A stretch of 64,000 nucleotides of DNA from Rosistilla carotiformis. GTDB taxonomy: Bacteria; Planctomycetota; Planctomycetia; Pirellulales; Pirellulaceae. The stretch lies in the NCBI RefSeq assembly GCF_007753095.1, contig NZ_CP036348.1, positions 248,001-312,000 of the forward strand, in the 5' to 3' direction. Below are positions 1 through 64,000 of this stretch, piece by piece. Position numbers and translations under genes: made by a program. The stretch's first letter is position 1; the number at the start of each line of letters is the position of its first letter. Below the pieces are notes generated by a model. It was not told where the DNA came from and searched no databases. It was given only the letters and a program-made list of their open reading frames with translations.

Positions 1-673
1 ACTGCAAGAAGATCGCGATCACCGATAGAACCAACCCCAACGCCGTTGTATCAAAGGCGACGTAAAGGCCCGCTTTCAGGTTGTCGACGGCGTTCTGCCC
101 GTCGCTGAAATCGAGTCCACCAAGGGTCTGGGTGATACCGACCACGGTTCCCAGGAAGCCCAGCATCGGGATCGCCCAGACGATGATCCGCACCAATTGC
201 AAGCTATCGTGCGATTGATCCGCTTCGCGATCCGAGACATCGCGAAGATCGTCGTTCAGGAAACGGGTTGTCTTGCGGCGTTGCTGGCGCCCCAGCAGAT
301 CCTCCAGGCGACGGACCAACTGGCAACCGCGCTCGCTGCGCGGCAGCTGGGCCAAATGGTCCAGCCAGTGGGCGACATGCTCCCCCAGATCCGACGACGT
401 CTGCTCCGCTGGCTTCAGTTCGCTGTCGGCCAGGCCGGCGACGATTCCCAGCTGGCGACGCGTATCCAGATGCCGCACGATCAGTCCGACCAGGGCGACA
501 AAAAACAGGACGGTTGCCGCATAAGCGACCGGGTGTCCCATGAAGTAGCGGTGTAGGAACGGGACCGGGGAAACGTAAAGCACGCTATAGAAGATCGCCG
601 CCACCAGTGGGCCCAGGGCGACGCTAGCGAGACCACTCCAACTATTCGAAGACAAATTGTTTCGACCTGCCAT
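1..673 (-). CDS. MotA/TolQ/ExbB proton channel family protein, 3'-truncated by window edge
   Basis: The minus-strand frame opens with ATG at 673 and runs off the window at base 1, giving 224 residues without a stop. Two hydrophobic segments lie near residues 17-35 and 50-66, followed by a soluble stretch and then the family signature, a third segment reading WAIPMLGFLGTVVGIT, followed by GLYVAFDTTALGLVLSV. That GLLGTV-type motif and the following TT-containing helix are typical of ExbB/TolQ/MotA subunits, which form an inner-membrane proton channel energising envelope processes. The C-terminus and any ExbD partner would lie beyond the window. The gene is divergent from the secreted protein at 1071. 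Family assignment is firm; the specific partner is unknown. Confidence 0.85.
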   Translation of the reverse strand, partial: MAGRNNLSSNSWSGLASVALGPLVAAIFYSVLYVSPVPFLHRYFMGHPVAYAATVLFFVALVGLIVRHLDTRRQLGIVAGLADSELKPAEQTSSDLGEHVAHWLDHLAQLPRSERGCQLVRRLEDLLGRQQRRKTTRFLNDDLRDVSDREADQSHDSLQLVRIIVWAIPMLGFLGTVVGITQTLGGLDFSDGQNAVDNLKAGLYVAFDTTALGLVLSVIAIFLQ

Positions 674-1070
674 CGTTGACCTTCGTTCGCACGCGAGATA
701 CCGAACTGTGCAGCCGAGAGAGTCGGCACACCTATCACTTCAAACCGTCATCGTCCGTTGTAAACGTGCAACTTGATTCGATCGTTAAAGTTTGCGCAAC
801 TGAACCCAGGCAGGGGGCGGTTTCGTGACCTATCGTTCAGTTTCCTGGCGAAACCACTCCGCTTGCTATCACAGATCGATCTTGATGTTGAATGCCCGAC
901 CGTCCTACAACCGTCGGTCTAAACGACTGATTCGATTGTGCGGCAAATATCCTTCGTAGCGGCACCGCGCGGCAGAACGACGCCGAAAGCGCTTGAAGCT
1001 TTCGAGTAACGATTCATAATGCCGAGAAGGATGTTTTCCGCAGATGGCACACGATAGGGAGATGGGTGCG
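674..1070. other. Intergenic region between divergent genes
   Basis: About 400 bases hold no convincing gene. It should contain promoters for the ExbB-like gene to the left and the secreted protein to the right, but no clear -35/-10 pair could be chosen. A small perfect hairpin, CGAAAGC and GCTTTCG with a 7-base loop, lies at 984-1004, about 70 bases before the right-hand start. Confidence 0.5.
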
Positions 1071-1418
1071 ATGCGGTTATGGCTGGGACTTGTGATTGCT
1101 GTCTTTACGCTCGTTTTGGCGACCGTTTCGCCCGGTTCGGGAGCGGGGGAGACGCAGGCGAAACCCGAGGCATCTCGGCCGGCTCTGGTGGCCGGAGCTG
1201 GAGAATTGCTGGGTTTTGTAAATCCTCAAGCAAATGATGGCCAGCAGATTACAATCGTAAATGCTACTCGCGGCACGATGCTGGTGTATCATATAGACGG
1301 ACCCACAGGTCAGATTACGCTGAAAAGCAGTCGTCGGCTGACCTGGGATTTTTCCTTAGACGAATACAACGCCACTGCGCCGCTGCCGACCGAAATCCGG
1401 CAGATGGTTGAGCGTTAG
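1071..1418 (+). CDS. Small secreted hypothetical protein
   Basis: The product is 115 residues from ATG 1071; an in-frame ATG at 1044 would add nine polar residues in front of the signal peptide, so 1071 is preferred. The N-terminus (MRLWLGLVIAVFTLVLATV) is a clear signal sequence. The mature part is small and polar, with a conserved-looking GxMLVYHIDGPTGQITL strand pattern and a Trp-containing segment near the end. No named family was recognised. It precedes the acidic HTH/membrane protein gene by 94 bases on the same strand, so the two may be cotranscribed. The function is unknown; export from the cytoplasm is the only safe inference. Confidence 0.65.
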   Translation: MRLWLGLVIAVFTLVLATVSPGSGAGETQAKPEASRPALVAGAGELLGFVNPQANDGQQITIVNATRGTMLVYHIDGPTGQITLKSSRRLTWDFSLDEYNATAPLPTEIRQMVER

Positions 1419-1512
1419 ACCGGTCGGTCTCCCGCTTGCCCGATGGCCGCCAGTGGAACGTGAATCAACATCGCGCTTCTCTCTTCCTTTTCAGACACTG
1501 GTTCGGTAGGTC

Positions 1513-3327
1513 ATGGCAAACAAATTCATCCCCCTCGAAGAAGCTGCACAGCTGTTGGGCATTCCAACTGAAAAGCTGGTTGAAATGCGTTCCAGTGGCG
1601 ATGTCCGTGCCTTTAAGGATGGCGCCAGTTGGAAGTTCCCCAAGGATGAAATCGACCGTTTGTTGGCCGATGGACTCGAAGGCGATTCGGGGATCTACTC
1701 CGGCTTTGGCATCAGCGATGATGACGAAGGCTCCGCAATCCTGGTGGCCGAACAAGGGGCTGGATCGGGCAGCCGGATCATCGGCGGCGATCTCAACGAC
1801 GACAGCGATTTGGAAATCGGAGGGGAATCCGACGAACAGGGAAGCGATGTGGCATTGGTTGCCCGATCTTCGTCGAAGTCGAGCAGCGACAGCGACGTGG
1901 AAATCATCGCCAACGAATTGAAGCTCGATAGCGATGATCTGGTCACCGATGCGGGAGGCGAGCACGAAGGCTTGGATTCGTTCGAGGAAAGTGCCGCGGA
2001 CAAGATCAGCCTCAGCCTGGCCGACGATTCGCTGGGCGAATTGGAATTGGCTACCTCGGGGCATTCGCCCGTCGACGACGACGATGTCGACCTGAGTATC
2101 GATCTGAGCCTTGCTGGGGACAGCCCTTCGGACGGCGGAGAAATCGATCTCAGCCTGGCCGAAGATGCGGCCAGCGATGGGGGCGAAATCGATCTTTCGC
2201 TCTCCGAACCCGCGACCGGTGACAGCGATCTGGATCTCACCTTCGAACAGGACTACGACGCCGTAGCGGGGTCGGGATTGGGAGATAGCGCGATCCATCC
2301 CCCCAAGATTTCGCTGGCAGCCGACAGCGATGTCGACGACCCGATGGGCGAATTGGGGCTGATGGAAGACAGCGACGAAGAGATCGACCTGACCGATTCG
2401 CCAGCCATTCGCGGAGCGAAGCCGCAATCGAAACACGACGTCCTTTCTGAACTCGACCTTCTGGGCGTTGACCAAGGGGGATCGGGCAGCTTGATCAGCG
2501 GCGACAGCGAACCTTCGCTGCTGGGCGATTTGAACATGGAATCGGCCCTTTCGGACATCTCCGATATCGATGATGCCCTGAACGACGACGACGATCTGGT
2601 CATTTCAGACGATGACGACGACCTCGTTCTTGGCGGAGCGGGGAGCGACATTTCGGTCGTCGGCGACAGTGGTATCAATCTGATGAGCCCATCGGACAGC
2701 GGACTGTCGCTGGAGAGCGAACCGTTGGATTTGGCAGGATCCAGCATTTCTGCATTGGATCTCGGCGGTGACGGCAGCGGCGTGACACCTGGTTCGGGAC
2801 CCGGCAGCAGCGGCCGTTCGGCTGGCGGCAGCGGATCGCTTGTCGATTTTAAAGCGGACGAAGAGTTTCAGCTGTCTCCGTCGGGAATCGGTCTGGAAGC
2901 CGATGATGACAGCGCGTCGCAAGTCATCGAGATCGAAGAATCGGACGCGTTTGGTAGCGCCATGGATCTTGGCGATGCAGGCTTTGTCGACCCCAGCACC
3001 GGCGACGGCCGCGGGTGGGCCGAGCGGAACGAATTGCTAGCTGACGACGCGCAAGGGATCGACGAAGCGGGCTTGGTTGCCGATGGCGTGGAAGAGGAGT
3101 TGATCGTTTCCAACGCCCCTCTGCCGAAATCGGTGGTAGCGCCAGGTTACGAGGTCCCCTTTTCCATCTGGAACGTATCGGCCCTGGCAGGCATTCTGTT
3201 GATGATGAGCGTCGGGGGGATGATGACCACCGATTTGGTCCGCAATCTCTGGACTTACAGCGAAACGACCAGCCCGATCAGCTCGTTGACCGAAACGATC
3301 TTGAGTGCATTGGGCATGAACGGCTAA
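1513..3327 (+). CDS. Acidic HTH-domain protein with C-terminal membrane segment
   Basis: The 604-residue product has three parts. Residues 3-50 resemble an excisionase/MerR-type winged helix domain (PLEEAAQLLGIPTEKL, then GxSWKFPKDEIDRLLAD). Residues about 55-530 are low complexity, dominated by Asp, Ser, Glu, Gly and Leu, with repeated units of the type GEIDLSLAED. A single hydrophobic segment lies near 553-575, followed by a short tail. The layout suggests a DNA-binding or protein-binding head tethered to the membrane through a long, negatively charged disordered linker. No enzyme motif is present. The following small lipoprotein gene starts 61 bases downstream. The function is not known; DNA binding is an inference from the N-terminal fold only. 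Confidence 0.8.
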   Translation: MANKFIPLEEAAQLLGIPTEKLVEMRSSGDVRAFKDGASWKFPKDEIDRLLADGLEGDSGIYSGFGISDDDEGSAILVAEQGAGSGSRIIGGDLNDDSDLEIGGESDEQGSDVALVARSSSKSSSDSDVEIIANELKLDSDDLVTDAGGEHEGLDSFEESAADKISLSLADDSLGELELATSGHSPVDDDDVDLSIDLSLAGDSPSDGGEIDLSLAEDAASDGGEIDLSLSEPATGDSDLDLTFEQDYDAVAGSGLGDSAIHPPKISLAADSDVDDPMGELGLMEDSDEEIDLTDSPAIRGAKPQSKHDVLSELDLLGVDQGGSGSLISGDSEPSLLGDLNMESALSDISDIDDALNDDDDLVISDDDDDLVLGGAGSDISVVGDSGINLMSPSDSGLSLESEPLDLAGSSISALDLGGDGSGVTPGSGPGSSGRSAGGSGSLVDFKADEEFQLSPSGIGLEADDDSASQVIEIEESDAFGSAMDLGDAGFVDPSTGDGRGWAERNELLADDAQGIDEAGLVADGVEEELIVSNAPLPKSVVAPGYEVPFSIWNVSALAGILLMMSVGGMMTTDLVRNLWTYSETTSPISSLTETILSALGMNG

Positions 3328-3388
3328 AAGGGGAATAGAATCCGCGCGGCTCGCTGCGGATGTCCCTGCATTTTCCGTTCAGGCTTCG

Positions 3389-3718
3389 ATGATGAATCCC
3401 CCAGCCGTTTTTCTATTGTGCGTCGTGATGCTGTTACCAGCATCGACAGGCTGCAGCCTGTTTGGACGCGACAAAGCGGCTCAGCTGGAATCGGAATCCG
3501 AGCGGCTGCTCGCGGATTACCGCTACGAACGCGAGCGGGCCAACCGGCTGGAACTGCTCAATAACGTTTTGACCGAACGGGTCGAGAGCCTCGAGAAACG
3601 CTTGGCGATCCACGTCGATGGGGCCGAACCGACACCGGTCGCCGACCGCCGGCAACCGGTCGACTTTCCAAGCACCTCCCGCGCGGTCGATCCCTGGAAA
3701 CCAACCCTGCGGCGTTAA
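3389..3718 (+). CDS. Small coiled-coil lipoprotein-like protein
   Basis: This is a 109-residue protein starting at ATG 3389 (a second ATG follows immediately). It has a signal peptide ending in PASTGC, a lipobox-like site with Cys 22 as the probable lipidated residue, although the -3 position is Ser rather than Leu. Residues 30-70 form a predicted coiled coil (QLESESERLLADYRYERER and following heptads). The C-terminal 35 residues are proline-rich. It lies just after the acidic HTH/membrane protein gene. Its stop overlaps the stop of the convergent gene at 3715 within the palindrome TTAA. No named family was recognised. Confidence 0.65.
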   Translation: MMNPPAVFLLCVVMLLPASTGCSLFGRDKAAQLESESERLLADYRYERERANRLELLNNVLTERVESLEKRLAIHVDGAEPTPVADRRQPVDFPSTSRAVDPWKPTLRR

Positions 3719-4827
3719 CCAAACATCGTTTCGAGGCTGCGGATATAGTCGAGCGCATCGCCGACATCATCCACCTCCACTCCCTGCTGACGTCCCCGCC
3801 GATCGGCATCCGAGAGCGCCACCAAGTCGTCGTGCCAGGGATGTTCCACCAGTCGTCGACGGGCTCGGACGCCCAGTGTTCGATCACGCAACTGGTGCGC
3901 CAGCATATGATGTTCGATCAACCAAGCGGTTCGCGGTTGGATGAATCCATCGAGCGCTTCGAGCCCCGCAGCGACATGGTCCTGCGGATCGATCGCCTTG
4001 CCGACGTCGTGCAGTAGCGCCGCCAATAGGAAGTCCTCGTCGTAGGGCATCTCGTCGCGCGCGTGTTCGAAGACTTGCAAGCTGTGATAAAGTGCATCTC
4101 CCTCGGGATGATATTTCAGGTTTTGCTTGACGTTTTCCAGAGGCCACAGCAACGACTCGTACAATTGAAACCGATCGACTTGGCATTCGGCTTCTTCCAA
4201 CACGTGATCCTGCTGATCGATCGCCTGACCGTGTTCCCGTTCGATCAACTGCTGCAGTTGCGATAGCGTCGCGCGTTCGATCGCCTTCCCAGTGATCGAA
4301 CTCTTGAATCGATGTCCGATCAACGAGGGATGGTAGACTGTCAGTTCGACCGGAAATTCATCGCGGACATGAATGTGGGTAAAGACACGTTCTTCGCCAT
4401 CCTTACGAATCCGCTTACGCTCCATCTGGCAACCGCTCCCCGTCTCTTCGACGTGCATCAAGATCGACTGCGGGTTGCTGGCGAAGACATGGATGTCGAT
4501 GTCCGAACCATCGCGGACGTGCCCGGTCAGAACGCTGCCGATCAGATAGGGATGGAACGCCTGCAACTGACGCATCCACCAAAGAGCGCGCAGCCTCATT
4601 TTGTGCAGCCGCTGGGAATGCCCAAGATCCCCTTCATGCATCCGCGCCATCATCTGAACCTGGTCCCGGATCTCCGCATTACTCGGGAGATCGGCCGGTT
4701 TGACCCAAGATTTTTGAACCCGCCGCGCCGCCTTCAGCTTGGCTCGGTAGTATTCGGATTCTTCGTGATCGTACAGCAGCCGAGCTGCTTCCCAAGCGAT
4801 TGCATGACGCAATTTGGGTGATGCCAT
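3715..4827 (-). CDS. Nucleotidyltransferase-HD domain protein
   Basis: The 370-residue product starts at ATG 4827. Residues 96-115 carry a Pol-beta-type nucleotidyltransferase signature (GSVLTGHVRDGSDIDIHVF, with Asp 109 and Asp 111), and Glu 161 in PVELTVYH fits the third metal ligand. Residues about 245-335 form an HD phosphohydrolase domain (LLHDVGK with His 273-Asp 274, then DHVAAGLEAL). This combination occurs in CCA-adding enzymes and GlnD, but the order of the segments, the N-terminal helical region and the lack of an obvious tRNA-binding tail do not fit either one. Both active sites look intact, so it may transfer a nucleotide and hydrolyse it. The substrate is unknown. Confidence 0.8.
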   Translation of the reverse strand: MASPKLRHAIAWEAARLLYDHEESEYYRAKLKAARRVQKSWVKPADLPSNAEIRDQVQMMARMHEGDLGHSQRLHKMRLRALWWMRQLQAFHPYLIGSVLTGHVRDGSDIDIHVFASNPQSILMHVEETGSGCQMERKRIRKDGEERVFTHIHVRDEFPVELTVYHPSLIGHRFKSSITGKAIERATLSQLQQLIEREHGQAIDQQDHVLEEAECQVDRFQLYESLLWPLENVKQNLKYHPEGDALYHSLQVFEHARDEMPYDEDFLLAALLHDVGKAIDPQDHVAAGLEALDGFIQPRTAWLIEHHMLAHQLRDRTLGVRARRRLVEHPWHDDLVALSDADRRGRQQGVEVDDVGDALDYIRSLETMFG

Positions 4828-4943
4828 TTCGCGAGGCTCGAACGATGCGAGCCGGAAAGATCGAGTAACGGAAGGTTGTTGATGAAATTTACGGTAAATG
4901 ATCTCTCATGAAATATCAAGTGATTGAACAATGACCACGCATG

Positions 4944-4970
4944 CCCCATCACCGCATTGCCGTGATGGGG
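4944..4970. terminator. Hairpin, possible terminator
   Basis: A 9-bp perfect stem, CCCCATCAC and GTGATGGGG with a 9-base loop, lies between the ceramidase-like gene and the HD-protein gene, both on the minus strand. It is followed by TTTC on the plus strand and has no T-run on the minus strand, so terminator function is uncertain. Confidence 0.35.
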
Positions 4971-5015
4971 TTTCGATCGCTTGTTGCATCATGCGTAGCC
5001 GTTGCCCAACGGCAA

Positions 5016-6419
5016 CTATTTTAAATCCTGCATCAATTCTAGCAGGGTCTCGGTGATTCGGTCCGATGCGTCCAGTTGAACGCGGTTGGTTCCCATCCAG
5101 GTCTCGTAGCCGCCCAGTTTGTGTTGAGCCGGTGTGGGCAGGTAACCATAGCCGCCGTTGGCCAGTTCGATCGTGAAGGCGTCGCCATATGGAGCCTTCT
5201 GTTTGATGTCCAGTCCGATCTGCGTGAAGACTTCAAACGGGATCGCGGCGATCGCCAGGTCGCCGATCCGCACCGCTTGCAACAAAACATCCCATTGGTC
5301 GGGACCTTCCAGCAGTCGCTTGACGCGGCCGGCGTAAGTCTTCTGGTGTCGGTGGTACACTTCAGCCCCCTCGGGCAGCGCTTCGATCGACGCAAAGTAC
5401 TCCTGCATCGCGGCGTCCGGTTTTCGGACCTTCAGCGTCAGGTCGCGGTGAGCAACGCTCAACGGCACCCATTCCTGGAATTCGATCTTGGCGTGCGCGT
5501 CGATCACCTTGTCGGCTACTTTGTGCGCGACCTCGGTCATCTTTTCGTATGGCTTGTAGGGACGGCCGCGGTCGCGGAAGTTGATGTTGTTGACATCGCC
5601 ACTGGTGCCGTTGGTCAGGATCCCAACAAAAGGCTTGTCGCTGTCGGTTGCTTTTAATAGCTCGCCGATCCGCTCCGAAAAGACGCCAAAGTAATCGGCC
5701 GAGACCTCTCCTTTGCCCACGCCGCCGACGTAGTGCAACGAATAATTGGCCAACAGCGAAATCGGGCGGCCATCGATCGATTGAACGCTGATGAACGAGA
5801 TCTCGGGATCGACGGGGCCCGCCGGTTTGATCAAGGTCGGGTGACCGCTGGGTGGATTCATGCGAACCATATCGACGCCGCCAAACGGATTGCGACGCTG
5901 CTTTTCATCGCCGATGTGCCAGCGGCGGTTGAATACCTCCGACGGCTCCTCTCCCGAACCCCAGCCGATCTTTGCAGGTTCGAGATTCTCGATCGCTTCG
6001 GCGACCGCTTTAACGATTCCGGCAACCAGAATCGGGCGGTATTTTTCCGAAGTCGCTCGCGTGGCGCTGTGTGTGTGTGTTGCAGACATCAACAGATTTT
6101 CACCGGCGATCGCGCCGGCTTGATCGACCTGCTCGCGCGCTTCGTCCCAGATCTCGCGCGAAATCCCAACGTTATCGCAGACGACAAAACCGATCCGGTT
6201 CTTGCCGTCGTCCAGGATCAAACACTTCGCATGCAGCGGGTCGTGGATGTGTTGAGCGGGAATCGGAACCCAGTTGCCGACAACCAGTTCGCCAAGGGGC
6301 GGCGTGATATCGGCCATCGCAGCACCGGCGCGAAACGCTGGCTTTTCCGCGGCGGAGGCATTCAGTGGGGCGATCGCGGCGGCGATCAACAGCAGGCAAA
6401 ACGGAGCAAGACGCAACAT
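5016..6419 (-). CDS. Secreted ceramidase-like protein (neutral/alkaline non-lysosomal ceramidase N-terminal domain)
   Basis: The frame extends upstream to 6707, but ATG 6419 is chosen because it directly begins a signal peptide (MLRLAPFCLLLIAAAIAP) and is preceded by a purine-rich AAGGAAGAGG. The 467-residue product opens its mature part with FRAGAAMADITPPLGE, the typical start of the neutral ceramidase-like domain, and contains SATHTHSA (candidate metal-binding histidines), LLANYSLHYVGG and NGTSGDVNNI. Planctomycetes carry many paralogs of this family, and most have no tested substrate; hydrolysis of an amide in a lipid or polysaccharide is a guess. It lies downstream of the Crp/Fnr gene but is separated from it by about 350 bases. 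Confidence 0.85.
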   Translation of the reverse strand: MLRLAPFCLLLIAAAIAPLNASAAEKPAFRAGAAMADITPPLGELVVGNWVPIPAQHIHDPLHAKCLILDDGKNRIGFVVCDNVGISREIWDEAREQVDQAGAIAGENLLMSATHTHSATRATSEKYRPILVAGIVKAVAEAIENLEPAKIGWGSGEEPSEVFNRRWHIGDEKQRRNPFGGVDMVRMNPPSGHPTLIKPAGPVDPEISFISVQSIDGRPISLLANYSLHYVGGVGKGEVSADYFGVFSERIGELLKATDSDKPFVGILTNGTSGDVNNINFRDRGRPYKPYEKMTEVAHKVADKVIDAHAKIEFQEWVPLSVAHRDLTLKVRKPDAAMQEYFASIEALPEGAEVYHRHQKTYAGRVKRLLEGPDQWDVLLQAVRIGDLAIAAIPFEVFTQIGLDIKQKAPYGDAFTIELANGGYGYLPTPAQHKLGGYETWMGTNRVQLDASDRITETLLELMQDLK

Positions 6420-6765
6420 GGCGGAGACCTCTTCCTTGTTTCCTTCGAGAGTGAATTCGATCTGTAGGCAGGATGACAGATCCAACGCGATCGTGGTGAG
6501 AAGCGAGCCCGCAGGAGGAACGCCGGATCGACGAGGACTTTCCAGAGTATAACAGCCCGAACGGAGCGACGCCTCCAAGTTGTATGACAACATTGCCGAG
6601 TGGAGTCGGGGCTCAAGTTCCCGAAGCGGTTTTTGCTGGGCCGGGCGAGGCACGTTTTCCGCAGCGGGGTGGGGCTGTGGAGCACGCAGCGCGGATGACT
6701 GCGGCAAACGTCACGTTTGCATGACGGGCGTCTTCGTGGACCTTGCGGGAGTTGGTGGGGCGGTG
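6420..6765. other. Intergenic region between the ceramidase-like and Crp/Fnr genes
   Basis: No gene is supported here. The region should hold the minus-strand promoter of the ceramidase-like gene. Its most notable feature is the dyad at 6704-6720, listed separately. Confidence 0.5.
6704..6720. promoter_or_regulatory. 17-bp perfect dyad, candidate operator
   Basis: GCAAACGT, one central base and ACGTTTGC form a perfect inverted repeat with 8-bp arms. It lies 46 bases past the stop of a Crp/Fnr gene and about 285 bases upstream of the ceramidase-like start. Its sequence does not match the E. coli Crp or Fnr consensus. An operator for this or another regulator is possible but unproven. Confidence 0.35.
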
Positions 6766-7476
6766 CTAGGTGAGCAGTTGGTAGGGGATTTTGCGATGCA
6801 CGGTTTGCGAGAGTCGCTGCGGGTCGGTCAGTACGATCTTGCGGCGGCCGACGTGGATGAAACCTTCGGCACGCAGTTGGCCCAGCAGGATCGTGACGGT
6901 TTCTCGCGTGCTGCCTAGGAGATTGGCGATCTCCTGGTGGGCGAGGTTGATCCGCAGCCGGATCCCATCGTCGGCGACCGCCCCAAATTGTTCGGCGAGG
7001 TCGAGGAGCAGATGGATCAGCCGATCGCGGTTGGATAGGAATAACAAGTTCTTTAAGCGGCGTTCGATTCGGCTGCGCCGCAAGCCGATCATTTTTGTGA
7101 TGGCAAACGCGACGCCGCCGTGCTGCGACATCAGTTCTTGCAGTTCGACCGCAGGAATCATCACCACCGTCGCCGCCTCGACCGCTTCGACGTATTCCTC
7201 GCGCGCCGCATCGGCAAACAAAGCCAGCTCGCCAAACAGTTCCCCTGGCTCCACAAACGCCAAAATCGATTGCTTGCCATCGGGGGTGTGGTTGCAAACT
7301 TTGACCAATCCCTTGGTCAGCAGGAACACGCTGTCCGCTTTCTCGCTGGGAAGGTAGATCGGGCTGCGGGCTCGAAACGAACGGGAGCGGCTTCGCATTT
7401 CGAGCCGCTCGATCTGTTCTGGCATCAGCCGAGCGAAGAGGTCACAGTTTTTCAGGTGCCACATTTTGTTGGGCAT
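6766..7476 (-). CDS. Crp/Fnr family transcriptional regulator
   Basis: The 236-residue product has an N-terminal cyclic-nucleotide-binding fold (residues about 10-125, with GLVKVCNHTPDGKQSILAF and PGELFGELALF) and a C-terminal winged helix (residues about 165-225, with HQEIANLLGSTRETVTILL as the recognition region). PGELFGELALF resembles the Crp phosphate-binding cassette, but the usual Arg-Ser pair after it is not obvious. Only two cysteines lie in the sensor half, so an Fnr-type iron-sulfur cluster is unlikely. The effector is unknown. Upstream on the same strand is the triple YHS-like protein gene, which may be its target or operon partner. Confidence 0.88.
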   Translation of the reverse strand: MPNKMWHLKNCDLFARLMPEQIERLEMRSRSRSFRARSPIYLPSEKADSVFLLTKGLVKVCNHTPDGKQSILAFVEPGELFGELALFADAAREEYVEAVEAATVVMIPAVELQELMSQHGGVAFAITKMIGLRRSRIERRLKNLLFLSNRDRLIHLLLDLAEQFGAVADDGIRLRINLAHQEIANLLGSTRETVTILLGQLRAEGFIHVGRRKIVLTDPQRLSQTVHRKIPYQLLT

Positions 7477-7602
7477 ATCCGTGTCCTTTTGTTATTCGCA
7501 GCACGAGAAGGTCGGGGATGGATCGCGGTTGGCTCGCAGAACTCCCCTAGATAGACGCGTGAACATCGGTTGCCTCGCACACGAAAGCTCGAACTTCGTC
7601 AG

Positions 7603-8307
7603 CTAATTGAGTGGTGCGTTGCTGGGAACGGCGTATTTGGCTGGATTGGCGAGGAACATTTTTCGCTGCTCGTCGCTGGGGAAAAGGTACCGCAGGCCTT
7701 GGTGAACCGTCGCGATCTCCGGCTTTCCAGGCACATCCTTCTGCATCTCGACGCGGCAGACCGAACAGAGGCCGTTCATCGCGAGGTCGATGTTGGCGTA
7801 TTTTGTTGGGTCGGCTCGGAATGCCTCTTTTTGTTCCTCGCCAGGAAACAGGTACAAGCGGCCGCCGTAGAGGGCCGAGTGCTGAACCTTGCCAGGCATC
7901 CGCTGCGACATGTTGACCGAACAGACGGTGCAGTCGCCGCCCAACGCGGGGACGTACTTCGCGGGGTCGGCTAGGAACATCTGCTTCTGCTCTTCGCCAG
8001 GGAACAGATAGGTCTTCCCGTCGTAGTTCGCCTGGAACTGCGTCGTTCCACGAACCCACTTCTTCATGTCGATCACGCAAACTGGGCAATAGCCATCCAT
8101 CGCGATCTTTGCCTGTGCCATCCGACTCTGGCTGCCTCCCGCTGGCGGTTGAGCTGCGCGGCTTTGGCTGCCAGCATTCGCTGCCGGCGGGGCAGGGCGA
8201 GGGGCTCGCGTTCCCGATTGCGCATCGGCTGGCGGGGCGGCAATCAGGCAGGTCGACAGGGTGGCGGCGGTCAGGAGCGATCGAAGGCGGGTGCGTTGAT
8301 GCAGCAT
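7603..8307 (-). CDS. Secreted protein with three YHS-like CxxC repeats
   Basis: The 234-residue product has a signal peptide (residues 1-30) and an Ala/Pro/Gln-rich linker, then three tandem units of about 50 residues: 70-119, 124-171 and 177-226. Each unit begins with a Cys pair plus a Met (CPVCVIDM, CTVCSVNM, CSVCRVEM), continues with a tyrosine-rich strand (YDGKTYLFPGEEQK, YGGRLYLFPGEEQK, GLRYLFPSDEQR) and ends in FxADPxKY. This is the pattern of YHS-type metal-binding domains, here exported and triplicated. Binding of copper or another soft metal is inferred from the Cys-Met sets. It sits between an ECF sigma/anti-sigma pair and a Crp/Fnr gene on the same strand. Confidence 0.75.
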   Translation of the reverse strand: MLHQRTRLRSLLTAATLSTCLIAAPPADAQSGTRAPRPAPPAANAGSQSRAAQPPAGGSQSRMAQAKIAMDGYCPVCVIDMKKWVRGTTQFQANYDGKTYLFPGEEQKQMFLADPAKYVPALGGDCTVCSVNMSQRMPGKVQHSALYGGRLYLFPGEEQKEAFRADPTKYANIDLAMNGLCSVCRVEMQKDVPGKPEIATVHQGLRYLFPSDEQRKMFLANPAKYAVPSNAPLN

Positions 8308-8564
8308 GTAAAAGGCTTCCTTGAAGCGGGAGGGATGGTTTCAGGAATGGGGACGTTTCACCGGGGAGGACGGGGGGAGGCGGAGATCCTTACAGCGGGT
8401 GGGAAACTTTTTTGTCAGCCAGGCGACGACATCGCGCGATCGCTTACCAGCGACAAGGGAGGCCACGCGCAGAGAGCTGCGTCACCTTTGGATTGCTTGG
8501 TTGCAAATGGCTTGGCGGCGCGTGAGTCGCGCAGCGGAGAGAGGGCGAGCAGAGAGCTTCTCGC

Positions 8565-8825
8565 TCAGTCGTTGCGGGCTGCGATCGCTTGCTTGATCCG
8601 CTGGCGAGCTTCTGGAGAGAGCTTCGCTTGTGCGATGCTGGGATCGTTGTCGAATTCTGCCGCGTGCTGTTGGGTGCGGTGATGCAGCGAATCGACGTCG
8701 CGCCGGAATGCGGCGCACAGCCGACAGATCCGCAGATGCATCCACAGCTCGACCCGCTGCCGAAGCGTTAGCTTGGTTTCAAGCGAATCGGAGACGAGTT
8801 TGGTGATTTCTTTGCAGCTGAACAT
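8565..8825 (-). CDS. Soluble zinc-finger anti-sigma factor
   Basis: The open frame extends to 8876, but ATG 8825 is preferred because it overlaps the stop of the sigma gene in the sequence TAATG, which suggests translational coupling. The 86-residue product begins MFSCKEITKLVSDSLETKL and has the ZAS zinc motif HLRICRLC (H-x3-C-x2-C). It has no transmembrane segment, so it would act in the cytoplasm, in contrast to most membrane-anchored anti-sigma factors. It should sequester the sigma factor encoded directly upstream until a signal, possibly redox or metal acting on the zinc site, releases it. The role is inferred from family and context. Confidence 0.8.
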   Translation of the reverse strand: MFSCKEITKLVSDSLETKLTLRQRVELWMHLRICRLCAAFRRDVDSLHHRTQQHAAEFDNDPSIAQAKLSPEARQRIKQAIAARND

Positions 8826-9427
8826 TATGCGGGGGCGGGTTGGTCCCGGTCTTGGTTCCAGCGAGTTTTCATGCACTGCGCCAGACGAATCCGTGCCCGG
8901 TGAAGCAGGACCCAGAGGTTTGACGGAGTGATCGCAAGTTCCTTACAGATTTCTTCGGTTCCCATGTCGTCCATTTCCCGCAATGTAAACGCATCGGCTT
9001 GGTTCGTTGGCAAACCGTGGAGGCATTGCCGCAAGATTGGCCAAAATTCCTCCCGTTCGAGCGAATCGAGTGGTTGCATCAGGGTCGATCCAAGGCTTCG
9101 CTTCCAGTGCCCGCTGCGATCGAACATTTGGTCGATGGGGTCCCCTCCGTCCTCTGCGATCAAGTTTTCGGTCCGCTGGCGAACGCGAATTAGATCGATG
9201 ACCTTGCGTTTTAAGATGCCGGTCAACCAGCCCCGTTCGGTCCCTTTGCCGGAGAATTGTTGCACATGCTCCAAGCCTGCCAGGAACGTCTGCTGCACTA
9301 CCTCTTCCGCCGCTTCGGCGCTGCGCAACCGCGAGATGGCGTATCGAAACAAATAATCGCCATGTTCGTCGACCCAGTCTGCGGGGCGGAGCGGTGCATC
9401 GGGGGCAGGCTCTGCAGGAATGTCCAT
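8825..9427 (-). CDS. ECF-type RNA polymerase sigma-70 factor
   Basis: The 200-residue product from ATG 9427 (a TTG at 9436 is an alternative) has sigma region 2 near residues 20-90 (DEHGDYLFRYAISRLRSAEA, followed by EEVVQQTFLAGL and LKRKVIDLIR) and region 4 near 135-190 (LPTNQADAFTLREM, then EEICKELAITPSNLWVLLHR). It lacks region 1 and most of region 3, as expected for ECF factors. The stop codon overlaps the anti-sigma start. Its regulon is unknown, but the downstream secreted YHS-like protein is a plausible target. No autoregulatory promoter could be identified. Confidence 0.9.
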   Translation of the reverse strand: MDIPAEPAPDAPLRPADWVDEHGDYLFRYAISRLRSAEAAEEVVQQTFLAGLEHVQQFSGKGTERGWLTGILKRKVIDLIRVRQRTENLIAEDGGDPIDQMFDRSGHWKRSLGSTLMQPLDSLEREEFWPILRQCLHGLPTNQADAFTLREMDDMGTEEICKELAITPSNLWVLLHRARIRLAQCMKTRWNQDRDQPAPA

Positions 9428-9774
9428 GAATCTCAAACCGTGAATAGATGATCGCCATCGAGCGCTCTTATTGAACGTGATCCAGAGCCGTTGCGATGTG
9501 ATCTAGCTCACGATTCGTAGGCATCATAAACGAAATGCGTAGCAAGTGCCCGAAACTCAAGCTTCGGGCTACAGATTGTCGGCTTCGCATGCGTTTGTCG
9601 GCAGCTGTCATCGATCCGTCATCGCAGCGGGGAACGATCCTCGGCGTTTGCGAATACCGCCCAAGCCTGGCAGTCTGGATTTCCGGCGGCTTTCATCTAG
9701 GGGCGTCGTCGAGGACCGGTTTGCCCGAGGCATCGCCACGCTCGAATTAAAAGTTGTTGTTGGCTTGCCATGGT
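9428..9774. other. Intergenic region with a short palindromic repeat
   Basis: No gene is supported. It should contain the sigma gene promoter. At 9548-9569 a small hairpin GCCCGAA and TTCGGGC with an 8-base loop is embedded in a stretch reading like a dispersed planctomycete intergenic repeat. The rest shows nothing distinctive. Confidence 0.4.
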
Positions 9775-10461
9775 TCAAAGCTGGCTTGGGAAGGAGACCG
9801 AAACGGCGGAGCCTTCGGCGTATTGGACGTTGGCCGGCGTCTGCGTGTTGAGGAACGCAAACGCCTCGCCGTAGGTCGCTGCAAAGTCGACGTCGATTTC
9901 AAAATCTTCGATCTGACAGCATCGCCACTGAGGATGCCGGACCTCGTATTGCAGCGTTCGCCGAGGACCTTGGGAGTAGCCCCAGTAGTGTTCGGTGATG
10001 AATTCGCCAAGCGAGCCGGCGGGGGGAAGAACCAGTTCGGAATCGATGTTCGCAGCGAACCGGTTGTGCGACGCGTTTTGCCACGAGTACCAATGACGTT
10101 TGGGGTCGTTGCCGTGGTCCATTGGCACAGCGGCGTAGGTCTCATGGAAGAGGTTGTTTGCGATCAACGGAATGATCCGTCTGGGAACGAGCTCTTTGAT
10201 GAACGTGACAGCTCGAATCGACGGATCTTTTTTTGGGGAGACGTAGAACCGCAGATTCACCTCTTCGAAATGCCGATGAAATGGAATCGGGATGCCAGCA
10301 AGACGCGTCTCTTCAAACATGAAGGCGACAAGGCTGACGTAGATCTGACCCTCGAACGCGTCGATTTGCGTTCCCTTCGGAACAAACGGTTCCAGGAGGG
10401 CGGCCTGCACATTGTAGTTGGCAAGCAGAAGATGCTTCCAATGAGCCGTCAGGAACTTCAT
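9775..10461 (-). CDS. DUF2071 (YqjF-like) family protein
   Basis: The 228-residue product starts at ATG 10461 and follows the DUF2071 pattern: FLTAHWKHLLLANYNVQAAL at the N-terminus, the LLEPFVPKGTQIDAFEGQIY block, EVNLRFYV, and a C-terminal HYWGYSQGPRRTLQYEVRHP segment. These proteins are related in fold to acetoacetate decarboxylase-like beta barrels, but their reaction is not established. It is flanked by non-coding stretches of about 200-350 bases and has no obvious operon partner. Confidence 0.82.
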   Translation of the reverse strand: MKFLTAHWKHLLLANYNVQAALLEPFVPKGTQIDAFEGQIYVSLVAFMFEETRLAGIPIPFHRHFEEVNLRFYVSPKKDPSIRAVTFIKELVPRRIIPLIANNLFHETYAAVPMDHGNDPKRHWYSWQNASHNRFAANIDSELVLPPAGSLGEFITEHYWGYSQGPRRTLQYEVRHPQWRCCQIEDFEIDVDFAATYGEAFAFLNTQTPANVQYAEGSAVSVSFPSQL

Positions 10462-10669
10462 GGGTGTCTCGTTTGATACATCACCTGGAAGGGGCGAATC
10501 GCAGGGACTCGGTTCGTGGGAACCGAGTCGTACGCGTTGCCATCGGGCGTTGCGGCGCCGCTGGCAGGGAGAGGTATCCTAACGTATGACGTCCACCGAT
10601 GTGGCGGAGGGGGGCCAGGGTGCAGAAGGCTTTCGAGCGTTGCGGAATGCTTTACTCGAGAGGCCGAGA

Positions 10670-11140
10670 TCAATCCGTCAAATCGAAATTGATTTCGTTG
10701 GGGCCGGTGGCAACGGTCGCTTCGAGGCCGCTGGTAGTGGGACGGCTGTAGCGTTCGGGGACCAAGTACTTTGGTTTCTGTGGAGCAGTCTGTTGTTGTT
10801 GGCCTGTGTAGTTCGGGTCGTCCTCTGTCAGCATCGCGTTGTCGAGCTTTTCGCGTTTGACGACGGTCACTTGATAATCGCCAATTTTTGTTCCTCCCGG
10901 GATGCTGGCCGAACTCAATTGGTAGCGGCCGTCTGGGGCGGTCTTGCCAACGGCGCTGAAGCCCGTCTGGGAGCGAAAGGTGACCACCGCGTCGGCAACG
11001 GGGCTGCCTTGATAGGTGACCACGCCTTCGACGGCAGCTGCATCTTCGGGGAGGCCGCTGGATCCACAGCCTGTCATCATCGCTAGTGCGAAGGTCGCGG
11101 TGATCGCTGCGCTGTTATTTGCTAATTTTTTTAAATTCAT
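10670..11140 (-). CDS. Small lipoprotein with carboxypeptidase-regulatory-like fold
   Basis: ATG 11140 gives 156 residues; a GTG at 11152 could add four more. A lipoprotein signal ends near ALAMMTGCGSSG. The mature part begins with VEGVVTYQGSPVADAVVTF and DGRYQLSS, the pattern of carboxypeptidase regulatory-like or transthyretin-like beta-sandwiches. The C-terminus (LVPERYSRPTTSGLEATV) is typical of the small planctomycete lipoproteins that accompany DUF1559 genes. Such a gene lies directly upstream on the same strand, with a strong terminator in between. A similar pair occurs at 41394-42877. A role at the cell surface is inferred; none is proven. Confidence 0.8.
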   Translation of the reverse strand: MNLKKLANNSAAITATFALAMMTGCGSSGLPEDAAAVEGVVTYQGSPVADAVVTFRSQTGFSAVGKTAPDGRYQLSSASIPGGTKIGDYQVTVVKREKLDNAMLTEDDPNYTGQQQQTAPQKPKYLVPERYSRPTTSGLEATVATGPNEINFDLTD

Positions 11141-11151
11141 CGTTTGGGACA

Positions 11152-11194
11152 CTTATAAAAATTCGCAAGCCAGCCACTGGTGGGCTGGCTTGCG
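11152..11194 (-). terminator. Intrinsic terminator after DUF1559 gene
   Basis: A 12-bp perfect stem (CGCAAGCCAGCC and GGCTGGCTTGCG, 7-base loop, 11164-11194) is followed on the minus strand by AATTTTTATAAG. It lies between the DUF1559 stop at 11248 and the lipoprotein start at 11140, so it may act as a partial terminator that sets a lower level for the lipoprotein. Confidence 0.75.
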
Positions 11195-11247
11195 AGTGGA
11201 ATGGGGATGGAAACGAAGGGTTTGGGGGCGGAAGTGCAAGGACTCGT

Positions 11248-12285
11248 CTAGATTCCCGCAGTCGGTTCTCCGCCCGCTTTGCTACCCATGGCACCCCAGA
11301 TGCCATAAGGGCTGAGCCCGCTCGTTCGTTCCGGTTGGCTGAGGTCGCCGGTGTCGATCGTTTCGGCGACGAAGTGAGTGGAGCCGTCGGCACGCAGTGT
11401 CATCACGCCGCCGGGGTGGTTGCTGGTAGGTGTGATCACCGAGGTGACGCTGTCGCCGCTAGAGCTGGTTCCATCGGCACAGCTGGCCGAGTTGGGGGGC
11501 AGTACTGTGTTGAAGCCGGCCCGTTCGGCTTGCCCATCGGCAAGCCACCATCCGCCGCGTCCTTTGACGACGCTGGCATCCAGGTAGAACGTGCCATCGG
11601 TCTCGGCCAGGCAGTTCAGTGGGCTCAGTTGGATATCCGCGACGCCTGTGGTGACTCCTTCCGCGACTCGGATGGTTCCGGTTCGGGTTCCTTGGCTGTA
11701 GGAGTTCACCTTCCGTTCGCTCATCGCGATCGTGTTGCTGGTACCGTCGAGGATGTCGCGAAATCGGCTGCCATCCCGTTTTGCAAAGACTCCGCGGACC
11801 GAGGTCGCATCGCGGGTGCTTCCCATTTGATCGCCGAGACTGAATCGGTAATTGAAGTGGTTGGTTTGGTTTCCGGAGAAGTTATCCGAGGGGCAGTGCA
11901 GCATTTCGGGGGCAACGTTCCACGGTGTCCAGGAGTCCCAGGTGTTGCCGCCGAACGGAGGCCTGGTGCCATCGCCTGCGGCGATCTGGTCGTACATCGG
12001 CCCTTGTTCATAGAACGGCATCAATGGAATCAGCCCGTTCAAGCGGCCATTGTTCTGGAAGGTGCCGCTGGTCGTTCCGGTCGCCCGGGGAACAAAGCTG
12101 CCGTGGGTGTCGTGGTAATTGTGCAGTGCGAGGCCGAGCTGTTTCATGCTGTTGGAGCACTGCATTCGCCGCGCTGCTTCGCGAGCGGCTTGGACGGCGG
12201 GTAGCAGCAGGCCGACCAGGATGCCGATGATCGCGATCACGACGAGAAGTTCAACGAGTGTAAAGGCAGAACGGGATTGTTTCAT
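11248..12285 (-). CDS. DUF1559 domain protein with prepilin-type N-terminus
   Basis: ATG 12285 is chosen because it starts [20 protein letters not shown], the prepilin-like cleavage and hydrophobic helix. The open frame upstream lacks that logic. The product is 345 residues. The helix continues into [16 protein letters not shown], the hallmark of the DUF1559 family, and the C-terminus carries the H-x9-DG motif (HPGGVMTLRADG). These proteins are very abundant in planctomycetes and resemble type II secretion/type IV pilus pseudopilins at the N-terminus; their role is not established. The paired lipoprotein gene follows downstream. Confidence 0.92.
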   Translation of the reverse strand: MKQSRSAFTLVELLVVIAIIGILVGLLLPAVQAAREAARRMQCSNSMKQLGLALHNYHDTHGSFVPRATGTTSGTFQNNGRLNGLIPLMPFYEQGPMYDQIAAGDGTRPPFGGNTWDSWTPWNVAPEMLHCPSDNFSGNQTNHFNYRFSLGDQMGSTRDATSVRGVFAKRDGSRFRDILDGTSNTIAMSERKVNSYSQGTRTGTIRVAEGVTTGVADIQLSPLNCLAETDGTFYLDASVVKGRGGWWLADGQAERAGFNTVLPPNSASCADGTSSSGDSVTSVITPTSNHPGGVMTLRADGSTHFVAETIDTGDLSQPERTSGLSPYGIWGAMGSKAGGEPTAGI

Positions 12286-12833
12286 GGGATGGATGCCAAA
12301 ATGGGGGGGGCAGGGATAAAGCGGCGCAAAACGAAGCACTCGCGGACATCGGAAGAGCTGGTGTGTGTTGCAACACGAGCACGGTTGCACGTAGCCTTCG
12401 CTGGACATCGGGTGGGGAGCGTGCACTGAATGCACGCAAAATGCGCCGCAGCGGGTGTTTATCTTCCTAAGCGAATCTATTCTAGAACCCGATGCGATGA
12501 CCGCAATTGTCAATGTGGATCGTTGGGGTTGGCCAGATTGGCTGGTTTCTGCTTTTGTGAGATTCAGGTGGAGGGCGATGGCCCCGTTTGTTTCAGTTGC
12601 GTCGACAGAGGTAGCATCGTGTCGATGCGGTGCGGTCTGCCGGTTTCTTCCGCTTCCCCTGGATCGGTGTATCGCGCCGGCGGGGTGCTAGGTCGCGCCG
12701 AAGTCAGTGAGCGGTCTTTCTGTCCCAAATCGCTTTGTCGATACGATGTCGATCGCGGCGTTTGTCGGTCGACTACTTATAGGTAGAGAGCCTCTCGGGC
12801 GACTTCAGAATCAACCCTTGCGGAAACAAAGCG
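12286..12833. other. Long intergenic region between divergent genes
   Basis: About 550 bases hold no convincing gene; the open frames here have atypical composition. It must contain promoters for the DUF1559 gene (left) and the VOC gene (right). A perfect 12-bp palindrome, GTGTTGCAACAC at 12365-12376, lies about 80 bases upstream of the DUF1559 start and could be an operator. Nothing else stood out. Confidence 0.4.
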
Positions 12834-13301
12834 ATGCAGATTGCACAAAAGATCACTCCGTTTTTATCTTTCGAAAATTGCGCCGAAGCGGCGGCGAACT
12901 TTTATGTCTCGGTCATTCCCAATTCGAAAATCGTGCGGGTCTTGAAGCACCCGGCCGAAGGCAATGTGTTGACCGTTGATTTCGAATTGGCCGGGATGGC
13001 GTTTGTCGCCCTCAACACCGGACAGCCGTGGCAGTTCACTCCTGCCTTCTCGATGTCGGTGGGGTGCGATTCGCAGGAGGAGATCGATCGGCTGTGGAGC
13101 GCTCTGAGCGAAGGCGGCGCTGAGGTACAGTGCGGCTGGCTGACCGATCGGTTTGGCCTCTCTTGGCAGATCGTGCCGGCGCAGATCGGCCAGTGGATCA
13201 ACGATCCCGATCCGGCGGTCGGCGCTCGTGTGCTCGAAGCGGTTTGGCAGATGACCAAGCTCGACATGAACCGGCTACAAGCGATTTACGAAGGCAAGTG
13301 A
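12834..13301 (+). CDS. VOC superfamily protein (PhnB/3-demethylubiquinone methyltransferase-like)
   Basis: The 155-residue product starts KITPFLSFENCAEAAANFYV, the usual opening of PhnB-type VOC proteins, and has FELAGMAFVALN, the DSQEEIDRLWSALSEGG helix and the DRFGLSWQIVPAQI motif near the end. This fold is a pair of beta-alpha-beta-beta-beta units and often acts as a metal-dependent or ligand-binding enzyme; despite the common database label, it is not a methyltransferase by structure. The substrate is unknown. It stands alone, divergent from the DUF1559 gene and convergent with msrAB. Confidence 0.85.
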   Translation: MQIAQKITPFLSFENCAEAAANFYVSVIPNSKIVRVLKHPAEGNVLTVDFELAGMAFVALNTGQPWQFTPAFSMSVGCDSQEEIDRLWSALSEGGAEVQCGWLTDRFGLSWQIVPAQIGQWINDPDPAVGARVLEAVWQMTKLDMNRLQAIYEGK

Positions 13302-13458
13302 TTGTTCCCTTTTGGGGGCAATTCGAAGCGAGGCTGCGACGCTTCTCCCTGCGGTGCAAAAAGCTTGTGGCCGCGAGAAACGCAACCGCCAAGCCGTAAC
13401 ATCCATAATGTTTCTGTCTTCGTCGAACGGCTTCCTGGAATCTCGAGCGAGGATGGGA

Positions 13459-14607
13459 TTAAGGCGACTCCGCAAACTCGGCGTAGCCTTGGCCCTCGAG
13501 TTCATCGGCAGGAATGAAGCGGAGGGCGGCGGAGTTCAGGCAGTACCGCAGCCCGTTCGGTTCGGGGCCGTCGCTGAAAACATGTCCCAGGTGCGAATTG
13601 CCGTGTTTGGAGCGGACCTCGGTGCGCGGCAGGATCAGCTTGTAATCGGTGTGTTCGACGACGTTATCGCGGACCAGCGGGCGAGTGAACGAAGGCCAAC
13701 CGGTCCCCGATTTGAACTTGTCCTTGGAACTGAACAATGGCTCGCCGGAGACGAAGTCGACATAGATCCCCGCCTGTTTGTTGTCCCAGTAAGTGTTCTT
13801 GAAAGGCGGTTCGGTGGCGTCCTGTTGCGTGACGCGGTACTGCAAATCGGTCAGCTTGTCGCGCAGCACCGTTTCGCTGGGGCGAGAATACCGGCTGCCG
13901 GCGTCTGCCGAATCGGTGCTCGCTGCAGCGGCGGCTTTTGTTTTGGGGTGGTAGTTGCGGTCGTCTCCCCAGGCCGCATCGATGAACTCGTCGCGTCCCG
14001 ACATGCGTCGGTAGAAGCTGTATCGCAACGGATTTTTCTTGTAGTAGTCTTGGTGATAGTCTTCGGCCAGGTAAAAAGTCGAAGCGTCTTGGATCGGCGT
14101 GACGATTTCTTTCTCGAAGCGTCCCGATTCGGCGAGCTGTTGTTTCGAGGCGGTCGCTTGTTCGCGTTGCGCGTCGTTGGCGACGAAGATCGCCGACGTG
14201 TAGGAGCTACCTTGATCGACAAACTGGCCGTAGCGATCGGTCGGGTCGATGTTCCGCCAGAAGATCTCCAGCAGGTCCGAGTAGGCGATTTGGTTTGCAT
14301 CGAACGTCACGCGGACCGCTTCGACATGTCCGGTGTCGGTATGCGAAACCTCTTCGTACGTGGGGTTCTTCTTATGGCCGCCAGTGTAGCCCGATTCAGC
14401 GGCGATCACGCCGGCTTGCTTCTCGAAGGGGGGCTCCATACACCAAAAGCAGCCGCCAGCGAATATAGCGGTTTCGATTTTTGCGTTGGCGGGGATGTTG
14501 AGCTGTTTGCTGGAACTGGAGTTCCGGTCGCCGGCGATCAACCAAACCGAAAACCCTGCGATCGCGAGCAATGGAATCAAAAAGAGAAACGTGCGTTGCC
14601 TGGTCAT
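13459..14607 (-). CDS. msrAB: Bifunctional methionine sulfoxide reductase MsrA-MsrB, membrane-anchored
   Basis: ATG 14607 gives 382 residues starting with a hydrophobic anchor ([20 protein letters not shown]). MsrA occupies about residues 45-210 with the catalytic motif [11 protein letters not shown], and MsrB about 240-375 with [20 protein letters not shown] and the catalytic Cys in [11 protein letters not shown]. Together they would repair both the S and R forms of methionine sulfoxide in exported proteins. The zinc-binding CxxC pair of many MsrB proteins is replaced ([13 protein letters not shown]), so this MsrB is likely zinc-free. The anchor suggests action on the periplasmic side. It appears monocistronic. 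Confidence 0.93.
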
Positions 14608-15025
14608 GGATGAATCTCCCAAATAAAGGCTAGGTACTGTCTGTACCCTATTGGGACGGAGCCATCGCAGGATTCTTACGCAAAATATGTTCAGAAAGTC
14701 ACCGATCCCCCGCGGTAAGGTGGTGCGTGTTGTTTGGGAGTGGCGACGTCGCCCCGGAGGGGGCAGCATCGGTAGCTCGGGGCGAAAGCTCGAGATGAAG
14801 GCGTGACTGTAGTGCTACGCAGTTAATCCCGTTCCTGTCGCTCTGAATGTCAGGGCATCAGTTCTTGGGAGCCCTGCTGGAGCGCTTGCACGTTGCATCG
14901 TCCTACGGGCCCGTTGACTTGGCTTTTGAACGGTCAGAGTTTCGCGTGAAAACCAGCTGTTTTGTGGATGTTCGCTTCTCCATTTGTTGAATGTTCTGGA
15001 GCGGAGCGGATTCAACAGGGGCTTC
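14608..15025. other. Intergenic region downstream of the HIRAN gene
   Basis: About 420 bases without a supportable gene separate the HIRAN gene from msrAB. A 6-bp stem CAGGGC/GCCCTG with a 14-base loop lies at 14851-14876. No copy of the tRNA-Val 3' end, and hence no clear attachment site, was seen here. Confidence 0.4.
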
Positions 15026-15793
15026 TTAACGCGGAACCAAACTGGAAATCGGTTGGTAGTCGACGGTGTCGCAAGGCTGGAAACCGGCCGGCCAGCAGGC
15101 GTTCATCCGGCACAGCAGGCGTTGTTGCAGCGGTGCATCCAGATTCACTTGTTGTACGACAACGCGAACTGTTTCGGCGGGGCATTGGCTGAGCAGTCGT
15201 TCGATGTCGCGAGCCAGATAGCGAGGGGTGTACCCGAGCATCGATCCATTCGCTTCGAGAGCGATTGCATGCGGGTCGATGGGGTTTTCAGGTTCCTGTC
15301 GTACGGTGAGTGAATCGCCAGGATGCAGGTGAGAGATCCGTTCCGCGGCAGTAGGCTGGAAGCGAATTCCGTGGACAAAGAAGAAATTGACGAAGCAACC
15401 TTGGGAATCTGGCACCGGCTTGGGGAAAACTTCGATTGCATCGGTCTTGCGGATTCCTTCGCTTCGCCCCAATAGAAGCAGTGGTTCGGGCGGGTCGTCG
15501 GGGTCGAAACCATTCCACTCCAAAAACTGCCGGAACTCGGGGCGCGAAGCGGGTAGCAAACGGTTCTTGAATACTGGGAAGAGGCTTGTTGACTCGTAAA
15601 CCTGGTGCAGATCTTCCATGCCGTCCAACGGACGGAACCCTTCGATCGATCGGGCCCCTTCGGTGTAGCTGAAGCGAAAGCGACGGTCCCCCAGTTCGCT
15701 GTAGAGGCAATCGAGGCGGGCGACGGCGGCCCAGCGAGGCATCGGCTGTTCAGCATGCCAGGCAACGAAGACGGTTTGGTTGGGGGGAGTCAT
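15026..15793 (-). CDS. HIRAN-domain protein with HipA-N/HipS-like N-terminus
   Basis: The 255-residue product starts at ATG 15793, overlapping the stop of the kinase gene by 4 bases (ATGA), which indicates one operon. Residues about 134-205 match the HIRAN domain: GCFVNFFFVHGIRF, HPGDSLTVRQEPENPIDPHA and GSMLGYTPRYLARDI. HIRAN domains bind DNA ends or damaged DNA in other proteins. Residues about 1-125 (FRFSYTEGA, then SLFPVFKNRLLPASRPEF and PLLLLGRSEG) resemble the small N-terminal subdomain of HipA, which HipBST systems encode separately as HipS. That second assignment is by pattern only. It could restrain or target the kinase encoded upstream. Confidence 0.75.
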   Translation of the reverse strand: MTPPNQTVFVAWHAEQPMPRWAAVARLDCLYSELGDRRFRFSYTEGARSIEGFRPLDGMEDLHQVYESTSLFPVFKNRLLPASRPEFRQFLEWNGFDPDDPPEPLLLLGRSEGIRKTDAIEVFPKPVPDSQGCFVNFFFVHGIRFQPTAAERISHLHPGDSLTVRQEPENPIDPHAIALEANGSMLGYTPRYLARDIERLLSQCPAETVRVVVQQVNLDAPLQQRLLCRMNACWPAGFQPCDTVDYQPISSLVPR

Positions 15794-16770
15794 AAGGTGG
15801 CGATGAGGTTGAGCAATCGGGTTCGATTAATCTCCAGCAGTCGGATTGTAAACTCACGAGCTGTTAGAGAGATGCGCGATTCGGGGACTCTGTTAACGAT
15901 ATCACTCAATTTATGTGGCGACAAATGCTGGAGTCTCTGCAGCCAGATCGTCGCCGCTTGAATGTTTCGTTGCGAGAACGCTTCGGCCGCATCGTAGGTG
16001 GTGATCGTTCGTGTGTCTTGAGAGTTGCGGAAGAAAGCAGATCGCGCACGCGACGTGTAGGCGTCCATTTGCCGCTGTGAATCGCCAGCGTCCAGTCTTC
16101 GCCGTCGCTTGAGATCCGTTTCGTTCCGTGCCAAGCCTGCCCCGTGGTCGAAGGTCGGAGCAAGTTGCGTCGTGTCACCGCGGACCGCACCCCAGTTTTG
16201 GTGATGGCGATCTTGGTTTGCTATCAGTGCGTCGAGGATCGTGTACCCAATAAATACCGCTCCCGCCGAGGATGCCTCGTGGGGAACCGAAGCGATTTGA
16301 TCGGGAGGGGCGAGTTTTGAAACGACTTCCCAGACCGCGTCGACAGTGTGTTCTTGCACGCTGTAGTGTTTCTCATCAGCGCTCGGGTATGCAGGATCGA
16401 CTTCCAGCAGGAGTTGGTTGCCAAGGATTAGGCTTCGTGGTTTGGCAGCGATGTTCTGGCAGATCACGCCAGGTAGGTTTTGGTGGGTGTCAAAAGCCAG
16501 TTCGTAGTGTACGTGAGGAAGTCCTAGTTCTTGACAGATTTCGCAGGCGATGCGTTCGGCCCAGTCTTCGCCGGTTTGGCGGTTTTCTGCCTTGAACATC
16601 ATTCGCCGGTCACCGTCGTGGTACCAGTACTTGGGTTTGGTTCCCAGTTGCTCCAGGTCTTCGGAGTCGAGCGAGCTAACTTTGTAGATCGGAAAGCTTG
16701 CCACGGTTGTTACCCAAGTGTAGAGGTCGTCGCCACCTTGGCATGTTAAGCCTTGACGTGCTTCCTTCAA
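15790..16770 (-). CDS. HipA-like Ser/Thr kinase catalytic protein
   Basis: The longest frame starts with TTG 16770 (326 residues); GTG 16704 is an alternative, and neither has a clear ribosome-binding site. The product contains only a HipA C-terminal-type kinase domain: KPKYWYHDG and MMFKAE (Lys 60 as probable ATP ligand), the catalytic loop NQDRHHQNWG (Asp 187, Asn 192) and a metal-binding FDHGAGL (Asp 208). All key residues appear intact. It lacks the N-terminal HipA subdomain, which seems to be in the downstream HIRAN protein. No HipB-type HTH antitoxin is adjacent. It lies directly after tRNA-Val and its terminator, a frequent insertion position for mobile genes. A toxin or defence kinase is plausible but unproven. 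Confidence 0.8.
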   Translation of the reverse strand: MKEARQGLTCQGGDDLYTWVTTVASFPIYKVSSLDSEDLEQLGTKPKYWYHDGDRRMMFKAENRQTGEDWAERIACEICQELGLPHVHYELAFDTHQNLPGVICQNIAAKPRSLILGNQLLLEVDPAYPSADEKHYSVQEHTVDAVWEVVSKLAPPDQIASVPHEASSAGAVFIGYTILDALIANQDRHHQNWGAVRGDTTQLAPTFDHGAGLARNETDLKRRRRLDAGDSQRQMDAYTSRARSAFFRNSQDTRTITTYDAAEAFSQRNIQAATIWLQRLQHLSPHKLSDIVNRVPESRISLTAREFTIRLLEINRTRLLNLIATL

Positions 16771-16793
16771 TATCGATGTTCGGTCGCTCTACG

Positions 16794-16830
16794 AAAAAAG
16801 CCCTGGCTTCGCGGGGAAGCCAGGGCTTTT
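16794..16830 (-). terminator. Intrinsic terminator of tRNA-Val
   Basis: A 12-bp stem (AGCCCTGGCTTC and GAAGCCAGGGCT, 5-base loop) lies 28 bases past the tRNA. On the minus strand it is followed by six T residues, a typical intrinsic terminator. It also separates the tRNA transcript from the HipA-like kinase gene. Confidence 0.85.
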
Positions 16831-16854
16831 CGTGTTTTTGTTTTGCGGACAAAT

Positions 16855-16927
16855 GGGCGTTGAGGGACTCGAACCCCCGACCCCCTCGGTGTAAACGAGG
16901 TGCTCTAACCAACTGAGCTAAACGCCC
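16855..16927 (-). tRNA. tRNA-Val (anticodon UAC)
   Basis: The minus strand folds into a complete 73-nt cloverleaf: acceptor GGGCGTT/AACGCCC, D-stem GCTC/GAGC, anticodon stem CCTCG/CGAGG with loop TTTACAC (anticodon TAC), variable loop of 5 and T-arm with TTCGAGT. No CCA is encoded. It reads GUA and, by wobble, other Val codons. Confidence 0.97.
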
Positions 16928-17053
16928 TTGGGTCGCATCGCTTGCGATGCGGGATCGCGCCGGGTGGGCTGCGATCTGGCCGACTTGCTGTTTGCAGTCG
17001 GCCTTGGTGATCTTGCTATCGTCGCTTGAGTGGTTGAATCTAAAGCGGAATTT

Positions 17054-17248
17054 CTAGCCGGAGATCATTCGGTTGCGCTTGCTGCGGCGTTCGGCACGCA
17101 GACGGTTGCGGCGGTTGATTTCGCTCGGCTTTTCGTAGAATTCGCGACGTCGCATCTCTTTCTTGATGCCGCTGCGCTCTACGAGTTTGCGGAATCGACG
17201 GACTGCTTCTTGAATCGTCTCCCGATCACGGACAACCAACTTAACCAT
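17054..17248 (-). CDS. rpsU: 30S ribosomal protein bS21
   Basis: A longer frame runs upstream, but ATG 17248 (with AGGA six bases ahead) gives the right 64-residue size. The product starts [20 protein letters not shown] and continues with [20 protein letters not shown] and a basic C-terminus ([13 protein letters not shown]), matching bS21. It binds the 30S platform near the 3' end of 16S rRNA and aids translation initiation. It stands alone here. Confidence 0.95.
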
Positions 17249-17649
17249 TATTTTTCCTGCACATAGGTTCGGATTTCGCCCTCCAAAATTGAAAGGTTGG
17301 GGCTTTCGTCGGAACGCTTCATTCCAACGCAGCGATACACTTTGAGAACTCCCAAACATACATCGCAAACAGCTAGGTCGGACATAGTAACAACCGATAA
17401 GCTGCTTTGTCCACTGGACTTCGGTAATTTTCAGCTGTTTGGTTGCCCTGGAGCCGGCGGCGCGCGAGGGCCGATCTGGAACGTTCCCTCTCCATGAATC
17501 GGTCATTTTTGGGCAGATCATGACCCCCTTGCCGTAAAGCCTGCCAAAATTCCCTATTCTTCGCAGGCGTCAGCAGAGGAACAATCGGACCGGGGGGCAT
17601 TTTTTGCTGTCGCAGCGGCCGATGAAGCCTTGCATTAGGAAGGGGCACG
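17249..17649. other. Intergenic region between rpsU and a small plus-strand gene
   Basis: About 400 bases carry no supported gene. It must hold the rpsU promoter on the minus strand and a plus-strand promoter for the gene at 17650. No conserved leader or riboswitch was recognised. A strong ribosome-binding site (AGGAAGGGG, 17637-17645) sits at its right edge. Confidence 0.45.
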
Positions 17650-17874
17650 ATGCCCGCCATTGATACAGCATTATCAGATTCCGAGGCAAGGATGTCCCCC
17701 GCAAACCCTCCAACTGCTGCGACGATGAAACCGGGCGATCTGCTGCACGACCTCGATCGTCGTCAGGATGATGTCTTAACCCAGTTGGATGAGCTGCAAG
17801 CCAAGCTCGACGGTGTGCTTGCCGAACTGGGAATCACGGCGATGGGTGACGGCGATCTCGACGCGGCGGAGTAG
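17650..17874 (+). CDS. Small coiled-coil hypothetical protein
   Basis: The 74-residue product starts at ATG 17650, four bases after a near-perfect ribosome-binding site AGGAAGGGG. That site is the main reason to believe the gene. Residues 27-60 form a probable coiled coil (DLLHDLDRRQDDVLTQLDEL then LQAKLDGVLAELG), and the tail is acidic. No Cys or membrane segment is present. No family was recognised. The gene is convergent with the PQQ protein gene and shares a bidirectional terminator. Confidence 0.65.
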   Translation: MPAIDTALSDSEARMSPANPPTAATMKPGDLLHDLDRRQDDVLTQLDELQAKLDGVLAELGITAMGDGDLDAAE

Positions 17875-17892
17875 CCGACGCGAATTGCCCAC

Positions 17893-17929
17893 AAAAAAAC
17901 CGGCTCGATCGCTCGACGCCGGTTTGATT
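17893..17929 (-). terminator. Terminator between convergent genes
   Basis: An 8-bp stem AAACCGGC/GCCGGTTT (17897-17925) with a self-complementary loop is followed by further T residues on the minus strand (seven T in all) and by GATTT on the plus strand. It should terminate the PQQ gene strongly and the small plus-strand gene more weakly. Confidence 0.75.
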
Positions 17930-17994
17930 TGATCTCGCTCGCGGCAACGCTCTGCCGGGCTGGAATCGTCGGTTGGCTGCCCGGTAGGTCGGGC

Positions 17995-19320
17995 CTACTT
18001 GTAGTCGTCCGCGTCCAGCGAAACGCAAACGATCTCTTCGTCGTTGCGAGCGAACAGATGTTTGCCGCTGTACGCCGGGTGCGACCAGACGACCGAGCGG
18101 CCGAAGCATTCGCCGGTCGGTTCGAGGACGTGGAAGCGGCCGATTTCGCGGTACTCTTTCGAATCGATCGCCGCGATGATCAGGTCCCCCGTCTCGCTGA
18201 ACAGGAAGAACTGGTCGCCGTGTTTGGTGACAAAGGCGGTTCCGTGTTTGGCACGTCGCTCGCCACCAGTCGTCGGGGCAAAGGTGGTCCACAGTCGATC
18301 GGAGGTCTTGGTGTCGATCGCTGCGAAGTGGCCGACTTGGCAATCGCTGCCGTAGATCACGCCGTCGACGATCATCGGCGTCGAGTTGGCACAATAGATC
18401 GATGTCTTCTGCTCGCCGCGCCACAGTTCCTTGACGGTCGGTTGGTCGCTGCCCAGTTCCAGCATCACCGATTCGGAGCCGATCCCGCTGGCAAACATTA
18501 GGTTCCCGTCATGCTGCGGCATCGTGATCGACATGCCATAGAGCGGGGTGAGGGGGACATCCCAGAATGGCTTGCCCGTCTTGGGATCGAGGCTTTCGAT
18601 TCCCTTGGGGCTGAAGGTGATCAGTTGCCGTGTGCCGCCGGCTTGGATGATGCGAGGCGGACAGTAACCGATGTCGTTGCCAACGGTGGGGCGTTTCCAG
18701 ATCTCTTTGCCGGTCATCTTGTCGAGCGAGACGACCGATTGAGTTTCGCCGCCAACCATGCAGATCAATTGATTGCCATCGACCAGTGGGTGAGCCGCGT
18801 GTCCCCAGATCGGGACTGCGGAATTAAAGTCCTTTTTGAAGCTGCGCTGCCAGATGACGCTGCCGTCGGCAGTCGACAAGCAGAACAAGTCCCCTTCGGC
18901 ACCGAGAGCGTAGACGCGGTCGCCATCGACGGTGGGGGTGCAGCGTGGGCCGGCCGGGTAGGAGATGCTGTAGGAGCAATCGTAGGCGTGTTCCCAAATC
19001 TTTTTGCCGGTCTTGGCGTCGAAGCAGAGGACGCGTTCTTGGCCGCCGAGGGTCGCTCGGGCTCCCGGATCGTTGACCGCTTCGCCCGAGGTGCGGACGT
19101 AGTCGGTTACATAGACACGTCCATCGGCGACCGATGGTCCGGCGTAACCTCCCTTGATCGGCATCCGCCAGACGGTCTTCAGGCCTTCGGCGGGGATCGA
19201 CTTGATCCATCCGGTTCCGCCTACGTTACCGTCGCGATTTTCCCCCATCCACTGTGGCCAATCGGCCTGAGTTGGGATGGCGGCGGCCAGAGCGAGGCAG
19301 AGTGTCAGCAGCGATCGCAT
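17995..19320 (-). CDS. Secreted PQQ-like beta-propeller repeat protein
   Basis: The frame is open far upstream (to 19965, through the enolase terminator and antisense to the eno 3' end), but ATG 19320 begins a signal peptide (MRSLLTLCLALAAAIPTQA) followed by DWPQWMGENRDGN, the signature mature start of planctomycete PQQ-like proteins. The 441-residue product has repeated blades with motifs such as VLCFDAKTGKKIWEH, LFCLSTADGSVIWQRSF and VVSLDKMTGKEIWKR. Despite the name, most of these do not bind PQQ; a scaffold or sugar/protein-binding role in the periplasm is more likely. Monocistronic, between two terminators. Confidence 0.9.
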   Translation of the reverse strand: MRSLLTLCLALAAAIPTQADWPQWMGENRDGNVGGTGWIKSIPAEGLKTVWRMPIKGGYAGPSVADGRVYVTDYVRTSGEAVNDPGARATLGGQERVLCFDAKTGKKIWEHAYDCSYSISYPAGPRCTPTVDGDRVYALGAEGDLFCLSTADGSVIWQRSFKKDFNSAVPIWGHAAHPLVDGNQLICMVGGETQSVVSLDKMTGKEIWKRPTVGNDIGYCPPRIIQAGGTRQLITFSPKGIESLDPKTGKPFWDVPLTPLYGMSITMPQHDGNLMFASGIGSESVMLELGSDQPTVKELWRGEQKTSIYCANSTPMIVDGVIYGSDCQVGHFAAIDTKTSDRLWTTFAPTTGGERRAKHGTAFVTKHGDQFFLFSETGDLIIAAIDSKEYREIGRFHVLEPTGECFGRSVVWSHPAYSGKHLFARNDEEIVCVSLDADDYK

Positions 19321-19365
19321 GGGGGAAGCTCCTTGGGAAGTGGTGGTTCGGTGTCGCGAGTGTTT

Positions 19366-19408
19366 ACAAAACAAATGCGGCAGCGTCCGTTGGTCGCTGC
19401 CGCATTTG
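19366..19408 (-). terminator. Intrinsic terminator of enolase gene
   Basis: A 14-bp perfect stem (CAAATGCGGCAGCG and CGCTGCCGCATTTG, 9-base loop, 19372-19408) is followed on the minus strand by TTTTGTAAAC. It lies about 100 bases past the eno stop. Confidence 0.8.
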
Positions 19409-19511
19409 CGATTCACTATAGCTTGGCGGTCGCCGTGCGGGCCACCGCTTCGACGCATCAACGACCTGAATCGCCGATACGTCACTTTAGTTCCCTGGCT
19501 AGTCCGAGCGA

Positions 19512-20906
<1,395 letters not shown>

Positions 20907-20998
20907 TCAAAGCCCAAGATTTGAGAAGCGGACGCGTTAATCCTCACCAGTCGTCGAGAGCTCAGCCGGCCGCGATTCGAACTCCTGGATTGGATTGC

Positions 20999-21622
20999 AT
21001 GTTTACAGGTCTCGTCGAACACCTCGCCACCGTCGCTCAGCTCCTTCCGCAGTCGCCGGGCAAGCGGATCGAGGTCGATGCCGGCCCCGTTGCCGAAGGG
21101 GCTCAGATCGGGGATAGCGTCGCCATCAATGGCTGTTGCTTGACCGTAATTGAGATCGACGGCCAGCGGCTGTCCTTCGAAGCGGGGGAGGAAACGCTCA
21201 GCCGAACCGATTTGGGGCAGCTGGTCGCGGGTTCGCTTGTGAATTTGGAACGAGCCCTGCGAGCTGGCGACCGACTCGGCGGGCACTACGTTTCGGGGCA
21301 TGTCGATGCCTTGGGGACGTTGATTTTGCGTGAAGAAGACCCGCCGTGGGCTAAACTGTGGTTTGGCGTGCCGCCCGAACTGACTCGGCAGATGGCATCC
21401 AAGGGGAGCGTAACGGTCGACGGCGTCAGTCTGACGTTGGTCGACGTGCAGGACGACCGCTTCAGCGTGGCGTTGATCCCGCACACATTGCAAGCGACAA
21501 CGCTGGGCAGGCTTGCCGTCGGCGATCGCGTGAATATCGAAACCGACGTGTTGGCGAAATACGTTCAGCGTCAATTGGAAACAGAAGACAGATGGTCAAC
21601 CGACAAACCGCCAGCTACCTGA
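20999..21622 (+). CDS. ribE: Riboflavin synthase, alpha subunit
   Basis: ATG 20999 gives 207 residues starting MFTGLVEHLATV, the family N-terminus. Two lumazine-binding barrels follow, each with the repeated pattern: GDSVAINGCCLTVIEI in the first and GSVTVDGVSLTLVDV in the second, then DRVNIETDVLAKYVQRQL. It dismutates two 6,7-dimethyl-8-ribityllumazine molecules into riboflavin. No FMN riboswitch was found upstream. Its 3' end overlaps the rsmA start by 31 bases in another frame, so the two genes are probably cotranscribed. Confidence 0.97.
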   Translation: MFTGLVEHLATVAQLLPQSPGKRIEVDAGPVAEGAQIGDSVAINGCCLTVIEIDGQRLSFEAGEETLSRTDLGQLVAGSLVNLERALRAGDRLGGHYVSGHVDALGTLILREEDPPWAKLWFGVPPELTRQMASKGSVTVDGVSLTLVDVQDDRFSVALIPHTLQATTLGRLAVGDRVNIETDVLAKYVQRQLETEDRWSTDKPPAT

Positions 21623-22503
21623 CAAAACGATTCCAACAGACGGGCATGCGCCCGCTGTCTCGGTTTGGCCAGAACTTCTTGATCGACCTGAATCTCGTCG
21701 ATCTGATCGCCGACAGTGCGGACATCGATGACCGCGACCTCGTGTTGGAAATTGGCACCGGGACCGGTTCGCTGACAACGCGTTTGGCGGCCCGAGCGGC
21801 GCATGTGATCACTGTTGAAATCGACACCAACCTGGCTCAGATCGCTCAGGAGGAGTTGGAGGATCTGCCGAATGTCACGATGCGGTTGCACGACGCGCTG
21901 AAAAACAAGAACAACTTCGACCCCGAACTGCTGGAAAACATCCGTCAGGAGTTCGATAAACTGCCGGCCAAGCGGCGGCGTTTTAAGTTGGTCGCCAATC
22001 TGCCGTACAACGTCGCCACGCCGATCATCTCGAATCTGCTTCGCAACGATCCGATCCCCGATGTTATCTCGGTGACGATTCAAAAGGAGTTGGCCGATCG
22101 GATCGTCGCTCCACCCGGTACGAAGGACTACAGTGCGCTGAGCATCTGGATCCAGAGTGTCGCCAATGCGAGCATCGTTCGCACGCTGCCGCCGGGCGTC
22201 TTTTGGCCGCCACCCAAAGTCACCTCGGCGATCATCCGGATCGACACCGATGCCAATTTGCGGGCGCGGATCGACAACATCGATTTCTTTCATGAGAAAC
22301 TGCGTGCGCTCTATTTCCACCGCCGCAAGTTCCTTCGCAGCGTCGTGCTGAGCGCGATGAAAGGCGAATTGGACAAAGCCCAAGTCGACGCCGTGCTTGA
22401 GAAGCTGGGCTTCAGCGGCGAGATCCGAGCCGAGCGTCTGACCGTCGCCCAAACGATCGAGCTGATCAATGAGCTGGGGACCGCGAGCGCCGAGGCGAAG
22501 TAA
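21592..22503 (+). CDS. rsmA: 16S rRNA (adenine1518-N6/adenine1519-N6)-dimethyltransferase
   Basis: The product is 303 residues from ATG 21592, within the ribE 3' end; ATG 21646 would avoid the overlap but remove the YLTKRF segment that seems part of the protein. It contains GQNFLID, the SAM-binding VLEIGTGTGSLTTRL, the acidic strand end VEIDTNL and the catalytic NLPYNVATPII motif. It dimethylates two adenosines in helix 45 of 16S rRNA. The downstream stop lies about 50 bases before the 181-bp repeat array. Confidence 0.95.
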   Translation: MVNRQTASYLTKRFQQTGMRPLSRFGQNFLIDLNLVDLIADSADIDDRDLVLEIGTGTGSLTTRLAARAAHVITVEIDTNLAQIAQEELEDLPNVTMRLHDALKNKNNFDPELLENIRQEFDKLPAKRRRFKLVANLPYNVATPIISNLLRNDPIPDVISVTIQKELADRIVAPPGTKDYSALSIWIQSVANASIVRTLPPGVFWPPPKVTSAIIRIDTDANLRARIDNIDFFHEKLRALYFHRRKFLRSVVLSAMKGELDKAQVDAVLEKLGFSGEIRAERLTVAQTIELINELGTASAEAK

Positions 22504-22556
22504 CGCCGGGGCGGTTTTCTTCGGGTCCAGGATGCTGCGCTACCACCGCCTCACCG

Positions 22557-23809
22557 CACCCGCCCGGCGAAGCTGGGAGGGTCGGAAAACGAGCGTTTAG
22601 CTAGTTTTTCGGGGAGGGCGGTTCTTCGGATCGATCGGTTTCGTAATGCGCAGACTCCCCTCCCCGAACTTCGCTTCGCTGGTTCGACCCTCCCCCTGTC
22701 AAACTTCGTTTGGGGGAGGGTGAAGTGTCGGCCAGTTTCACCCGCCCGGCGAAGCTGGGAGGGTCGGAAAACGAGCGCTTAGCAAGTTTTTCGGGTAGGG
22801 CGGTTCGTCGGATCGAACGCCGTCCATATGTGTAGACTCCCCTCTCCGAACTTCGCTTCGCTGGTTCGACCCTCCCCTGTCAAACTTCGTTTGGGGGAGG
22901 GTGAAGTGTCGAGCAGTTTCACCCGCCCGGCGAAGCTGGGAGGGTCGGAAAACGAGCGCTTAGCAAGTTTTTCGGGTAGGGCGGTTCGTCGGATCGAACG
23001 CCGTCCATATGTGTAGACTCCCCTCTCCGAACTTCGCTTCGCTGGTTCGACCCTCCCCTGTCAAACTTCGTTTGGGGGAGGGTGAAGTGTCGAGCAGTTT
23101 CACCCGCCCGGCGAAGCTGGGAGGGTCGGAAAACGAGCGTTTAGCTAGTTTTTCGGGTAGGGCGGTTTGTCGGCTCGATCGCCGTCCATATGCGCAGGCT
23201 CCCCTCCCCGAACTTCGCTTCGCTGGTTCAACCCTCCCCTGTCAAACTTCGTTTGGGGGAGGGTGAAGTGTCGAGCCGTTTCACCCGCCCGGCGAAGCTG
23301 GGAGGGTCGGAAAACGAGCGTTTAGCTAGTTTTTCGGGTAGGGCGGTTCGTCGGCTCGACCGCCGTCCATATGTGTAGACTCCCCTCCCCGAACTTCGCT
23401 TCGCTGGTTCGACCCTCCCCTGTCAAACTTCGTTTGGGGGAGGGTGAAGTGTCGAGCAGTTTCACCCGCCTGGCGAAGCTGGGAAGTTCGGAAAACGAGC
23501 GTTTAGCTAGTTTTTCGGGTAGGGCGGTTCGTCGGCTCGATCGCCGTCCATATGTGTAGACTCCCCTCCCCGAACTTCGCTTCGCTGGTTCGACCCTCCC
23601 CTGTCAAACTTCGTTTGGGGGAGGGTGAAGTGTCGGCCAGTTTCACCCGCCCGGCGAAGCTGGGAGGGTCGGAAAACGAGCGTTTAGCTAGTTTTTCGGG
23701 GAGGGCAGTTCTTCGGATCGATCGGTTTCGTAATGCGCAGGCTCCCCTCCCCGAACTTCGCTTCGCTGGTTCGACCCTCTCTGTGTCAAACTTCGTTTGG
23801 GGGAGGGTG
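22557..23809. repeat. Tandem array of seven 181-bp units
   Basis: Seven head-to-tail units start at 22557, 22739, 22920, 23101, 23282, 23463 and 23644. Each holds an element of about 165 bp from CACCCGCCC to GGGAGGGTG and then a 16-bp linker. Inside, GGGAGGGTCG and CGACCCTCCC form inverted arms, and the right end folds on itself (CCCTCCCC and GGGGGAGGG). The units differ by scattered substitutions. The 181-bp period is not a multiple of three, so the short open frames found in it are not genes. It is not a CRISPR array. Related single copies lie at 51349-51795 in the other orientation. Confidence 0.95.
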
Positions 23810-23994
23810 AAGTGTCGAACTGGCTGTTGTGTGTCGTCGCTTCGCGACGCCTGAGGTTGTCACTCTGCACCAAAATTGCAAAAAATGAAGATTCTAGAAA
23901 AGAATCTTGCGAGATCGGCCGATTTGGCTGACTATTGGGATAGGTAGCGTACGCGCGGAGAGTTCTTGATTTGACAGCAAAGGCAACGGTTGCG

Positions 23995-24594
23995 ATGAAA
24001 CAGAAGCCAGGTAGTCCGCACATTTCACGATTTGCAGCGGTGGCTGTCACCGCGCTGATCTGCAGTTCGGGCGAGACCGCGTCGGCTCGCAGCGCTCCCG
24101 CCTCGGAGAGCAACGCGATCCAGCAGATCGAACGCTATTGTTCCAAGAGTTGGCAGACGGCTCACATGCCTCGCGACGAGTGGAACGATAGCACTCAGCA
24201 GGTGTTGGCGGAGTTGTTGGAGCGGATTCCGCGCGAGCGACTGACCGCGGCGATCGGAGCTTCGGCATCCGAGGAGCGTCGCGAGCTGAACCGTTCGATC
24301 TGGCGGATCGTCAAGCGTTGGGTTCGGCGTCAGCGGCACGCCCCGTTGGACGATTTCGACACTCCCGGCGTTGTCGACGATCAATCGTCGCGCGTCGACG
24401 ACCAGATCGAACAGGTCTTGCGCGTCGCTTCGACTCAGTTGAGCGACCAGCAGCGGCGGATCATCGAGCTGCTGAAAGAGGGTCTAACAGTAGCCGAAAT
24501 CGCGGGGCGAATGGATCTGACGCCCAGCCGGATCAGCAACGAGAAGCATCGCGCGATCAAGCAGATCCGTCGCTATCTGTGCGACGCTGCGTAA
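23995..24594 (+). CDS. Sigma-70 family-like protein (region 4 HTH)
   Basis: ATG 23995 gives 199 residues; TTG 23971 is an alternative. Residues 1-45 are an unusual, partly hydrophobic leader. The centre has the helical segment DSTQQVLAELLERIPRERL and a basic WRIVKRWVRRQRH. The C-terminus is a clear sigma region 4 helix-turn-helix: LSDQQRRIIELLKEGLTVAE followed by IAGRMDLTPSRISNEKHRAI. Region 2 is poorly conserved, so promoter melting is uncertain. It begins about 185 bases past the repeat array. Whether it is a true sigma factor or another region-4-type regulator is open. Confidence 0.7.
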   Translation: MKQKPGSPHISRFAAVAVTALICSSGETASARSAPASESNAIQQIERYCSKSWQTAHMPRDEWNDSTQQVLAELLERIPRERLTAAIGASASEERRELNRSIWRIVKRWVRRQRHAPLDDFDTPGVVDDQSSRVDDQIEQVLRVASTQLSDQQRRIIELLKEGLTVAEIAGRMDLTPSRISNEKHRAIKQIRRYLCDAA

Positions 24595-24802
24595 GTCGCC
24601 GTTCTCTGCACGGCTGTGGTCGGATTCGATCGCAGCGTCTTCATCGGCTGCGTCGTTGTTAGGACCGGTACGATCGCTATCGTCGATGGCGAGTTCGCAG
24701 CGGTTGGTTTGGGATTCGCCCGGTTTGCGGCAGCGACGCGACGTAGGGTTCGGGATAGCCGCCTTGTTTGGCAATTCCGTGGGTCCCACCGTAGTTGCAC
24801 CG

Positions 24803-25870
24803 ATGATCGAAACCTTAGACGCTCCATTACAAGATACGCTCAGCCGCGAAGCTGAGGTTGCTTCTTCCGCCGCGCTCTCGTCCGAATCGGGGCACGCCGG
24901 CGCTGGCGAAACCGCTGCGGCCAGTCTGCGAATTGGCCGCGAAGCGATCGAGATTCTGCAGTGCCCCGGATGCAGCGGCGCGTTGTCGGTCGCGGCCGAA
25001 GCGATGCAGTGCGACGCGTGCGAGCGAAACTATCCGGTCGCCGATGGCGTTCCGGTACTGGTTGTTCCCGAGAAGAGTCTGTTCGACATCGAGACGTTCA
25101 CCAATGCGGAGCCGACGTTTTTTCGGCCTGTCGGCAAGGTCCGTGAACTGATCAGTGGGTGTCTGCCCGATGTGACGTTAAACGTTTCATCGGACAAGGT
25201 TTACGCCCGGATGTTGCAGCAGATGCTGGAGCGTTCGGAGCATCCCGTGGTGCTGGTGATCGGTGGCGGTGTGATCGGCGGTGGGATGGATTGTCTGGTC
25301 GACGATCCGCGGATCACGCTGATCGAAACCGACGCAGCGATCGCGCCGCGGACCAGTTTGGTCTGCGACGGCCACGATCTCCCCTTCGCCGACCAATCGG
25401 TCGACGCGGTGATCGTGCAAGCGGTTTTGGAGCACGTCGTCGATCCGCATCGCTGCGTTCAGGAGATTCATCGCGTGCTGAAGCCGGGCGGGTTGGTCTA
25501 TTCCGACACGCCGTTTATGCAGCAAGTTCACGGCCGGCAGTTCGACTTCACCCGCTTCACGCGACTCGGCCATCGCCGCTTGTTCCGGATGTTCGACGAG
25601 ATCGAGAGCGGGATCAGTTGCGGTCCCGGGACGGCGCTCGCTTGGTCGCTGCGTTATTTTCTGCTCAGCTTCTTCGCCAGCGATCGGATGCGGGCTGCGG
25701 TCAGCCTCGCCTCGCGGTTGATGTTCTTTCCGCTGAAGTACTGCGACCGCTACCTCGTCAATAAAGCCTCCGCCAGCGATGCCGCTTCGGCGTTCTATTT
25801 CTACGGCAGTCGCAGCGAGACACCGTTGTCGGATCGCGAGCTGGTCGCGTCGTATCACGGCGGGTTTTAG
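24803..25870 (+). CDS. Class I SAM-dependent methyltransferase with Trm112-like zinc ribbon
   Basis: The frame is open from 24656, but ATG 24803 (355 residues) fits better with coding composition. Residues about 52-80 form a Trm112-like zinc ribbon (CPGCSGAL, then CDACERNYPVADGVPVLV). A Rossmann methyltransferase domain follows, with VVLVIGGGVIGGGMD as motif I, LPFADQSVDAVIVQAVLEHV as the post-I region and EIHRVLKPGGLVYSDTPF. This fold is common in cell-envelope sugar or lipid methyltransferases; the substrate cannot be told. A minus-strand ABC exporter lies downstream. Confidence 0.82.
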   Translation: MIETLDAPLQDTLSREAEVASSAALSSESGHAGAGETAAASLRIGREAIEILQCPGCSGALSVAAEAMQCDACERNYPVADGVPVLVVPEKSLFDIETFTNAEPTFFRPVGKVRELISGCLPDVTLNVSSDKVYARMLQQMLERSEHPVVLVIGGGVIGGGMDCLVDDPRITLIETDAAIAPRTSLVCDGHDLPFADQSVDAVIVQAVLEHVVDPHRCVQEIHRVLKPGGLVYSDTPFMQQVHGRQFDFTRFTRLGHRRLFRMFDEIESGISCGPGTALAWSLRYFLLSFFASDRMRAAVSLASRLMFFPLKYCDRYLVNKASASDAASAFYFYGSRSETPLSDRELVASYHGGF

Positions 25871-25892
25871 ATTAGGGTCGTGAGGTGCGATT

Positions 25893-25960
25893 GGTCGGCT
25901 GAAGCCTCGACTCCAGCGCGGGGAGTTGCGCTTGGTCGGCTAAAGCCTTTACTCCAGCGC
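25893..25960. repeat. Two copies of a 27-bp dispersed repeat
   Basis: GGTCGGCTGAAGCCTCGACT and six further bases start at 25893; a near-identical copy starts at 25934 (period 41). The same motif occurs at 63659-63753 in mixed orientation, so it is a dispersed intergenic repeat. It lies between convergent genes. Confidence 0.8.
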
Positions 25961-25982
25961 GGGGAGTTGCGACTCGCAGTTG

Positions 25983-26687
25983 CTAGGTGCGGTTGGTTTC
26001 TTCTTTGACGATCTGGCCGTCTTGGAAGTGCAGGGTGCGCTCGGCGTGTGCGGCGACGTCGGCGCTGTGGGTGACCATCACCAGCGTGACCCCTTCGGTC
26101 TCGTGCAGGTTCGCGAAGATCGCCAGGATCTCTTCCGTGGTGCGACTGTCCAAGTTGCCTGTCGGTTCGTCGGCAAAGATCAGCTTCGGTTCGTTTGCCA
26201 GCGAGCGAGCGATCGCCACACGTTGCCTTTCACCGACACTCAGCCGCATCGGCAAGTGGTTCGCTCGATGCCCGATGCCGACGCGTTCCAGCAGGTCGTG
26301 GGCTCGCTGGTGCTTTTCCGCCGACGATCGCGGCGGGCCTTCGAACATCGGAACTTGGACGTTCTCGATCGCCGTCAGGGTTGGCAGCAGGTAGAAGGAT
26401 TGGAAGACAAAGCCGAGTTCCAGGGCGCGGAATCTGTCGAGCGATCCATGTTGGGTCAGCGGTTTTCCGCGGTAGAGGACTTCGCCCGAGGTTGGCACGT
26501 CCATTCCGCTGAGCGTGCACAGCAGCGTGCTCTTGCCGCTGCCGCTGGTCCCCATGATCGCGACGTATTCGCCTTGGAAGATCTCCACGTCGACGCCGCG
26601 AAGAGCTTCGACATTCCCGTTGGGATAGACTTTTCGCAGTCCCTTGCATTGCAGCAGTGGTTGCGTTTGTTCGTTGGTTTTATTCAT
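25983..26687 (-). CDS. ABC transporter ATP-binding protein (MacB/LolD type)
   Basis: ATG 26687 gives 234 residues; it overlaps the permease stop by 8 bases. It has Walker A (GTSGSGKSTLL), the Q-loop FVFQSFYLLPTLTAIENV, the signature LSVGERQRVAIARS, Walker B (LIFADEPTGNLD) and the H-loop VTHSADVA. The LolD/MacB subtype is indicated by the NLDS and FQSFYLLP pattern. With the FtsX-type permease encoded just upstream, it forms an export or lipoprotein-release type transporter. The substrate is unknown. Confidence 0.93.
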   Translation of the reverse strand: MNKTNEQTQPLLQCKGLRKVYPNGNVEALRGVDVEIFQGEYVAIMGTSGSGKSTLLCTLSGMDVPTSGEVLYRGKPLTQHGSLDRFRALELGFVFQSFYLLPTLTAIENVQVPMFEGPPRSSAEKHQRAHDLLERVGIGHRANHLPMRLSVGERQRVAIARSLANEPKLIFADEPTGNLDSRTTEEILAIFANLHETEGVTLVMVTHSADVAAHAERTLHFQDGQIVKEETNRT

Positions 26688-27834
26688 AGCGTAGGCCCTC
26701 CGATGGCAGCAGACGCGAAGCGCGCCAGGCTGGATAGGCGGCACCGATTAGGCCGACAAAAAATGCGATCGTCATTCCCGCGGCAAGGACCCAGGGGGCG
26801 ATGTGTCCGCTGAGGAAGCCGTTGACTTGCGGCATTTTGGTGATGTAGTGGCTGCCGACGATGGCGACACCCGCCCCGAGTGCGGCGCCGAAGATGCTGA
26901 GCACAATCGATTCGCCGACGATCATCGCGATCACGCGACCGCGTCGCCAGCCCATCGCGCGAAGCACGCTGATCTCGCGGATCCGCTCCATCACGCTCAT
27001 GATCATCGTGTTCAGCATCCCGATCGTGCCGACGCCGACCGCGATCAGCGACGTGACCCAGGCCATGGCTCGGGTCAGTTTCAGTTGGAAGTTGTCGCGG
27101 ACGTAATCGTCGGTCGATGAGGCGTCCAGGTTCAGACTGTTGCCATCGGCATCGTTTAGGTTGTCGATCCGTTCGCAGACCGCTTCGATCGCATCGGCAT
27201 CCGCTTTGATCTCCGGATCGACTTGAACTGAAAAGCCGGTCACGCTCCCTTCTCGCAACATCAGGTCTTGCAGACGCCGCAGCAGCATGATCGCGGCACC
27301 GCGTTTGAGCAGCGTCTTGGAGTCGTAGATGCCGACGACGTTAAACGTCTCGTCTTGGATCTCGATCGGTTGATTGACTTTGGCGTGCATCTTTTCGGCT
27401 AACGCTTCGCCCAGCATGACCGCATCGACATCGTCGGGCTCCAGCGACCGGCCCTCGATGATCTCGATATCGTTGAAAGCGAAGGTGCCATGTTTCCAGC
27501 CTTGCAGCAGGACGGGGACCTGGTTGTCGTCGATCTCCATCGCGATCTGTTCCAGCAGACCTTGGGAGACGGCAGCGACGCCGGGGACTTTGCGGATGTC
27601 GTCGGCGACCGCTTCGTTCATGTCGCCAGCGATCTGCAGCAGCGATCCTTTGGGAGAGATCACGATGTCGGAGCCTTCGTTTTTGAAGGACTGCAGAACG
27701 GCGGATTGAAAGTCGTCCGAAACGCCCAGCAGCGCGATCGTGGTCGCGACGGCGACGGCGATCCCGCACATCGTCAACAGCGATCGAGCTTTGCGACGCA
27801 GCAGGTTCTTCAGAATGAAAGTTGCAAAATTCAC
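26680..27834 (-). CDS. ABC transporter permease, MacB/FtsX family
   Basis: The 384-residue product uses a GTG start at 27834. It has a TM helix at residues about 15-40 (SLLTMCGIAVAVATTIALLG), a periplasmic MacB-type core to about 255 and three C-terminal helices (AWVTSLIAVGVGTIGMLNTM, SIVLSIFGAALGAGVAIVG, VLAAGMTIAFFVGLIGAAY) with the FtsX-like RREISVLRAMGWRRG-type coupling loop. It forms the membrane part of the exporter with the downstream ATPase. No membrane fusion protein gene is adjacent, so the pump may act alone or with an unlinked partner. Confidence 0.92.
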   Translation of the reverse strand: MNFATFILKNLLRRKARSLLTMCGIAVAVATTIALLGVSDDFQSAVLQSFKNEGSDIVISPKGSLLQIAGDMNEAVADDIRKVPGVAAVSQGLLEQIAMEIDDNQVPVLLQGWKHGTFAFNDIEIIEGRSLEPDDVDAVMLGEALAEKMHAKVNQPIEIQDETFNVVGIYDSKTLLKRGAAIMLLRRLQDLMLREGSVTGFSVQVDPEIKADADAIEAVCERIDNLNDADGNSLNLDASSTDDYVRDNFQLKLTRAMAWVTSLIAVGVGTIGMLNTMIMSVMERIREISVLRAMGWRRGRVIAMIVGESIVLSIFGAALGAGVAIVGSHYITKMPQVNGFLSGHIAPWVLAAGMTIAFFVGLIGAAYPAWRASRLLPSEGLRYE

Positions 27835-27873
27835 GGTGTGGTCACAGTTTTGATGGTGAGTTGTGCTTCATTG

Positions 27874-27934
27874 GTCGCCGTTCGCTCCGCGAAAGTGCGG
27901 ATGCGAAACGTCTTTTCGAGGAGCGAAAGGCGAC
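27874..27934. repeat. 61-bp imperfect palindrome
   Basis: Arms GTCGCC-g-TTCGCTC and GAGCGAA-a-GGCGAC (one mismatch) flank a loop of about 33 bases. It lies in the gap upstream of the permease gene and downstream of the hydrolase gene. A REP-like intergenic element is likely. Confidence 0.65.
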
Positions 27935-27973
27935 CGTGGGGAAGCGAATTGCGTGTTGTTTGCGGTGGTAGTG

Positions 27974-28813
27974 TTATCGGCGGGCGAGTTCGGCCAGGAA
28001 CGATTTCGTTTCGGCGACGATCGCCTTGGGGTTTTCGAGCGGTGCCAAGTGGTTGGCCTCGGGGATCACGGCTTGTCGGCAATCGGCAAGCCGTTCGTTT
28101 AAAAACTTGCTGGTCGCTTCGAAGGGAGAGTGTTCATCGTACAGTGCCAGGACGGGAACGCTAGTTGCCGCGATTCGATCGGCGTCGAGCCCCGCGGTGG
28201 CGAAGGTGTCGGTTCCGGCGGAGGTCCCCGACAGGCGAACGAGGCTCGAGAGCCAACGCTCACCGATCGGCCCAAGCTGTTCGCGCAGATGCTTTCGCTG
28301 ACGGTCGTCCCAGCTGCCGACGATCGAGAACAGGTGAGGGAAATCGACGACCGGGCCGATGTCGGTGTCGACCTGCAGCAGCGTCTCGCGGAGGCTGGTC
28401 CAAACGCTCGCCTGTCCCATGTTCGGTTCCAGCGATTGCAGGCCGGGGAAATAGGCGTCCGAGAGGATGATCGCGCGGACGCGGTCGGGGTGCAGCGACG
28501 CGAGGTGAGTCGCTACGACGCCGCCAAAGCTGTGTCCCAGCAGAGCTGCCGATTCGATCTGCACATGATCCATCCAACGCAGCAGATCCGCGGCGATCAC
28601 GTCGCTGGTGTAGTCGGCTGGCGTGACGTTGGTCGCACCGTGGCCGCGCATGTCGACCGCGCTGACTCGGTATTCATCGGCCAGGCCTTCCATCACGCCG
28701 CCAAACATCCAGATCGACAGGTTGCTGGTGAAGCCATGCAGCAGCACGATGTCGGCCCCTTCGCCCGATTGTTGGTAGTGGACTTTCAGTGGTGGTAGGT
28801 CGGCAAAAGGCAT
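27974..28813 (-). CDS. Alpha/beta-fold hydrolase
   Basis: The 279-residue product has the alpha/beta hydrolase landmarks: oxyanion region VLLHGFTSNLSIW, the nucleophile elbow LLGHSFGGVVA (Ser in GHSFG), an acid near VPVLALYDEHSPF and the catalytic His in EANHLAPLENP. The substrate is unknown; no lid domain is recognisable. The gene upstream on the same strand encodes an acyl carrier protein, which hints at a thioesterase or acyl transfer role, but that is an inference. Confidence 0.85.
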   Translation of the reverse strand: MPFADLPPLKVHYQQSGEGADIVLLHGFTSNLSIWMFGGVMEGLADEYRVSAVDMRGHGATNVTPADYTSDVIAADLLRWMDHVQIESAALLGHSFGGVVATHLASLHPDRVRAIILSDAYFPGLQSLEPNMGQASVWTSLRETLLQVDTDIGPVVDFPHLFSIVGSWDDRQRKHLREQLGPIGERWLSSLVRLSGTSAGTDTFATAGLDADRIAATSVPVLALYDEHSPFEATSKFLNERLADCRQAVIPEANHLAPLENPKAIVAETKSFLAELARR

Positions 28814-28884
28814 TTTGGAAGATGCTGGCGCGTCGGAAGGAGTGGGTTGGGAAAGGGGAGGGGAGGGCGGTCGTCGTCGGCTTC

Positions 28885-29160
28885 TTAAAGGCTGCGGTGC
28901 AGGAAGTCGACGAGTTCACCCACCTGGAGATCCTTGACTTGTTTGGCCGCCAGTTCCGAGAGGAACGGGTTGAAGTCGAGTTTCGTTTGGAAGTGCTCTT
29001 CGAGCGTCTCGCCCAACACGACCGCATCGATCGAGGCAAAGCCGAGGTCTTGGAAAAACATCGTCTGTTCGTCGATCGGGGCATCGTAGGTTTGCCCCTG
29101 GAAATCGGAGAGGATCTCTTGCAGTTCGGACAAAATTTCTGGACGTGTTTTGGAGGTCAT
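28885..29160 (-). CDS. Acyl carrier protein-like protein
   Basis: ATG 29160 gives 91 residues, the usual size of a stand-alone carrier protein. It has four helices with the phosphopantetheine site LGFASIDAVVLGETLEEHF; the Ser takes the place of the one in the canonical DSL motif. FNPFLSELAAKQVKDLQVGE and LVDFLHRSL close the fold. It is not in a fatty-acid synthase cluster: the neighbours are a hydrolase (downstream) and mnmA (upstream). It probably carries an acyl group for a specialised pathway. Confidence 0.85.
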   Translation of the reverse strand: MTSKTRPEILSELQEILSDFQGQTYDAPIDEQTMFFQDLGFASIDAVVLGETLEEHFQTKLDFNPFLSELAAKQVKDLQVGELVDFLHRSL

Positions 29161-29234
29161 GGTGGTTGGCGTGAAGGGCGGTTTGTTTGTCTTGATGTGT
29201 GGATGATTGGCGAGCAGTGCGGCTGGCCAGCTGG

Positions 29235-30374
29235 CTATTGTGCGGAGGTCGATGTCGAGGAATGGATCCATCCGCCGCCGAGCACTCGATCGCCGTCGTA
29301 GATCACGGCAGCTTGGCCTGGAGCCACGCCATCGACAGGTTCGTCGAACAGGACGTCGAAACGGTTGGTCCCCTGCGGTGTAACTTGTGCGGCTTGCGGC
29401 GGGCTGTTGTACCGGATCTGCACGCTGCACGAAAACGTTTCGGCGGGGGGATCGATCAACCAGTTGGCTTCATGAGCGATCAAGCCGTCGCGAGCCAAGT
29501 CGGCCTTCTGCCCGATCACCACGCGGTGCGTGTCGGGTTCGATACGGACGACGAAGTAGGGTTCCCCCATCGCGACGCCGAGGCCTTTGCGTTGGCCGAT
29601 CGTAAAGGCTTCGATGCCGGGATGCTCGCCGACGACATCGCCAGCGGTGGTCACGATCTGCCCGGCGGTGTCGCCGCCGCCGCTGCGGTCGCGCACAAAT
29701 TGGCCGTGGTGTCCGCTGGTGACAAAACAGATCTCCTGGCTGTCCGGTTTTCCGGCGACTCGCAAACCGATCGCTTCGGCTTGTTGGCGGATCCAAGGTT
29801 TGTCGTAACCGCCGACGGGCAACAGCATCCGCGACAGCAGGTGCTGGCCGATTCCAAACAGCACGTACGATTGGTCCTTGCGATCGTCGACGCCACGCCG
29901 CAGCGCGAAGCTGCCGTCGGCTTCTTCGGACAATTGAGCGTAGTGGCCGGTGGCGACGTATTGGGCATCGATGCTGTCGGCGTATTCGAACAGCCGGCCG
30001 AACTTGATCCAGTTGTTGCACTGCACGCAGGGATTGGGCGTTCGTCCCTGGGAATACTCATCGACAAAATAATCGATGATCCGGCGGAAGTCCTGCTTCA
30101 GGTTGAGGGCATAAAAAGGAATCCCCAGCCGATCGGAGACCCGCCTCGCGTCGGCGGCATCGCTAGCGCTGCAACAACCCTGTTTGTGGTCGGCGCGGCC
30201 TTGGACGATCGGCAGCACGGGCGATTCCGAACCGTCGGGAGCGCGGCAGACCTCGGCCGATTCCTCGCCGTGTCGCATGAAGACACCGACAACCTCGTGC
30301 CCTTGTTGCAACAACAGGTGGGCTGCGACGCTGCTGTCAACGCCTCCGCTCATCGCTAAAACAACCCGTGCCAA
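29235..30374 (-). CDS. mnmA: tRNA 2-thiouridine(34) synthase
   Basis: The frame is open to 30530, but the N-terminal extension has no family match. TTG 30374 (379 residues, starting MARVVLAMSGGVDSS) is preferred; ATG 30353 lies inside the PP-loop. Key sites are the PP-loop SGGVDSSVAA, the catalytic Cys in NPCVQCNNWIKFG and the second Cys in DSQEICFVTSGHHG. It transfers sulfur to U34 of tRNAs for Lys, Glu and Gln. It is divergent from prfB, with about 180 bases between the starts. Confidence 0.95.
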   Translation of the reverse strand: MARVVLAMSGGVDSSVAAHLLLQQGHEVVGVFMRHGEESAEVCRAPDGSESPVLPIVQGRADHKQGCCSASDAADARRVSDRLGIPFYALNLKQDFRRIIDYFVDEYSQGRTPNPCVQCNNWIKFGRLFEYADSIDAQYVATGHYAQLSEEADGSFALRRGVDDRKDQSYVLFGIGQHLLSRMLLPVGGYDKPWIRQQAEAIGLRVAGKPDSQEICFVTSGHHGQFVRDRSGGGDTAGQIVTTAGDVVGEHPGIEAFTIGQRKGLGVAMGEPYFVVRIEPDTHRVVIGQKADLARDGLIAHEANWLIDPPAETFSCSVQIRYNSPPQAAQVTPQGTNRFDVLFDEPVDGVAPGQAAVIYDGDRVLGGGWIHSSTSTSAQ

Positions 30375-30551
30375 AACATCACCCTGATCAATCGTTGTGT
30401 GGAATCGCTCGCCGCGACAGAGCCACCCTGGACGGGCCCACTGTGCTTCCCGGCGGGGCGGCATATAATTCGTCAACGCCGCAGATTCATCATCGGCCGC
30501 GACAAAACACGTGTCGCTGAATACCCTCATGGTTAACGATTGGAGAGAGTT

Positions 30552-31659
30552 ATGGAAGGTGATCTAAAACAAAGAGCCGAAGAGATTCGGCAACGCTTGG
30601 TCCAACTTCGAGACTCTCTTTGACTACGCTGGCAAATGTGAACAGATCGAAGAGATCGAAAATCGGATGTCGGGGCCTGGATTCTGGAACAATTCCGAGG
30701 CGGCGCAGGCGGTTGTTCTGGAACTGAAGTCGCTCAAAAACATCGTGGTTCCGATCAACAGTTCGACCAAGGCGGCCGCTGGGTTGGATGAACTGTTGGA
30801 AATGATGGCCGAGGAACCTGAATTGGCAGCCGATGTTGCGGCGGAGGTCGAGCGATTGGAAGGGGTGTTGGACGATCTGGAGCTGCGGGCGCTGCTCAAC
30901 GGCCCCAACGATTCGGCTAGCTGCATCCTTTCGATCAACGCCCGCGACGGGGGGACCGACGCCAACGATTGGGCGGAAATGATGCTGCGGATGTACACCG
31001 CTTGGGCGGCGAAGAACGACTACTCCATTGAGTTGTTGGATCGCCAGGACAACGAGCAGGCGGGGATCAACCATGCGGCGATCGCGATACGTGGGCCGTT
31101 AGCGTATGGCTATTTGAAGGGTGAGGAGGGGATGCATCGTTTGGTGCGGATCAGTCCCTTCAACAGCGAAGGCAAACGCCAGACCAGCTTTGCCGCCGTT
31201 TCCGTCGCTCCGGATATCGAGAGCGCTGAAGAGATCGAGATCGAAGAGAAGGATGTCGACGAGGATACCTACCGGGCCAGCGGGGCAGGGGGGCAGCACG
31301 TCAATAAGACCGACAGCGCCGTGCGGTTGACGCACCGACCTACCGGGACGGTGGTGCAGTGCCAGAACCAACGCAGCCAGCATCAGAATCGCGCTACGGC
31401 GTGGAAGATGTTGCGGGCCAAGTTGGCGAGGATCGAAGAAGAGAAACGCGAGCAAGAGGAGGCGTCGAAATACGCGTCCAAGGCGCGAACCGGTTTTGGA
31501 TCGCAGATCCGAAACTACTTCTTGCATCCGGACCAACGGGTCAAAGATGCGCGGACCGGACATCTGGAGGGAAACTTCCACTCGGTGCTTGATGGCAGCG
31601 ACCTGCAGCCGTTCCTCGATGCATTCTTGCAGCTTCGTGCCGCGGAGAATTCAAAATAG
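30552..31659 (+). CDS. prfB: Peptide chain release factor 2, with programmed +1 frameshift
   Basis: Translation starts at ATG 30552 (GGAGAG upstream) and reads 23 codons to CTT TGA at 30618-30623. Shifting +1 at CTTTGAC resumes at GAC 30622 and gives about 368 residues, the normal RF2 length (E. coli: 365). The SPF anticodon tripeptide (RISPFNSEGKRQ) and the GGQ motif (ASGAGGQHVNKTDS) are both present. RF2 reads UAA and UGA stops, and the frameshift is its known autoregulatory device. The internal ATG at 30667 would lose the N-terminal domain. The last 75 bases are copied downstream. Confidence 0.96.
30618..30624 (+). promoter_or_regulatory. prfB: RF2 programmed +1 frameshift site
   Basis: CTTTGAC is the classic slippery site: the P-site tRNA-Leu slips by one base when UGA is slow to be read. 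The AGGGGG-type internal Shine-Dalgarno that stimulates slippage in E. coli is not present in the preceding 15 bases (CGAGACTCT), so the stimulator here may be different or weaker. Confidence 0.9.
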
Positions 31660-31717
31660 CCACCGGTGAACGGTATGCGTTCGACCCGTGGCTTTCTGAT
31701 TTGTTGTCGATCACTTT

Positions 31718-31750
31718 CGCAACCGCAGCGTGTTGGACGCTGCGGTTGCG
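31718..31750. terminator. Perfect 13-bp hairpin after prfB, copy 1
   Basis: CGCAACCGCAGCG and CGCTGCGGTTGCG pair perfectly around TGTTGGA. It lies 59 bases after the prfB stop and between prfB and the convergent tolC-type gene. There is no T-run, so it may be an intrinsic terminator of a non-canonical kind or a 3'-end stabiliser. Confidence 0.6.
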
Positions 31751-31885
31751 GTGTGCTTGATGGCAGCGACCTGCAGCCGTTCCTCGATGCATTCTTGCAG
31801 CTTCGTGCCGCGGAGAATTCAAAATAGCCACCGGTGAACGGTATGCGTTCGACCCGTGGCTTTCTGATTTGTTGTCGATCACTTT

Positions 31886-31918
31886 CGCAACCGCAGCGTG
31901 TTGGACGCTGCGGTTGCG
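31886..31918. terminator. Perfect 13-bp hairpin, copy 2
   Basis: Second copy of the hairpin, carried by the 168-bp duplication. It lies 29 bases beyond the stop of the convergent TolC-like gene and could serve that gene on the minus strand. Confidence 0.6.
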
Positions 31919-31946
31919 GTGTGCTTGACGGCAACCGGTGGGCCCT

Positions 31947-34082
31947 TTAATAGCTGACCTGTTGGATCGCATTGCTGGATCCAGGCATGGGCAGCCGTGT
32001 GGGGGCGTTCATCGCTTGAGGCATTGTGGCCGGGATCGGTGCGATCGCGGCTTGAGCATTCGTCGGCGAGCCAAGGCTTGGCATCTCGTCGGGAGTGCTG
32101 ATCACAGGCGTCGGGCTTTCGGGAGCCATCATCGGGGCAGTTTCCATGACGGGCATCGACGACACGCCGGGGGCACTTGGGTCGAACGGTCCACGCGATA
32201 CGGGGCATGGTGCTTCGACGGCCTCGGGAGTTAGGCAAGGTCGGAAGAAGCGTCCCTGTTCGCATGCTTCACGATAGGCGGGCGAGTGCCAGCCACCTTC
32301 GGACAGGTGAACGTGATTGTAGGCAAGCAGGGTTCCCTTCTGGCGGTGCAGGTCACGCATCGCCAAGTTGTAAGCGACCAGTGTGGCGTAATAATCGCTT
32401 TCGCTGCTGACGACTTGACGTTGAGCCTGCAACAGGAAGTTGATGTTGTCGGCACCGCGGCGGTAGCGTTCACGCAGCACTTCCAATTGGCGGCGATCGG
32501 CGATCCAGCGGTTGTAGTTGGTCTTCAGCAATTGGTACTGACGTTGCACCTCACGCGATGCATCGGCCAAGTCGTGGCTGACGCGAAGCTCGGTCTCGTT
32601 CATCAACGCACGCTCTCGCGACAGGTTCAATTGAGCGTGCGAGATGGCCACCGAGGCCTTGCGGAGACCGACGGGGAACGCCAATTCGACGCCCGCCTGC
32701 CATTCCTGGTAGTCGCCGCCGGCGATCTCGCCGTACATGCTATCCAGGTAGGAATCGTCGTCGCCGATCAGGTGATTGCCCAGGCCACGCCAGCGGTACT
32801 GGCCCAGGAAGTCGAGTCGCGGTTGCTTGTTCAGTTTCGCAGCGGTCAATTCAAGTTCACGCTTCTTGATAGCCCATTTCTGGCGACGAATTTCGACGCG
32901 CCGTTCGAGGCCTTGGTTCAGGACGCTGTTCCAATCGAAGACCACGCGAGCGTCGTGCGGGTCGGTCGCTGGTTTGATCAGCCGCCCGTCGGCCGCGGGA
33001 AGGCCGAGCATGTAACGAAGTTTTTGTTCGAGCTTGTAGAGACCCACCTCGCCTGCCAATCCATTTTCGACCTGAACTTGGAATTGGTAGTATTGCGATC
33101 GAGCCTGAGCTTCTTCGTCGCTACGACCGGCACCGACGTTTAGACGAAGCTCTTGATACTGGAACGTTTGCAGTGCCGCTTCGCGGCCACGCAGTTGGGC
33201 TTCGAGGTTGCGGTAGGCGAAGTAGAGATTCCAGTACGCTTCTTCAACGTCGTTGGCCAGTTGGATCACCGAAGCTTCGAAGTCGGTCAGGCTGATGTCA
33301 TTGTTGACGCGAGCGATCAGCACACCGTTGTATACGCCGATCTGGCTGTTGGGGCCCGCGATCCGGTTGAATTCCGTGCCTCGGCCCTGCATCAAAGGTT
33401 GTCGGTATTCACCCTCGAAGAAGCCAGCGAAGTCGCTGGAGAAAAAACGGCCAGGCGAGTTCGGTCGGTCGTACGCCACGTTATGTCGCGCGGCAAAGCT
33501 GGCACCGGTCGCTGTGGTCTTGCTGATCTCCGTGGCATAGTTGGCATATGTTTGCTGGAACGCCAAAGGACGGAAGAAGGCGACCGCACCATTGGGGTCG
33601 ACGTTCTGCGGTTGATCGTTCTTCTGCCAGAACAACTCGCCGGCAAACTGCGCGTCGAACTCCGAGAGTGCCGCTTCGACGCCTCCCAGCGGATTCGCTT
33701 CGGCCAACGCCGGGTCGTAGATCGTCGGAGTGGTTTGAGGCGAGGTGACGACGCTGGCGCCCAAGCTTCGTAGAACGGGACCCTGACCGATCGCCATCTG
33801 GATCGCTTGTTCCAGCGTGAGGTCCCAGCTGGGCATCTGCGATGGATCTTCCAAGGCCAGTGGGGCAGCCGTTGAGTTGGCTGCCGCGCTGGCTTCATTT
33901 GCCATCGTTTGCACATCCGGATACTCAATTCGGGTGGCCACGGAATCGTAGTACGATTTGGTCGTGTCGTGCGGACCTGGCGGAAGTTTCCAGTTGGCGA
34001 TGCACCCGGGCAGCGCACAGCCGCTTGCCGCCATGATCGCCGCCGCGAGAAGTTTCTGCGTGCGTGTTTTGAGTCGAGCCAT
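31947..34082 (-). CDS. TolC family outer membrane efflux protein
   Basis: The 711-residue product has a lipoprotein-like signal (ASGCALPGC) and two long helical repeats of the TolC type: WDLTLEQAIQMAIGQGPVLR starts the first region, and the second holds ELRVSHDLADASREVQRQYQ and RYRRGADNINFLLQAQRQVV, the usual OEP end. A proline-rich tail of about 100 residues follows and is unlike E. coli TolC. It would form the outer-membrane duct of a tripartite exporter. No adjacent fusion protein or pump is present; the closest candidate is the MacB-like pair at 26-28 kb. The anti-sigma-like gene lies upstream on the same strand. Confidence 0.85.
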   Translation of the reverse strand: MARLKTRTQKLLAAAIMAASGCALPGCIANWKLPPGPHDTTKSYYDSVATRIEYPDVQTMANEASAAANSTAAPLALEDPSQMPSWDLTLEQAIQMAIGQGPVLRSLGASVVTSPQTTPTIYDPALAEANPLGGVEAALSEFDAQFAGELFWQKNDQPQNVDPNGAVAFFRPLAFQQTYANYATEISKTTATGASFAARHNVAYDRPNSPGRFFSSDFAGFFEGEYRQPLMQGRGTEFNRIAGPNSQIGVYNGVLIARVNNDISLTDFEASVIQLANDVEEAYWNLYFAYRNLEAQLRGREAALQTFQYQELRLNVGAGRSDEEAQARSQYYQFQVQVENGLAGEVGLYKLEQKLRYMLGLPAADGRLIKPATDPHDARVVFDWNSVLNQGLERRVEIRRQKWAIKKRELELTAAKLNKQPRLDFLGQYRWRGLGNHLIGDDDSYLDSMYGEIAGGDYQEWQAGVELAFPVGLRKASVAISHAQLNLSRERALMNETELRVSHDLADASREVQRQYQLLKTNYNRWIADRRQLEVLRERYRRGADNINFLLQAQRQVVSSESDYYATLVAYNLAMRDLHRQKGTLLAYNHVHLSEGGWHSPAYREACEQGRFFRPCLTPEAVEAPCPVSRGPFDPSAPGVSSMPVMETAPMMAPESPTPVISTPDEMPSLGSPTNAQAAIAPIPATMPQAMNAPTRLPMPGSSNAIQQVSY

Positions 34083-34300
34083 GAGTCGATGCTTCTCTGC
34101 TAGAGTCCTGGAAGTCCGTTATTCCACAAATACAACTGGAACAACGCAGACGTCATCAGAGCTATCGACCGAGGGACCGGAGGATCTAGAGCAATCAACA
34201 GAGAAGTTAGCACGCCATTTTGCAGTCAACTTTGGCTAACCGTTAAGCTTCGACATGATGCCTCGGCTCAGGTAATTTGTGCCGACGATATCGTCTACGA

Positions 34301-35578
34301 CTATTGGGGGCAGCGCACTAAAACCAGCATCTGGGTTTGGAAGTCGGGGCCTTCGTCGTTGGGCGTTTCCGGCGACCATTTCATCTGCTTGGCCGACTCT
34401 TCGGTCAGGGCAAAGAATGTCGATTGTGCGGCGCGGGGGAACCTATTCGCACCCGCCCCAAATGTCAGATGATGCGCCAATGCCTGGGTGTCGGCGTGTT
34501 GGATGACCGAGGGATCGACCGAAGAGAGTTCGCTGATCGTGGTCAATAGGTTTGGGTCCATGGTCATCTGAAAACCGACGCTCTTGACGACGCTTTGATG
34601 GTTGAACAAGGACAGCATGAAGCGATCCAGACGCTTCGCCGACCCCTTTAGCAGCAGCAATTGCGTGTCGCCATCAACGGTTTGCGGGGCGTCGAAATTC
34701 ACGGTGCCGATCATCTTGCTTTGCACCAGCTGGCCAACTAGATCGCGACTGATCGATTGGGGTTGAACATCTTGGATCCCCGCGGTTTCCAGAGCATATT
34801 CCAGTTCGTTGAGATCGCGGCCGCGTTCTGTTAATTCCACTTCCAGCAGAACCGCAAACTCCAGCTTGTTCGGAACGGCGGCCGCAGGACGAGTGCTTTC
34901 ACCGGGCGCCTCGGCGGGTTGAGTGATAGTGGGCGAGGCCGTGGGAGCCATCGCAATTCGTTCTTCAGGAGTCTCGTGTACCGCTGTTGGGGCGGTCGTT
35001 GCCGCAGGTGTCACGGGATCGACCGAAGGGGCGCTCGGGGTGGCTGCGTCGTCATTAGAAGCGATCGCTTCGACGATGGGGCTCGGGGCGGAATCTGTCG
35101 CGCGGCTCGGTTTCGGTGGGTTGCCGAGGGAGTCGCTGGGCGTTGCCGCGTTCGTGGGCCCGCCAGCGACGTGCGTGCCGCCGGGTTGAACCGTTGGGTT
35201 GTTTGCGTTCCATGCGACGATCAACATCAAACTGGCCGCCAGGGCAGCGATGCCGCCCAGCCAGGCACGCTGATGGCGCTTCCAAACGCCCTGCTGTTCG
35301 CGAGCCTGCGCCCGCCGAATCGGATGCGTCTGCGGAAGATTCTCGGCATCAGCCTGTGCCAACACCGCCGTCCAGACACGATCGGAAAAATCGGTGCCCA
35401 AACGCGCATCGGTTGCCAGCGACGCCCGCACGTCGGCCTGTAAGGCGCGCAATGATTCTAGTTGTTGACGCGCCGCTGCGTCGTTCTGCAGCAATTGTTC
35501 GACGTACGACTGTTCGTCTGCACTGAGACCCTGGTCCAGGTAGGCGCTGAGCAGTTCTTCGCGGGCATCGTTGTTCAT
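34301..35578 (-). CDS. Membrane-bound anti-sigma-like protein
   Basis: The 425-residue product starts with EELLSAYLDQGLSADEQSYV and EQLLQNDAAARQQLESLRAL, the helical head of anti-sigma factors; the zinc ligands of the ZAS type are absent. A single TM helix lies near residues 105-124 (WLGGIAALAASLMLIVAWN). A long Pro/Thr/Ala-rich stretch (about 130-220) leads to a C-terminal domain of unknown fold (residues about 230-425). No sigma gene is adjacent, so its partner is not known. It is followed by the TolC-like gene on the same strand. Confidence 0.65.
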   Translation of the reverse strand: MNNDAREELLSAYLDQGLSADEQSYVEQLLQNDAAARQQLESLRALQADVRASLATDARLGTDFSDRVWTAVLAQADAENLPQTHPIRRAQAREQQGVWKRHQRAWLGGIAALAASLMLIVAWNANNPTVQPGGTHVAGGPTNAATPSDSLGNPPKPSRATDSAPSPIVEAIASNDDAATPSAPSVDPVTPAATTAPTAVHETPEERIAMAPTASPTITQPAEAPGESTRPAAAVPNKLEFAVLLEVELTERGRDLNELEYALETAGIQDVQPQSISRDLVGQLVQSKMIGTVNFDAPQTVDGDTQLLLLKGSAKRLDRFMLSLFNHQSVVKSVGFQMTMDPNLLTTISELSSVDPSVIQHADTQALAHHLTFGAGANRFPRAAQSTFFALTEESAKQMKWSPETPNDEGPDFQTQMLVLVRCPQ

Positions 35579-35961
35579 GGCACTTCAGGTCCCGACATCA
35601 TTCGGGTTAAGGAAATTCAATGTTTCACCCGTTCAGGCATCGCCTGGTGGTCGGATGATAGCTTGCGTTTGCCGGTTAGGGCGTCGTTTGGGCGCAAGGA
35701 TTGACGACGCAGTGCCGATGGAGCCGGCATGACGTCCCTACTGCTGGGATGCAAGTGGGGTGGCAGAAGTTCCTTCGTAAACCGCCTAACTTGAGTGGAA
35801 TCGCCATCGGGCGACGGTTCCGTTTTCCGTAAATGCTTTGCTGTAATAGGTTTGGGTTCGTGGGCCGGCGTGGTGAGGGATCGCTTTCGTGCGGGAATCG
35901 CTGCTGTTTCGCAACCGCTGGAACGTAAAAAATGTGTAAAAATGTTGACGTTTGAGGGGGG
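35579..35961. other. Intergenic region
   Basis: About 380 bases lie between ruvX and the anti-sigma-like gene on the minus strand. The open frame here (35676-35969) has non-coding composition. The region may hold the promoter for the anti-sigma-like gene, but no clear element was picked. Confidence 0.45.
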
Positions 35962-36477
35962 CTAGTCATCGATCGCGTCGCCGATCGCCTTTTCGTCCAA
36001 GGAAAGGCCGGGCAGGTCCGACCGATGCCGCGCTGCTTCGAGGAATGATTCTAACAGCACCTGTGCGGCGACCGCATCGATCCGCTTCTTGCGTCCCTTG
36101 TTAGTCAGTTTGGACGGTGCCAGTCGTTGGTCGGCTGCGGCAGTGGAAAAACGTTCATCAAACAACCGGACGGGTAGCTCGGTCGTTTGCTGCAACCACT
36201 TCGCAAACCTGCGGGCCTCGATCGATTTCTTGCTCTCGGTACCGCTCAGGTGGATCGGGAATCCGACGATCCATCCGGCGATCCGCTCTTCGTCGGCCAG
36301 TTGGCAGAAGGCTTTTCCCCGTTGCTCAGCCGCTCCTTGGGGAACCACCGTCAGCGGGCTGGCGATGATTCGGTCGGGGTCGCAGACCGCAACGCCGATC
36401 CGGACGGTGCCGTAGTCGACCGCGGCGATTCGCCCTTGGCTTGGGAAGGGAAGCGGTTGCGGGCTCTCGTCGCTCAT
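35962..36477 (-). CDS. ruvX: Putative Holliday junction resolvase (YqgF/RuvX family)
   Basis: The 171-residue product starts with the RNase H-like fold: RIAAVDYGTVRIGVAVCD, where Asp in AVDYG is catalytic. GWIVGFPIHLSGTES, the acidic LFDERFSTAAADQ and the C-terminal KRIDAVAAQVLLESFL (Asp) complete the usual active-site set. The family is linked to rRNA processing and Holliday junction cleavage. It is divergent from mutL with a short shared promoter region of 120 bases. Confidence 0.93.
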   Translation of the reverse strand: MSDESPQPLPFPSQGRIAAVDYGTVRIGVAVCDPDRIIASPLTVVPQGAAEQRGKAFCQLADEERIAGWIVGFPIHLSGTESKKSIEARRFAKWLQQTTELPVRLFDERFSTAAADQRLAPSKLTNKGRKKRIDAVAAQVLLESFLEAARHRSDLPGLSLDEKAIGDAIDD

Positions 36478-36597
36478 CTTTTCTCAATCTGAATAAGTGG
36501 AATCATCTGGACTCTTAATACTCGATTCTCCGCCCTAGGGCTATCGCACCGCGGCGTCTCCAATTGTGGAATATCGGGGGCGCGGTAAGATTCCAGG

Positions 36598-38589
36598 ATG
36601 CCTACGATCCGCCAACTGCCGCCCAATCTCGTCAATAAAATCGCCGCCGGAGAAGTCATCGAGCGGCCCGCCTCGGTCGCCAAGGAGCTGTTGGAAAACA
36701 GCATCGATGCAGGATCGACGCGGATCGAAGTTCTGTTGGAGGCGGGAGGGGCCGATCTGATTCGGATTAGCGACAACGGCTGCGGGATCGATGAAGATCA
36801 GATGACGTTGGCCGTCACCAGCCACGCGACCAGCAAGCTGCCCGACGAGGATTCGTTGTTCCACGTCGGCACGCTTGGGTTCCGCGGCGAGGCGTTAGCG
36901 TCGATCGCTTCGGTCAGTCAGATGGTGATTCGCAGCCGAACGCCCGAGGCGGCCAGCGGCAGCGAAATGCTGATCCACGGCGGCGTGATCGAACCTCTGG
37001 CACCTTGCGGTTGTCCCGTCGGAACGGTGATCGAGGTTCGCAATCTGTTCTTTAATACGCCGGTGCGACGCAAGTTCATGCGGACGCCGCAAACCGAAAC
37101 CAGTCATATCGTCGAGGCGTTCACGCGGATCGCGCTGGCCAATCCGCAGGTCCACATGGTGCTGCAAAACGGCAACCGCGTCGTCCACGATCTGCCCGCC
37201 ACCGACAAGATCAATGAACGGATTCGCGCCTTCTTTGGCGAAGAGATCTCCAGTGGTTTGATTCCGATCTCCGGCGACAATGGCGAGGTGAAGCTGACAG
37301 GGTTTGTCTGCGATCCGAGCGTCAGTCGTGGCAACAATCGAATGCAGTATCTGTTCCTCAATGGCCGCCACATTCGCGACCGGGCGCTGCAGCACGCGCT
37401 GGGCGAAGCCTTCCGCGGGCTGTTGATGGTCGGCCGATTTCCGATCTGCTTCATTAATTTGGACATGCCGTCGGACCTCGTCGATGTCAACGTGCATCCT
37501 ACCAAATTAGAAGTTCGGTTCACCGAGAGCGGTCGGATCTACAGCCAGTTGCTGCAGACGCTGCGGCACAAGTTTTTGACGAGCGACCTGACGGCGCGCG
37601 TCGGCAACTCGATCTCCAGCAACGCGCCGACGACTGCCGAACCCAAATCCGAGGCTGTCGAAACATCGAACGATCTGGAGCAACGTCAACGTCAGGACGT
37701 GATCCAGTGGGGCCGGTCGAGCAACTCGACCGCAGAGCGGGATCTGCCAAACATTCGCCCGTCGATCCGTTCGCTGCCGGGAGAGCTTCCCGATTTCCAA
37801 CCCTTCCCTGGTGGCGCTCGTGCCGTTGCACCCGCTCGCGACCAAAGCGACGAATCGTTTGGAATTCCGTTCGAACCCAGCCCGCGGTTGCCAGGTGCGG
37901 AGGTCGACGGGGGGGGCGATGCGACACAATACGATCAAGATGTGGAAACGACGCGAGTCGATGGGCTGCATCCGTCGAAGCCGCACAGTCATCTCGGCTA
38001 CCAGGTTCACAATCGCTATCTGGTCACCCAGGACGAGACCGGGATGGTCGTCGTCGATCAGCACGCTTTGCACGAGAGGATCCTTTACGAACGTGTTCGC
38101 GAGAAGGTGTTGAATGGCAGCCTGGAGACGCAGAAGTTATTGGTGCCCGAGCCGGTTTCGCTGACCTCATCGGAGGCCGCCACCGCGTTGGAATCGAAGG
38201 ATCTGCTGGCACAAGTCGGGATCGAAATCGAACCCTTTGGCGGCGACACCGTCGTCGTTTCCGCTTATCCCGCCATGCTGGCGAAACTGCGCCCCGAGGA
38301 TCTGCTGAGGCAGGCGTTGGAGTCGCTGATCTGTGCTGGCAAGGATCCCGAGGTCCGCGATCTGTTGGACCATCTGCTGCACACGATCGCTTGTAAAGCT
38401 GCGATCAAAGCGGGCGATCGCTTGACGTCCGAAGAGATCACCAGCCTGTTGGAACAACGGGACATGTATCAGGACACGCACCACTGTCCGCACGGTCGCC
38501 CGACCGCGCTCTTCTTCAGCCGCGAAGAACTCGACCGCATGTTCGGCCGCATGGGAGCTCGCAAAGTAAACCCGACCGGCCACAAGTAA
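36598..38589 (+). CDS. mutL: DNA mismatch repair protein MutL
   Basis: The 663-residue product has the GHKL ATPase head: IRQLPPNLVNKIAAGEVIER, ELLENSIDAG (Glu/Asn), RISDNGCGID and GFRGEALASIASV. The C-terminal dimerisation domain starts near residue 465. It carries the endonuclease motif DQHA-x2-E-x4-E (DQHALHERILYE), plus ACKAAIKAGD and CPHGRP, so this MutL is probably a nicking endonuclease, as in bacteria lacking MutH. The middle linker (about 340-460) is low complexity. Divergent from ruvX. Confidence 0.97.
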   Translation: MPTIRQLPPNLVNKIAAGEVIERPASVAKELLENSIDAGSTRIEVLLEAGGADLIRISDNGCGIDEDQMTLAVTSHATSKLPDEDSLFHVGTLGFRGEALASIASVSQMVIRSRTPEAASGSEMLIHGGVIEPLAPCGCPVGTVIEVRNLFFNTPVRRKFMRTPQTETSHIVEAFTRIALANPQVHMVLQNGNRVVHDLPATDKINERIRAFFGEEISSGLIPISGDNGEVKLTGFVCDPSVSRGNNRMQYLFLNGRHIRDRALQHALGEAFRGLLMVGRFPICFINLDMPSDLVDVNVHPTKLEVRFTESGRIYSQLLQTLRHKFLTSDLTARVGNSISSNAPTTAEPKSEAVETSNDLEQRQRQDVIQWGRSSNSTAERDLPNIRPSIRSLPGELPDFQPFPGGARAVAPARDQSDESFGIPFEPSPRLPGAEVDGGGDATQYDQDVETTRVDGLHPSKPHSHLGYQVHNRYLVTQDETGMVVVDQHALHERILYERVREKVLNGSLETQKLLVPEPVSLTSSEAATALESKDLLAQVGIEIEPFGGDTVVVSAYPAMLAKLRPEDLLRQALESLICAGKDPEVRDLLDHLLHTIACKAAIKAGDRLTSEEITSLLEQRDMYQDTHHCPHGRPTALFFSREELDRMFGRMGARKVNPTGHK

Positions 38590-38599
38590 CCGGTCGTTT
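38574..38599 (+). terminator. Possible terminator of mutL
   Basis: A 7-bp GC-rich stem (CGACCGG and CCGGTCG) has a 9-base loop that contains the mutL stop codon and is followed by TTTC. The T-run is short, so function is tentative. Confidence 0.4.
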
Positions 38600-38688
38600 C
38601 ACTGGGTCAGGCCGTGGCCGTGCGGGGCCTTCCGCATGGACTTGTTTTAGAACCTGCCCCGATGCACCGGTATCTCCACCAAGATTGC

Positions 38689-39804
38689 CTATCGCGTGCT
38701 GAACCGATAGCTCGTCTGCGTTTGATAGGTTTTTCCGGGGCGCAGGATCGTCGACGGGAAGCCCGGTTGGTTGGGGCTGTCGGGATAGTGCTGCGTTTCC
38801 AAGCAGAATCCGCCGCGATGGACGTAGGGTTTGCCCGCCTTGCCGATCAGACGGCCGTCCAGAAAGTTGCCGCAGTAAAACTGGATCCCCGGTTCGGTCG
38901 TGTGGACTTCCATCACGCGGCCGCTGGTTGGTTCGTAGACGCGAGCGGCAAGCGTCATCGCTTGCTTGTCGTCCGGTTTGTTCAAGACCCAATTGTGGTC
39001 AAAGCCACGGCCGAACTCCAGTTGCTGATTCTTCTTGTCGATGTCACGTCCGATCGGTTTGGGCTTGGTGAAGTCCATTGGCGTCCCCGCGACCGCGGGC
39101 AGCTCTCCCGTTGGGATCGCGGTTGCGTCGACCGGCGTGTAGCGATCGGCATTCAACATTAGTTCGTGATCGAGGATCGTCCCTTCGCCTTCCCCTTTGA
39201 GGTTGAAGTAGGTGTGTTGGGTCAGGTTGACGGGAGTCGCTTGGTCGGTCGTCGCGTGGTAATCGACGAGGATCGCGTTGTCATCGGTCAGTGTGTAGGT
39301 GACGCGAATCTGTAGATTGCCCGGATAACCCTCCTCTTTGTCGCGGGCCAGGTACGACAATTGGATCGCGTTTTGTCCTTCGATCGGTTTTGCATCCCAG
39401 ACGACTTTGTCGAATCCGATGTTGCCGCCGTGTAGATGGTTCGGGTTGTTGTTGGCCGCCAGCGAATAGGTTTTGCCGTCGAGCGTAAACTTGCCTTGCG
39501 CGATGCGGTTGCCGTAGCGACCGACGATCGCGCCGAAGTAGGGCCGATCGACGGCGTTGATGTAATCTTCGACGCGGTTGTAGCCCAGTGCGACATCGGC
39601 CATCTTGCCGTTGCGATCGGGGACGACGATCGACGTGATGATCGCACCGTAATTGGTCACGCTGACGGTCATCCCCGACTGATTTTTGAGCGTGTAACGT
39701 TGGATCGAATCGAAGTCGTCGACCTCGACGGCGGTCAGTGGGGTTGCCAGCAGCAACGCGGTGGCGACGATCAGCAGTTGCGATTTTAAGGGGCTCGTCT
39801 TCAT
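38689..39804 (-). CDS. galM: Aldose 1-epimerase, exported
   Basis: ATG 39804 gives 371 residues with a signal peptide (SQLLIVATALLLATPLTAVE). The mutarotase fold is indicated by NYGAIITSIVVPDRNGKMAD, GRYGNRIAQGKF, NNPNHLHGGNIGFDKVVW (catalytic His), LTQHTYFNLKG and HTTEPGIQFYCGNFLDG (catalytic Glu). It equilibrates alpha and beta anomers of aldoses such as glucose, galactose or xylose. Export suggests processing of sugars released outside the cytoplasm. An AraC/XylR-type regulator gene lies 122 bases upstream on the same strand. Confidence 0.93.
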   Translation of the reverse strand: MKTSPLKSQLLIVATALLLATPLTAVEVDDFDSIQRYTLKNQSGMTVSVTNYGAIITSIVVPDRNGKMADVALGYNRVEDYINAVDRPYFGAIVGRYGNRIAQGKFTLDGKTYSLAANNNPNHLHGGNIGFDKVVWDAKPIEGQNAIQLSYLARDKEEGYPGNLQIRVTYTLTDDNAILVDYHATTDQATPVNLTQHTYFNLKGEGEGTILDHELMLNADRYTPVDATAIPTGELPAVAGTPMDFTKPKPIGRDIDKKNQQLEFGRGFDHNWVLNKPDDKQAMTLAARVYEPTSGRVMEVHTTEPGIQFYCGNFLDGRLIGKAGKPYVHRGGFCLETQHYPDSPNQPGFPSTILRPGKTYQTQTSYRFSTR

Positions 39805-39926
39805 GGTTTCTCGGCAATAGGGGAGGGATGTTGGTCGCAAGACCTTCTTATCCTAGCCGTGTCGCCACGTGAAGCAACGTGTTGGAGCGTCGCGGGATTG
39901 CGATATTTTGTCAGCTGGAAACGCGT

Positions 39927-41078
39927 TCACCCCGACTTGGCTTTGCTGCGAAACTTGCCCGGCGTCATGCCGACGACGCGGCGGAAGACGACGTACATAT
40001 ACTCGGGATTGTCGAACCCGCAAAGGATTGCGATCTGTTCGGCTGGCAGGTCGGTGCTGGTCAGCAGTTCGCTGACCCGTTTAATCTGAACGTGGCGAAT
40101 CTCTTGTTGCGGCGTTCGCCCTAGGTACTGGCGCAGCTTGCGTTCCAGCGAGCTGCGGGAGATCGCGACGTTGTCGGTCACATCGGCAACGTTGATCCCA
40201 CGGCAGGCATTCTCGCGGATGTAGCGAAGGGCGGCGGCGATGTCAGGATCGTCGATGGCGACGACATCGGTCGACTGCCGCTCCGCCACGCCCAGCGGTG
40301 GGATCAGGTGTTCGGTTTGTTTAGGAACTTCGCCGTTCATCAGCTGGGTCAGCAACTCGGCAGCTCGAAACCCAACGCCTTCGGCGTTCGGGATCACGCT
40401 GGACATCGGTGGACTGCAGACGCGGCATAGCAGCGTGTCGTTATCAGCGCCGATGATCGCAACTTCTTCGGGGACCGCCAATCCTTCCTGAAGGCAGGCG
40501 TCGACCACTTGATGTCCGCGGAGATCGTTGCAGGCCATGATCCCGCAGGATGTCGGTAGCGTTCGCAGCCAGCCCCGCAATCGCTGCTGCTCCTCTTCCC
40601 AAGAAAGCGCGTCGGGGCCGTACCAAGGGGATTCGTACTGGTGGCAACGTCGTTGTGCCGCTTCGATCCTTTGAGAAAATGCGACCTGTCGCCGTTCCGA
40701 CCATGCCTCATTGGTAAAGCCGCAAAATCCAAATTCTCGAAAGCCGCGTTCCAGCAGATGCTCGGCTCCCATACGGCCGATCGCCGCGTCGTCGGACCAG
40801 ACGTAGGTCCGTCCGTGCGACTGGTGCCTGTCGGTTAATTCGATCAGAGGGACGCCGGTCGCTTGAGCCGTCTGCAGTAGTTCGGGGGTGGTTGTCCGGG
40901 AGATGATCCCGTCTCCGGACCAATTCGCTAACCAACGCGGCGGTTCTTGAGTGAGGTCGTGCTGGTCCAAAAAGACCGACCAATCATCGAACATCCGCAT
41001 GTGTTGGATGATGCCTGATAGCACTTGGCGACCATAGATGCTGGACGTTTCAACGATCAGGGCAACGTGTCGTTTCAT
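39927..41078 (-). CDS. AraC family regulator with LacI/XylR-type sugar-binding domain
   Basis: The 383-residue product has an N-terminal periplasmic-binding-protein-like domain (residues 1-270, with VALIVETSSIYGRQVLSGI, PLIELTDRHQSHGRTYVW and EVAIIGADNDTLLCRVCSPP) and a C-terminal AraC double helix-turn-helix (residues 285-380, with NVADVTDNVAISRSSLERKL and QIAILCGFDNPEYMYVVFRR). This is the XylR architecture, which senses a sugar such as xylose. With galM downstream, a role in sugar utilisation is likely; the actual ligand is not determined. Confidence 0.92.
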   Translation of the reverse strand: MKRHVALIVETSSIYGRQVLSGIIQHMRMFDDWSVFLDQHDLTQEPPRWLANWSGDGIISRTTTPELLQTAQATGVPLIELTDRHQSHGRTYVWSDDAAIGRMGAEHLLERGFREFGFCGFTNEAWSERRQVAFSQRIEAAQRRCHQYESPWYGPDALSWEEEQQRLRGWLRTLPTSCGIMACNDLRGHQVVDACLQEGLAVPEEVAIIGADNDTLLCRVCSPPMSSVIPNAEGVGFRAAELLTQLMNGEVPKQTEHLIPPLGVAERQSTDVVAIDDPDIAAALRYIRENACRGINVADVTDNVAISRSSLERKLRQYLGRTPQQEIRHVQIKRVSELLTSTDLPAEQIAILCGFDNPEYMYVVFRRVVGMTPGKFRSKAKSG

Positions 41079-41393
41079 GGTTTACTGCAGCGATTTATGG
41101 CGGAGACAAGGGGATAGGGCAGTATGTTCTCGATGCTGACAATATATCTCAGAGCGTTGACGCTGTAACGCATGGATTTAATAGAGGTGGTTACTTGCTC
41201 TTTAAACGGGGCGTTAGGTTTATTACCGCCTCCATCGGATCGCTGTCGTCCCTGGATCGCGGCAGCGGTCTTCTTGTTTCCCCCTCCACCTGCCGTTGCT
41301 TCATCTCTTGTCGGGGCGTTGGGTTTTGTGGCCGCCTGCGTGGCGGGTGTTGTCGTAAATAAGGTTTATCGGTTCATGCTCGGAGTTCATAAG
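41079..41393. other. Intergenic region between XylR-like and DUF1559 genes
   Basis: The plus-strand frame is open here, but the peptide is not family-like and the DUF1559 protein starts at 41394. The region should hold promoters for both divergent genes; one candidate is listed next. An apparent ATG at 41172 lies inside that promoter. Confidence 0.45.
41157..41184 (+). promoter_or_regulatory. Candidate sigma-70-type promoter
   Basis: TTGACG and TAATAG are separated by 16 bases, close to a housekeeping -35/-10 pair. It would give a leader of about 200 bases before the DUF1559 start at 41394. Planctomycete promoters are poorly defined, so this is tentative. Confidence 0.35.
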
Positions 41394-42347
41394 ATGAGAA
41401 CGAGTTCTGCCAGCGCAGCTCCCAAGGTGGGCTTTACGCTTGTCGAGTTGTTGGTCGTGATTGCGATCATTGGAATTTTAGTGGGGCTGTTGTTGCCCGC
41501 GGTTCAGGCGGCTCGCGAAGCGGCTCGCCGAATGCAATGCTCCAACAATCTAAAGAACAACGCGTTGGCGATGCACAATTACCACGACACCTATCGGTCC
41601 CTGCCGTCGGTTGGCTACGACTTCTACGGCGTCAATCTTGACACGCATTCGTGGGTCGCTCGGATTCTGCCCTTCATCGAACAGGGGCCGTTGTACGAAA
41701 CGATTAATTTCAATGAACGGATCAATTCGCACGACCGGCAGCGACAGTTCCGCGAAGCGGAACTGACCGTGATGACATGCCCGTCGGAGGGAAGTGTCTT
41801 AGGGCAATCCGAAAGTCCGACGCAGTGGTCGACGCGTCGCGGCAGCTACGCGGTGAACATGGGGAACACCAATTATGGACAAGAGAATGCGTCGAATTGG
41901 GACGGCGTGTGGACGTACAATTTTGGTGGGGCTCCGTTTAAGGTTCACTCCCAAAAAGCATTCCGCGATGTAACCGATGGGACTTCCAATACGTTGCTGT
42001 TGTCCGAAGTTCCGATCAACAAGAACAGCCAGGGCTATCGTGGCTTGTATGCCGCGACGATCGTTACTTCGGGAGCCGGTTTTACGACGTACCTGTCTCC
42101 CAATACGACCGCGTCGGTCGACGGTGGAAGGTATTGTTGGGGAGCCACGGATTTCGCGCCGCGAACCATTCCCTGCCACCATGCCGACAGGTGGCAAGCG
42201 GCGACCTACGCGTCGATGAGTATGCATCCGGGGGGAGTTCAATCGGCCCTGGTCGATGGATCGGTTCGGTTCGTCGCGGAGACTGTCGATCTGTTTGCGT
42301 GGCGGGCTGCGTCGACGGCCAACGGTGGCGAAGTCGATCCTCTTTGA
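41394..42347 (+). CDS. DUF1559 domain protein with prepilin-type N-terminus
   Basis: ATG 41394 gives 317 residues beginning [23 protein letters not shown] 41376 would add six. The prepilin-like helix, [16 protein letters not shown] and the C-terminal H-x9-DG motif ([12 protein letters not shown]) are all present. The neighbouring small lipoprotein gene follows after about 110 bases on the same strand. This repeats the arrangement at 10.7-12.3 kb. The family is specific to planctomycetes and close relatives and has no assigned reaction. Confidence 0.92.
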
Positions 42348-42460
42348 TCTTTTTGCTTCCACGTTTCTGTACACAGGGCGTCATGTTGCACGTTGTTGCC
42401 ACGTGGCGTCTTTTTTTTATGGTTCACCGGTAATTCGACCTTTCTTTATTGGAGCGTTTC

Positions 42461-42877
42461 ATGGTTCGTCGAGATGTGCGTCATCGTTTGGTTTGGGCAG
42501 CGTCGGTCATGTTGTTGGTGATGGGGTGTGGCGGAACGCGCAGCGATCAAATTGCGGTTTCGGGACAAGTGCAATTCGAAGGGAAGCCCGTTGCCGAAGG
42601 GACGATTTCGTTTATGCCTGTCAACGGAACAGGGCAGACGACGGGGGCTCAGATTGTCGATGGCCGTTACGCCACGACCGTTTCGCCAGGAGAACAGGCG
42701 GTGCAGATCACGGGGACCAATGTCGTGACGTTGGAGAATCCGACGGAGGAAGAAGTGAGCCGAGGGATCACCGAACGCGTCGAGCAGTACGTTCCGGCGA
42801 AGTACAATCGCCAATCGGAGCTTCGTGTTACCGTAGCATCGGATTCGACAACCCACGATTTCGATCTGCAGCCCTGA
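42461..42877 (+). CDS. Small lipoprotein paired with DUF1559 gene
   Basis: The 138-residue product from ATG 42461 has a lipoprotein signal ending VMLLVMGCGG. The mature part starts AVSGQVQFEGKPVAEGTISF and has VDGRYATTVSPGEQAVQITG, a carboxypeptidase-regulatory-like beta sandwich, with VPAKYNRQSELRVTVASDS at the end. It closely resembles the lipoprotein at 10670-11140 in layout. It follows the second DUF1559 gene and is probably cotranscribed with it. Confidence 0.82.
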   Translation: MVRRDVRHRLVWAASVMLLVMGCGGTRSDQIAVSGQVQFEGKPVAEGTISFMPVNGTGQTTGAQIVDGRYATTVSPGEQAVQITGTNVVTLENPTEEEVSRGITERVEQYVPAKYNRQSELRVTVASDSTTHDFDLQP

Positions 42878-43023
42878 ATCTTTTCTGTTAGGTTACTCGC
42901 GTGCAGGCGAAGGGGGAGCGCCGGTGCGCCGCTCTATTGGGGCACCTCGGATCGCCAACGGCTTACCGGCGACGCGAATCGCGATCGCCGCCGGTGCGGT
43001 CCGCTCACTTTCTTAATTGTCAG

Positions 43024-43446
43024 TCAATGAGCCGAGCCTTCGCCGCTGTGGATCTCCAGCTGGACGTCGCCGGTGATTCCGGCAGGGCAGGGGAGGGCAG
43101 GGGGGATGATCTCGATCGCTAACTGATTGCTCAGCTGTAGATGCGCGGTGATGTCGATCCGAAAAGGTGTCTGTTCCGCTGCGAAATTTGCTAGCGGGGT
43201 TTCATTTAGCGAAACGTGCGCGGTTCCAACGCAGTCGGTAATTGCTAGCTCGACCCGATCTTCGGTCGAGAGTCCAGTGGGCCGATTAAAATGTCGAACG
43301 TACAGGACAGGACCGGCGTAGCCTTCGATGAACCGATCCCAGGATTGACCGATTTGCCCAGGAAGCGGCTGGGCATTGGGGGCTTCCAACGGCGTCAATT
43401 TCCAAGGGCCTCGCAGGCGGATGGTGTGGGGTTGGTTGGCTGGCAT
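43024..43446 (-). CDS. Small protein resembling a glycoside hydrolase family 2 sugar-binding domain
   Basis: ATG 43446 gives 140 residues; the open frame reaches 43584, but that part has no family character. The sequence IRLRGPWKLTPLEAP, GYAGPVLYVRHFNRPTGL and VELAITDCVGTAHVSLNETP matches the beta-sandwich that precedes the catalytic barrel of GH2 enzymes, including the G-x-A-x-V-x-L-N-x-x-x-L type motif. No catalytic domain is present. It may be a stand-alone binding domain. No signal peptide is seen. Confidence 0.6.
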   Translation of the reverse strand: MPANQPHTIRLRGPWKLTPLEAPNAQPLPGQIGQSWDRFIEGYAGPVLYVRHFNRPTGLSTEDRVELAITDCVGTAHVSLNETPLANFAAEQTPFRIDITAHLQLSNQLAIEIIPPALPCPAGITGDVQLEIHSGEGSAH

Positions 43447-43612
43447 CGGAATCGCTGGGCTTTCTCTCGGGGGGGATGTTCTTGCAGGCAGTGCCAAAAA
43501 CAGGCTAGGCTTGCAACCAGTGTCGACCCGTGGGGTCGGGCGGGCAATGTGTTGACGATGATCCTTCCAGGCGTTATCGGTCACCGATACACTTAGGAAC
43601 GGGAGCTTCTCA

Positions 43613-46600
43613 ATGAACCAATACCTTCTTCCATGTCAAGGAGCGTTAATCGTGCTTAATCGTGTGAGCCGAGTCGGGAACTTGCAATCGATTCGAAGAC
43701 ACAAAGCGATCGGTGTGAGCAAATTATTGCTGGCGGCGTGTCTGGTCGGTCTCTTTGCTAGCGATGGCCTTGGGCAAGATCCATCGGAATCGAGCGAAGA
43801 GGCGTTGGCGGTTTATGCCGACGCGGCGAATTTCCAAAACAACGGCGCGTTTGATCTCGCGATTGCCGAATGGAAGAAGTTCCTGGACAAGCACGCCAAG
43901 GATCCGCTGGCCTCAAAGGCGGCGCATTATCTGGGCATCAGTCAGATGCGGAAGGAATCGCCCGATTACATGGCTGCGTCCAAGGCGTTCGAACAAGCGT
44001 TGGCGGCCAAGGATTTCGAGCTTGTTGAAGAGGCGCTCAGCAATCGTGGTTGGTGTCTCTTTGCGGCTGGCCAGAACGACCAAGCCAATCAAGCGAAGCG
44101 ATTCCAAGAAGCGCTCGCGGTTTTTGACAGCCTGTTAAAAAAGTTCCCCGAGACGAAATTCGCCGATCAGGCGTTGTTTTACAGCGGCGAAGCGGCCTAT
44201 GCGTCGGGGAAACCGGCCGATGCGGTTGGGTATTATCAACGGTTGGTGAATCTTCCGAAGGGGAAGGAGTCGCCACTGTATTGCGACGCGCTGTACGCCA
44301 ACGGCGTGGCGTTGGAAGATCAGCAGCTCTGGAAAGAGGCATTGGCGGCTTATGACGGATTGATTGGCGGATGTGCCGATTCGGATCTGTTGCCCGAAGT
44401 GCAGATCCGGCAGGCGGACATCAATGTTCGGCTGCAGCAATATAAAGAAGCGGCCCCGCTGTTCCGGAAGGTTGCCGATTCGAAGACGCGTTTGTCCGAC
44501 TATGCACTTTTCCGGTTGGCCTTTTGCGCTGTCCAATTGCAGGATCTCGATTCGGCGGCAAAGACCTATGACGAATTGATCACCGAGTATCCGAAAAGCC
44601 AGTTTGCCTCGGCCGCACTGATTGCCGCCGGACAAAGCTACTACCGGGCGGGGAAGTTTGACCAAGCGAGCGCGAAGTTTCAGGAAGTTTTGAAGCTGGA
44701 TGACGCCGTGGCCGCGACCGAAGCGGCGCACTGGTTGGCGACGATTGCCGCAAAGAATAACAAAACCGATGAAGTGATCGCGATCGCGCGGGCTGCGATT
44801 GCCAAGGGGATCGATGGTTTCTTTGCCTCCAGTGTGAAGATGGATCTGGCCGACGCGCTTTCGAAAACGCCGGCGACCAGCCAGGAAGCGATCGACATGT
44901 ACGCGGCGATTGCCAAAGAGTCGGCCGGGGAACCGGTGGGGGCTCGCGCGTTGTACAACGCCAGTTTTACGGCGCTGCAGAATCGCGACCATGCTAGCGC
45001 GGGTAAATTCGCAGAGCAATTCATGGCGGAATATGCCAAGGACCCGCTGGCTCCCGATGTGTTGTATGTGGCTGCTGAATCGCAACTGCAGACGGGGAAA
45101 GCCAAAGAGGCAGCGGCGACTTATGATCGCCTGTTGCAGCTCTCCGAAGATCACCCCTCGCGTTCGCTGTGGATCTTGCGCGGCGCGACCGCTGCGTTTC
45201 TCGCCGAGGACTATGCCGGCGTTGTCGATCGATTGACGAAGGCCAAAGGGGCATTGTCGACACCCGAACAGAAAGCCGAATCGGAGTTCATGATTGGATC
45301 CAGCCATTACAGGCTCGAAAAGCTGGATGAGGCTGCGAAGATGCTGGAACAAAGTCGCAAGACGAGCAGCCAGTGGGATCAAGCGGCCGATGTGCTGGTG
45401 ACGCTGGGCCGCGTTCAGTTGGATGCTGGCAAGCCGGAATTGGCCGAGACGTCTTGGAAGCAAGTGATTGCCGAAGCGGGGACCTCCGGCCCCGCTTTCC
45501 AAGCGCGGTATCGTTTGGCGCTGTTGGCGTCGGGCAACGAGGATTTCGACGAGGCGAAGAAGTATTACGACGAAATCTTGGCCGCCGAAAACCAAGCCGC
45601 GCTAAAGCCTTACGCGATCTACGGCAGCGGTTGGTGCCAGATGAAGAAGGAGCAATATGAAGAGGCTTTGGTCCAGCTGGATTTAGTGCTCAAAGAATAC
45701 AAGGACCACCCGATCGCCAAAGACGCCCAATTGGCCCGCGGTATTTGTTTGCGGAAGCTAGGCCGTGACGATCAGGCTCGCAACGCTTACGAAGACCTGT
45801 TGCGACGTGGACCCGCGGGACTGGAGTTGGGGCACGCGCTGTATGAATTAGCGCTGTTGGAAGTTGGCGCCAAGCAACCGGCCAAAGCTTCGGCCTACCT
45901 GAAACGCTTGGTCGGTGAGGTGCCGCAGTATCCTGAATTGGACAAGGTGTTGTACGAACTGGCTTGGGCGATGCGCGATCAGGGGGATGAAGCCGAAGCG
46001 ATCCGCCATTTTGGTCAGTTGGTCGTCAAGTTCCCGAAAACGCCGCTGGCAGCAGAGGCGAGTTATCACGTGGGGCAGCAGCAGTTTGATGCCGGCAACT
46101 TTCAAAAAGCTGCCGGGGCGTTCTCGACCGCGGCGGAGCATACCACGGATCCCGCATTGTTAGAAAAGGCTTATTACAAATTGGGTTGGTCGGGATACCA
46201 ATTGAAGAACTACGACGGCGCCAAGCGATCGTTCGAGAAACAATTGAAGGTGGCTCCCGAGGGACCGTTGAAGCTTGACGCGATGGTGATGATCGCCGAA
46301 TCGATGTTCAAAGCGGGGCAGTTCGCCCCCGCGTTGGAGGGCTACCGCCAGGCGCGGCAGATCGTATTGGCCGAAGGGAAGGGAGCGCGAGCTGCCGATC
46401 CGGCAGCACAGCAATTGCGCGAGCTGATCTTTTTGCATGGGGGGCAGGCTTCCCAACAATTAAAAAATTGGGACGAGGCGTTGCAGTGGTTCGACCAGAT
46501 GCGCGATCTGTATCCGTCAACCGCGTATTTACCGCAGGTGTTCTACGAAACCGGGTACTGTTATCAGCAGTTAAAGCAGTATCCCAAGGCGCTGCAATAT

Positions 46601-46954
46601 TATGGCCAAGTAGCAGCCAATTATCGCGACGAAGTCGCAGCTCGGGCGCGGTTCATGATGGGGGAGATTCACTTTTCAGAACGCGAACTGACCAAGGCGA
46701 TTCCTGAGTTTCAACGTGTGATGTTTGGTTTTGGCGGGGACAAGGCCCCCGCGGAGATTAAAAACTGGCAAGCGAAAAGCGCGTTCGAAGCGGGGCGCTG
46801 CGGCGAGTTGCTGATTCAAAGCACGGCCGGAGAAAAGCGGGCCAGCGCTATCGGGATCGCACAAGGTTTCTACGAATACATTGCCGAAAAACACCCAGAA
46901 CATGAACTTGTTGCCAAGGCAAATGAACGCAAGGGCGTGCTCGATCGGCTTTAA
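43613..46954 (+). CDS. Large TPR-repeat secreted or periplasmic protein
   Basis: ATG 43613 is preceded by GGGAG at good spacing. The 1113-residue product has a signal-like segment at residues about 36-57 (SKLLLAACLVGLFASDGLGQ) and then TPR/Sel1-type repeats over nearly its whole length, for example FDLAIAEWKKFLDKHAKDP and AAKTYDELITEYPKSQFASA and YPKALQYYGQVAANYRDEVA. The repeats resemble YbgF/BamD-type TPRs. It forms an extended superhelix for binding partners in the envelope. Downstream lie ExbB, ExbD and toroid genes on the same strand, so it may be part of one energised system. Confidence 0.85.
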   Translation: MNQYLLPCQGALIVLNRVSRVGNLQSIRRHKAIGVSKLLLAACLVGLFASDGLGQDPSESSEEALAVYADAANFQNNGAFDLAIAEWKKFLDKHAKDPLASKAAHYLGISQMRKESPDYMAASKAFEQALAAKDFELVEEALSNRGWCLFAAGQNDQANQAKRFQEALAVFDSLLKKFPETKFADQALFYSGEAAYASGKPADAVGYYQRLVNLPKGKESPLYCDALYANGVALEDQQLWKEALAAYDGLIGGCADSDLLPEVQIRQADINVRLQQYKEAAPLFRKVADSKTRLSDYALFRLAFCAVQLQDLDSAAKTYDELITEYPKSQFASAALIAAGQSYYRAGKFDQASAKFQEVLKLDDAVAATEAAHWLATIAAKNNKTDEVIAIARAAIAKGIDGFFASSVKMDLADALSKTPATSQEAIDMYAAIAKESAGEPVGARALYNASFTALQNRDHASAGKFAEQFMAEYAKDPLAPDVLYVAAESQLQTGKAKEAAATYDRLLQLSEDHPSRSLWILRGATAAFLAEDYAGVVDRLTKAKGALSTPEQKAESEFMIGSSHYRLEKLDEAAKMLEQSRKTSSQWDQAADVLVTLGRVQLDAGKPELAETSWKQVIAEAGTSGPAFQARYRLALLASGNEDFDEAKKYYDEILAAENQAALKPYAIYGSGWCQMKKEQYEEALVQLDLVLKEYKDHPIAKDAQLARGICLRKLGRDDQARNAYEDLLRRGPAGLELGHALYELALLEVGAKQPAKASAYLKRLVGEVPQYPELDKVLYELAWAMRDQGDEAEAIRHFGQLVVKFPKTPLAAEASYHVGQQQFDAGNFQKAAGAFSTAAEHTTDPALLEKAYYKLGWSGYQLKNYDGAKRSFEKQLKVAPEGPLKLDAMVMIAESMFKAGQFAPALEGYRQARQIVLAEGKGARAADPAAQQLRELIFLHGGQASQQLKNWDEALQWFDQMRDLYPSTAYLPQVFYETGYCYQQLKQYPKALQYYGQVAANYRDEVAARARFMMGEIHFSERELTKAIPEFQRVMFGFGGDKAPAEIKNWQAKSAFEAGRCGELLIQSTAGEKRASAIGIAQGFYEYIAEKHPEHELVAKANERKGVLDRL

Positions 46955-47199
46955 GGCCTGTATCGGTCCGTCGATTTTAGGGTTTGGGCAATCGCCCCCC
47001 CGCTAATGATAAATCGCTCCGAATTCGTCAAACGGCCCAGTGGGCGTTGTTGCCCAATGGCATATCCGATTAGTATTGGAAGGTCGCCCGCGGCCCCATC
47101 CGGCTGGAATGGAGCAAGCTGTTCAAGTTGGTTCCAGTCCTTAAAGCTCGGAAACTTTGCCCGTTGTCAACGTGGGTGAACTTCCTAGGGAGAACGTGT

Positions 47200-48168
47200 G
47201 TGGATTTGACAATTCGACCAACGCCCCACTGGCTGCGATGGGGAATCTTTCCGATGGTTCTCGCCGTCGGTTGCCTGATGGGAACGCATCGTCTGGCCGC
47301 TCAGGATGCTCCACAGATCATTGACGAAGCGGCGCTGAATCAATTGACACAGCCCGATCCGGCGGCCGGTGGATCGGTCGATGATGCCTCCGACAAGCCA
47401 ATGGGGATCGACATCTTGTCGTTGATTTCCAAAGGGGGCGTGTTCATGATTCCGATCGGTGTGATGTCGTTGCTGGTGGTGACGTTAGGAGCCGAGCGGC
47501 TGTTTGCCTTGCGCGGAGGCCGATTGGTGCCATCGGCGCTGAATCGCAAACTGGAGATGTTGTCGGATCCGATCGATACGTTTGATCCCGAGGTGGCTTA
47601 CCAGGCGTGCCGCCGGCATCCTTCGCCAACCGCGCGGGTCGTCGCATCGCTGTTGCTTCGCACCGGCAGGCCGTTGGCCGAAATCGAACGCATCGCTTCC
47701 GAAGCGGCGCAGCGCGAAGCGGATCGCTTGGCGGGGCCAATCCGATGGTTGTACCTGGCGACCGCGATCACGCCGTTGATGGGATTGTTGGGGACGGTTT
47801 GGGGCATGATCCGCGCGTTTCACGATACGACGCAATTGGCGGCGGGGCAAAACAAGGCGGAATACTTGGCCGAAGGGATCTACGTGGCGTTGGTCACGAC
47901 CTTGGCAGGTTTGATCGTGGCGATCCCCGCGGCGATTCTGGCGCATCATTTTGAAGGCTGTCTGACGCGTGCGTTCCATCGCATCGAAGAGATCTGTTTT
48001 CTGGTGGCTCCTGGGTTGGAGCGATTTACGGGGCGGATGCGGCTTGATTTTGATGGCCGTTTGGTGCCGCTGACCTCGGCTAAGCCTCCCGTTGCGCCCC
48101 CGGCCGAACGCCCCTCCAGTAAGCCGCCAGGAATGGCAACCAAATCGCCTGCGTCGCCGGTTCGCTAA
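47200..48168 (+). CDS. ExbB/TolQ/MotA proton channel family protein
   Basis: GTG 47200 is chosen because AGGGAG lies seven bases ahead and the product then begins with a hydrophobic leader; a TTG at 47128 is less likely. The 322-residue protein has a signal-like N-terminus (GIFPMVLAVGCLMGTHRLAA), TM1 near FMIPIGVMSLLVVTLGAERL, and the family helices RWLYLATAITPLMGLLGTVW and GIYVALVTTLAGLIVAIPAA. It would form a proton-conducting pentamer with the ExbD protein encoded 21 bases downstream. Confidence 0.92.
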   Translation: MDLTIRPTPHWLRWGIFPMVLAVGCLMGTHRLAAQDAPQIIDEAALNQLTQPDPAAGGSVDDASDKPMGIDILSLISKGGVFMIPIGVMSLLVVTLGAERLFALRGGRLVPSALNRKLEMLSDPIDTFDPEVAYQACRRHPSPTARVVASLLLRTGRPLAEIERIASEAAQREADRLAGPIRWLYLATAITPLMGLLGTVWGMIRAFHDTTQLAAGQNKAEYLAEGIYVALVTTLAGLIVAIPAAILAHHFEGCLTRAFHRIEEICFLVAPGLERFTGRMRLDFDGRLVPLTSAKPPVAPPAERPSSKPPGMATKSPASPVR

Positions 48169-48189
48169 GTTCACACGAGATCCAATCCC

Positions 48190-48615
48190 ATGGCTGTGCA
48201 ACTAAAAAAGTCCCAAGCGACAAGCACACTCAGCTTGACTCCGCTGATCGATGTTGTCTTCTTGTTGCTGATCTTTTTTTTGGTGGCATCGCGATTTGCT
48301 CAGGAAGATCGGCGGATCCCGATCGAACTCCCTTCGGCGACCAGCGCCTCGCCGATGACCGAACAACCCAAGGAGATCGTGGTTGATATCGATTCCGAAG
48401 GCGAGTTGGTGCTCAACGGCAATCGAGTTACTCCCGACGCGTTGGAAGCGGAATTGATCCGCGGCGTCGCCAGCAACCCGGTTCATCAATCGGTTGTGAT
48501 TCGTGCCGATCGACGGGTTCAGTTCCAGGCCGTCGTTACGGTTATGGACCTCTGTAATCGCACGGGCGTTGCCGATTACACCGTCACGACGCAAGAAGGC
48601 CCCAGCGAATATTAG
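48190..48615 (+). CDS. ExbD/TolR family biopolymer transport protein
   Basis: The 141-residue product has a cytoplasmic start, one TM helix (LTPLIDVVFLLLIFFLVASR) with the conserved Asp in PLIDVVF, and a C-terminal periplasmic domain ending VVTVMDLCNRTGVADYTVTT. It pairs with the ExbB-like channel upstream to couple proton flow to movement of a partner. No TonB or TolA gene is present nearby; the following membrane-anchored toroid protein could take that place. Confidence 0.92.
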   Translation: MAVQLKKSQATSTLSLTPLIDVVFLLLIFFLVASRFAQEDRRIPIELPSATSASPMTEQPKEIVVDIDSEGELVLNGNRVTPDALEAELIRGVASNPVHQSVVIRADRRVQFQAVVTVMDLCNRTGVADYTVTTQEGPSEY

Positions 48616-48626
48616 CAGCGAAAACT

Positions 48627-51332
48627 ATGTTTCCTCCTTCCTCTTCACGACTGCCGTCCGACGAACTGCCTCCTGAAAGCGACCAGATGTGGCCGTTGGA
48701 TTTGGCTTTGGTTGCGCTGGGCGGTTCGTTGATGTATATGGCGGCCAGCCGCTTGGGGTGGGAGGATCCGCGTTGGCTTTATAACGCAAAAACGTATGCC
48801 GTGGTGATTCCTGCGGGCATGGTGTTGATCGATCTGATGTTGCGGAACTTTGTTTCGCGATACATGCAGCGTTCGTTGCAGTTCGGTTTTTTGGTCAGCA
48901 TGTTTGTCCATTTGGTCCTCTTGATCCTCGCCGTCAACGTCGTGATCTTTGCCCGCTATTGGCCCGAGGCGGTCGTGGGGGTCCAGCCGCAGCGGGCGCC
49001 GGTGCGGAAGACGTTGCCCGACAACCTGTTTCGCGTGAACCCCGACACGGTGGCGGAACAGCCCGATTGGGCAAAGCCTGTCGACGCGACCAGCGAAGCC
49101 CGCGTGACACCCGTCGAGGCGCAACGTTTGCCTCGTGTTGCCGAAGTTGCCAAGCGATTGGAGATGCCGACGCCGCCGCAGGTTGAGCATCAACCGCAAC
49201 CGTTCTTGGTTCCTCGCGACCAGCCCACCGAAGCCCAGCCGACACTTGCCGATGCGCCGTCGAAGCTGGCTCGGCAGATCGCAGCGGTCGCCCCCGAGAT
49301 GCGTTCGACGACCGAATCGATACAAACGCCCGACGTGCCTCAGCAGCAGGCGGCGCCGCAATCGCCTCAAGCCAACGCCGCCAGCATCGCGCGGACCCGT
49401 GCGGCGGGAGCCTCGGCGGTGACGCCTCAGTCGGCTCCCGAAATGCAAGCCTCCCCCAATCGCAGCTCGACGATCGCGCGCCGCAACACACCGCAAGCGG
49501 CTCCGCAGATCCAAGCCCGTAGCGACGCCGCGGCGATGCTGCGGCGTGAGGCGCAAACGCGAACCACGCCATCGATGTCCGCGCCGGCAGCACCTCGCTT
49601 GCATGTGGCACGCAATTCGGAGAGAGCGTCGCGCCAGCTGGCCGATCGCGGCACGGGGCCGCCTCGCCGAGCGGCAACCGCCAGCGGCGCTTCGTTGGTG
49701 CCTTCGACTTCGATGAACGAATTGCCTAGCAGTATCAGCGGTTCGTCGATCGCGCCCCTAGCCTCAGCCCAGCGATCGCTTGGGGAGCAAGCGATGCCCG
49801 CGATTGCTTCGAATCAGGCTAACAGTACCAGCCCGTTGACTGGTCGGTCGCGCGGCGCGGCGCGATCGATGGCGATGACGGCGGGCGCAGGGAAAGTCCA
49901 GGTTCCTCAGCCACTCGGCGACCAAGGCGATGGCGAAACCGGGAAACAAACCGAACCGCAATTGGCGGTGCGCGGTGCGATGGCTGGTCGTGCGACGGCC
50001 GCCGCCGATGCGATGGCATCGATCGGTACGCCGACGCCTCTAAATATCATGGCCGATGACGGCCCGGCGGGTTTGGGACGTGAATTGGCACCGCGGATGG
50101 GCTTTCCATCGGATCGGACCAACGACCGCCCGATGATTGCATTGCAACCCAATCAACAGCGTTTTCAGCGTCGCCAGCTCGGAGGGTTAACGCCGCCTCC
50201 GGCTCAGCGCGTGGCCTCGGTCGAGCCGTTTCGACGTCGTTTGATGCGGACCGCTGGTGGCGCCGCACCAGCTCCGGCAGGGCTGGTGGGACCAGAGACC
50301 GAAGAAGCGATCGAACGAGGCTTGGCCTACTTGGCGGCGCGTCAAAGGTCGGACGGCAGTTGGACGTTGCAGGGGCATGGCGAAGAGGTGACGTTGCGCA
50401 GCGATACCGCAGCGACAGCGCTTTGTATCTTGGCTTTCCAGGGCGCAGGCTATACACACCTGAAGCATCAGCATGCGAATACCGTTGCCAAGGCGATCGA
50501 TTATCTGAAGCGGAATCAAAGCGAGAATGGTGACTTGTTTCGATCCGAGGATCCTGAATCGAATCGTAACGTGTGGTTGTACAGTCACAGTATCGCGGCG
50601 CTGGCGGTTTGCGAAGCCTTTGGGATGACCCAGGATCCGGAGTTGGCCGAACCGGCGCAGCGAGCGATCGATTTTATCGTTGCCAGCCAGCATCCAACGC
50701 GTGGTGGTTGGCGGTATCAGCCGCAGGTCAGCAGCGACACCAGCGTGACCGGTTGGATGACGATGGCGCTGAAAAGTGGTGAGCTGGCCGGTTTGAATGT
50801 TCCCGAAAAAACGTATCAAGGGATCGATCGATGGGTCACGCTTAGCCAGGATTCGGCGGGCAAACCCTATTTGTTCCGTTACAACCCGTATGCGTTGGAC
50901 ACGCCGGCCCAACGTCACGGCCGGGACGTGACGCCGACGATGACAGCCGTTGGGATGTTGATTCGGATGTATCGCGGTTGGCGTCGCGACAATCCCAACA
51001 TGGAAGCGGGGGCCGAGTATCTGTTGTCGCATCTGCCCGAACTGGGCAGCGCCCGTCGTCCTCAGCGCGATACGTATTACTGGTATTACGCGACCCAGGT
51101 GATGTTTCATATGGGAGGTCAGACGTGGGAGCAGTGGAATAATAAACTGCATCCGCTGTTGATTCTCGGCCAGGAAAAGGAAGGTCCCGAAAGCGGTAGT
51201 TGGAATCCGAAGCTGCCGATTCCTGATCGCTGGTCGCCGCACGGCGGTCGGTTGTATTTGACGACGATGAATCTGTTGTCGTTGGAGATCTATTACCGGC
51301 ACCTGCCGATCTACGAAGACACCGCCCGCTGA
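48627..51332 (+). CDS. Membrane-anchored protein with prenyltransferase/squalene-oxidase-type toroid domain
   Basis: The 901-residue product has three N-terminal TM helices (within residues 20-110), a long Pro/Ala/Gln/Arg-rich linker (about 115-545) and a C-terminal alpha/alpha-toroid domain (about 552-900) with QRSDGSW, DTAATALCILAFQGAGYTHL, GGWRYQPQVSSDTSVTGWMT and DTYYWYYATQVMFHMGGQTW. This toroid resembles squalene-hopene cyclase and protein prenyltransferase repeats, but the acid DXDD catalytic site was not seen, so binding rather than cyclisation is likely. It starts 11 bases after exbD. The long linker would allow it to span the periplasm, as TonB does. Confidence 0.82.
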   Translation: MFPPSSSRLPSDELPPESDQMWPLDLALVALGGSLMYMAASRLGWEDPRWLYNAKTYAVVIPAGMVLIDLMLRNFVSRYMQRSLQFGFLVSMFVHLVLLILAVNVVIFARYWPEAVVGVQPQRAPVRKTLPDNLFRVNPDTVAEQPDWAKPVDATSEARVTPVEAQRLPRVAEVAKRLEMPTPPQVEHQPQPFLVPRDQPTEAQPTLADAPSKLARQIAAVAPEMRSTTESIQTPDVPQQQAAPQSPQANAASIARTRAAGASAVTPQSAPEMQASPNRSSTIARRNTPQAAPQIQARSDAAAMLRREAQTRTTPSMSAPAAPRLHVARNSERASRQLADRGTGPPRRAATASGASLVPSTSMNELPSSISGSSIAPLASAQRSLGEQAMPAIASNQANSTSPLTGRSRGAARSMAMTAGAGKVQVPQPLGDQGDGETGKQTEPQLAVRGAMAGRATAAADAMASIGTPTPLNIMADDGPAGLGRELAPRMGFPSDRTNDRPMIALQPNQQRFQRRQLGGLTPPPAQRVASVEPFRRRLMRTAGGAAPAPAGLVGPETEEAIERGLAYLAARQRSDGSWTLQGHGEEVTLRSDTAATALCILAFQGAGYTHLKHQHANTVAKAIDYLKRNQSENGDLFRSEDPESNRNVWLYSHSIAALAVCEAFGMTQDPELAEPAQRAIDFIVASQHPTRGGWRYQPQVSSDTSVTGWMTMALKSGELAGLNVPEKTYQGIDRWVTLSQDSAGKPYLFRYNPYALDTPAQRHGRDVTPTMTAVGMLIRMYRGWRRDNPNMEAGAEYLLSHLPELGSARRPQRDTYYWYYATQVMFHMGGQTWEQWNNKLHPLLILGQEKEGPESGSWNPKLPIPDRWSPHGGRLYLTTMNLLSLEIYYRHLPIYEDTAR

Positions 51333-51348
51333 TCGTTGGTCGCGACAT

Positions 51349-51500
51349 CACCCTCCCTCAGGGAGGATCGAACCCGCGCAGCGTGGTTCGGGGAGGGGAG
51401 TTTTGGGTGAATCCGCGTCGGTCGATCCTGCGGACGGCCCTCCCCGCAAAAACTCGCTAAGCGCTCATTTTTTGACCCTCCCAACTTCGTTGGGCGGGTG
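51349..51500 (-). repeat. Dispersed repeat element, copy A
   Basis: A 152-bp element starts with CACCCTCCCT and ends with GGGCGGGTG. Its reverse complement aligns over most of its length with the unit of the array at 22557-23809. The left end folds on itself (CCCTCCC and GGGAGG, loop TCA). It lies in the 570-base gap after the toroid gene. Confidence 0.85.
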
Positions 51501-51644
51501 CCGGTGTTAAAGATTTGTAGGTGTTCTCGCGTGCGAAAGTGACGATCTGATCAATTTCAGTGTGAGCTTGCTGGAGGGCCGGTGTCTAGTTGTTGTGTTG
51601 GTTGTTTGTCGGTGTTGCTCGGATGGGATTCTCTGGCCCTTCTT

Positions 51645-51795
51645 CACCCTCCCTCAGGGAGGGTCGAACCCGCGCAGCGCGGTTCGGGGAGGGGAGTTTT
51701 TGGTGATTCCGCGTCGGTCGATCCTGCGGACGGCCCTCCCCGAAAAACTCGCTAAACGCTCGTTCTTCGACCCTCCCAACTTCGTTTGGAGGGTG
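51645..51795 (-). repeat. Dispersed repeat element, copy B
   Basis: This 151-bp element is a near-identical copy of A in the same orientation, 296 bases downstream. The bases between the two copies (51501-51644) carry no gene. The gap as a whole (51333-51903) holds only these repeats and the promoter of the SGNH gene. Confidence 0.85.
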
Positions 51796-51903
51796 GAATT
51801 GCTGGACAGGAATCGGTGAATGCTCGCGATCGATTTGGTGGTTCGCTATAATGCTGCCAACACTCACTCTCCTGTTTGACTCCCACCTTGAGAACCACCT
51901 CCG

Positions 51904-53049
51904 ATGACAACGTTGTTTCGCAGCTTGCTCGCTACTTGGCTCCTTCTGACCGCATCCCCTTTGTTTGCTCAAGACGTTGCGATCGACCAGCTTGATCCCG
52001 AGATGGCGGTCGCCAAGAAGACGGTCGATGGACTCGACTGGTACGACGTCACGCAGTGGGGAGTCGAAGGCCGGATCCTTCCCGATCAAGAACGCCAGCA
52101 GTGGTTTGATCGCTTTCCGGCGTCGGCAGAAGGATCGGTAACCTCCAATGTGTGGAACCTCAGTCGCGATAGTGCTGGAATGATGGTTCGTTTTAAAACG
52201 GATGCGACCGAGATTCATGTCCATTACAAACTGAAGAAATCTCGTTTGGCGATGCCACATATGCCTGCGACGGGCGTCAGTGGGGTTGATCTCTACGCAC
52301 GCGATGAAGCGGGGGACTGGCGATGGGTTCAAGTCACGCGGCCCGCCTCGCAAGAGATGAAAGTAAAGATCGTCGGCGATTTGGCAGAGGGGATGCGCGA
52401 GTATGCCGCCTACCTGCCGCTGTACAACGGCGTGGAGTTTATGAGTATCGGCGTGAAGCCGGGGAGTCATTTCGAAGGTCTTGCGCCGCGGCCCAAGCCG
52501 ATCGTGTTCTATGGGACCAGCATCACGCACGGCGCGTGTGCCAGTCGTCCCGGAATGGTTCACACAGCAATATTGGGCCGCCGATTGGATCGGCCGGTGG
52601 TCAACTTGGGCTTCTCGGGCAATGGCCGAATGGACAAAGAGGTTGGCGACTACCTGACGCAAGTCGATGCCGCAGCGTTTGTCATCGATTGCTTGCCGAA
52701 CATGGGGCCTGCTGATGTGACGGCCAAATGTATTCCGCTGATCAAACAACTGCGCGCGGCGCACCCGGCGACTCCGATCCTCCTTGTCGAGGATCGTCGC
52801 AACACGAACGATTGGATTCTGCCGGCACGACAAGCGCATCACACGCGGAATCATGCTGCACTCAAGGCGGCGCACGCCAGCCTGGTCGCCGACGGCGTGA
52901 CCAACCTGCATTACATCACGGGCGATACGCTGTATGGGGATGACTCGGAAGGGGCGACCGACGGTTCGCACGCCAGCGACCTGGGGTTCATGCGGCAAGC
53001 GTTGCAGTTCGAGCCGATTCTGCAAGGTGCGCTCGCTGAAGGGAAGTGA
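51904..53049 (+). CDS. Secreted SGNH/GDSL-type hydrolase
   Basis: The 381-residue product has a signal peptide (LATWLLLTASPLFA), an N-terminal beta-sandwich (about residues 45-195) and an SGNH domain: FYGTSITHGACASRPG (Ser in GTSIT), NLGFSGNGRMD (Gly/Asn) and TDGSHASDLG (Asp, His). The set looks complete. The family includes carbohydrate esterases and lipases; an acetyl-esterase on polysaccharide is likely but not certain. Flanked by the repeat region and the baeRF gene. Confidence 0.87.
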   Translation: MTTLFRSLLATWLLLTASPLFAQDVAIDQLDPEMAVAKKTVDGLDWYDVTQWGVEGRILPDQERQQWFDRFPASAEGSVTSNVWNLSRDSAGMMVRFKTDATEIHVHYKLKKSRLAMPHMPATGVSGVDLYARDEAGDWRWVQVTRPASQEMKVKIVGDLAEGMREYAAYLPLYNGVEFMSIGVKPGSHFEGLAPRPKPIVFYGTSITHGACASRPGMVHTAILGRRLDRPVVNLGFSGNGRMDKEVGDYLTQVDAAAFVIDCLPNMGPADVTAKCIPLIKQLRAAHPATPILLVEDRRNTNDWILPARQAHHTRNHAALKAAHASLVADGVTNLHYITGDTLYGDDSEGATDGSHASDLGFMRQALQFEPILQGALAEGK

Positions 53050-53277
53050 GTTCCTGCAGTGTTGGCTGTGCCTCACTACTGAAAAATTGAGCTTGGATCG
53101 GAAGAGGGTGCGGCCCGTGTGTTCGGCCTGAAATCGGGTGTTCGGTGGCAACGAAAGACGCCTCAATCGCGAGAAATCCGTTCGAGCGTTCGCGAATGGT
53201 TTTCGGTCGGCATCCGGTTTGCAGCGAAGGTGAGCAGGAAAAGGTTATTTCTTGCACACGTCACCCCGAGGTCTGTC

Positions 53278-54381
53278 ATGTCGACAACGATTCAAGCCAC
53301 AACACTCCGCACCGTTCAACAGGAAGATCTCAGGAAGCTCGCCTCGGTTTCATCCTCGCCTTGTGTTTCGATCTTGATGCCCACGCATCGGACCGGCCGT
53401 GAAGTTCAACAAGCGGCGATCCGGCTGAAGAATTTGCTCCGCGAGGCGACCGAGCAACTTCAAGCCGCCGGGGACGATTGTTCGATTCTCGCCCCCACTG
53501 AATCGCTATCGACCAGTGCGGATTTCTGGCAACATCAAGCCGACGGTCTCGCGATCTATTTGTGTTCGGATCAGTGCTTTGCATTCAAGGTTAATCGGCA
53601 TCTCGAGGAGAGCGTCACCGTGGGGGACTCTTTCGTGATTGCTCCGCTGATCAGTCCTCGTCACGCCGTCGACGCCTGTTTTCTGCTCGCCCTAACGTGG
53701 GACGAGGCGCGGCTGTTCCGATCCGATGGTGAGTCGTTGGAGTCGGTGGAAACGAAGTTGTTGCCGGCAAAGTTCCACGACTTAGTTTTGCCACGCGACC
53801 CCGAGGAAAGTCTGCAGCATACGAGTCATCGTCGCGTCGGTAACACGGCAGGGACATCGACCACGATGTTCCATGGGCAGGGGGAGGGGGAAGAGAAGAT
53901 TGAAGCCGATCGCAGAAACTACCTGTCGCGGGTCAGTGAAGAGGTCGCGGGCGCTATCTACAATTCAGGCATGCCCTTGGTTTTGATGGCGACGACCGAA
54001 GTCGGCGGGCACTTCGCTGCGACGTCCGATCTCTGCATCGCCTGTCACGTGGAAGGCAGCCCTGCGCGATCGAATGAAACGCAGTTGCTGGCCCAATTAC
54101 GCTCGACGCTCGGTGACGAATCCGCGTCCAACGCAGGACCGTTCTTTGAGCGATTTGGGACGGCGCTGTCGCGATCGCAAGCGTCAAGTGACCTCGCCGA
54201 AGTCCGCACGGCTGCGAAAAATGGACGCGTTGAATCGGTGATGATTTCACGTGAGCCTGCGATTGGCGAAGCATTGAATTCGATCGTAATCGAGACGCTG
54301 CGTCATGGGGGGGAAGTCGCAAGTTGCCCCGAGCAGCAAATGCCTCAGGGAGTCGAGGTGGCTGCGATTTTGCGGTTCTAA
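53278..54381 (+). CDS. Bacterial archaeo-eukaryotic release factor-like protein (baeRF family)
   Basis: ATG 53278 gives 367 residues; the upstream open frame is not family-like. Residues about 15-130 hold the N-terminal domain (PCVSILMPTHRTGREVQQAA, then IRLKNLLREATEQL), followed by a central DGLAIYLCSDQCFAFKVNRH block, a DEARLFRSDGESLESVETKL segment and a C-terminal domain with DLAEVRTAAKNGRVESVMIS. This is the layout of the baeRF proteins, homologs of eRF1 and Pelota proposed to act in ribosome rescue or as general stress factors. No GGQ motif is visible, so peptide release is not supported. Function unknown. Confidence 0.8.
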   Translation: MSTTIQATTLRTVQQEDLRKLASVSSSPCVSILMPTHRTGREVQQAAIRLKNLLREATEQLQAAGDDCSILAPTESLSTSADFWQHQADGLAIYLCSDQCFAFKVNRHLEESVTVGDSFVIAPLISPRHAVDACFLLALTWDEARLFRSDGESLESVETKLLPAKFHDLVLPRDPEESLQHTSHRRVGNTAGTSTTMFHGQGEGEEKIEADRRNYLSRVSEEVAGAIYNSGMPLVLMATTEVGGHFAATSDLCIACHVEGSPARSNETQLLAQLRSTLGDESASNAGPFFERFGTALSRSQASSDLAEVRTAAKNGRVESVMISREPAIGEALNSIVIETLRHGGEVASCPEQQMPQGVEVAAILRF

Positions 54382-54474
54382 CGTTCGTCCGTTCCCAACG
54401 ACTCTCGGCATTGGCTTCGACGCGTGGAATAACCGTCAACAGGTGATGCTGGGACCGCAGTCTCGCCGTGAAGC

Positions 54475-55881
54475 TTAAGTCGCAGCGCCTCGTCGGTGAA
54501 GTTCCGCTCGACGCGCTGGATCGTGGCTCCGTCGCAAAAGTTCGCGGTAGCATTTGTGGATCGCCCCGAGCGAGCGGAGGTCGGTCTGAGCTTTTCGGCA
54601 TTCGCGCTGGAGGGCGCAGCCGTGCCGCGCTAACAGACGTTGGTCTCGCGCGGACATCGGTTGTACCACGAGATCGCCAAGCATCGCCATCAGGCGTAAC
54701 GCCGCATTTCGATCCGCTGCGACGTAGGGCCTCAATTGGTCGAACACCAGCGACGCAAACGCGGCAAACGTAACGGGCGTCGCCACGAGACGAAGCGTTT
54801 GATCTTCGTCATAGCGATGCGATTCAGGCAGTTCGCGGGCTGCTAAGTTTTCCAACGCCGCCTGCAGCCAATCGATACAGCTGATCGCCGTGAAGGGATC
54901 ATTGACCCCGGGAGAGAGTGCACGCATCGCGACTTCGACCAATTGATTGACCTGAAACCGAAGGTCTTGCGTTGCCGTGCGTTGCACACCACAGATGAAC
55001 CTCGACGCCAAGGCTTTGGAGACGGAGTCATCGATTCGGTCTTGCGGCGATGCCAGCAGCAGCGAGCTGGACGGCGTGACGAAGTCTCCAGGGCTGCGTT
55101 GAATCTTCAAGACGAGGTCGTGCTGGACCGCCAGTTTCATCAGCCCGTCGCCGTCGATGTATTCCAGATAGCCGACGACTGTCGAGTCGACCCGGCACGC
55201 TGTTGAATAGAACCCGGCGGGCATTTCAGCGTCGGTAGCATCGTCGCCTTCGGTGTCCCCCGGTTCTCCAACGCGCGCGGGGAACTGGTCATCGATGTGT
55301 CGGTTCAACCCTTTGCCAACGTCTGAAATGATGTTCGAGACATGGATCGTCTCAGGGACATGGTGGATAAAGAAAATCAATACGCCAACGCTGGCGATCG
55401 CCATCAAGACACCAACAACCACCGCGATCTGAGGCACAAACGCACCAGCCAGATCGCCGGCCGGGTCGCTGCCCGGCGGTGCGCTCTCAGCGCTGCGAAC
55501 GGTTCGCAAGACCATCAAACAGTAGATGAAGGTCGATATAAAAACACCCAGCGTGAACTGGTTGGCTTTATCCGCCATGAAGTTGTTCAGCAGCCGCGGT
55601 CCGATCTGCGACGTTGTGTGCGAGATCGAGAGGATCGTCATCGAAAACGTCACACCCGCGACGGTGATCATCGACCCGGCAACTGTCGACAGTACCGCCC
55701 GTGCACCTTCGGGTTGGTTTGTCGACAGCCAGTCGATGTCATCGATCCAGTCCGATCCGAGCGATTCGTCCAACGCTGTTGTGGCAAACGAGAGCAGGAT
55801 CGAACCAACAACCAACAGCGAGGGGACGAACCAATAGCTGTCTCGAACGCGTGTCCAGAGCGTGATGATCGACGCATTCAT
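54475..55881 (-). CDS. DUF2254 family membrane protein
   Basis: The 468-residue product has N-terminal TM helices: SYWFVPSLLVVGSILLSFAT, AVLSTVAGSMITVAGVTFSM and FTLGVFISTFIYCLMVLRTV, then IAVVVGVLMAIASVGVLIFF. The FSMTILSISHTTSQIGPRLL motif is characteristic of DUF2254. The C-terminal half (about 210-465) is soluble with FVTPSSSLLLASP and SPGVNDPFTAISCIDWL. The family has no known function. It opens a run of minus-strand membrane protein genes. Confidence 0.87.
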   Translation of the reverse strand: MNASIITLWTRVRDSYWFVPSLLVVGSILLSFATTALDESLGSDWIDDIDWLSTNQPEGARAVLSTVAGSMITVAGVTFSMTILSISHTTSQIGPRLLNNFMADKANQFTLGVFISTFIYCLMVLRTVRSAESAPPGSDPAGDLAGAFVPQIAVVVGVLMAIASVGVLIFFIHHVPETIHVSNIISDVGKGLNRHIDDQFPARVGEPGDTEGDDATDAEMPAGFYSTACRVDSTVVGYLEYIDGDGLMKLAVQHDLVLKIQRSPGDFVTPSSSLLLASPQDRIDDSVSKALASRFICGVQRTATQDLRFQVNQLVEVAMRALSPGVNDPFTAISCIDWLQAALENLAARELPESHRYDEDQTLRLVATPVTFAAFASLVFDQLRPYVAADRNAALRLMAMLGDLVVQPMSARDQRLLARHGCALQRECRKAQTDLRSLGAIHKCYRELLRRSHDPARRAELHRRGAAT

Positions 55882-56200
55882 AGGGATGCTGGACTCTCAA
55901 AAGAGGTGGGGATGAAACCGAATTGGAGTCACGCGGCTGGCTGCGTTAAGCCAGGTGATGGCTTTCGCGACGCACGCTGGCGGTCACTGGCTGCCGCCGC
56001 GCCAACGCTCTCCAGGCATCGTGGCTGAACGTTTGAAAAGCCCACACGCCATGCCGAAACACGGGCGTGAGGGCTGAATCCGAGACTGCGGCTGATGGCA
56101 AATCCTGCAGCTGTCTATTTCATGTCTCGCGTGGTGACACGACTTTTGCCGGAGTCGCCGAGTCGCGGTTCAGGGCGGAAGCTTGCTGCTTCATTGGCCT
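55882..56200. other. Intergenic region
   Basis: No gene is supported in this 319-base stretch. A small stem CTGGCT/AGCCAG with a 6-base loop lies at 55937-55954. The short open frames here are antisense to, or overlap, the next gene and lack coding character. Confidence 0.4.
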
Positions 56201-56413
56201 TTATTCAGCTGACATGGGGACTTCGGCTTGGTCTACGTCCCCAGGACGAAGCGACTCGTCAAACGAAAGCACATAGGCCGCCATCGCCAATCCCATTAAC
56301 ACGATGGCGGTCCAGAACCGCCAATCGTGATGAATCTTCTTCGACTTCGCAGCGTTGTGATGCGATGTATGTTGATGGTCGCTATCGTGCTTGTGTTCTT
56401 TTGGTTTTGACAT
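56201..56413 (-). CDS. Small His-rich single-pass membrane protein
   Basis: The 70-residue product has a His/Lys-rich head (residues 1-30, including HKHDSDHQHTSHHN), one TM helix (FWTAIVLMGLAMAAYVLSF) and an acidic tail. It could bind metal or nucleic acid at the membrane, though composition alone cannot show this. It lies between the DUF2254 and MarC genes on the same strand. No family was recognised. Confidence 0.6.
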   Translation of the reverse strand: MSKPKEHKHDSDHQHTSHHNAAKSKKIHHDWRFWTAIVLMGLAMAAYVLSFDESLRPGDVDQAEVPMSAE

Positions 56414-56551
56414 CGGATGGACGGTTTCTATGGAAAAGAGTTGTTGACGGTTTTGCTGTCGCGATTGCTACGGCAACCGAGTTGCAGAGCGGGCTAATTG
56501 TATCACTCGAAATGGTTCCGAACGACTCCAGGATCATGCGGCACTCTTCGA

Positions 56552-57157
56552 TCAACCGGCGACGGCTCCGCTTCTTGCGAACGCATGAAAGCCGGTCAAC
56601 GCGAACTGCACGCCCATCGACAAAACGATCAGCCCCATGAAGCGTGTCATGGTGTCCCGCAGGAAGCCGCCGCCGTTTTGTGCGCCTGCGAACCGGGCAG
56701 CCAGCAGCATTACGAGCCAAGTGCACGCCGTCGCGAAGGCAATCGCCACCAGCGCGGTGATCGGCAACTTCAATTGAGTGTGAACCGCCGACAGCGTAAT
56801 GACTCCGGTGATTGTCCCGGGGCTCGCGGCAAACAGGATCATGGGCGTCATCGAATGCTCCGACTTCGAGGCTTCGGCACCCGCCTGGCGGTTGAGCATG
56901 GAGAACCCCATCCACGCCAGAACGCCGCCGCCCGCCACCATGAAGGCGTCCAAGGAAACGCCGAACACGTGCAGTAACTGTGTTCCAATCAACGCGGCGA
57001 TCGAGAGAATCACCAAAATCGCCAGCGCTGCCTTGGTGGCGTCGGTTGCCTTTTCGCCGAACGACCGGTCCGCCTCCACCGCAGTAAACATCGCTGCGCA
57101 GATCGCAGGGTTCATCAACGAGAGGATCGTTACGATGGCTTGGATTTGTTCATTCAT
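56552..57157 (-). CDS. MarC family integral membrane protein
   Basis: The 201-residue product has six TM helices: IVTILSLMNPAICAAMFTAV starts it, then ATKAALAILVILSIAALIGT, AFMVAGGGVLAWMGFSML, SMTPMILFAASPGTITGVIT, LPITALVAIAFATACTWLVM and TRFMGLIVLSMGVQFALTG. NPAICAAMF and the internal ASPGTITGVI motif match MarC (UPF0056). The family was once linked to multidrug resistance, but that role was not confirmed; the substrate is unknown. Confidence 0.9.
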   Translation of the reverse strand: MNEQIQAIVTILSLMNPAICAAMFTAVEADRSFGEKATDATKAALAILVILSIAALIGTQLLHVFGVSLDAFMVAGGGVLAWMGFSMLNRQAGAEASKSEHSMTPMILFAASPGTITGVITLSAVHTQLKLPITALVAIAFATACTWLVMLLAARFAGAQNGGGFLRDTMTRFMGLIVLSMGVQFALTGFHAFARSGAVAG

Positions 57158-57288
57158 CTTTGCATCACTTTCCTGTTAAGCGTCTGGCGTGTACGCATTA
57201 GGACCCTCGTGTGCGCCGCGTCCGAATCCCTGCGACATGGGTTGGGTCGGCTCCTGAGCCGCAGCTAGTGAGCGCCGTTTTTCGCATT

Positions 57289-58602
57289 CTAATCGGGGGT
57301 CTCTCTTAGGCGTATTTCGCGTCCAGTGAAGCGGCGGTAAACGATCTCAATAGTCAGCGAAACTACAATCATGCCGACCAAAATCCACAAATGGTTTCGG
57401 GTCGCCGGATTCTCGTCGACCTCCACGCACAGCACGATCATGGCGCCCAGCGTACTGAGCGCTGCTAGCCCGGACAACCATGCGCGACTGTTGGTCTGAC
57501 GGGCTAAACGGACGTTGGCAACGTTGACAGCCAAGAACAGTAACAGAAATCCTGCGCTCCCCATTGTCGCGATCGCATCCAGAGGAACAAAGTTCGCGAC
57601 GACCAATGCCAGAGCCGCAGTGATCAGCGTCCCTTCCAGATGCTGGCCGCGAAACGATCGCTTCAGTTCCGAAGGCAGTTCACCTGTCTTGGCGATGATG
57701 TAAGCCAAGCGTCCGGTGCTGTAGAACGTTGCGTTGATTGCCGAACTTGTCGCCAGCAGCGCGGCGATCGCAATGGCGATGTATCCCGTTCTTCCCAAGA
57801 CGTCTTGTGCAGCGACCGAAAGTGCGGTGTCGCTGTCGCTGGCCACTTCCGCGAAACTCAGGTGACCGACAACCACCGTGACGATCAGCATGTAGATCGC
57901 AATCACGATCAGCACACCGCCGACATAGGAAATCGGGAGCGAGCGTTTGGGATTGGCCACATCTTTGGAGGCGTTGGCAATCAGTTCAAAGCCTTCGTAG
58001 TTTAAGAAGATCAACATCGCTCCGGCGACTAAACCCATCGGCGACACGTAATACTCTGTCCCCAACCGACTCCATTCCATTGGGGTCGCAAGTCCAGCCA
58101 CGATGAAGGCGGCCAGAAGCAAAATCTTAAGGATGTTGAAAACGTTTTCCGCGCGGACGACCAGACTTCCTCCGAAAGCGTTCACGCCCACCAACCCAAT
58201 GATCACGCCACTGATCAGCGAGTGAGTCCAGATGGGTCTGTCTGGCTCGGGGAAAAAACAGGCTCCGTAGCTGCCGAAGGCATAGGCATAGACGGCGACA
58301 AGCACGACGTAGCTGAGCAGCAGCAGGATGTTCGCCGCACCGGTAAAGATGCCGTTGCCGAAAGCCCGATTGAGGAAGTCGACAGTGCCTCCGACGCCAG
58401 GATACCTGAGCGTCAGTTTCAGGTAGGAATAGCTTGTCAACAACGCCACGATCCCCGCGATCAAGAACGCGATCGGCGCGCCACCTTGGGTTGCGGTGAT
58501 CGTGAGTCCGGTGACCGCAAAAATCCCGCCTCCCACCATGCCGCCGATACCGATGGAGAGTGTAGAGAACGTACCGAGTTTGGGCTCACTGGTGGACGAC
58601 AC
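57289..58602 (-). CDS. APC superfamily amino acid/polyamine permease
   Basis: A GTG start at 58602 gives 437 residues and about 12 TM helices. GTFSTLSIGIGGMVGGGIFA is the TM1 substrate-binding signature of APC transporters, and LGTEYYVSPMGLVAGAMLIF and LIFLNYEGFELIANASKDVA cover TM6 with the typical loop. YTRPTGRLAYIIAKTGELPS-like text occurs at the TM8 region (STGRLAYIIAKTGELP). It likely exchanges or imports an amino acid; the substrate is unknown. Confidence 0.88.
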   Translation of the reverse strand: MSSTSEPKLGTFSTLSIGIGGMVGGGIFAVTGLTITATQGGAPIAFLIAGIVALLTSYSYLKLTLRYPGVGGTVDFLNRAFGNGIFTGAANILLLLSYVVLVAVYAYAFGSYGACFFPEPDRPIWTHSLISGVIIGLVGVNAFGGSLVVRAENVFNILKILLLAAFIVAGLATPMEWSRLGTEYYVSPMGLVAGAMLIFLNYEGFELIANASKDVANPKRSLPISYVGGVLIVIAIYMLIVTVVVGHLSFAEVASDSDTALSVAAQDVLGRTGYIAIAIAALLATSSAINATFYSTGRLAYIIAKTGELPSELKRSFRGQHLEGTLITAALALVVANFVPLDAIATMGSAGFLLLFLAVNVANVRLARQTNSRAWLSGLAALSTLGAMIVLCVEVDENPATRNHLWILVGMIVVSLTIEIVYRRFTGREIRLRETPD

Positions 58603-58750
58603 GAAGGAAATATCCTGCTCTGAAATGGAATCGAGAAACGAATCTCGAGAATTTTATCAGCGGCTTCAGGAACCGGGCACCCTGCGTTGGTGAACATCCC
58701 AGTTCGACCCAATCACTCGCGAGGTCATCGGTCGCGGTGAGGCTGTGGAT

Positions 58751-60610
58751 TTACTGCCGCTTGCGGTCAGGCTCGTAGATTCCGGGAATGGGTGAATCGA
58801 GCAGCACCACTCGGATCAGATAGATGGCGACCGGGACGCCTAGAACCAGCCCCCACATTCCGAAGAAGTGTTCCGCGATCAACAGGATGGCGATCACTAG
58901 CACCGGATGCAAATGTCCGATCTTGCCGATGATCCGTGGCGACAAGATCATCCCCTCGATCAAATGGATCAATGCAATCGCCGCGATCACCTGAGCCGCC
59001 ATCAACAGCGATCCGCCTGGTTGCAGGATGGCCACTCCACACAGTGGAATGCCCGACAGAATCACTCCAACCACGGGAATGAAACTAAGCAAGAACACGA
59101 CCAACCCCAGGATGAACTTGTACTCTACACCGATTATCCACAGCGCAATCAGCGTCAGAAAGGCATTGACTACGGCAATGGTGACTTGGCCCTGGAAGGT
59201 CTTGCCGATCAGCTTACCCAGCGCGGTGACCCCCGGCGCAATTTCATCGAAGACCGATCGTAGTCGGGTGTTGCGAATATTAGCGACGCCGGTCTTCACT
59301 CCCTCCCATTCCAGTAACATGAAAACTGCCAACAGCAGTGCGGTACCAATCTGGACCGGGATTCTTAACACGTGGCCGAGCGCTTGGTCCATTCGCTTGA
59401 CGCCTGCTTCGAGAATTCTGGGGCCATCTTCGGTTGCATGTTCACGCACCCAGTCAGCCATCGGACTGGTGGCCCACCACTGCTGCCCCAAATCCAGTTT
59501 TGTTGCCGATTCAAAATCGAACCGTTGGTGCTCAGGCGATTCTTTTGCTGTCTGTTGATGCTGATCCACCACTTGCAAAAAGGCCTGCTTCCCTTTGGGG
59601 TAGGCTGTGGCCAAGGCGTCAAAATAGGTGTAGTCGATCGGTATGTTATTGGAAGGGTCCGCAAACTGAGTCTCATAAAACTGTTGGAACTCGGTTTGAT
59701 ATGCATCCGATTCGCGGAATACTGTCCATCTCTGGATCGAAATCGCTTGCGCCCACTCGCTCCTGAGTTGGGCCAATAGCACAGGGTCGGCGTTGACATC
59801 GGCCCATATTCGCTGCCGGATACGTTCATCGCGGCGAGATTCAAAATCGGTCGGCTGGGTTAGGCTTGATGTTGCATCCGGTTTGTCGTCTGTCGCCTGA
59901 CTTGCCTCTTCTGACGTTTGGCTTGCTTGCCAGCGAGAAACGTAGTAGTCGCGTTTTGAATGGAAGATGTCGGGTGCTTTGAACTCCATGAACCACTTCT
60001 GAAACGACACACCCACACCGCTCTCTTGCGACTGTAGGTCAAGCACTTGAGCTTGTTCGTATTCGGCTTCAAATTCGGCTTTGAGTCTTGAGTGGAGTTT
60101 GGGGAACTCCTGGTACAACCCCTCGCCGCTGCGGCCAGCTGCGAGAAACTGGGCCATCCCTTTTTGGTAGCGTGGGTCCGCGGGAGCGCCAAACTGATGC
60201 TTGAATTTCCACGTCCCAACGGTATGGGCCAACAGCGTGTTTTGCACTTCGGCGGCCGTGGTGTCTTTCATCTGCACCACCAGGCTCTTGCCTTCGTGAA
60301 TCAGCGGAGGCAAAAAGAACCAGCCGAGTCCACAGAGTGACAAGCACAGACACAGGAAGATGGACAACGTGAGTAGTAAATCAAGTCTGCGGCTAGGGAG
60401 GCGCTGCGGTGCAAAGCGACGGGCGATCATCGCCACCAAGCTGCGGATTATGAAACAAAACAAAAACGTCAGAAATCCGATGAAAAAGAATTCTCGCAAT
60501 GCGTAGATCAACGCGAGGAATACACCCCAAATCAGCGGCTTGTGCCACCAGTTCTGTTGAAGAATTGACGGAGGTGACGGAGCGGTAAGATTCGATGAAT
60601 CGCTGGACAT
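58751..60610 (-). CDS. AI-2E family transporter with large soluble insertion
   Basis: The 619-residue product is far longer than the usual 350. Residues about 25-115 hold the first three TM helices (WGVFLALIYALREFFFIGFL, LLLTLSIFLCLCLSLCGLGW). Residues about 120-405 are a soluble, Gln/Asp-rich helical insertion with no recognised fold. The C-terminal half holds the conserved helices: RIPVQIGTALLLAVFMLLEW, FILGLVVFLLSFIPVVGVIL and the terminal GMWGLVLGVPVAIYLIRVVL. The family exports diverse molecules or acts as a Na+/H+ antiporter; AI-2 is not the general substrate. The insertion sits where the periplasmic loop would be. Confidence 0.87.
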   Translation of the reverse strand: MSSDSSNLTAPSPPSILQQNWWHKPLIWGVFLALIYALREFFFIGFLTFLFCFIIRSLVAMIARRFAPQRLPSRRLDLLLTLSIFLCLCLSLCGLGWFFLPPLIHEGKSLVVQMKDTTAAEVQNTLLAHTVGTWKFKHQFGAPADPRYQKGMAQFLAAGRSGEGLYQEFPKLHSRLKAEFEAEYEQAQVLDLQSQESGVGVSFQKWFMEFKAPDIFHSKRDYYVSRWQASQTSEEASQATDDKPDATSSLTQPTDFESRRDERIRQRIWADVNADPVLLAQLRSEWAQAISIQRWTVFRESDAYQTEFQQFYETQFADPSNNIPIDYTYFDALATAYPKGKQAFLQVVDQHQQTAKESPEHQRFDFESATKLDLGQQWWATSPMADWVREHATEDGPRILEAGVKRMDQALGHVLRIPVQIGTALLLAVFMLLEWEGVKTGVANIRNTRLRSVFDEIAPGVTALGKLIGKTFQGQVTIAVVNAFLTLIALWIIGVEYKFILGLVVFLLSFIPVVGVILSGIPLCGVAILQPGGSLLMAAQVIAAIALIHLIEGMILSPRIIGKIGHLHPVLVIAILLIAEHFFGMWGLVLGVPVAIYLIRVVLLDSPIPGIYEPDRKRQ

Positions 60611-60661
60611 GTAAAACTTGCTTAGGAAGGTACCGCTGTGTCAGGGCAACCGATTGGGGAA

Positions 60662-61285
60662 CTATTTGGTGGCTTTCACGGCGGAACCGTCGCGTTTGGA
60701 TTTGAAATAGAAAAAGGCGACTGCCAAGCAAGCCACTAAAATCATGATGAGCCACGCGGACAATTGTTCCAGCATCGCCATCGCCAATACCATGAGCGTC
60801 AAGGAGATACCAACGACCAGCAGCAGCCAGTCGATGTGAACCCCCGCCAAGCAACAGGTCAACGCCAGTAGCATCACCGCAAAGTAGGAAGCGGAATCGC
60901 GGTTGATGATCTCGCGACGCTCCAACATCAGCAGGACGGCGAGGAAACCAAGCAAGATCCCCCAGTGAGACAATTCTCTGACGATCGTCTTGTGGATAGA
61001 TTGTCCCGCCTGCCTGGCGCTGCGGACGCTTTTCCAAAGCCCAAGTGCCGCGTAGACGATCACCACAAACAACCAGTACTCCCACGCGCCCGAGTCGGTC
61101 GCCTGAGTGAATCCGATCCCAGCGATCGCAAGGACCAACATCGAGCAGAGGATGGCGAGCCGAGTTTTCCAGGCACCTCCAGATTTCGGTTGCGCTTTCG
61201 AGTCGACTTTGTCGGCAGACGCGACCGCTTCAAGAGATGTGTTCATGGGTTTACCGTTGTTCGTTTGGAAAGTTTGTTGATCCAT
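60662..61285 (-). CDS. Small membrane protein of unknown family
   Basis: The 207-residue product has an N-terminal soluble stretch of about 40 residues and five or six TM helices (LAILCSMLVLAIAGIGFTQA, YWLFVVIVYAALGLWKSVRS, WGILLGFLAVLLMLERREII, YFAVMLLALTCCLAGVHIDW, LLLVVGISLTLMVLAMAMLE, WLIMILVACLAVAFFYFKSK). No conserved motif was recognised. It lies 51 bases upstream of the AI-2E gene on the same strand, so the two probably form one unit. Confidence 0.75.
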   Translation of the reverse strand: MDQQTFQTNNGKPMNTSLEAVASADKVDSKAQPKSGGAWKTRLAILCSMLVLAIAGIGFTQATDSGAWEYWLFVVIVYAALGLWKSVRSARQAGQSIHKTIVRELSHWGILLGFLAVLLMLERREIINRDSASYFAVMLLALTCCLAGVHIDWLLLVVGISLTLMVLAMAMLEQLSAWLIMILVACLAVAFFYFKSKRDGSAVKATK

Positions 61286-61476
61286 ATTTTATCCACTTAT
61301 GCCACCGCCTAGACGGGCATGGCAGTATCCTCCCCGACACTTGAGCTGTACATCCGACAGCAGAGCCGTTTGATGTTGTATGCCGGCTTTTCCCGCCGGA
61401 GGGAGCGGTGGCAATCGTCGCGGTGGCTGGCAGACGCGGTCGCTCATTGTTCTCCGTCGATGCGGGAACTGCTGCG

Positions 61477-62502
61477 TTACTGGGCCGAGGTTGTGATCTC
61501 AGATAGTGTTTCGAGGGTGCGTCGCGCTTGCCCCGAATCGATCGCATCCGCGGCTCGTTGAGCCGCTGTGATCAGGTTGTCATCCGCATCGCACAGCCAG
61601 ATCGATGCGGCGGCATTGGCAATCACAATATCGCGTGCCGGTCCAGGTTGGCCATCGAGTACCGCGCGAATGATCGCGGCGCTCTGGTCGGGACCGTCGG
61701 CCAGCATCGTTTCCGGGCCCGATGGATCGAGCCCAAAGCTGGCGGGAGACCATTCGGTTTCGCGACAGCCTTCGCCCGTCACTTCGATCACCGAGGTGAG
61801 GCCGTTTAAGGTCACTTCGTCGAGTCCGTCGTGTCCACGAACAACAACCGCGTGTTCGGTTCCCAGTTGATGCAGTGCTTCGGCCAGTTTCCGCTGTGTC
61901 GATGCTTGGCCGGTGCCCAGCACTTGGTGCGTTGCCGCGGCAGGATTGCAGAGCGGGCCAAGCAAATTGAACAGCGTCGGCACTTCCAATTGACGCCGGA
62001 TCGAACCCACGTGCCGCATCGCCGGATGCAACCGAGGGGCGAAGCAAAAACAGATCCCTGCCTGTTCCAGGCATCGCTCCACCACATCGCGATCGGTGTC
62101 AATTTTGACTCCCAACGCGGAAAGCACATCGGCCGAACCGCTGTTGCTGGTGATCGCTCGGTTGCCATGCTTGGCGACGCGAATGCCTGTTGCCGCTGTT
62201 ACGATTGCCGCGGCGGTGCTGATGTTAAACGTTCCCGATCCGTCGCCACCGGTGCCACAGGTGTCCAACAGGACGCCGCCTTGGGACTTGATGGGAGTCA
62301 TGTGTTGACGCATTGCGCGCGCCGCGCCAACCAGTTCACTGACCGATTCTCCTTTGGCACGCAGCGCCAATAACAGTTCGCCAATCCGTTGATCATTGGC
62401 CTGCCCTAACAACATCGTGCCGAGCAATGCCTGCACATCGTCCGCGGACAAATCGTTGCCAGCCTGCGCGGTGGCGATTGCTTCGTCAATCTGGATGCTC
62501 AT
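61477..62502 (-). CDS. trpD: Anthranilate phosphoribosyltransferase
   Basis: The frame is open to 62610, but ATG 62502 fits family length (341 residues). It has LLGTMLLGQANDQRIGELLL in the helical N-terminus and the PRPP-binding DTCGTGGDGSGTFNISTAAA, then AKHGNRAITSNSGSADVLSA and FLL-type GPLCNPAAATHQVLGT. It transfers a phosphoribosyl group to anthranilate in tryptophan synthesis. No other trp gene is adjacent. It is divergent from the nucleoside hydrolase gene, with about 210 bases between. Confidence 0.95.
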   Translation of the reverse strand: MSIQIDEAIATAQAGNDLSADDVQALLGTMLLGQANDQRIGELLLALRAKGESVSELVGAARAMRQHMTPIKSQGGVLLDTCGTGGDGSGTFNISTAAAIVTAATGIRVAKHGNRAITSNSGSADVLSALGVKIDTDRDVVERCLEQAGICFCFAPRLHPAMRHVGSIRRQLEVPTLFNLLGPLCNPAAATHQVLGTGQASTQRKLAEALHQLGTEHAVVVRGHDGLDEVTLNGLTSVIEVTGEGCRETEWSPASFGLDPSGPETMLADGPDQSAAIIRAVLDGQPGPARDIVIANAAASIWLCDADDNLITAAQRAADAIDSGQARRTLETLSEITTSAQ

Positions 62503-62714
62503 ATTCAATACAACATTGTCGGCACAGAGAAGGCATTGGAGGGGCGTTGGCATCGCAGGGCATGCCCGTTGGAGGCCAATATACCGATAGACGCAATCGA
62601 TGGGGACCACAACACCGGCAATCTAGGGCAGCCTGGGTGCGAATGTCCATTTCCCGACGGCAGCGGACAAAATCCCCGTTTCGCCACCGCGTTGACAACC
62701 GTACAATCGCACCT

Positions 62715-63656
62715 ATGGCAAGAAAAGTGATAATTGACTGTGATCCCGGAATCGACGACGCGATCGCACTCACAATGGCGTTGTTTGACCCGCGGCTGGA
62801 AGTCTTGGCGGTTACGGCGACGGCTGGAACCGTTGATGCGGACCAGGCAACAACCAATGTCCAGGGGCTGATCCAACAGCTCGATCCGCCGAAATATCCC
62901 CGGATCGGGATTGCTTCGCCATGCGAAGGGGCTTCGGTGATCAACGACATCGTGCTGCATGGTGCTGATGGTTTGGCGGGCTGCAACTACCAGCCCAGTG
63001 ATCGCCAGCATCGGCATCTGAGCGAAAAAATTATTTCCGAACTGCTGCGTCAGCATCCCAATCAAGTCTCGCTGATCTGCCTGGGGCCGCTAACCAATGT
63101 CGCCCGTGCGTTCCAACGTGAACCGGGACTCGAATCGCTGGTCGATCGGTTGGTGATCAGTGGTGGCGCGGTCGCTTGTCCAGGCAACATTTCCCCCGTT
63201 GCCGAAATGAACATGTACTTCGATCCGGTGGCGGCTCGCAGCGTGATCGAATCGGCGACGACCAAGAGTCTCTTGCCGTTGGACGTTACCGATCAGGTTG
63301 AATTCTCGATCGAACTGATCGAAAACCTGCCGTCGAAACAGACGCGCGCGGGGCAGTTGTTGCACCAATTGCTGCTGTGCGCATTCCGAAGCTACGTCCA
63401 AAACTTGGGCCGCGAAACGATTCCGTTGTACGATCCGGTGGCACTGCTAGGGTTTTTGGAGCCGGAGCTGTTCACGTGGGAAGATATGGCCGTTGACGTC
63501 GAAACTCGCGGCGAATTGACCCGCGGTCAAACGGTTAGCGATCGGCGACAGCATCGCGAGTGGTCGTTTAACGCCGAAGTCGCGCGAACGATCGACGCAA
63601 CCGCCGCAGTCAATCAGGTCGTCCGCGGCCTGCGCTTCGCGGGGCAATGCACGTAA
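62715..63656 (+). CDS. Nucleoside hydrolase (inosine-uridine preferring family)
   Basis: ATG 62715 gives 313 residues; the frame is open upstream, but the family begins here. The calcium-binding DCDPGIDDAIAL motif is at residues 8-19 and a second metal site lies near DVTDQVEFS. LHGADGLAGCNYQP and ISGGAVACPGNISPVAEMNM fit the substrate pocket of this family. It hydrolyses the N-glycosidic bond of ribonucleosides for salvage; specificity cannot be told. Confidence 0.93.
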   Translation: MARKVIIDCDPGIDDAIALTMALFDPRLEVLAVTATAGTVDADQATTNVQGLIQQLDPPKYPRIGIASPCEGASVINDIVLHGADGLAGCNYQPSDRQHRHLSEKIISELLRQHPNQVSLICLGPLTNVARAFQREPGLESLVDRLVISGGAVACPGNISPVAEMNMYFDPVAARSVIESATTKSLLPLDVTDQVEFSIELIENLPSKQTRAGQLLHQLLLCAFRSYVQNLGRETIPLYDPVALLGFLEPELFTWEDMAVDVETRGELTRGQTVSDRRQHREWSFNAEVARTIDATAAVNQVVRGLRFAGQCT

Positions 63657-63658
63657 TC

Positions 63659-63753
63659 GCTGGAGTCGAGGCTTCAGCCGACCTCCTCCCCGACTCGCCG
63701 TACATCGGCTAAAGCCTATGACTCCAGCGCTGGAGTAAAGGCTTCAGCCGACC
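63659..63753. repeat. Short dispersed repeats (mixed orientation)
   Basis: GCTGGAGTCGAGGCTTCAGC at 63659 and a near copy at 63729 flank an inverted copy at 63703-63728. These match the 27-bp repeat at 25893-25960. They fill the gap after the nucleoside hydrolase gene. Confidence 0.8.
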
Positions 63754-63769
63754 TCCTCTCCGCAGCGGT

Positions 63770-64000
63770 TTAGCCTGAAATTCGCACCAATTCAAAGGTG
63801 TGAGGCACGGACTCGCGACTCGTTTCGGCCGTCTGCTGAAGCTCGGCAGCTCGCTTGCGGAACTCGCTGTATTTCGGCCAGTCCTCTAGGTACTTCCTGG
63901 CCATCACCGCCGAATACTGCTTCTTATCTTCGAAATGATCGTAGTGAGCTTGAACCGCTTGCGGGTCATCGACATCCACTTTGTAGTAGCTCTGCATCCA
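63770..64000 (-). CDS. Hypothetical protein, possibly 5'-truncated by window edge
   Basis: Seventy-five residues can be read from ATG 63997 to a TAA at 63770, and the frame stays open to the window end, so the true start may lie outside. The sequence is charged and helical: EDKKQYSAVMARKYLEDWPK, SEFRKRAAELQQTAETS. No signal peptide or family was recognised. It could be the C-terminal tail of a longer protein. Confidence 0.5.
   Translation of the reverse strand, partial: WMQSYYKVDVDDPQAVQAHYDHFEDKKQYSAVMARKYLEDWPKYSEFRKRAAELQQTAETSRESVPHTFELVRISG

Follow-up and report, generated by a model that had tools for sequence, protein, structure and literature searches.

The window, meaning the whole 64,000-nucleotide stretch analysed here, corresponds to positions 248001-312000 of the single-contig 7.44 Mb host chromosome, which the nearest named relatives place among the planctomycetes, and contains a two-gene unit on its minus strand (the strand of all features below unless stated otherwise). 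The upstream gene, hipI (15790..16770), is an open reading frame of 326 codons from a TTG codon that is predicted to encode a HipA-like Ser/Thr kinase, and the downstream gene, hipN (15026..15793), encodes a 255-amino acid protein with predicted HipS-like and HIRAN domains; both assignments draw on the open reading frames, Pfam, PADLOC and fold models. The ATG start codon of hipN overlaps the stop codon of hipI by four bases (ATGA, 15790-15793) and the two genes therefore lie in different frames, such that the four-base overlap described in a first-pass annotation of this DNA is present but its description of the genes as in frame is incorrect. As that annotation also stated, the pair lies directly downstream of tRNA-Val(tac) (16854..16927), which is on the same strand, 83 bases before the TTG codon of hipI, and whose 3′ end constitutes an att core in the sister genome G002. 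The intervening 83 bases contain a 15-pair terminator-like hairpin (16796..16830, strand not assigned), and a sigma-70 promoter scan of the locus found none against 0.8 expected. Past hipN lies a methionine sulfoxide reductase gene (13459-14769), and the rest of the window resembles core chromosome, with genes for ribosomal protein S21, an rRNA dimethylase, a release factor and MutL, among others. Base composition gives no island signal, as GC content is 0.55-0.57 across the pair and 0.54-0.61 in its surroundings. When the 50 other ORFs of the window were compared with PADLOC, two families were matched by one ORF each, namely mad2 (E 2.8e-19) and CARF_LolE (E 3.7e-13). The pair thus stands alone, a feature that we count against the interpretation favored below.

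HipI matches the PADLOC model PDC-M03A (E 5.3e-105) and Pfam HipA_C, the latter with an E-value of 7.9e-6 but a score of 26.1 bits that falls under the cut-off of 30.5; it is the sole HipA_C match in the whole genome, and NCBIfam models matched neither protein up to E 1. Asp187, Asn192 and Asp208, which the first-pass annotation had singled out as intact HipA catalytic residues, are present and are identical in 63 of 63 aligned kinases, where they belong to a conserved catalytic and Mg-binding stretch (D187-D208, DRHHQN ... FDHG; 16147..16212). The Gly-rich loop region (E40-K47, including T44; 16630..16653) is similarly conserved, with E40, G43 and K47 kept in all 63 kinases and position 44 occupied by T or S in 61 of them. 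Searched against solved structures, a profile of these 63 kinases matched CtkA (E 2.5e-12) and HipT (E 0.013), and an AlphaFold2 model of HipI (pLDDT 90.8) matched CtkA with a Z-score of 27.0 across 270 residues, HipT of Legionella with 18.8 and HipA with 17.5. The fold match is broad beyond CtkA and HipT, because phosphatidylinositol 4-kinases come next at Z 16.1, hardly under HipA. The CtkA match lies well above those to HipT and HipA, and CtkA may itself be a HipI-type kinase without a partner. N-subdomain 1 is missing from HipI and model residues 24-326 span the core shared by CtkA, HipT and HipA; as modelled and aligned, HipI has the fold and the catalytic residues of this kinase group and is thus a putative kinase. 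The TTG start codon is doubtful because residues 1-20 have a mean pLDDT below 50 and alignments to homologues mostly start around residue 24, and a GTG at 16704-16702 (codon 23) is the likelier start of hipI.

The first-pass annotation had read the downstream protein as a HipS-like part joined to a HIRAN domain, a reading with which Pfam, PADLOC and the predicted fold all agree. HipN scores above the Pfam cut-off for HIRAN (E 4.5e-10, 39.7 bits, cut-off 24.7), matches PADLOC PDC-M03B (E 9.1e-82) and yields a model with a pLDDT of 95.2 that splits into two domains. The HipS-like domain, residues 5-126 (15416..15781), superposes on Legionella HipS over 101 residues (Z 11.7, rmsd 2.0), on E. coli HipS (Z 10.5) and on the N-terminal part of HipA (Z 10.1), the structure matches being 7vkb_B (Z 11.7), 8ezr_A (11.4), 7ab3_E (10.5) and 2wiu (10.1). 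The HIRAN domain, residues 129 to about 246 (15056..15409), superposes on the HIRAN domain of HLTF (Z 11.3) and on lp_0118 (Z 13.9). Foldseek gave E-values of 2.8e-3 for HipS and 2.4e-5 for lp_0118, and a sequence profile of the HipS-like part found no match to solved HipS structures, with two unrelated hits up to E 10, which also weighs against the interpretation favored below. No natural fusion of HipI and HipN was flagged in 128 loci; a 573-amino acid frame in one locus (L041) is no more than a long open frame, with the kinase in a separate ORF.

Residue conservation in HipN bears on how each domain might act. In HipBST, neutralisation requires Trp65 of HipS, a residue held as a wedge by the Gly-rich loop of HipT (PMC10627512). 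HipN possesses an Arg84 (codon 15542..15544) that is invariant in 87 of 87 aligned HipN rows and sits where a loop joins helices one and two of the HipS-like domain; based on this placement by secondary structure in the model, we propose it as a candidate kinase-blocking residue and putative counterpart of Trp65. Asn170 and Asp173 of the HIRAN domain are conserved in 86 of 87 rows. Arg144, matched by eye to a contact residue of HLTF, is kept in only 71 of 87, and the site of HLTF Phe142, also aligned by eye, is apparently Pro221 in HipN and is proline in all 87 rows, so binding of duplex ends may have been lost, a further point against the interpretation favored below. Characterised HIRAN domains bind DNA ends, and this phenylalanine is absent from most HIRAN domains of bacteria, which may bind single strands (PMC8262856), a remark that Pro221 would fit.

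The place beside tRNA-Val differs among the three genomes of the genus, two of which possess the pair. In sister genome G002, about 13.1 kb separate tRNA-Val from hipIN, and a 20-base repeat of the tRNA 3′ end bounds this stretch. This element, which spans 203-13362 of locus L032 between the tRNA and the sister's hipIN, codes next to the tRNA for a tyrosine-recombinase-like protein (Phage_integrase E 1.2e-5, just under the Pfam cut-off) and also for an MmeI-type restriction enzyme and a DnaB-like helicase. In sister genome G001, hipIN is absent and genes for an acetyltransferase and a di-haem oxidoreductase lie between tRNA-Val and msrAB; an ORF with short peptide repeats (L029, 4260-4916) occupies the place that hipIN has in the window genome. 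The element of G002 and the gene content of G001 thus indicate that the place is variable and is used for integration. Across 80 homologous loci, a tRNA lies within 1 kb of the pair in 7, against an expectation of 1.2 based on the remainder of these sequences (p 3e-4). The first-pass suggestion that tRNA-Val is an insertion site is therefore borne out by the sister genome and by this enrichment, but not by the window itself, in which the att core occurs as a single copy at up to 3 mismatches and no integrase was found, either among the four neighbours of the pair that were scanned or, for all 50 ORFs, among the best 25 of 79 Pfam families. That the window pair is cargo of an intact tRNA element is accordingly unsupported.

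Beyond the genus, the module is patchily distributed. The kinase was detected in 15 of 147 relatives (14 of 110 genera), in 12 of 392 genomes of a phylum sample and in 23 of 397 genomes of a class sample, while the HipN model matched 20 of the 392 phylum-sample genomes, 11 of these matches extending over four fifths or more of the model. This patchiness rules out a conserved housekeeping locus, a finding that the first-pass annotation had named as fatal to its own reading. In 122 of 128 loci, kinase sequence precedes HipN at a distance of up to 400 bases (of the others, four had no match and two were at a contig edge), and homologous loci outside genomes comprise 48 in viral contigs, eight plasmid records and five phage records. 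A 14-kb Vibrio virus of the Vinavirales, Vibrio phage 10N.286.55.A12_PE001 (L182, 10953-13770), which has a note of a PM2-like capsid protein, carries hipIN as its final cargo next to the integrase, and three further Vibrio records of similar size match it. In Clostridioides phage phiCDKH02 the pair also adjoins the integrase. On the mobilizable Nostoc plasmid pn5 (L224, 217-7877), hipIN adjoins DUF499 and DUF1156 proteins, and a Mycolicibacterium vanbaalenii plasmid (L184, 4100-4678) encodes a HIRAN protein amid insertion sequences, with no kinase annotated beside it.

Clustering of neighbouring genes and Pfam searches revealed type I restriction genes beside the pair (HSDR_N, E 5.6e-50; N6_Mtase with HsdM_N; Methylase_S). 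Of 258 nearest-neighbour ORFs, 21 of more than 900 amino acids were left out and 237 were scanned with Pfam; as neighbour families were the 25 most frequent in each batch, HsdR was counted by a separate profile search. Type I genes directly adjoin 24 of 80 genome loci, a raw count for which we expect the base rate at random loci to be very low. In 14 of the 80, same-strand HsdS and HsdR genes flank the locus at up to 700 bases, HsdS upstream and HsdR downstream, with hipI between them in 13 and missing in L057; the remaining type I loci comprise eight with HsdR alone, one with HsdR whose upstream side is cut off and one with HsdS alone. Neither HsdS nor HsdR adjoins the pair in 50 loci, and six are cut on one side. 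The spacing is tight, as the hsdS-hipI gap is -9 to +4 bases in 12 of 14 loci (179 in L089; L057 has no kinase) and the hipN-hsdR gap is 14 to 63 bases in 21 of 23 (302 in L057, 495 in L070). The 24 loci belong to Planctomycetota (17), Verrucomicrobiota (3), Pseudomonadota (2), Bacteroidota (1) and Bipolaricaulota (1), and none of the 48 viral loci has type I genes beside the pair.

In a rapidly built tree of HipN, the restriction label requires 13 changes, at least six of them forced by well-supported branches, compared to 21 in shuffles, and 23 of the 24 type I loci fall in one of the two main HipN clades; restriction linkage has been gained or lost repeatedly, yet it is clustered. The nearest relatives of the window pair (L054-L056) lie outside type I operons, and L055 (6194-7960) and L056 (7820-8932) are near stand-alone relatives located beside a HerA-type ATPase (DUF87) and a YhcG/DUF1016 nuclease. 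L057, which belongs to a five-row group with the window (SH-aLRT 99), reads hsdM-hsdS, about 500 bases without a kinase, hipN and hsdR (6585-13010). This restriction operon has lost the kinase but retained HipN, raising the question of whether HipN can act on restriction alone. HSDR_N has no match in the window's own genome, compared to matches in 9 of 14 control genomes, so the window copy must work without type I restriction.

If HipI is a toxin and HipN its antitoxin, decay of the pair should be polar. We scored 42 different genomes found via the kinase, judging both genes by one rule in which an intact gene covers at least 88% of its profile in one open frame; three genomes in which the pair is cut by a contig end were set aside. 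Among the 39 assayable genomes, both genes are intact in 30, the kinase is broken and HipN intact in eight, both are broken in one, and the reverse pattern never occurs (sign test 8 to 0, p 0.008; length-weighted, 0.0085 one-sided), with these p values serving as a guide because the genomes are related. Scoring worked against a toxin-antitoxin reading, in that the kinases of L009, L207 and L215, for which searches of the relatives or of the class sample had reported a stop, and of L013 (91%) were counted as intact. The 80 loci sampled via HipN, which were excluded from the test because such sampling favors intact HipN, comprise 58 with both genes intact, 15 with a broken and three with an absent kinase beside an intact HipN, and four cut at a contig end; L131, whose kinase was scored absent, lies at a contig edge. 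Some of the breaks may be errors, as most homologous loci are metagenome assemblies. In viral loci, both genes are intact in 47 of 48. Between the window genome and G002, dN/dS is 0.20 for hipI and 0.05 for hipN, and both genes are under purifying selection between the two species. Overall, the decay pattern agrees, indirectly, with a kinase toxin and a HipN antitoxin.

HipA-type kinases are classic persistence toxins whose trigger is a standing question, and an inhibitor that carries a DNA-end-binding domain would be a direct candidate for such a trigger. Our preferred reading, to which we assign a probability of roughly one half, is that hipIN is a toxin-antitoxin module in which HipN keeps HipI inactive and releases it when HIRAN binds DNA ends. 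By analogy with the shared fold of HipS-HipT, the HipS-like domain would dock over the Gly-rich loop of HipI and block its use of ATP, with Arg84 as the proposed contact. The HIRAN domain would sense DNA 3′ ends or single strands arising from phage DNA injection, replication or cutting, and its binding to DNA would loosen HipN from HipI; the released kinase might then phosphorylate a target essential to the cell, which by analogy would be a tRNA ligase, and the resulting growth arrest would abort the infection. Many relatives carry the module between hsdS and hsdR, at a point where cutting would generate ends, whereas the window copy is alone beside tRNA-Val. This context hints at a growth-arresting back-up to restriction, and the recurrent placement would tie the module to a specific origin of DNA ends and to a known strategy, the guarding of a restriction system by PrrC. 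A more specific version, which we offer tentatively, is that hipIN is a restriction-coupled suicide switch and a kinase-based counterpart of PrrC: HIRAN would respond to the ends that HsdR generates, or to a DNA-mimicking anti-restriction protein, and the kinase would be freed when restriction alone fails, with stand-alone copies sensing phage DNA ends directly.

Some of the same observations could be accounted for by a plain addiction module, in which hipIN stabilises its host prophage, plasmid, island or restriction operon and HIRAN regulates expression or stability only, without any infection being sensed. The pair is indeed cargo of viruses, plasmids and restriction operons, it is enriched beside tRNAs and its decay resembles that of toxin-antitoxin systems. 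Against such a module, characterised HIRAN domains bind DNA ends (PMC8262856), Asn170 and Asp173 are well kept in HipN and the pair persists in two species outside any recognisable element, and we regard this explanation as rather doubtful.

Two further explanations place the function of HipN elsewhere. Eukaryotic HIRAN recruits enzymes to damaged DNA, and HipN could similarly be a targeting subunit rather than an antitoxin, one that takes the kinase to DNA ends or forks where a DNA-bound target, such as a phage replication protein, is phosphorylated. The almost constant pairing of hipI with hipN would suit this role, but a targeting subunit should not outlive its kinase as HipN does in 8 of the 39 genomes, with no case of the reverse, and the HipS fold is a kinase inhibitor fold; we find this explanation improbable. 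Retention of HipN without the kinase, which we count against our preferred reading, might also point to an independent role for HipN, for instance in dampening type I restriction or in repair through the binding of DNA ends, with the kinase as an optional extra. The arrangement of L057 favors this possibility, as do L063, L070, L079 and L094, in which HipN is kept by HsdR while the kinase is broken or absent. Given that the kinase is intact in 58 of 80 loci and that 50 of 80 have no type I gene beside the pair, an independent role for HipN is to our minds the least probable of these accounts.

Among known systems, HipBST likewise places the kinase and the HipS fold on separate chains, and in it HipS blocks HipT (PMC10627512, PMC9325769). 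It differs in that hipB, encoding a helix-turn-helix (HTH) protein, and hipS lie upstream of the kinase, whereas here the HipS-like gene lies downstream and tRNA-Val upstream; HipN moreover has an added HIRAN domain, with Arg84 as a candidate for the role of Trp65. The first-pass annotation had also pointed out the lack of an HTH antitoxin, and no HTH HipB gene lies directly beside the pair; together with gene order, this rules out membership of HipBST. Membership of hipBA is ruled out as well, as no hipB adjoins the pair and the kinase has no N-subdomain 1 in the same chain. The nearest solved kinase by both sequence and fold is CtkA of Helicobacter pylori. HipAD, a HipA-kinase pair distinct from hipIN, confers phage protection that requires its catalytic residue (PMC13092281), and HipA-HIRAN pairs adjoin deoxydinuclease genes in Gram-positive bacteria, where they are called predicted defence genes (PMC11706625). 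PrrC, which is linked to type Ic hsd loci, and RloC, which linear DNA or breaks activate, both target translation (PMC3874168); they are comparable in how they work only, being nucleases with ABC-ATPase domains rather than kinases and having no family relation to hipIN. Both component models of PADLOC-DB PDC-M03, a candidate defence system by name only, match the two adjacent genes.

Judged by its sequence and modelled folds, the pair is a hipIN-type module as already published by Gerdes, Baerentsen and Brodersen in 2021 (PMC8262856), who named the arrangement, placed HipI in clade XI of their Hip kinase tree and described HipN as a putative antitoxin with HipS-like and HIRAN domains. It shares with theirs a short HipA-fold kinase without N-subdomain 1, a Thr beside the Gly-rich loop, conserved Gly-rich loop, catalytic and Mg-binding residues (here across the 63 aligned kinases) and a downstream gene for the two-domain protein. 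These authors also suggested that phage DNA ends release the kinase and lead to abortive infection, so the first-pass reading holds but is not new, as both the anatomy and the DNA-end trigger are in print. In the literature available to us, we found no experiment on hipIN (toxicity, binding or phage), although other HipA-kinase tests cited in PMC13092281 may include one, and no report of hipIN inside type I restriction operons; the main text of PMC8262856 mentions neither Planctomycetota, restriction genes nor tRNA genes. Relative to that published system, what is new here is the placement of the pair within type I restriction operons, the use of tRNA-Val as an integration site in a sister species, the patchiness of the pair and the polarity of its decay.
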